Of a stretch of 22,277 bases of DNA, positions 1-22,277 are shown piece after piece. The stretch comes from a virus: IMG/VR virus record IMGVR_UViG_3300042881_003428, positions 1-22,277 of that record. The stretch is one strand, 5' to 3'. How positions within the stretch are numbered: position 1 is the first letter of the stretch; each line of letters opens with the position of its first letter. The notes below the pieces were generated by a model that was not told the origin of the DNA, ran no database searches, and worked only from the letters and a program-made list of their open reading frames with translations. Made by a program: the position numbers and the translations under genes.

Positions 1-660
1 CTTGATACTGCTGTTGATAATGTAATGTCTCGTTCTGATTCTGAACGTGGAGCAGAAAGATCCATTCAAATTAGAAAATCACAACAAAAAGAAAGAAATC
101 AACTCAACGAAGAAATAAACAAAACACAAAAAGAGATTGCGAAGCTAACAGAAGAAAGAGTGCCTCTTAGTGTGGAATTAAGAAAAGCTGAATCTGATTT
201 TGGTCCTATCAAATACGTGGCTGAACTCATCTATGGTTCTGGTGAAAAAGATATTATTGACAAAGCAGTTCGTTTGGTAATAATATTAATTATGATTGTG
301 TTTGATCCTCTGGCTGTGTTACTATTAATTGCAAGTAATATTTCAATGGGTGTTCGTGAAGATAAGAAAGCAAAAAGGAAGGATGATGAGAGAGATCAAA
401 ACCCGGTATATCAAAGAGTTCAAGAGGCAAAAAAGAAGCTTGAGGAACGAACTGATCCGCCTGAGGAAGAAGTACCCAGGGAAGAAAAATCAAGACCTGA
501 GGAAAGGCCTGATGAAGTGGTACAGGTTCGTAAAGAAAATGTCATTGTCATAGATGAAACATCGGGCGAATCAATACCACCACTGAACCCAACAAAAAAA
601 CTTGAACCTAAATATGATTACGATGAACCTCTAGCATTTAAAGAGAAGGATAATAAATGA
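1..660 (+). CDS. Coiled-coil membrane protein, 5' end missing
   Basis: The frame is open from base 1, so the true start probably lies left of the window; the first ATG inside is at 25. Numbered from that ATG, residues about 17-57 are rich in Lys, Glu and Gln with heptad-like spacing and look like a coiled coil. Residues about 81-107 form a strongly hydrophobic stretch, VRLVIILIMIVFDPLAVLLL, read as one or two close membrane segments. The rest is a highly charged Glu/Lys/Arg/Pro tail that is probably disordered. The stop overlaps the uvsX start in ATGA, so the two are translationally coupled. I do not recognise a named family; coil-containing membrane proteins of this type occur next to uvsX in marine T4-like phages. 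A role at the membrane is inferred only from the hydrophobic segment. Confidence 0.7.
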   Translation, partial: LDTAVDNVMSRSDSERGAERSIQIRKSQQKERNQLNEEINKTQKEIAKLTEERVPLSVELRKAESDFGPIKYVAELIYGSGEKDIIDKAVRLVIILIMIVFDPLAVLLLIASNISMGVREDKKAKRKDDERDQNPVYQRVQEAKKKLEERTDPPEEEVPREEKSRPEERPDEVVQVRKENVIVIDETSGESIPPLNPTKKLEPKYDYDEPLAFKEKDNK

Positions 661-1727
661 GCATCTTAGATAAAATCAAAAAGAATAGCAGCATTAAAGA
701 ATCTGCTATCTTGTCAAAGTCAAAATTCTTTACACAGAAGGATATGATTCCTACTTCTGTGCCTGCAATCAATATTGCATTGAGTGGTAAACTAGATGGT
801 GGATTAACTCCCGGTCTAACTATGTGGGCAGGACCATCTAAACATTTTAAAACTGCATTTAGTCTATTGATGGCTAAATCATATTTGGACAAATATGAAA
901 ATTCCGCTTTATTGTTTTATGACAGTGAGTTTGGTACTCCTCAATCTTATTTTGATTCATTCGGTATTGATACCGATAGGGTGTTACATACTCCTATTAC
1001 TGATATTGAACAATTGAAATTTGATGTGATGAATCAATTAACAAATCTCGAACGAGATGATAAGCTTATCATTGTTATTGATTCTATTGGTAATCTAGCA
1101 TCGAAGAAAGAAGTTGAAGATGCTCTAGATCAAAAATCTGTTGCAGATATGAGCAGAGCAAAACAAATCAAGTCTCTATTTCGTATGGTGACACCACACC
1201 TCACGATGAAAGATATACCAATGATCGTTGTGAATCATACATACAAAGAGATTGGTATGTTCCCTAAAGATATTGTTGGTGGTGGTACTGGATCATATTA
1301 TTCTGCTGATAACATCTTCATTATTGGTAGACAACAAGAAAAAGAAGGACAAGAAATTGTCGGTTATAACTTCATAATTAATGTAGAAAAGAGTAGATAT
1401 GTTAAAGAAAAATCAAAGATACCTATTTCTGTATCCTTTGACGGTGGTATTAGCAAGTGGTCTGGTCTATTGGATATCGCACTCGAAAGCGGTCATGTAA
1501 CTAAACCAAGTAATGGTTGGTATTCTCGTCGTGATGCTGATGGTGTGTATGAAGATAAAAAGTTCAGACTAAAAGATACAGATACCAAAGACTTTTGGCT
1601 TCCTGTATTGAAACAAAAGTCCTTCCGTGAATTCATCGAAAATAAGTATTGTATTGCGAATGGAGAAATTATTTCCGATGATGCAGTGGAAGAAGTGTTT
1701 GATGTTGAAACTACAAACGGAGCATAA
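657..1727 (+). CDS. uvsX: UvsX, RecA-like recombinase
   Basis: This is the phage RecA/Rad51-family strand-exchange protein. It forms filaments on single-stranded DNA and drives recombination-dependent replication and repair. Walker A is GPSKHFKT at residues 59-66, which resembles the T4 UvsX P-loop. Walker B is LIIVIDSIG at about 137-145. The DNA-binding loop region with VGGGTG follows at about 207-212. At 356 residues it is close to the family size (T4 UvsX is about 390). It starts in an ATGA overlap with the gene before it, and its stop abuts the ATG of the next gene. The order uvsX, small gene, gp41 helicase matches T4-like phages and is the best anchor for the identity of the window. The C-terminal tail is acidic, as in other UvsX and RecA proteins. 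Confidence 0.95.
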   Translation: MSILDKIKKNSSIKESAILSKSKFFTQKDMIPTSVPAINIALSGKLDGGLTPGLTMWAGPSKHFKTAFSLLMAKSYLDKYENSALLFYDSEFGTPQSYFDSFGIDTDRVLHTPITDIEQLKFDVMNQLTNLERDDKLIIVIDSIGNLASKKEVEDALDQKSVADMSRAKQIKSLFRMVTPHLTMKDIPMIVVNHTYKEIGMFPKDIVGGGTGSYYSADNIFIIGRQQEKEGQEIVGYNFIINVEKSRYVKEKSKIPISVSFDGGISKWSGLLDIALESGHVTKPSNGWYSRRDADGVYEDKKFRLKDTDTKDFWLPVLKQKSFREFIENKYCIANGEIISDDAVEEVFDVETTNGA

Positions 1728-2051
1728 ATGACAGAAGGATTAGACTATTGTTTCATCTATCCCAAAGATGATCCACAATCTGTGCATGTTCGTCTATTAA
1801 ATGGTAAATACAAAGATACCATATTCAAATATGGTAAAGTGAAGTTTGAAGAAAGACATGGGAATGTGTATTTACTTTTTGCATACGATGTGCTAGAATC
1901 TACAATTGATACGCCTAAGAAGTTGGAGAAAGATGCAGAGTTTAAAAACTACTTAGGCGATTTATTGATAGAGATCATGTCGGGCAATCTTGAACAGGAT
2001 ATAATTGATGAAACTGGAACAGACGATACTAAAGAATCTGATTTACAATGA
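1728..2051 (+). CDS. Small acidic protein between uvsX and gene 41
   Basis: This is a 107-residue soluble protein of unknown function. The N-terminal part (about 1-60) looks like a small beta-rich fold, with alternating hydrophobic and charged residues around YKDTIFKYGKVKF. The C-terminal third is acidic and ends in a Thr/Asp/Glu-rich tail. The ATG follows the uvsX stop directly, and GGAG sits just upstream in the end of uvsX. The end overlaps the helicase gene by about 44 bases in another frame. T4 has gene 40 in this position and marine T4-like phages usually have a short unknown gene here, but I cannot show homology to gp40. Position suggests a link with recombination or replication, which is inference. 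Confidence 0.8.
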   Translation: MTEGLDYCFIYPKDDPQSVHVRLLNGKYKDTIFKYGKVKFEERHGNVYLLFAYDVLESTIDTPKKLEKDAEFKNYLGDLLIEIMSGNLEQDIIDETGTDDTKESDLQ

Positions 2052-3411
2052 TGAATATCTACGAAAAGTTATTCCTTTTCTAAAGACAGAGTATTTTCAA
2101 CATGGTACTGAAAGAATAATTTTCAATGAAATTTCATCATTCGTATCATCTTACAATGCTCCACCAACGATTGAAGCTGTTACACTTGCCATTAAAGAGA
2201 AGAAAAATCTTACAGATGATCAAGTGGCGCAATGTGAAAGTTATCTACATGAAATTGTCGAAACTTCAAAAGAGACTTCCAAAATCGAGTGGTTACTTGA
2301 CAAATCCGAAATATTTTGTCAAGAAAAAGCGATATACAATGCTGTCTTGGAATCTATTTCTATACTCGATGGAAAAGACAAAACTAAAGAAAAAGGTGCA
2401 ATACCCAAGATATTGGCTGATGCATTGGGTGTAGGTTTTGATACAAACATTGGTCACGATTACTTAGAAAACTCCGATGAGCGATATGAATTCTATCATA
2501 GAAAAGAAGAAAGAATTCCATTCGATCTAGAATTCTTTAATAAGATCACAAAAGGTGGTCTACCCGCAAAGACATTGAACATTGCACTAGCGGGTACTGG
2601 TGTTGGTAAATCTTTATTCATGTGTCATGTTGCAGCAGGATGTATGGTGCAGGGAAAGAATGTTCTCTACATCACAATGGAGATGGCAGAAGAAAAGATT
2701 GCAGAGCGAATCGATGCAAATCTATTGAATGTAACAATTGATGAGCTTGCAACTTTATCCAAAGAAATGTATGACAAAAAAGTTGAAAGAGTAAGAAAGA
2801 ATACTACAGGAAAACTTATCATCAAAGAATATCCAACCGCAGCAGCATCTACTGTACATTTCAGGACACTTTTAAATGAACTTCATCTCAAACGCAGCTT
2901 CACTCCTGACATTATTTTTATTGATTATCTTAATATTTGCGCCTCCGCAAGAATCAAAGCAGGAGCAAATGTCAACTCATACACCTATGTCAAGTCAATT
3001 GCCGAAGAACTGCGAGGTCTTGCAGTTGAGTACGGAGTTCCAATCGTCAGTGCTACACAGACTACAAGAAGCGGATTTACTTCATCTGATCCCGGGCTCG
3101 AGGACACAAGTGAGTCTTTTGGTCTGCCAGCAACCGCAGACTTGATGTTTGCTTTGATAACATCCGAAGAACTTGAAGCCTTGAATCAGATTATGGTCAA
3201 GCAGTTGAAGAATCGTTATTCTGATCCTACGACACATAAGAGATTCGCTGTTGGTATTGACAAATCAAAGATGAGGCTGTATGATGTTGAACAAGCAGCA
3301 CAAAATGGTATAGTCGATGCAGGTAAAGTTGACGATAAGCCTCTGAATAGTTTTGGTGATAGAGAAAGACTGTCGGGTAAGAAGAATAAGTTTGGTGGCT
3401 TCAAGGTATAA
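2008..3411 (+). CDS. 41: gp41-like replicative DNA helicase (DnaB family)
   Basis: This is the hexameric 5'-3' replicative helicase of the phage replisome, which also works with primase. An N-terminal helical domain (about 1-150) is followed by a RecA-fold motor. Walker A is GTGVGKS at about 196-202, then YITMEMAEEKIAERIDA (DnaB motif H1a). Walker B is DIIFIDYLNI at about 301-310, a sensor segment SATQTTRSGF follows at about 346-355, and then DTSESFGLPATADL. Length (467 residues) fits T4 gp41. I chose the ATG at 2008; a TTG one codon upstream is possible. The gene begins inside the preceding one. Its stop codon is embedded in a T4-type late promoter that serves the next gene group. Confidence 0.95.
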   Translation: MKLEQTILKNLIYNDEYLRKVIPFLKTEYFQHGTERIIFNEISSFVSSYNAPPTIEAVTLAIKEKKNLTDDQVAQCESYLHEIVETSKETSKIEWLLDKSEIFCQEKAIYNAVLESISILDGKDKTKEKGAIPKILADALGVGFDTNIGHDYLENSDERYEFYHRKEERIPFDLEFFNKITKGGLPAKTLNIALAGTGVGKSLFMCHVAAGCMVQGKNVLYITMEMAEEKIAERIDANLLNVTIDELATLSKEMYDKKVERVRKNTTGKLIIKEYPTAAASTVHFRTLLNELHLKRSFTPDIIFIDYLNICASARIKAGANVNSYTYVKSIAEELRGLAVEYGVPIVSATQTTRSGFTSSDPGLEDTSESFGLPATADLMFALITSEELEALNQIMVKQLKNRYSDPTTHKRFAVGIDKSKMRLYDVEQAAQNGIVDAGKVDDKPLNSFGDRERLSGKKNKFGGFKV

Positions 3412-3414
3412 ATA
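3407..3414 (+). promoter_or_regulatory. T4-type late promoter TATAAATA
   Basis: This is an exact match to the T4 late consensus, which is recognised by the gp55 sigma factor with the sliding clamp as co-activator. It lies 27 bases upstream of the ATG at 3441 and contains the TAA stop of the helicase gene. It is positioned to drive the nuclease-like gene, the Fe-S carrier and possibly the whole glycan cassette late in infection. A perfect 12-base palindrome, ATATTCGAATAT, begins inside it at 3412. Confidence 0.65.
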
Positions 3415-3440
3415 TTCGAATATCATTTTGAGGTACTACC

Positions 3441-4265
3441 ATGGGAATAAATGAAAAATCACTACTAGCAGAAAAAGCCGCATATAAAAAAGTAAAAACG
3501 CTTTTAGGAAATCCTGAAGAATTTGCTGTTCCTGCAGGATTTGGAACAGGATTTCCTGATTTTGGATTTACCATTTATATTAACAAAAAACGTGTTGATT
3601 TATTCTTTGAATACAAAGCAGACTACACGGCGCAAATGGGTTCAATGAGGAATTGGACATTTGACGGAGCAGAATTTGATGCTCCTGATGCTGATACTGA
3701 TACAGATAAACAACAACTTTTAGAAGTAATGAATGCCACACCAAAAGCAATAGCTAATGGAAAAAGATTACTAAAAGACTTCAACTTATACTTCGATACT
3801 CCACAAAAACCAATGTATAAGTTTAAAAAAATATCTTCCGGTATGCTTTCTGTAGAAAAAAATCTCCCAACAAGGAGAGTTAGACTTGAACATTTTGCAA
3901 ACAATACAGATAATTATTCAATTGCAAGTATTAATGATTCTACCTTAGGACAAAAAGTTTTAGATCACTATCATAAAAAATTTCATGCCAATTTAAATTC
4001 TGATGCTGATCATAGTATTATGTTTATGATGCTAGATGACACAATATGGTTTTTAGAAGAAACAGGAAACTTAACTTATCCAGAAAAGAAAATGGTTTCT
4101 GACTTATTTGGTGCAACGCAAATAACGGTGCTTAGAGAATTGGTCGCAAAGTTAGAAGTTCGTATTCAACCTAGAGGACTTAAAGATAAAAGTAAACCTA
4201 CATCAATAGATGTTATGGCTAATTTTAGACTGTCTAGAAAACCTGCAGGCGGAATTAAAGTATGA
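3441..4265 (+). CDS. PD-(D/E)XK nuclease-like phage protein
   Basis: I do not recognise a named family for this 274-residue protein, but residues 39-59 read P-D-F-G, then a beta strand, then E-Y-K, which is the layout of a PD-(D/E)XK nuclease core (D40, E57, K59). Upstream Glu residues at 26-27 could complete a metal site. The middle of the protein (about 75-95) carries an Asp-rich loop. The C-terminal half is mixed helix and strand and ends with basic residues. GAGG lies 10 bases before the ATG, and a late promoter lies at 3407-3414. Its neighbours are the replicative helicase and small conserved phage genes. DNA processing is a reasonable guess, for example recombination intermediates, packaging ends or host DNA. 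Nuclease activity is inference from a short motif. Confidence 0.7.
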   Translation: MGINEKSLLAEKAAYKKVKTLLGNPEEFAVPAGFGTGFPDFGFTIYINKKRVDLFFEYKADYTAQMGSMRNWTFDGAEFDAPDADTDTDKQQLLEVMNATPKAIANGKRLLKDFNLYFDTPQKPMYKFKKISSGMLSVEKNLPTRRVRLEHFANNTDNYSIASINDSTLGQKVLDHYHKKFHANLNSDADHSIMFMMLDDTIWFLEETGNLTYPEKKMVSDLFGATQITVLRELVAKLEVRIQPRGLKDKSKPTSIDVMANFRLSRKPAGGIKV

Positions 4266-4546
4266 GTTTATCTCATGATATAAAAAATATATTGGATGAG
4301 TATGATGAACCCGAAGATGACTTTGGATTTTCTGCTGTATCCGAAGAAGAATATAATTCAGTAATCAATAAAACTGTTGAAACTGCCGATGATTATAAAA
4401 CAAGACTCAATGAAGTGGAAAAATTAATTATTCCATTTTTACAAAAGCTATACAAAACCGCAGACAAAGAGTACATTTATTGGCCAAACAGAAAGCCTGT
4501 CATTGAGAAGCAGATTGAAAGAATACTCAAACTCACAAGAGGCTAA
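4262..4546 (+). CDS. Small conserved phage protein, unknown function
   Basis: This is a 94-residue protein whose ATG overlaps the upstream stop by four bases (ATGA). The first 40 residues are acidic. The second half is helical, with a Tyr/Trp-Pro-Asn segment [19 protein letters not shown] at about 72-90. I believe this type of C-terminal segment recurs in small proteins of T4-like marine phages, but I could not search. No catalytic motif or membrane segment is visible. It is probably cotranscribed with the nuclease-like gene before it and the Fe-S carrier two bases after it. Confidence 0.75.
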
Positions 4547-4548
4547 AA

Positions 4549-4872
4549 ATGTTTACAGTAACAGAATCCGCAGCAAGCAAAATTAGAAAAATTATTGATG
4601 AAGAAGATCCTAACCTTAAACTTAGAATTTTTGTGCAAGGTGGTGGATGTTCTGGATTTAAATATGGATTTTCATTAGAAGAACTTCCTCCAGCAGATGA
4701 TGATTTTGCTTTTGAGAAAGATGGAATACAAGTAGTTATTGATAGTATGAGTATGCAGTATATGAATGATGCTGAAATTGATTATGAAGAAACGCTACTA
4801 GGAGCAGAGTTCAAAATAAAAAATCCAAATGTATCAGCGACTTGTGGGTGCGGATCATCATTCACGGTATAA
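4549..4872 (+). CDS. HesB/IscA/ErpA-type iron-sulfur carrier
   Basis: This is an A-type Fe-S carrier of 107 residues, the full family length. The three ligand cysteines are present: C34 in [11 protein letters not shown], and C99 and C101 in TCGCGSSF near the C-terminus, giving the family pattern C-x(64)-C-G-C. Such proteins accept Fe-S clusters from the Isc or Suf scaffold and hand them to apo-enzymes in the cytoplasm. HesB-like genes are known auxiliary genes of marine phages. The gene starts two bases after the upstream stop. It may support host Fe-S proteins during infection, or the phage's own RfbH-like dehydrase downstream, which should need a [2Fe-2S] cluster; that link is inference. 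I leave the symbol blank because erpA, iscA and hesB cannot be told apart here. Confidence 0.93.
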
Positions 4873-4876
4873 AAAA

Positions 4877-5080
4877 ATGTCAGACGATATCAAACCAGAC
4901 TTTAAAAAATTTAAAAATAAAAAGAAACTTACAGTACCAGAAGAATTTTTAGATAATGCAAAAAGTTATGAAGATAAGCAGATGTTGGTAAAGATATTAA
5001 CAGAAAGAGAAAAAGGAAGAGTCCTATTAATAATTAAATCAATGCTGGCCGACGCTGTAAAATCAAGAAACCGAAAATGA
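4877..5080 (+). CDS. Small basic helical protein
   Basis: This is a 67-residue protein that starts MSDDIKPDFKKFKNKKK, has helical segments after about residue 20, and ends in a basic SRNRK tail. The frame has an earlier ATG at 4829, but that would place 16 residues inside the Fe-S carrier gene. The ATG at 4877, four bases after the carrier stop, is more natural. The stop overlaps the next ATG in ATGA. The family is not recognised. The charge suggests nucleic-acid or protein binding, but nothing proves it. Confidence 0.65.
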   Translation: MSDDIKPDFKKFKNKKKLTVPEEFLDNAKSYEDKQMLVKILTEREKGRVLLIIKSMLADAVKSRNRK

Positions 5081-5313
5081 AACAACTACTTGAAATACTA
5101 CCTAAAATCTTAGGTATGATGCCTGAGATTGTGAAATATATAAAGTATATTCCAATCATCATGCTACTGGCCGGTATAGCATATGCGGTGTATTATGTAA
5201 CAAAGAACTACAAAGATCCTTACATGTGCCATGATAATGAAATATATGAACAGATTTCAATTACTTCTGGTGTTTATAAATTTAAAGGTGGGTATTGCAT
5301 AAGCGATAAGTGA
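5077..5313 (+). CDS. Small single-pass membrane protein
   Basis: This is a 78-residue protein with one clear hydrophobic segment at about residues 24-41 (IPIIMLLAGIAYAVYYV), preceded by a partly amphipathic helix. After the membrane segment comes a short domain of about 35 residues with two cysteines (in MCHDN and GYCISD) that could form a disulfide if it faces the periplasm. There is no signal-peptidase site that I trust, so it is best read as a membrane-anchored protein. It is coupled by ATGA to the gene before it. Possible roles include the inner membrane during infection or superinfection exclusion, but the sequence does not decide between them. Confidence 0.7.
   Translation: MKQLLEILPKILGMMPEIVKYIKYIPIIMLLAGIAYAVYYVTKNYKDPYMCHDNEIYEQISITSGVYKFKGGYCISDK
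5275..5282 (+). promoter_or_regulatory. Weak late-promoter-like site TATAAATT
   Basis: This site has seven of eight bases of the T4 late consensus. It lies 38 bases before the first gene of the glycan cassette, inside the end of the small membrane protein gene. The final base differs from the consensus and the site is coding sequence, so it may be chance. If real, it would let the cassette be transcribed separately from the 3407 promoter. Confidence 0.25.
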
Positions 5314-5320
5314 GGTTGTT

Positions 5321-5947
5321 ATGAGCTTTTATGATTTTTATAGTAGCGTTAGAGGTAAATTGGAAAGGAGAGCGACAGGATTTGATTACATTTTTGATTA
5401 TCTAAAACAGATAAAAAATCCAGTAATAGTTGAAACTGGTTGTGCCAGACAAGAAAATAATTATGGTGGAGACGGACAAAGCAGTATTCTATTTGACAGA
5501 TTCATTCATGATCATGGTGGAGAATTTCACACTATAGATATTTCAGAAGAAAATGTCAACTATTGTAAAAGAAAAATATTAAGTTCAAATAGTCAAATAT
5601 ATTTAAATGATAGTATCACTCAACTAAAAATACTAAATGATGAGTTTCAGAAAGAAAATAAAAAAATTGATTTTCTTTATCTAGATAGTTTCGATGCAAG
5701 CACTATAGATACTCACATTACAGCAAAAAGTGCATTACATCATTTATACGAATTTATTACTATATTACCATCATTGAATTCTGATGCATTAATCGGTGTA
5801 GATGATAATTGGTACGAAATCCACGATAACAATACGTTACTTGAAGGAAGTGTTTGTGGGGGGAAAGGTCAATTCATTTTCGATTACATGAAAAGAATTG
5901 ATAACAATCCTTGTTATAATGGTTATCAAATAATTTGGAAATATTAA
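5321..5947 (+). CDS. SAM-dependent methyltransferase, class I fold
   Basis: This is a 208-residue protein with a Rossmann-type methyltransferase core. Motif I is VETGCARQ at about 37-44, where many relatives have an E-x-G-x-x-x-G pattern. The acidic residue that would bind the SAM ribose is in TIDIS (D73). A strand with IDFLYLDS follows at about 116-123, then a VDDN segment near 160-163. This resembles the Methyltransf_24-type enzymes often encoded in polysaccharide gene clusters. GAGG precedes the ATG by a few bases. As first gene of the glycosylation cassette it probably methylates a sugar or another small acceptor; the substrate cannot be read. The rest of the cassette follows almost without gaps. 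Confidence 0.8.
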   Translation: MSFYDFYSSVRGKLERRATGFDYIFDYLKQIKNPVIVETGCARQENNYGGDGQSSILFDRFIHDHGGEFHTIDISEENVNYCKRKILSSNSQIYLNDSITQLKILNDEFQKENKKIDFLYLDSFDASTIDTHITAKSALHHLYEFITILPSLNSDALIGVDDNWYEIHDNNTLLEGSVCGGKGQFIFDYMKRIDNNPCYNGYQIIWKY

Positions 5948-5948
5948 T

Positions 5949-6659
5949 ATGAGTGCTGTTGTCATTTTACCCACCACGGGTGCTCCTGAAGTTCGTCATG
6001 CAATTGAAAGTGTTCTAGCACAAACTTATCCGACAACTTGTTATGTTGTCTGTGATGGTAATCAATTCAAAGGTAAAGTCAAGGTTATTGTTGACAATTA
6101 CCTATCAAATAAAAATATCAAAATCTGTTTCTTACCAGAAAATGTTGGTGCAAACGGATTCTATGGCCACAGAGTTTATGCAGCATTCTCTCATCTAGTG
6201 AATGAAGATTATGTTTCATTCTTAGATCAAGATTGTTGGTTCGAACCAAATCATATTCAATCCTGCGTAGACACCATTCAAAAAAATAACTTAGAGTGGG
6301 CATACAGTCTAAGAAAAATCACAGATAAAGAAGGAAACTTCTTATGTAATGATGATTGCGAAAGTCTAGGTAAATGGCAAGCATGGACTAATGTTCACCA
6401 TATTGATACAAACACCTATTGCGTTCGCCGTGATGTTCTGATAAGATTAGCATCAGCTTGGCATGGTGGTTGGGGTCAAGATAGAGTATTCTTTCACACC
6501 ATTGCTTCACACTTTAAAGAATGGGATTGCACAAAAGATTACACCGTAAACTATATGCTTGATGGTAATCAAGGATCAGTATCGAAAGAATTCTTCGATC
6601 AAGGTAATAAAGTGATGTATGATTTTTATAAAGGAAAACTTCCTTGGCGAAAAGATTGA
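5949..6659 (+). CDS. GT2-family glycosyltransferase (GT-A fold)
   Basis: This is a 236-residue glycosyltransferase with the usual GT2 opening: AVVILPTTGAPEVRHAIESV at about 3-22, then the nucleotide-binding strand CYVVCDG at 31-37. The metal-binding D-x-D is D93-Q-D95 in SFLDQDCWFEP. Late motifs WHGGWGQDRVFF at about 172-183 occupy the acceptor/catalytic position, including a conserved-looking Asp. Enzymes of this family transfer a sugar from a nucleotide-sugar to a glycan or protein in the cytoplasm. No membrane anchor is present. The gene starts one base after the methyltransferase stop and its 3' end overlaps the next gene. Confidence 0.85.
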   Translation: MSAVVILPTTGAPEVRHAIESVLAQTYPTTCYVVCDGNQFKGKVKVIVDNYLSNKNIKICFLPENVGANGFYGHRVYAAFSHLVNEDYVSFLDQDCWFEPNHIQSCVDTIQKNNLEWAYSLRKITDKEGNFLCNDDCESLGKWQAWTNVHHIDTNTYCVRRDVLIRLASAWHGGWGQDRVFFHTIASHFKEWDCTKDYTVNYMLDGNQGSVSKEFFDQGNKVMYDFYKGKLPWRKD

Positions 6660-7435
6660 TAGTAGGTAAAACTAGTTTCATAGGAAAAGAACTAGCTAAA
6701 CTGAAGAATTATGATATCGTTGCATATAAAGATGTTCATCATGTTGATTTTTCTCAATATGATGGCGTAATTAATTGTGCATTGAATCCAGTATTCAAAA
6801 CTCAAACATATGATGAAACGATTGATGTTGATTATGAGATAGCAAGACTTGCATATGAAAATAACTGCCATTATGTAATGATATCAACTAGAAAAGTTTA
6901 TGGTTCATCATCAGAACTCAAGGCATACACTGAAGAAAGTCCTACGAATCCATTTGACTTTTATAGTGAAAACAAGTTAATATGTGAGAAAAAGATTCTA
7001 CAACAGTTTGGAGATAAGACTGTTGTTGTTCGTGGTTCTAATCTTTTTGGTTTTGAATTAGGAAGACAATCATTTATGGGTTTCTGCATGGATCAATTGA
7101 AACATAGCGAAAAGGTTATATTTTCAATCGGTCAAGAAACAAAAAGAGATTTTATTGACATATACACTTCATCTTTTCTGTTAGATTTAATCTCAAGAAA
7201 AAAATTAACAGGAATATATAATTTAAGTTCAAATCATGGACTTGAAATAGGTAAAGTAGCAAAACATCTGATTCGTGGTTATGGTAAAGGTGAGTTTTTA
7301 TGTACCAGTGATGTTATCAAAGAACAGTTTATCATAGACAACACAAAACTCACCGAAGAACTAAGAGTATCTCTTAACCCAATTTACATCACTGCTGTTA
7401 TTGAAGATTTAGGAAAAGAATTATGCAAGATATGA
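6644..7435 (+). CDS. NAD(P)-dependent epimerase/reductase (extended SDR)
   Basis: This is a 263-residue extended short-chain dehydrogenase of the nucleotide-sugar type. The dinucleotide loop is GKTSFIG at residues 8-14, where the middle Gly of the usual GxxGxxG is Ser. The STRKVYG strand at 81-87 carries the catalytic-serine position, and Y107-S-E-N-K111 is the YxxxK pair. A later RDFIDIYTS segment matches the common 'RDFIHVDD' position. The start is TTG at 6644, supported by AAGGA nine bases upstream; a second TTG at 6656 is less well placed. It overlaps the upstream gene by 16 bases. It probably changes a nucleotide-sugar, for example a 4-keto reduction or an epimerisation; the substrate is unknown. 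It resembles dTDP-rhamnose-pathway reductases in size and layout. Confidence 0.85.
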   Translation: MAKRLIVGKTSFIGKELAKLKNYDIVAYKDVHHVDFSQYDGVINCALNPVFKTQTYDETIDVDYEIARLAYENNCHYVMISTRKVYGSSSELKAYTEESPTNPFDFYSENKLICEKKILQQFGDKTVVVRGSNLFGFELGRQSFMGFCMDQLKHSEKVIFSIGQETKRDFIDIYTSSFLLDLISRKKLTGIYNLSSNHGLEIGKVAKHLIRGYGKGEFLCTSDVIKEQFIIDNTKLTEELRVSLNPIYITAVIEDLGKELCKI

Positions 7436-8271
7436 TTATTAGTGCTGTGTCCGAATATGGATACGACAAAATGAAATATTGGATCAATTCAATCAAGCAA
7501 TCTGGATTTCAAGGTAAGATTGGAGTAGTTGCATTCAATATCAAAGATGAAACACTTGAAAAATTAAAATCTGAAGGTGTTGAAGTTTATCTAACAACAA
7601 ACAATCGTAATAAAGATAATGATGGTTATTTGTTCGCAGAAGGCTTGACTTATCAAGTTCCTATGCTCAGACACTATTTTTATTGGGCAGTACTATCTGA
7701 AATGAAAGACATTCGCTATGTCATTTCTACAGATATATCTGATGTTGTGTTTCAACTGAATCCTTCTGTTTGGCTAGAAAATCATCTAAGCGACAAAAAA
7801 CTAAATTATGGATGTGAAGGTCTGTTATATAAACATGAAGCTTGGGGCAATGAAAATATGTTACATTGTTTTCCGCAAGTTTATGCTTACATGAAAGAAC
7901 GACCAATTTATAATGCTGGCTCCATGGCTGGCGAATTTGAGATGTTCAAAAACTTTTCACTTGCTGTTTCTTTAGCAATTAATAATGTTCAAAATCCAAC
8001 ACCAGATCAAGCCGGTGTTAATGTCATGTTATCAATTGAACCATATAAGTCTGTTACCAAGTTTAACGACCATGATACAAATTGGGCATGTGAATGTGGG
8101 ACTACAGTAGACCCAAGTAAAATAAACAGCTTCAGACCCTTCCTATTGAGTCCTGAGCCTATCTTTGATGGGGAATATGTTTATACAAGCAAAGGCGAGA
8201 AATATGTAATGGTACACCAATACAACAGAGTGCCAGAATGGAAAGAAAAGATTGAGAGAAAATATGGATAA
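7423..8271 (+). CDS. Glycosyltransferase-like protein with acidic D-x-x-D motif
   Basis: This is a 282-residue protein with a GT-A type layout. An N-terminal strand (MIISAVSEYG) is followed by helix and strand. A central segment YVISTDISDVVFQLNP at about 99-114 contains D104 and D107 in the place where metal-dependent GT-A enzymes keep their D-x-D. Related 'TD-x-x-DVVFQ-x-(D/N)P' segments occur in several uncharacterised eukaryotic and bacterial glycosyltransferase-like families. A Cys pair in WACECG at about 223-228 and a final MVHQYNR segment follow. The ATG at 7423 has AGGAAAAG upstream; ATG 7432 is an alternative. It overlaps both neighbours. Activity is inferred; donor and acceptor are unknown. 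Confidence 0.7.
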   Translation: MQDMIISAVSEYGYDKMKYWINSIKQSGFQGKIGVVAFNIKDETLEKLKSEGVEVYLTTNNRNKDNDGYLFAEGLTYQVPMLRHYFYWAVLSEMKDIRYVISTDISDVVFQLNPSVWLENHLSDKKLNYGCEGLLYKHEAWGNENMLHCFPQVYAYMKERPIYNAGSMAGEFEMFKNFSLAVSLAINNVQNPTPDQAGVNVMLSIEPYKSVTKFNDHDTNWACECGTTVDPSKINSFRPFLLSPEPIFDGEYVYTSKGEKYVMVHQYNRVPEWKEKIERKYG

Positions 8272-9100
8272 TAACATTTCAGTAGTTACAGCATTCTATG
8301 ACATTGGTAGAGGTAACTTACCAAAAGTTAAACATGGTAGAGAATTGCCATGGTATCAACACAGAGGTGTAGATACCTATTTTGATTTTTTTGAAAAATT
8401 AGCCAAACTTCAAAATGAAATGGTGATTTATACGACACCTGACTTTGAAGATAGAATAAGCACAATAAGAAAAAATCATGGCCTAGAAGAACTGACGAAA
8501 GTTGTTACTACGGAATCTTATTTGCCTGAAGGCTTCGAACTGACAAAGGCCATGGTGCAAAAAGTGATGGATGATCCTAGCTATTATGGTAAGGTAGTCA
8601 ACCCACAACTCATAGAATATTGGCATGCCGATTATGTCCTCGTGAATATCTTTAAATCTTGGTATGCAGTTGATGCTATAAAAAGAGGTTTAATTCATAA
8701 CGACCTAACTGCCTGGATTGACTTTGGGTATGTGAGAAATGATATGGTGATACCCCCAAAAAACAAATGGTCATACAATTTCGACAGAGAGAAAATACAC
8801 TTCTTTAATCAGCATCCCATCGATAAGTATAGGTCAATTGATAGTATCATTTATACTGGAGATGTTTATATTCAAGGTTGTCATATTGTAGCTGGAACTG
8901 AAAAATGGAAACTACTAAAACAACTTGTATTGAAGAATGTAGAACTCTTGCTTGAAAATAATTTAATTGATGATGACCAAACACTTCTTCTAATGTCGTA
9001 TCTATCAAGTCCACAAAATTGTGAATTACATCCTGCTGATCCAAATGATTGGTTCAGAATATTCAGAACATATAATGATCACACATACGATGACGCATGA
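8264..9100 (+). CDS. HtrL/YibB-family protein
   Basis: This 278-residue protein opens with SVVTAFYDIGRGN at about 5-17, the signature start of the HtrL/YibB family, named after an E. coli gene next to the LPS core cluster. Later features that fit are the paired W-H-x-D-Y segment EYWHADYVLVN, the strand AWIDFGYVRN at about 149-158 (an acidic site like the GT-A D-x-D), and a conserved G-C-H segment after a glycine-rich turn. The family's biochemical role is not settled; the fold and neighbours suggest a glycosyltransferase. I chose the ATG at 8264, which overlaps the upstream stop by 8 bases, over a TTG at 8252. The protein lacks a membrane segment. Confidence 0.82.
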   Translation: MDNNISVVTAFYDIGRGNLPKVKHGRELPWYQHRGVDTYFDFFEKLAKLQNEMVIYTTPDFEDRISTIRKNHGLEELTKVVTTESYLPEGFELTKAMVQKVMDDPSYYGKVVNPQLIEYWHADYVLVNIFKSWYAVDAIKRGLIHNDLTAWIDFGYVRNDMVIPPKNKWSYNFDREKIHFFNQHPIDKYRSIDSIIYTGDVYIQGCHIVAGTEKWKLLKQLVLKNVELLLENNLIDDDQTLLLMSYLSSPQNCELHPADPNDWFRIFRTYNDHTYDDA

Positions 9101-9819
9101 TTAAAATAATTTCACCAAGAATTCATAATCTAGGAGACTTCATGAATTGTCTTCCTGCGTTATCTGGATTCTACAATAATTATGGAGTAAAAATAAGTCT
9201 TAGCATTTGCGATAGACTGCAAAGATTTAGAGGAATAAAAGAACTTTTGATGCATCAAGAAATGTTTCATGATGTTAAATTCCTATGTGAAGAATCTAAT
9301 ATACCAGAAAAATATATTATACTAGATGACACTGGACCAATTATTGATACTTCGGATGTCAATCCTTATGTAACACAAAAATATGCAAGTTTCATCAATA
9401 TACAACCAGACTCAAATTTTGAACTAAAAATTAAAGATATTGAGGTAGAAGATGTTGGAGATAAAGTCATCATTGGAGATAGATGGTCACCAAAAGATGC
9501 TCCAGATGTAGATGAAAGACGATACTCAAATATGATCGAAAGTGAACAAATTGTACCAAAAGAAAATGCACATTATCTTGATTACAATAAAGATTTGAAT
9601 TATAATCTAAATCTCATTAAGAAAAATAAGTATCCTTTAATTACCACGTTTACTGGAATTGGAATCCTTGCAGATTTAATGAAAAAAGATTTATTTGTTT
9701 TGTGGGGCGATGATGTGAGAAACTGGAATGGTAAACCCGTACAGCATTCTTTCGATAATCATTATTATAAAAATCGTGGAGCCAAATTAGTTTATGTGAA
9801 AGATTTTCAATGGATTTAA
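9097..9819 (+). CDS. GT9-like (heptosyltransferase-fold) protein, short
   Basis: This is a 240-residue protein that starts IISPRIHNLGDFMNCLPALSGFY, close to the 'R-x-x-x-x-GD-x-x-x-x-x-P-x-(I/L)' opening of GT9 heptosyltransferase-type GT-B proteins. The C-terminal half has strand VIIGDRW at about 128-134 and ITTFTGIGILADLMKK at about 181-196, which corresponds to the region where GT9 enzymes bind the donor diphosphate. It is about 100 residues shorter than a normal heptosyltransferase, so it may be a reduced or divergent form. It is coupled by ATGA to the HtrL-like gene and overlaps the following methyltransferase gene by 10 bases. Function in glycan building is inferred from fold features and context. 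Confidence 0.6.
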   Translation: MIKIISPRIHNLGDFMNCLPALSGFYNNYGVKISLSICDRLQRFRGIKELLMHQEMFHDVKFLCEESNIPEKYIILDDTGPIIDTSDVNPYVTQKYASFINIQPDSNFELKIKDIEVEDVGDKVIIGDRWSPKDAPDVDERRYSNMIESEQIVPKENAHYLDYNKDLNYNLNLIKKNKYPLITTFTGIGILADLMKKDLFVLWGDDVRNWNGKPVQHSFDNHYYKNRGAKLVYVKDFQWI

Positions 9820-10298
9820 TTAAATTTAATCAAAGATATTATCCTGCATTTCAATCCGAAGGGAACTCATCTCAGTTTGCAATTCCATTTGCAAAATATT
9901 TCTGCAAAGGAAAAGGATATGATATTGGTTGTAATCGTTTAGAGTGGGCATATCCAGGCTCTATTCCCATCGACTTGAATTTTCAAGATCCTTGGGAAGC
10001 ATATAACTTGCCAGAAGAAAAGGTCGATTACATTTACTCAAGTCATTGTTTGGAACACTTGTCTGATTGGGTAGCCGCACTAGATTATTGGACTTCAAAA
10101 ATAAAAGACAATGGAATTTTATTTCTTTATTTACCACATTATAATCAAGAATATTGGAGACCATGGAATAATAAAAAACATAAACACGTTTTTACTCCAC
10201 AATTAATTAATGATTATATGTTAGATAAGAATTATAAGAATATATTTTATTCTGAAAGAGACTTAAACGATTCCTTCATGATAGTCGGTGAAAAATGA
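9810..10298 (+). CDS. Small SAM-dependent methyltransferase
   Basis: This is a 162-residue protein of the Methyltransf_11/FkbM-neighbour type. Motif I is GYDIGCNR at about 36-43 (degenerate, with Cys in place of one Gly). D54 (in IPIDLNF) is the acidic SAM-ribose position. Motif IV is DYIYSSHCLEHLSDW at about 73-87, a very typical 'S-x-x-LEHL' segment, followed by GILFLYLPHYNQEYW. The size is minimal for the family and only the core domain is present. Small methyltransferases like this are common in bacterial and phage polysaccharide clusters. The gene overlaps both neighbours, including a 4-base ATGA with the next gene. The acceptor is unknown. Confidence 0.82.
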   Translation: MDLIKFNQRYYPAFQSEGNSSQFAIPFAKYFCKGKGYDIGCNRLEWAYPGSIPIDLNFQDPWEAYNLPEEKVDYIYSSHCLEHLSDWVAALDYWTSKIKDNGILFLYLPHYNQEYWRPWNNKKHKHVFTPQLINDYMLDKNYKNIFYSERDLNDSFMIVGEK

Positions 10299-10999
10299 TT
10301 ATTAATATTGAACCTTGGACTTTCGGTGGTCCTATGCGTAATGGTGATTTGATTGCACTGTTGAATTTTATCGTGCATCTACAAAAAGAAGATGCGAACA
10401 TAAAGATTCATGTTCCCAATAGGTCAATACAAACATCAGAGTATGTAATTAAATTTAGAGATTGGCTAGAAGATAATACACATTTTCTATCAAAAGAACC
10501 AGGAACTCATTCTTTCTCCGAAAGAGATGTAAATCTATGGGATTATAGATCAGTTACAGGCGATCTTCTTGAACTAAATTTTAATAAAACTATTGAAAAT
10601 AAAATATGTATTTTTCCTGTCATTGACGCACCATATAATGTATATCGTAACTGGTCAATTGCAATGATAAATGGTATTATCGATCATTACATGAAACCAG
10701 AATACGAAGGGTATACTAAAATTTTGGGAATGCAGAACATAGATAATAGAATCAATCAACAAGATTTTGTTGTCTCGACAGACTTCATTCAAAACATTGA
10801 ACACATTATTACATGTAGTCATTTTGTTGGTGGTGACACGGGAACATCACATTTTGCTGCTGTTCTTCCCGTAAAAGAGAAGTTGAATTATTATTATGGT
10901 TCTGTGGGTTTACTGCATACTACGCCGCTATATGCCTTACAAGGAAAAGGAAATATTAATTTGTTTTGGAAAAATAATTGGAGAACTGACTTACTATGA
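10295..10999 (+). CDS. GT9-like glycosyltransferase, short
   Basis: This is a 234-residue GT-B-like protein. The clearest feature is HFVGGDTGTSHFAAVLP at about 175-191, the 'G-x-D-(T/S)-G-x-x-H-x-A-A' segment that GT9 heptosyltransferases use to bind the donor sugar nucleotide. An N-terminal FGGPMRNGDLIALLNF at about 10-25 takes the place of the family's N-terminal glycine-rich loop. The protein is well below the usual length of about 350, like the other GT9-like gene two positions upstream, with a methyltransferase between them. Both ends use ATGA overlaps. It probably transfers a sugar to a host or phage glycan; donor and acceptor are unknown. Confidence 0.68.
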   Translation: MIINIEPWTFGGPMRNGDLIALLNFIVHLQKEDANIKIHVPNRSIQTSEYVIKFRDWLEDNTHFLSKEPGTHSFSERDVNLWDYRSVTGDLLELNFNKTIENKICIFPVIDAPYNVYRNWSIAMINGIIDHYMKPEYEGYTKILGMQNIDNRINQQDFVVSTDFIQNIEHIITCSHFVGGDTGTSHFAAVLPVKEKLNYYYGSVGLLHTTPLYALQGKGNINLFWKNNWRTDLL

Positions 11000-11703
11000 A
11001 AATTAAATTATTCAGTCACATGGTAGACATCGGCTGCGGTAAAGAGATCACAGCAGAACAAACAGAACTTTTAGAAAAGACTGGTTTACTTGATGAAATA
11101 GAACTCGGCTATTTCTTTGCACACTACAATAAAGAAAACTATGCATGGCTAGAAGAAAGATGGAAAGATAGAAAGAATATCGATATTCTACATTACAATC
11201 AAGACTATCAACCATGGTATGAAGCCACCTCAGTAAACTATCTTCAAGAATATTGCCACGAATATGATGATGAATACTATGTGTGCTTTATCACACACAA
11301 AGGTGCTAGCCACGGTCCTGGAGGACATCAAAACTGGCGCAAATACATGCAGTATTGGAACATAGAGAAATGGAAAGAATGTGTCGCTAAATTGGATGAA
11401 GGTTATGACATGTGTGGTGCTGCATTTTTGAATAATCCGCCGCATCCTTTTTATGCTGGTAATTTTTTCTGGGCAAAAGCATCATACCTTAGAAAGTGCC
11501 GTAGATTAAAAACGCCACTTGAGAATATGTTCAAACCACAATTCGAAGGACAACCTCATCATCGTTTTGATCTTGAATGTTGGCATGGCAGTGGTAACCC
11601 AAATGCATATGATATGCATCCAGGCGAAACAAATCGTTGGTATTTACCTCCTGAAACATATCGTGAAGATATGGAAGGAACTTTTGTATATAGAACATCC
11701 TGA
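10996..11703 (+). CDS. Glycosyltransferase-like protein of unknown family
   Basis: This is a 235-residue protein that is unusually rich in Trp, Tyr and His. It begins with a strand IKLFSHMVDIGCG. Later come YYVCFITHKGASH, a helix, and CGAAFLNNPPHPFYAGNFFWAKASYLRKC at about 139-168. 'G-N-(F/W)-(F/W)-W-A-x-(A/S)-x-Y' segments of this kind occur in uncharacterised nucleotide-sugar-transferase-like proteins from marine phages and bacterial polysaccharide clusters. It ends with RWYLPPETYREDMEGTFVYR. No D-x-D is evident, so I cannot assign catalysis. Coupling by ATGA to the GT9-like gene before it, and the RfbH-like gene 13 bases after it, place it in the glycan pathway. Confidence 0.62.
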   Translation: MKIKLFSHMVDIGCGKEITAEQTELLEKTGLLDEIELGYFFAHYNKENYAWLEERWKDRKNIDILHYNQDYQPWYEATSVNYLQEYCHEYDDEYYVCFITHKGASHGPGGHQNWRKYMQYWNIEKWKECVAKLDEGYDMCGAAFLNNPPHPFYAGNFFWAKASYLRKCRRLKTPLENMFKPQFEGQPHHRFDLECWHGSGNPNAYDMHPGETNRWYLPPETYREDMEGTFVYRTS

Positions 11704-11716
11704 ACGGAGAAATTGA

Positions 11717-12997
11717 ATGACGCCGAATGAAATGATCGATGCACTGTCAAAATCAGTGCAACCAAAATATGTTAAGAACTACGATAACTATCAAGAAGGA
11801 CAGTTCGTACAATATTCGGGACAACTCTGGGACCATAATGAAATATATGCTGCTATTGATACCCTAGTAAATGGTTCTTGGATAGTTTCAGGAGAAAAAG
11901 TAGAACAATTTCAAAATGAGTTTAGCAAAAAATTCAATGTCAAATACTCTCACATGGTGAACTCGGGAAGTTCAGCTAATCTTGTTCTTATTACCGCAGC
12001 AAAAAAATATAACAACTGGAAAGATGGAGATGAAATCATTGTATCGCCCGTGGGTTTTCCCACTACGATAGCTCCTATTATTCAGAATGGCATGAAGCCT
12101 GTTTTCATTGATATTGAACTCGATACATTAAACTTTGATATATTGAAAATAGAAGAAAAGATTACTTCAAAGACTAGAGCAATTTTTGTTTCTCCTGTTT
12201 TAGGTAACCCTCCAGATATGGATTTTATTGTTGCTTTATGCAACAAATACGGTCTGACACTTTTGGGTGATAATTGTGATTCTTTAGGTTCTCTTTGGAA
12301 TGGTAGATTAATTACTGATTATTATGATGCATGGACAACATCGTTCTATCCAGCACATCACATTAGTACGGGTGAAGGTGGTATGGTATGCTCAAATAGT
12401 GAAACATTCATCAAAGAAGCAAGAAGCATTTCGTGGTGGGGTAGAGATTGTTATTGTGTAGGAGCAAATAATCTACTTGAATGTGGCACTTGCGGAAAAA
12501 GATTTGATAACTGGTTAGATGATTATGATGGTGTCATTGATCACAAATATTTGTTTACTAACATCGGTTACAATCTAAAACCTCTAGACTTACAAGGTGC
12601 AATTGGCCTAGAGCAGTTGAAAAAATTTGATATGCTTGAAAGCAAACGCAGAGAATACAAAGAAAAGATTCAGAAGTTTATTGAAGATAATATTTCTGGT
12701 GCAAGAGTAATCAATGCAACACCAGGTTCTGATCCATCATGGTTTGGGGTACCTATCTATTGTGAATCCCAAGAAATGAAAGAGTATATGGTATCACATT
12801 TCGAGAATCACAAAATTCAAACTAGAAACTATTTCAGTGGAAATATTCTATTGCATCCTGGATATAAACATCTAGATGACTATAAGAAATACCCGAACTC
12901 TAATCTAGCTTTGAGTAATGTATTTTTCATTGGCTGCTCTCCACTATACAATGAAAAAGTATTGAAGTACATCGAAGGAGTATGTCAACAATGGTGA
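11717..12997 (+). CDS. rfbH: RfbH-like CDP-4-keto-6-deoxyglucose-3-dehydrase
   Basis: This is a DegT/DnrJ/EryC1/StrS-fold protein of 426 residues, close to the E1/RfbH length (about 437). Two features point to the dehydrase subgroup. First, the usual catalytic Lys is replaced by His in SFYPAHHISTGEGG (H214, with H215 next to it), so no internal PLP aldimine can form. Second, cysteines C187, C245, C247 and C259 match the [2Fe-2S] ligands of E1. RfbH enzymes use PMP with a reductase partner to remove the 3-hydroxyl on the way to 3,6-dideoxyhexoses such as abequose, paratose and tyvelose. C256 is an extra cysteine, and the C247-C259 spacing is four residues longer than the form I remember. The upstream rfbF/rfbG steps and the reductase partner are not in the window. 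GGAG precedes the ATG. Confidence 0.85.
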   Translation: MTPNEMIDALSKSVQPKYVKNYDNYQEGQFVQYSGQLWDHNEIYAAIDTLVNGSWIVSGEKVEQFQNEFSKKFNVKYSHMVNSGSSANLVLITAAKKYNNWKDGDEIIVSPVGFPTTIAPIIQNGMKPVFIDIELDTLNFDILKIEEKITSKTRAIFVSPVLGNPPDMDFIVALCNKYGLTLLGDNCDSLGSLWNGRLITDYYDAWTTSFYPAHHISTGEGGMVCSNSETFIKEARSISWWGRDCYCVGANNLLECGTCGKRFDNWLDDYDGVIDHKYLFTNIGYNLKPLDLQGAIGLEQLKKFDMLESKRREYKEKIQKFIEDNISGARVINATPGSDPSWFGVPIYCESQEMKEYMVSHFENHKIQTRNYFSGNILLHPGYKHLDDYKKYPNSNLALSNVFFIGCSPLYNEKVLKYIEGVCQQW

Positions 12998-13800
12998 ACA
13001 TTTTAGGTGCTGGATTTGTCGGTGGTGAGTATGCAAAACTCACTCCTAATGTAATTGTCAATGGGAGGAACGATTACGAAGTAAAGTCTAATGAGGTTCT
13101 TTACTTCATTTCGACAGTAGACAACTATAATGTTTGGACAGACCCTTATATTGATATTGATACAAATCTAACGACACTTATTAAGACACTAGAAACCTGC
13201 AAAGGAAAAGACGTTACATTTAATTTTGTAAGTTCTTGGTTTGTATATGGAAACGTTGATTTGCCAGCTAAAGAGACTGCCTGCTGCGACCCCAAAGGTT
13301 TTTATAGCATCACAAAAAGAGCAGCAGAACAGCTACTCATTTCATATTGTGAAACCTTCAATATTAAATATAGAATTCTGAGATTGGCAAATGTCTTAGG
13401 TGCGGCTGATAAAAAGGTATCAAAAAAGAAGAATGCCTTACAGTACATGATACAAGAACTACAAGCTGGAAACACAGTTCAGCTATATGATGGCGGTGAA
13501 GCCTACAGGGATTACATCTATGTCAACGATGCAATTCGTGCTATCAATTTAGTTCTACAAAAAGGAAAAGTCAACGAAATCTATAACATAGGAAATGGTA
13601 TTCCTATTCGTTTAGTTGATGCTATTACCTATGCCGCACAAAAACTATCATCATCATCTAACGTGGAAAGTGTTGCAACTGCTGAATTCCACAAAGTCGT
13701 ACAGACTACCAATATGGTTCTAGATGTTACCAAGATCAAACAATTGGGCTATGTACAGAACCATACAATTTATGATATTATAGACGATTTAATCATATAA
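12991..13800 (+). CDS. NAD(P)-dependent sugar epimerase/reductase (extended SDR)
   Basis: This is a 269-residue extended SDR. The dinucleotide-binding loop is GAGFVGG at residues 6-12. The SSWFVYG strand is at 81-87 and the catalytic Y105-S-I-T-K109 follows. RDYIYVNDAIRAI at about 167-179 is the family's 'RD-(F/Y)-(I/V)-x-V-x-D' segment, followed by YNIGNG. It directly follows the RfbH-like gene, so a 4-keto reductase role like that of CDP-paratose or CDP-abequose synthase is plausible but not proven. I prefer the ATG at 12991 because AAGGAG ends 10 bases before it; the ATG at 12982 is only one base from that site. The stop codon lies inside a late promoter. Confidence 0.85.
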   Translation: MVNILGAGFVGGEYAKLTPNVIVNGRNDYEVKSNEVLYFISTVDNYNVWTDPYIDIDTNLTTLIKTLETCKGKDVTFNFVSSWFVYGNVDLPAKETACCDPKGFYSITKRAAEQLLISYCETFNIKYRILRLANVLGAADKKVSKKKNALQYMIQELQAGNTVQLYDGGEAYRDYIYVNDAIRAINLVLQKGKVNEIYNIGNGIPIRLVDAITYAAQKLSSSSNVESVATAEFHKVVQTTNMVLDVTKIKQLGYVQNHTIYDIIDDLII

Positions 13801-13803
13801 ATA
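13796..13803 (+). promoter_or_regulatory. T4-type late promoter TATAAATA
   Basis: This is an exact late consensus 40 bases upstream of the chosen ATG at 13844. It carries the TAA stop of the preceding sugar reductase. By T4 spacing, transcription would begin about 6 bases downstream, near 13809. It marks the switch from the glycan cassette to the late module of enzymes and virion-type proteins. Confidence 0.7.
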
Positions 13804-13805
13804 CT

Positions 13806-13835
13806 CAATAGGTAATCACAGGGTATTGCCAATTG
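13806..13835 (+). promoter_or_regulatory. Leader hairpin next to the ribosome binding site
   Basis: Bases 13806-13816 pair with 13825-13835 around an 8-base loop: 11 positions with one A-A mismatch and one G-U pair. The hairpin sits between the late promoter and the GAGG at 13835-13838 that serves the ATG at 13844. If transcription starts near 13809, the 5' end of the RNA would lie in the stem. It could affect mRNA stability or ribosome access; this is inference. Confidence 0.4.
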
Positions 13836-13843
13836 AGGAATTC

Positions 13844-15019
13844 ATGCTAAAATTCAAGACATTTCTAAAAGAAGAAACTACAGAACCGGAAGGCGAAAAG
13901 CTCAAACACATTGAGCACCTAGAGGACCATCCCATCAATGACGGAGCCAAAGGCTTCGAACATGCCGTCGGTGCATTAGATCAGGTTCATAATCATATCA
14001 TTTCTGGTGCCCACGATTCTTCTCTCACCATGAAGCATGATGGCTCACCATCTATTGTTTACGGCCATCATCCAGAAACTGGCAAGTTCTTTGTTGCATC
14101 AAAGTCAGCATTCAACAAAAACCCAAAAATCAATTATACAGAAAAAGATATTCTACAAAACCATGGTCATGCACCAGGTCTTGTAGAAAAATTAAAAGCA
14201 GCATTAACACATTTACCAAAAATAACTCCAAAACAAGGTGTTTTTCAAGGAGATGTTTTATTCTCCAATAAAGATAAGAAAAAAGAAGGCGACAAATACA
14301 GCTTCACTCCAAATGTCATTAAATATTCTGCTAATAAAAATTCAGATGAAGGCAAGAAGATAGCTAAGGCCAAATTTGGTATCTATAATCACACCGAATA
14401 TGTTGGTCCTACAGCAAAAGCTATGACAGCCAACTATAGTCCAGATTTGAGCAGCTTTGCAGAACATCCAGATGTATATCATAGACTACCTGGTCATGAT
14501 ACATCAAAAGTTGTTATGACTAAAACCGATCATGCAGAATATGCAAAACATGTAGCCGCTGCACAAAAGTTACATGATAAAAATCCTCATATGTATCACT
14601 CTATAGATCCTGTTAGAGAACATCTAAAAACCTATATTAACTCAACTGTAGACACTCAAGAGAAACCAACCGTTGAAGGATTACAAAAACATATTGAAAA
14701 CAAACTAACAAAAGAAATAGATAAGAAAAAAACTGATGCTGGTAGAAAGAAATATCAGGATCAATTAAATGGATTAATTCAGCATACTAATGTACATAAA
14801 CAAAACCTACAACAGGTTTTGCAAGTACATCATCATTTGCAAAATGCTAAAAATGTTTTGGTTCGTGTGTTAGCACAACATACTGGTGGATTAGATCATG
14901 AAATAAAAGGACAATCAGTTAAACCAGAAGGATTCGTTGTTAATCATGATGGACAAGTGTCAAAATTGAACGACAGAAATGAGTTCAATAGATTAAATCG
15001 TTTAGCGAGGCAAAAATAA
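13844..15019 (+). CDS. Ligase-like nucleotidyltransferase (DUF6267-type)
   Basis: This 391-residue protein has the motif order of the covalent nucleotidyltransferase superfamily (DNA and RNA ligases, capping enzymes). Motif I is K64-H-D-G67 in LTMKHDGSPSIV. A motif-III-like strand is FQGDVLF at about 134-140, and FGIYNHTEY lies near 178-186. Motif IV is EGFVV at 362-366 and the motif V lysine is K374 in VSKLND. K64 would carry the AMP. It resembles phage proteins that I recall under DUF6267; I could not search. A His/Gln/Asn-rich helical insert (about 225-350) separates the motifs more than in ordinary ligases. The first ten residues, MLKFKTFLKE, resemble the T4 capsid-targeting peptide. The ATG at 13844 is chosen over a TTG at 13826 because of the GAGG 5 bases upstream. 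Confidence 0.72.
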   Translation: MLKFKTFLKEETTEPEGEKLKHIEHLEDHPINDGAKGFEHAVGALDQVHNHIISGAHDSSLTMKHDGSPSIVYGHHPETGKFFVASKSAFNKNPKINYTEKDILQNHGHAPGLVEKLKAALTHLPKITPKQGVFQGDVLFSNKDKKKEGDKYSFTPNVIKYSANKNSDEGKKIAKAKFGIYNHTEYVGPTAKAMTANYSPDLSSFAEHPDVYHRLPGHDTSKVVMTKTDHAEYAKHVAAAQKLHDKNPHMYHSIDPVREHLKTYINSTVDTQEKPTVEGLQKHIENKLTKEIDKKKTDAGRKKYQDQLNGLIQHTNVHKQNLQQVLQVHHHLQNAKNVLVRVLAQHTGGLDHEIKGQSVKPEGFVVNHDGQVSKLNDRNEFNRLNRLARQK

Positions 15020-16432
15020 ATGTTATCAATACAGAAAAAGCTTTGGATAGAAAAGGCAGGATTACTAACGGAGTCTTTCGGAGACGATCATGACTATAAG
15101 AGTTTAAAGCCTGCACATTCATTTAAGACAAATGATAACCATAATATCGACGTTCATGTTTTTAATAATCCCAAAGGTCAACATGCAGTTTTTTTTAATA
15201 AAAATCTAAATGCAGTAACCAAACTTGTTCATTGGAATCATGGTGCAGACAGACCAAGTCCTGAAGATTTAGAAAAAGCAGGTCATGATGAGAAAGAACA
15301 CCTATCGGAATCAGAAAAACTAAAAAATCTATCTCCCGACTCTGCGGGAAAAATAGTAGAACATTCTACTATTGTTCATTTAATTCACCATGTACATAAA
15401 GAGAAGGGTACATATGGGACTCCCGAACATAAAGCAGAAATATCACCACACGAAAAAGAAATAAAAAAATTAGGTTCGGGTGTTCATCATGATCAAGTTG
15501 AACTGAGAAAAGAACATGGAAGAGCCGCTGCTCATGCCATGGTCGAAACAATAAAAATGGAACATGGTCCAAAAGCTAAAATTCACAGAGTAGGTCATAC
15601 ATCAAAAAGCGGTGACATTGAAAAATTTACTAGTGGCAAGCATAAAGATACTCAAGAAAATCCATCCGATGTAGCTGTTCATATTAAAAAATCATCTAAG
15701 GCTACAGAAAATGAAAAAGATCACTATCATGGAGGATCTCTAAAATCTTCTGGAAAATCATCTCAAATAACAGCTAAAAATCCAGCAATACACATGCACG
15801 GTCTTTTAGATCATCCAACAAGAAGTTTCAATGCAGAAAAAATTTCAAGACAAGGATTGAAAAAAATACATACGGATATGGGTCATGGTGATAAGTCTGC
15901 CACAGAAAGAGGTAGAATGATTGATGCTGCAAGAAAAGACAAGAAAAAAGATATCAAAGAAGAATACTTAGAAGAAAAAGCACCATCACTCACAAATATA
16001 GAAAGTAAAGCAAACGAACTTGGAAAAAAAGTAAAAGTAAATATTGCAAAAGAACTACACTCTCATATCCATCATTTATTGCACAATGTTGGTGATGAAG
16101 GTCATCACATGATTGGAAAAATGCTTAGACATCATTTAGCACCAGAAACTACTATGCCTTTTTCAAAGATCCATGTAAAAGGAGATAAACCAAATAAAGT
16201 CCACGCTACAGTGACTTCTGGAAGTGATTCTCCGATACATAAAATTATTAATAATCCGAAATCTAGATATGCTGCAACTAGAAGCGGAGAAAGAGTCACA
16301 ATTCACCATGTCGAAAAAGATGGATCACATACTGCTTTGGCACACTACTCACCAAAAACAAAGAGTAATGCATTTAAATCGGATGTTCATGGCTGGAATG
16401 TAGTTCCCGCAAATACACACTCAAAAAGCTAA
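15020..16432 (+). CDS. His-rich late protein with possible PD-(D/E)XK-like core
   Basis: This is a 470-residue unrecognised protein, unusually rich in His, Lys and Ser with few Cys or Trp. It starts directly after the ligase-like gene. The segment 214-242, NPSDVAVHI followed by HGGSLKSSG, has the layout D217, strand, S240-L-K242, which fits PD-(D/E)XK folds that use S/A-x-K instead of E-x-K. KNPAIHMHG follows. Residues about 318-322 (YLEEK) contain an L-x-E site, the T4 prohead protease type, and divide the protein into an enzyme-like first part and a basic His-rich second part (about 340-470). A nuclease-like core in the capsid or a DNA-binding virion protein are both possible; neither is established. 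Confidence 0.6.
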   Translation: MLSIQKKLWIEKAGLLTESFGDDHDYKSLKPAHSFKTNDNHNIDVHVFNNPKGQHAVFFNKNLNAVTKLVHWNHGADRPSPEDLEKAGHDEKEHLSESEKLKNLSPDSAGKIVEHSTIVHLIHHVHKEKGTYGTPEHKAEISPHEKEIKKLGSGVHHDQVELRKEHGRAAAHAMVETIKMEHGPKAKIHRVGHTSKSGDIEKFTSGKHKDTQENPSDVAVHIKKSSKATENEKDHYHGGSLKSSGKSSQITAKNPAIHMHGLLDHPTRSFNAEKISRQGLKKIHTDMGHGDKSATERGRMIDAARKDKKKDIKEEYLEEKAPSLTNIESKANELGKKVKVNIAKELHSHIHHLLHNVGDEGHHMIGKMLRHHLAPETTMPFSKIHVKGDKPNKVHATVTSGSDSPIHKIINNPKSRYAATRSGERVTIHHVEKDGSHTALAHYSPKTKSNAFKSDVHGWNVVPANTHSKS

Positions 16433-16434
16433 AA

Positions 16435-18303
16435 ATGAAAAGATTTTCACAACTATTAGAAGAAAACCAGAAAAAACTGACGATGCTGTTTGGTCGTATG
16501 AATCCTCCCACTAAAGGTCATGAGGAGAATGTTGAAGGTCTAAAACAAACAGCAGAAAAAGAAAAGTCAGATCATCTAGTAATTGCATCACACTCGCAGG
16601 ATGCCAAAAAGAATCCTTTATCTCCAGATACGAAACTGAAGCATTTAAAAAGAGCATTTCCTGATACAAATATCATCACATCAAGCAAAGAGAAGCCTAC
16701 CATTATGCACCATGCATCTGATGCACATGCTAAAGGCTATACTCATCTTCATGTTATTGCTGGTGCAGACAGAGTTGATGAATATAGAAGATTACTTAAT
16801 CATTACAATGGTAGAACACATGATGAGGCTGGTAGACCATTTAAACATGGTTCATATAACTTCAAAAAGATAACTGTATCATCATCTGGTGAAAGAACAA
16901 AAGGTATATCTGGAACAGATATGCGTAATCATGCACAGAATAATGATTACAAATCGTTCAAGAGCAATCTATCTTCTCATATGCAGAAGAATGATAAACA
17001 TGCTAAAGAACTATTTCATGATGTTCGCAAAGGAATGGGTCTAAATGAAAATGTAAGTAGAGGTATGTTCAAAGCAATCTTCATTACTGGTGGACCTGGT
17101 TCAGGAAAAGACATTGTTATTCGTGAAGGTGTTGCTGAACAAAAAGCAGTAGAACTAAGCACAATACAAGCATTTGAATATCTGATGGATAAAAAGAAAC
17201 TGTCAGAACAAAGTAAAGATTTTCGTAGAGAAGCTATTAGAAATCGCTCTCCATTAATCATCAATGGAACAGCAGATAACTTTGATAACATAGCAACGAT
17301 CAAAGAAGAATTAGAAGAACTTGGATATACCACAATGATGGTATACGTTGATACTCTAAATGAAGTTAGCCGTCAAAGAAACCTTGGACTGAAAAGAATG
17401 ATCTCAGAGTCAGTTCGTGAAGAAAAGTGGGTGAAAGCTCAAGAGAATAAAGTTAAGTTTTACAGTATGTTCAATGATTTCAATCTATTTGAAAACAATG
17501 ATAACTTAGAGATTGTTGAGGAATCTATTAGTGATGTTTACGATCACATCAACGAATTTTTAGATAAAGATAGTTTAAATGAAATCTCTACTGATTGGTT
17601 GATGAGAAATAAAAAATTAAATATTAACGAGAAGGTTTCTTTACTTTTTAAGGAGCAACAAAATGATTCAATGGATTCTAAATCTATTCAAAAAGCCAAC
17701 ATCAGAGCAAAAGGTTGTGGAAAACACGGAAGCCTCCTCTTTGACAACAACTGTCCAAGCTGCCAAATTACCAGAAAAGCAGGAAGACAAGACGATGTTA
17801 GAGACGGAGACGTTGCCAGTAACTCCAGTTACATCTTCAGAACCTACGTTGAAGGAAGAGGACCCACCCTCAAAGCCAGCCCGCCGCCCAAGGAAAGCAA
17901 CTTCAGCAAAGACAAAGAAAAAATAAAGAAAAAAGGATTGGTCGATTCCCCAACACAGAATCAAAGACTGAGAAATGTGGCAGGAATAGGACCTGAATAT
18001 GACACTAGACAACAAGGAACTGTATATCCCATGTCTGGTCTGGGAGATGTAACCTATCGTGAGGATGTAGAACCTTCGCATGATAAATATATGAAGGAAG
18101 GTACCGCAGCAGGACTTCGCAAAAGTTTCAACAAGTTCAGAACTCAAAAAGAAGCAATAGACGATCCTGGTGCTGTAGATATGGGAGTTGGTGGTGTTCT
18201 AATGGGAGCATCAAACAAAGAACCCATGCAAACATACAAGGATCAAGATAAAACAGTTGGTCTGCTAATTAAAAAGAACAAGAAACAAAAACAGGAGAAA
18301 TAA
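16435..18303 (+). CDS. Nucleotidylyltransferase-P-loop kinase fusion with long tail
   Basis: Residues 1-190 are a HIGH-superfamily nucleotidylyltransferase: GRMNPPTKGH at 20-29 and ISGTDMR at 158-164 (the ISSTxxR position). Residues about 211-375 are a P-loop kinase: AIFITGGPGSGKD with Walker A at 219-226, an Asp after the Lys instead of Ser or Thr, then RREAIRNRSPLIINGTADN and a YVDT strand. NadR has the same two activities in this order, but its kinase P-loop differs, so the substrate is open (NMN, a sugar or lipid head group, or a nucleotide). The N-terminus MKRFSQLLEE resembles a capsid-targeting peptide. From about 410 to 500 the protein overlaps a second open frame (17663-17926) and has a composition unlike the rest; the tail about 505-622 looks genuine again. 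No clear ribosome binding site is visible. Confidence 0.8.
   Translation: MKRFSQLLEENQKKLTMLFGRMNPPTKGHEENVEGLKQTAEKEKSDHLVIASHSQDAKKNPLSPDTKLKHLKRAFPDTNIITSSKEKPTIMHHASDAHAKGYTHLHVIAGADRVDEYRRLLNHYNGRTHDEAGRPFKHGSYNFKKITVSSSGERTKGISGTDMRNHAQNNDYKSFKSNLSSHMQKNDKHAKELFHDVRKGMGLNENVSRGMFKAIFITGGPGSGKDIVIREGVAEQKAVELSTIQAFEYLMDKKKLSEQSKDFRREAIRNRSPLIINGTADNFDNIATIKEELEELGYTTMMVYVDTLNEVSRQRNLGLKRMISESVREEKWVKAQENKVKFYSMFNDFNLFENNDNLEIVEESISDVYDHINEFLDKDSLNEISTDWLMRNKKLNINEKVSLLFKEQQNDSMDSKSIQKANIRAKGCGKHGSLLFDNNCPSCQITRKAGRQDDVRDGDVASNSSYIFRTYVEGRGPTLKASPPPKESNFSKDKEKIKKKGLVDSPTQNQRLRNVAGIGPEYDTRQQGTVYPMSGLGDVTYREDVEPSHDKYMKEGTAAGLRKSFNKFRTQKEAIDDPGAVDMGVGGVLMGASNKEPMQTYKDQDKTVGLLIKKNKKQKQEK
17663..17926 (+). 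CDS. Nested ORF inside the kinase gene, other frame
   Basis: This is an 87-codon frame one base out of step with the long gene. It has a better ribosome binding site than most genes here: AAGGAG ending at 17655, 7 bases before the ATG. The product starts MIQWILNLFKK, has an acidic Thr/Pro/Glu-rich middle, and ends in a basic PARRPRKATSAKTKKK tail. It reads like a small disordered phage protein. Codon use in this frame resembles the neighbours, while the long frame here uses many AAC, GAC and AGC codons. Either this is an overprinted gene, or a separate small gene became embedded when the reading frame stayed open. Both readings leave the long frame open. Confidence 0.55.
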   Translation: MIQWILNLFKKPTSEQKVVENTEASSLTTTVQAAKLPEKQEDKTMLETETLPVTPVTSSEPTLKEEDPPSKPARRPRKATSAKTKKK

Positions 18304-18304
18304 C

Positions 18305-19477
18305 ATGTTCGCTAAAGACAAAGTGTCGCAGTCTCTAATTGATGCTGTTAATAAAGTCATCACAAAAGAAGAAGTTAAAGAACAGCTAAACGAGGCATTC
18401 CCAACTGTTGATGATGCTAAGAAAAGAATGGCCGCTGCTTCAGGTCCAAAACCTAGCGGTGGAGCTGGTATCAAATTAGGTACACGCTATGGTGGTGGTA
18501 AACAAGCTGATGAGCCAGAGAGTGATGAGGATGAAAAGCCAAAAGCAAAAAGAGAAAAATATGGTGCTCGTAAAACCCGTTTCACTAATACCAAACTATA
18601 CAAAGAAGATGAGGTTCAAGAGGAACTAAAAGGCAATCAACATAAAATTGATGCTAATAAGAATGGAAAGATCGATGCACATGATTTTCAGCTCCTCCGT
18701 GGTAAGAAAAAGAAAATGACAGAAGGACATGCATTTGCAGAGCGTCTAGTGGAATCAATGTATGGCAAAAAGTCTGCACTACCAATAGACGAAACAGAAA
18801 TGTCTGACGCTCAGAAAAAGAAAAAAGAAGAAATCGTTATGTCTATGAAAAAAGACACAGCAGGTCTTAAAAAGCGTTACGGTTCTCGCTGGAAAGATGT
18901 AATGTATGCTACTGCAACAAAACAAGCAATGAAAGAAGATGTTGAAGTAGAAGAAGAAATCGATCCTAATGTTCGCACAAAAGATGCTGTATCTGGAGCA
19001 AACAAACCAACTAAACAAAAAGATGATGTTGGTCCAGGCTCAGATGGAAGAAGCACAAAAGTGAAATTCAAAGGCGGTCCAATGGACGAAGAAAAAGAAA
19101 ATGAGAAAGAAGATGAAGGACATGAGGACGAAGCAGAAGATAAAAAGCTAGTCAAGAAGATGGTGAAGAAAGATGCTTTGAAGGAAGAAGAACTTGATGA
19201 AGCAGCTAAGAAAAAAGCTCCTTATGATAGAGATGAAGTTGCGAAAAAAATAGGTGCTGCTATGAATAAAGCGGATGATGCAGTTCGAAAAGGTCGTGCT
19301 GAACGTGAGGCTGCAAGAGCAATTGCTACGGCAAAATACGGTAGTAAAATGAAAGAAGAAGTTGAACTTGATGAAGGAACCGAAAAGAAAGAAAGAAAAC
19401 TAAAATCTTTCTTAACAATGAAAAAAGAAATGCTTGGTAAAGCTGGTATGACTTCAGAGAAAAAAGATGAAGAATAA
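18305..19477 (+). CDS. Charged internal-head or scaffold-like protein with EF-hand
   Basis: This 390-residue protein is very rich in Lys, Glu, Asp and Ala with little hydrophobic core, like phage internal or scaffolding proteins. Residues 116-127 form a textbook EF-hand loop, DANKNGKIDAHD, with ligands at positions 1, 3, 5, 7, 9 and 12, followed by F-x-L-L-R. Near-repeats of K-E-E-V-E-L-D-E occur at about 211-219, 295-301 and 350-358. LxE sites (LNE|A at 28-31, LDE|A, LDE|G) fit T4 gp21 prohead protease cleavage. RYGSRWKDVMYATATKQA at about 191-208 and a similar ARAIATAKYGS at about 337-347 look like small helical modules. AGGAGA lies 7 bases upstream of the ATG. The product is inferred to be a virion-associated or prohead-core component. 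Confidence 0.72.
   Translation: MFAKDKVSQSLIDAVNKVITKEEVKEQLNEAFPTVDDAKKRMAAASGPKPSGGAGIKLGTRYGGGKQADEPESDEDEKPKAKREKYGARKTRFTNTKLYKEDEVQEELKGNQHKIDANKNGKIDAHDFQLLRGKKKKMTEGHAFAERLVESMYGKKSALPIDETEMSDAQKKKKEEIVMSMKKDTAGLKKRYGSRWKDVMYATATKQAMKEDVEVEEEIDPNVRTKDAVSGANKPTKQKDDVGPGSDGRSTKVKFKGGPMDEEKENEKEDEGHEDEAEDKKLVKKMVKKDALKEEELDEAAKKKAPYDRDEVAKKIGAAMNKADDAVRKGRAEREAARAIATAKYGSKMKEEVELDEGTEKKERKLKSFLTMKKEMLGKAGMTSEKKDEE
18650..18685 (+). other. EF-hand calcium-binding loop (within the charged protein)
   Basis: Codons 116-127 of the 18305 gene encode a 12-residue loop with D1, N3, N5, G6, K7, I8, D9 and D12, the standard spacing of Ca2+ ligands in EF-hand and dockerin-like loops. It stands alone; I found no second loop in this protein. 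Confidence 0.7.
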
Positions 19478-20615
19478 GAAAACATTCAAAGAAGCTTTTG
19501 GTAAAAATCCATGGGATCCCTGGTCTGCAAAGGCCGGGATCGATGAAGCTAGTGCATCATTAAATGCTTACTTGTTGGCTAGAGGATATTCTCCGGAAAC
19601 TATGCCATTGCATCTTAAAATAGCTCACTCAAAATCCTCTGCATTTAAGCAGTGGGCAATGAATCGTGTTCAAAAAGAAGAAGTTGAGCAAGTCGATGAA
19701 GTAAGTATGAAAACAGTAAAGAGTTATCTTAGCAAAACTGTAGACCCTATTGAAGGAATGCCTAGACCTGGTATGGGTAAAAGAATGAAAGGCATTGCTG
19801 CTGCTCATCAGAGACTTGTTGGTAAAAAACCAACTACTAAAGAAGAAGTTGAATTAGATGAAGGTTCAGTACAAGATAAGTTGCATGGCTCTCATCAAGA
19901 ACTACGCAAGAAATCTGGATTGCCGCATCCTGATTATTATAAAGAATTAGGCAAAGCATATGACATTGAAGATGATAAAGAAAGAATGGCGAAACAGTCA
20001 GAATTAAAAAAGAAATATAATGTCAAAGAAGATCATGTTGCAATTGCTATGGGTAGACAACTTGATGATGAAGGTAGCATGGTTCTAACTCAGCTTGATA
20101 TTATAGAAGATGCAATTGCTGACTTGCGTTCCACAATCAAAGATCCTAAAATGCAGATTCCTGCTTGGGTGCAATCAAAGATTACTCTAGCATCAGATTA
20201 TCTAGACACAGTAGCACACTATATGAAAAGCAACAATGAAGATGGTATGAATGAGTCTGTTCTCTATGATGATCCCAAAGGAACACTTACTAGAGTTGCA
20301 GAAAGAAAAAAAGAAATGTCTCGTTCCGCAAGAATCATTAAATCAATTTATAAAAAGAAAGGTGTCATGAAAGAAGATACCTATGATTGGGAAAAAGACG
20401 ATAAAGATACTTCCTCTTACGGAAAACAACCAAAGTTTGCTAAGTCTGATGATAAAGCAAGTAAGGTAAAAAAAGAGTCTGATGCTGCTGCGGTATTGTC
20501 TGGAGGCACAACACTAACGAAACAAAATCGTGATATTGTTGAGCTAGATCCTAGGATGAAAGTTCGTCCAAATAAGGATGCCCAAGACGCTGATGACGAT
20601 AACAAAAGCCAATAA
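19467..20615 (+). CDS. Charged virion-type protein, partner of the preceding gene
   Basis: This is a 382-residue charged, mostly helical protein that overlaps the gene before it by 11 bases and shares its repeated K-E-E-V-E peptide (about 70-79 and 125-133). Residues about 190-255 look like a folded domain: AIAMGRQLDDEG, a helix LTQLDIIEDAIADL, then IPAWVQSKITLASDYLDTV. I believe similar 'PAWVQSKIT-x-A-x-DYL' segments recur in marine T4-like phage proteins. The N-terminal MKNKKTFKEAFGKNPWDPWSAKAG and the C-terminal KESDAAAVLSGGTTLTKQNRDIVELDPRMKVRPN are low-complexity or short linear pieces. The stop lies within a late-promoter-like AATAAATA. A structural or prohead-core role is inferred from composition and place. 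Confidence 0.72.
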   Translation: MKNKKTFKEAFGKNPWDPWSAKAGIDEASASLNAYLLARGYSPETMPLHLKIAHSKSSAFKQWAMNRVQKEEVEQVDEVSMKTVKSYLSKTVDPIEGMPRPGMGKRMKGIAAAHQRLVGKKPTTKEEVELDEGSVQDKLHGSHQELRKKSGLPHPDYYKELGKAYDIEDDKERMAKQSELKKKYNVKEDHVAIAMGRQLDDEGSMVLTQLDIIEDAIADLRSTIKDPKMQIPAWVQSKITLASDYLDTVAHYMKSNNEDGMNESVLYDDPKGTLTRVAERKKEMSRSARIIKSIYKKKGVMKEDTYDWEKDDKDTSSYGKQPKFAKSDDKASKVKKESDAAAVLSGGTTLTKQNRDIVELDPRMKVRPNKDAQDADDDNKSQ

Positions 20616-20618
20616 ATA
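20611..20618 (+). promoter_or_regulatory. Late-promoter-like AATAAATA
   Basis: This fits the relaxed late consensus NATAAATA of marine T4-like phages. It contains the TAA stop of the preceding gene and lies 32 bases before the ATG of the Ig-like virion protein. A second overlapping copy starts at 20615. High expression of the next gene would suit a dedicated late promoter. Confidence 0.55.
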
Positions 20619-20649
20619 AATAACAAATAGGATATTTAAGGAGAAAAAC

Positions 20650-21327
20650 ATGTCCTCATGGGGTAATAACGATAACGCAGCAAACGCACCTTACTGGGCA
20701 GTAAACTCAGCTATTGCACCAGCAAACCCAAACAGAGCAGCACCTACAGCAGCTAACGTAGAATTGCTATATGCAAATACGACAGCTAACGTATATACAT
20801 CCAGAGAAACCATCGGTTTGTTTGGACTAGACTCTCAAGAAATTGATGTTCTAGGAGATACTGGTGCTCATACAGGTTGGGTACTGAAAACTGAAGGTCA
20901 AGGCGGTCGTGCAGGAAGAGTTCAATACGAAACTCTTGTAGCACTAAGCACAATGAATAGAGATGGTGACGGACAACTGTTCCCGAACGTTTCTATCACA
21001 TTGGCTACAACTACTTCAGCTTCAGTTGTTGCTAATACAAGCTATGCTAATTCTGCATCATTTGTTGTAACACCAACACTAGTTGGAAACACAGCAGCAG
21101 TTCTGACATATCAGTGGCAAGTCAACAATTCTTCTGGTTCTCTGGGATGGACAAACGTTGCCAATGGAACACCAGCAAATACTCAGTACACTGGCGGAAC
21201 ATCAGCAACACTGGTTGTCAGACCAGCAGATACAACTGTCAATGGACACAGATTCCGTGTCACTGCAACAGCCGCAGTACAAGGCGTTTCAGCAACATCG
21301 TCAAACAGCACCATTACAGTAACTTAA
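20650..21327 (+). CDS. Virion protein with C-terminal Ig-like domain
   Basis: This is a 225-residue secreted-looking but signal-free protein, rich in Ala, Asn, Thr and Ser. Residues 1-110 contain WGNNDNAANAPYWAVNSAI at 4-22, a RETIGLFGLDSQEI segment and GGRAGRVQYETLVALS at 85-100, a pattern I associate with abundant virion proteins of cyanophages. Residues about 112-225 form an Ig-like beta sandwich: TYQWQVNNSSG with the core Trp, then ATLVVRPADTTVNGHRFRVTATA and a final TITVT strand. The gene has a strong AAGGAG site and its own late-type promoter, and it uses more C-ending codons than its neighbours, as expected for high expression. A hairpin follows the stop. It may be a head or tail surface decoration that binds carbohydrate or cells; this is inference. 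Confidence 0.78.
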   Translation: MSSWGNNDNAANAPYWAVNSAIAPANPNRAAPTAANVELLYANTTANVYTSRETIGLFGLDSQEIDVLGDTGAHTGWVLKTEGQGGRAGRVQYETLVALSTMNRDGDGQLFPNVSITLATTTSASVVANTSYANSASFVVTPTLVGNTAAVLTYQWQVNNSSGSLGWTNVANGTPANTQYTGGTSATLVVRPADTTVNGHRFRVTATAAVQGVSATSSNSTITVT

Positions 21328-21337
21328 CTTTGAAAGT

Positions 21338-21361
21338 GTGGGGAGGAGAAATCTTCCCCAC
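21338..21361 (+). terminator. GAAA-tetraloop hairpin after the Ig-like gene
   Basis: The stem GTGGGGAGGA pairs with TCTTCCCCAC over 10 positions with one G-U pair, closing on a GAAA (GNRA) loop. A further four bases (21331-21334 with 21362-21365) can pair outside a small bulge. There is no U-rich tract, so it may be a transcript-end stabiliser or RNase barrier rather than a plain intrinsic terminator. GGAGGAG, the only good ribosome-binding sequence near the next gene, lies in the 5' arm. Confidence 0.6.
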
Positions 21362-21369
21362 TTCAATAC

Positions 21370-21756
21370 ATGTTTGATGATTTGAATGAAGAAAATTTCA
21401 TGATGTATGCGGTAAAGGCGTATGAAGCACCTAACTGTATTATGTCTGAATTTGAAGGAGACTTGAAACGAACAAAGTATCTGAAAAGACTTTTTCGTAG
21501 ATATAAAGTAACAAAGACATTAAAAGAAAGATTAATATTAAATCATATTATATTACTGTATAATGTGTTTGGCGCAGAAGCTACAACAAGAATATTATTC
21601 TACCGAATAGATGAAAAAGATTATGATGTTCTGAAAACTTTCTTGGTGTACCTGAATCTGTTGCCCAAGATAGTTAGAGGCATCAGAGGAAAAAATATAA
21701 TAACATCTGATATTCAAATTGACTTACAAATAGCAGAGACATTAAGAAATATATGA
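21370..21756 (+). CDS. Conserved small phage protein (DUF7207-like)
   Basis: This is a 128-residue helical protein of the type found widely in T4-like marine phages. It begins with an acidic stretch, then MYAVKAYEAPNC, LKRTKYLKRLFRRYKVT at about 32-48, and LKERLILNHIILLYNVFGAEATTRILFYRI at about 51-80. The run of aromatic and basic residues ending in 'LNHII-x-LYNVFG' is the recognisable core. Function is unknown. The ATG at 21370 lies 8 bases after a strong hairpin and has no obvious free ribosome binding site. The end overlaps the next gene by ATGA. I recall a DUF7207 label for such proteins but could not verify it. Confidence 0.72.
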   Translation: MFDDLNEENFMMYAVKAYEAPNCIMSEFEGDLKRTKYLKRLFRRYKVTKTLKERLILNHIILLYNVFGAEATTRILFYRIDEKDYDVLKTFLVYLNLLPKIVRGIRGKNIITSDIQIDLQIAETLRNI

Positions 21757-22277
21757 AAACTCTAAAAGGTTTCTTACAGAATGAAGATTTGAGACAGTGG
21801 TTCAGCAAAACTCACCCCAAAGGCGATTGGAAAAGAATTAATTCTAAAGGTGAGGTTGTTGGTCCTTGTGCAAGAGAACCAGGTGAAGCAAAACCAAAAT
21901 GTATGTCAAAAGAAAAGAGGGCACAACTTTCTAAAAAAGAAAGAGCATCTGCGGTTAGAGCAAAAAGAAAACATGATCCTAATCCAGAAAGAAAAGGTGC
22001 ACCTATCAATGTGTCGAGCTATGGCAAAGGAAAGTTAAGCGAAGATATGGAACTCAACGAAAAAAATAAGCCAACAAATTCCAAATTATGGGCTAGAGCA
22101 AAGTCACTAGCAAGATCAAAGTTTGATGTTTATCCTTCTGCATATGCTAACGGCTGGGCATCTAAATGGTACAAGTCAAAAGGTGGTGGTTGGAGATCAG
22201 TAAAAGAAGAAAGAGAACCAATGAAATCATTCAAACAATACATCAATGAAGTTAATGATAAAGAAGATGTTATTACT
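21753..22277 (+). CDS. Basic DUF5872-like protein, 3' end missing
   Basis: An ATG at 21753 in ATGA overlap opens a frame of 175 codons that runs off the right edge with no stop. Residues about 11-55 (DLRQWFSK, then a glycine/lysine segment with VGPC and KPKC) and KERASAVRAKRKHDPNPERKG fit small basic phage proteins that I associate with DUF5872. Residues about 107-147 (LWARAKSLARSKFDVYPSAYANGWASKWYKSKGGGW) form a second recognisable unit. The N-terminus MKTLKGFLQNE and an internal MKSFKQYINE at 157-166 both resemble capsid-targeting peptides. The high Lys/Arg content suggests DNA contact. Whether MKSFKQYINE starts a fused second protein cannot be decided here. Confidence 0.72.
   Translation, partial: MKTLKGFLQNEDLRQWFSKTHPKGDWKRINSKGEVVGPCAREPGEAKPKCMSKEKRAQLSKKERASAVRAKRKHDPNPERKGAPINVSSYGKGKLSEDMELNEKNKPTNSKLWARAKSLARSKFDVYPSAYANGWASKWYKSKGGGWRSVKEEREPMKSFKQYINEVNDKEDVIT

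Follow-up and report, generated by a model that had tools for sequence, protein, structure and literature searches.

The sugar-gene cassette and its putative dideoxysugar enzymes

The window, by which we mean the whole 22,277-nucleotide stretch analysed, is a 22 kb virus record from a T4-like phage. Positions 5321-13800 hold eleven ORFs, all on the + strand and mostly overlapping; eight of the ten junctions overlap by 4-16 bases, and the other two are gaps of 1 base and, ahead of the RfbH gene, of 13. UvsX, gp41 and an IscA-like protein are the left neighbours of this cassette, and DUF6267 followed by virion-type genes lies to its right. The features are listed below, islands being the equivalent gene runs of relatives.

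3407..3414, +, T4-type late-promoter motif TATAAATA a little past gp41 and 34 bases ahead of the ORF at 3441; same position in relatives L009, L011, L012, L016 and L019
5321..5947, +, g1, methyltransferase-like, a variable gene (Methyltransf_24 below the Pfam cut-off; PHROG 24975 at 3.6e-36; 6 of 53 islands)
5949..6659, +, g2, GT2 glycosyltransferase, near-constant leading island gene (49.3 bits, cut-off 23.3; 42 of 44 islands)
6644..7435, +, g3, RmlD-like SDR (RmlD/Epimerase match)
7423..8271, +, g4, putative transferase, near-constant (weak phrog_1579 glycosyltransferase match, E 0.0033; 41 of 44 islands)
8264..9100, +, g5, HtrL_YibB family, putative transferase of LOS-type loci (E 4.5e-48)
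9097..9819, +, g6, unassigned, by eye like a GT-B/GT9 start motif; swapped in close relatives (56%)
9810..10298, +, g7, methyltransferase (Methyltransf_23); missing in the closest relatives
10295..10999, +, g8, GT-B/GT9 (WaaC-like) by model; swapped in close relatives (41-44%)
10996..11703, +, g9, weakly GT-A-like by model
11717..12997, +, g10, RfbH/E1-type PLP [2Fe-2S] 3-dehydrase; catalytic His and four Cys kept
12982..13800, +, g11, SDR of epimerase/4-ketoreductase type; after RfbH in 22 of 23 RfbH-bearing islands
13796..13803, +, late-promoter motif TATAAATA between the cassette and the DUF6267 gene, putative right boundary of the unit (41 of 46 islands)

The cassette or variants of it were found again in dozens of contigs, which excludes a chance assembly of genes. 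The ORFs and family matches agree with the initial annotation, which had described a glycosyltransferase and sugar-nucleotide cassette in a T4-like phage; such genes are contiguous here in a T4-like genome, as in the LPS or glycan clusters of T4-like phages. Among the transferase-like proteins, only GT2 and HtrL_YibB exceed a curated cut-off, and the number of glycosyltransferases is therefore in part predicted. No Pfam domain was detected in g4, g6, g8 or g9, and PDB profile searches with their alignments returned noise only. Modelled from an alignment of relatives, g8 is predicted to adopt a GT-B, GT9/WaaC-like fold (pLDDT 84; Foldseek probability up to 0.99, E about 1e-2), and g9 a fold with weak GT-A likeness (pLDDT 75; E 1e-4, TM about 0.4).

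The g10 protein belongs to the DegT family and is closest to RfbH. It scores 365.9 bits against NF011936, below the 423-bit equivalog cut-off, and is thus best described as RfbH-like rather than by one exact substrate. It aligns to RfbH/E1 (PDB 3bcx) over 390 residues, conserving Cys193, Cys251, Cys253 and Cys261, which we take to be the [2Fe-2S] cluster ligands, together with His220, the PLP histidine that replaces lysine. These motifs are present in 82 of 82 phage copies, a set that was not de-duplicated. A phage-encoded partner reductase, E3, was considered and rejected, as no Fer2 domain was found in 14 related records; a host reductase would hence be needed.

No first activation step was found in the window, as the initial annotation had stated, and NTP_transferase occurs in only two of 14 related records. 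An SDR lies directly before RfbH in L009, L011, L013, L023 and L070, and that of L009 exceeds the RmlB cut-off (439 versus 365 bits); L025 carries RmlB, the 4,6-dehydratase, and an RmlA-like gene. The earlier view of host precursors is modified by these relatives, some of which have their own RmlB next to RfbH and one also an RmlA-like gene. For the cassette, a host-fed pathway to some NDP-dideoxyhexose is the natural prediction.

Neither the window cassette nor the set of 497 island ORFs contains a convincing membrane protein; two of the 497 pass a simple hydrophobicity test for membrane segments, one of them on the minus strand. The absence of a flippase or polymerase noted previously extends to both sets. 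Neither the membrane flippase and polymerase of Wzx/Wzy O-antigen clusters nor the membrane proteins GtrA, GtrB and Gtr of serotype conversion occur in the cassette or the island ORFs. This near-absence of membrane proteins fits both extension of lipid A-core at the cytoplasmic face and glycosylation of virion proteins.

DNA decoration, which would shield the phage genome from restriction, had also been offered as a role, and T4 provides a precedent for phage glycosyltransferases. Against it, a thymidylate-synthase-fold enzyme (the dCMP hydroxymethylase fold) was found in none of five related records, a Tet_JBP search run without a positive control gave no match, and we know of no DNA glycosylation set that includes RfbH or methyltransferases. 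This option is disfavoured, and we regard it as very improbable.

Several neighbouring genes deserve mention. The IscA-like gene (4549-4872), an A-type Fe-S carrier, adjoins a cassette that encodes an Fe-S enzyme. Its candidacy as the cluster-loading partner of RfbH was rejected, as it has no match in close relatives with RfbH; further evidence against the link comes from phage C48C1, which has a NifU-like gene and no cassette beside gp41. Between DUF6267 and the next conserved gene lies a His-rich ORF of 470 residues with no family (15020-16432), present in L002 and L005 and missing from most relatives. The protein encoded at 16435-18303 combines cytidylyltransferase-like and zeta-toxin-like kinase domains, which are two ORFs in relative G002. 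Two charged, low-complexity proteins at 18305-20615 contain repeated L/V-x-E-type motifs like those of T4-like prohead protease substrates and, judged by eye, are possibly internal head proteins.

A fixed site with variable contents

Relatives were gathered from 522 viral stretches with RfbH matches and, independently of RfbH, by DUF6267 and gp41 scans. Upstream sequence was long enough at 70 DUF6267 loci; 37 of them match RfbH strongly and 33 do not, one of the latter (L180) holding a partial RfbH. The island set comprises 44 complete, non-redundant islands from relatives whose gp41 is at least 70% identical where measurable. All 44 lie between gp41 and DUF6267. They contain 6-15 genes each, drawn from 65 families and arranged in 39 distinct orders from g2 onward; RfbH occurs in 23, and in 22 of these an SDR follows it. 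In phages further removed (gp41 65-69%) the distance from gp41 to DUF6267 is only 1.6-2.6 kb, and C48C1 carries no such cassette after gp41. Variant islands also encode a sugar C-methyltransferase, a hexapeptide-repeat protein, DUF5672 and a fused HAD phosphatase/nucleotidyltransferase, the last joining a HAD phosphatase to a sugar nucleotidyltransferase (L033:14327-15721). A DruA-like protein (PF14236, E 1.2e-8) occurs in the leader between gp41 and the island (L025:2031-3134; family f#11, 14 loci).

The UvsX of the window is closest to those of Kyanoviridae phage C48C1 and of Stenotrophomonas and Acidovorax phages, and DUF6267 is found in cyanophages, HTVC008M and methylophages. The 163 kb relative G002, with a gp41 94% identical, has T4 core genes, 24 tRNA genes and a permuted tmRNA with a match to the betaproteobacterial tmRNA family of Rfam (RF01850, 158 bits; tag ANDERFALAA; L082:14946-15328, with G002 also covering L086-L087). 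A cyanophage host, an idea taken from a megablast match to Syn9 gp41, was rejected: psbA is absent from the records of six relatives, including those of 161 and 163 kb. Since a close relative has a betaproteobacterial tmRNA and no psbA, the lineage, judged through these relatives, likely has a betaproteobacterial host.

Compared with L009 and L011, the window has a gp41 98-100% identical and an RfbH 94-95% identical, with g6 at 56% and g8 at 41-44%; g1, g7 and the genes preceding RfbH differ. In trees, g8 of the window clusters with L036, L070 and L080 (100% SH-aLRT), whereas its RfbH and g2 cluster with L009 and L011 (97% and 96% SH-aLRT). The differences in g6-g8 between near-identical phages, together with these incongruent trees, indicate that modules are exchanged between phages of the lineage. 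The initial annotation had proposed comparing the locus between related phages, and the comparison reveals variable content and such exchange; it had held that constant core genes with a known structural role would speak against its view, and only g2 and g4 proved near-constant, with no structural role known.

The cassette genes are under purifying selection. Where like alleles were correctly paired, their dN/dS is about 0.04-0.19, near that of core genes; g11 entries involving L009 were ignored, since the L009 partner is RmlB. These values argue against functionless stuffer DNA for headful packaging, a possibility raised in PMC3037559, as do the catalytic motifs kept in every RfbH copy, the fixed site and the island's leading genes. 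The selection data already contradict the stuffer explanation, to which we give hardly any credence.

Late-promoter motifs and the putative glycan acceptor

TATAAAT has been used as a T4 late-promoter motif (PMC3037559). The T4 late-promoter motif TATAAATA stands before DUF6267 in 41 of 46 islands, where 0.5 are expected, and in 373 kb of island interior the motif occurs once, where 28 copies are expected. G002 has eight copies, all on the + strand, six of which lie 10-70 bases before ORFs, namely DUF6267, the ORF that follows gp41, gp48, the scaffold gene, a tail-tube gene and a small ORF downstream of the portal gene. The + strand count in G002 is not above chance; the reverse strand has none against 9 expected.

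On the left side, the copy at 3407..3414 is likely the start of the unit holding the cassette. Exact TATAAATA directly after gp41 is found in only 6 of 30 islands. Of 29 leaders between gp41 and g2, 24 contain forward NATAAATA and none a reverse copy; the forward motif stands 15-70 bases before an ORF start in only 14 of the 29. This varied placement makes the left boundary less uniform than the right. Scans for sigma-70 promoters and terminators gave chance levels. Because TATAAATA precedes DUF6267 and is depleted inside islands, and forward NATAAATA occurs in the leaders, the cassette most likely forms its own late unit, as far as motif positions can tell. Read-through into it from upstream middle promoters is possible.

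We tentatively propose, at a little under an even chance, that the cassette represents one allele of a polymorphic island for glycan synthesis, which makes a dideoxysugar-containing oligosaccharide late, on host LOS, hiding receptors. The host (in some relatives phage RmlB, in one RmlA) would supply NDP-4-keto-6-deoxyglucose, from which RfbH would strip the 3-OH using electrons from a host reductase, and g11 and/or g3 would turn the product into an NDP-3,6-dideoxyhexose by reduction or epimerisation. The transferase-like proteins, starting with the near-constant g2 and g4, would assemble a short oligosaccharide, and g1/g7 would methylate it. The favoured acceptor would be newly made lipid A-core (LOS) at the cytoplasmic face of the inner membrane; export of the modified LOS would follow the host MsbA/Lpt route, so that a phage flippase would not be needed. 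The changed surface would mask receptors, both against competing phages and against the progeny that the phage releases at lysis.

Of the candidate acceptors, the host surface is our first choice and the virion our second. The fixed site, conserved leading genes and shuffled content resemble bacterial O-antigen or LOS outer-core loci, and exchange of g6-g8 between phages otherwise 94-100% alike would be expected if a glycan recogniser selects for change. HtrL_YibB occurs in LOS loci of Acinetobacter, E. coli, Salmonella and Campylobacter (PMC4172580). Also consistent with LOS are the intact RfbH motifs, RmlB next to RfbH in relatives, the WaaC-like g8 model, the low dN/dS and the lack of convincing membrane proteins among the island ORFs, as for LOS-core enzymes. 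Against it, late-promoter bracketing is odd for early exclusion of rivals, little fresh LOS may be made late in lytic infection, RfbH falls below its equivalog cut-off with no E3 reductase found, and g2 and g4 are near-constant although hosts presumably differ, a pattern that a phage-encoded acceptor fits better.

The same soluble enzymes, made late with structural proteins, could instead decorate a phage capsid, Hoc-like or fibre protein, an explanation we hold to be possible if doubtful. The motifs on both sides, the virion-type genes directly downstream and the solubility of all the enzymes suit it, as does the near-constancy of g2 and g4 with a conserved phage acceptor, and a passage of PMC12619734 cites a precedent in the glycosylated capsids and tails of mycobacteriophages. 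Yet the gene families look like LOS/O-antigen enzymes, it is not obvious why virion sugars should diversify fast in water, and no acceptor site is known. That a late-controlled, polymorphic island resembling an O-antigen locus glycosylates the own virions of a lytic T4-like lineage, yielding virions in many exchangeable glycan types, seems to us rather unlikely. That the sugars end up elsewhere, for instance on host proteins or on a small molecule that is secreted, is improbable: secondary-metabolite clusters have been proposed for some cyanophages in a jumbo-phage review (PMC7824862), but the islands examined encode no scaffold-forming enzyme.

Relation to known sugar loci

Sugar clusters of T4-like phages have so far been labelled LPS genes, superinfection exclusion or stuffer DNA without test. 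Here, the sequence reveals constraint, a fixed site headed by two near-constant genes, transferase modules that near-identical phages have exchanged, and late-promoter motifs on either side, which together narrow the question mainly to host surface or virion. The findings suggest a locus by which the phage probably diversifies sugars on the surface of the bacterium it infects or of its own particles.

The LPS clusters of T4-like cyanophages P-SSM2, S-SSM7 and S-SM2 (PMC3037559, PMC7824862) are likewise runs of glycosyltransferase and sugar-nucleotide genes, polymorphic between relatives and of putative function. They sit near hli03/phoH and tRNAs, whereas the island of the window is flanked by gp41 and DUF6267, has a late-promoter motif at either end and belongs to phages lacking psbA. 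The glycosyltransferases of the pelagimyophage host recognition cluster (PMC7029224) come from a related phage type, are hypervariable and have been proposed to serve coinfection avoidance; they differ in being mixed with tail-fibre genes and mostly GT8, and no late promoters were found there. Freshwater pelagimyophages lack LPS genes (PMC7029224). The cultured Synechococcus phages S-H68, RN05-S and S-B43 (MK016663, PV261924, MN018232) encode an RfbH with about 55% identity in an extended sugar cluster, close to a gene of the dTDP-glucose 4,6-dehydratase type, but their clusters follow a gp9-like baseplate gene, are much larger, and contain fucosyltransferases and another transferase set.

The CDP-4-keto-6-deoxyglucose 3-dehydrase RfbH/E1 (3bcx) shares its catalytic His and four Fe-S Cys with g10; the phage differs in having no partner reductase that we could find, and the substrate nucleotide of g10 may differ. 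The Acinetobacter LOS outer-core loci OCL5 and OCL6 (PMC4172580) similarly combine a fixed site with variable transferase content, with HtrL_YibB in one form of OCL locus and a dTDP-sugar operon in another, but they are bacterial and use other glycosyltransferase families. A small literature search found no paper describing such an island. T4-like cyanophages and pelagimyophages are already known to carry LPS-like clusters; the fixed-site, late-bounded, modular form appears new.
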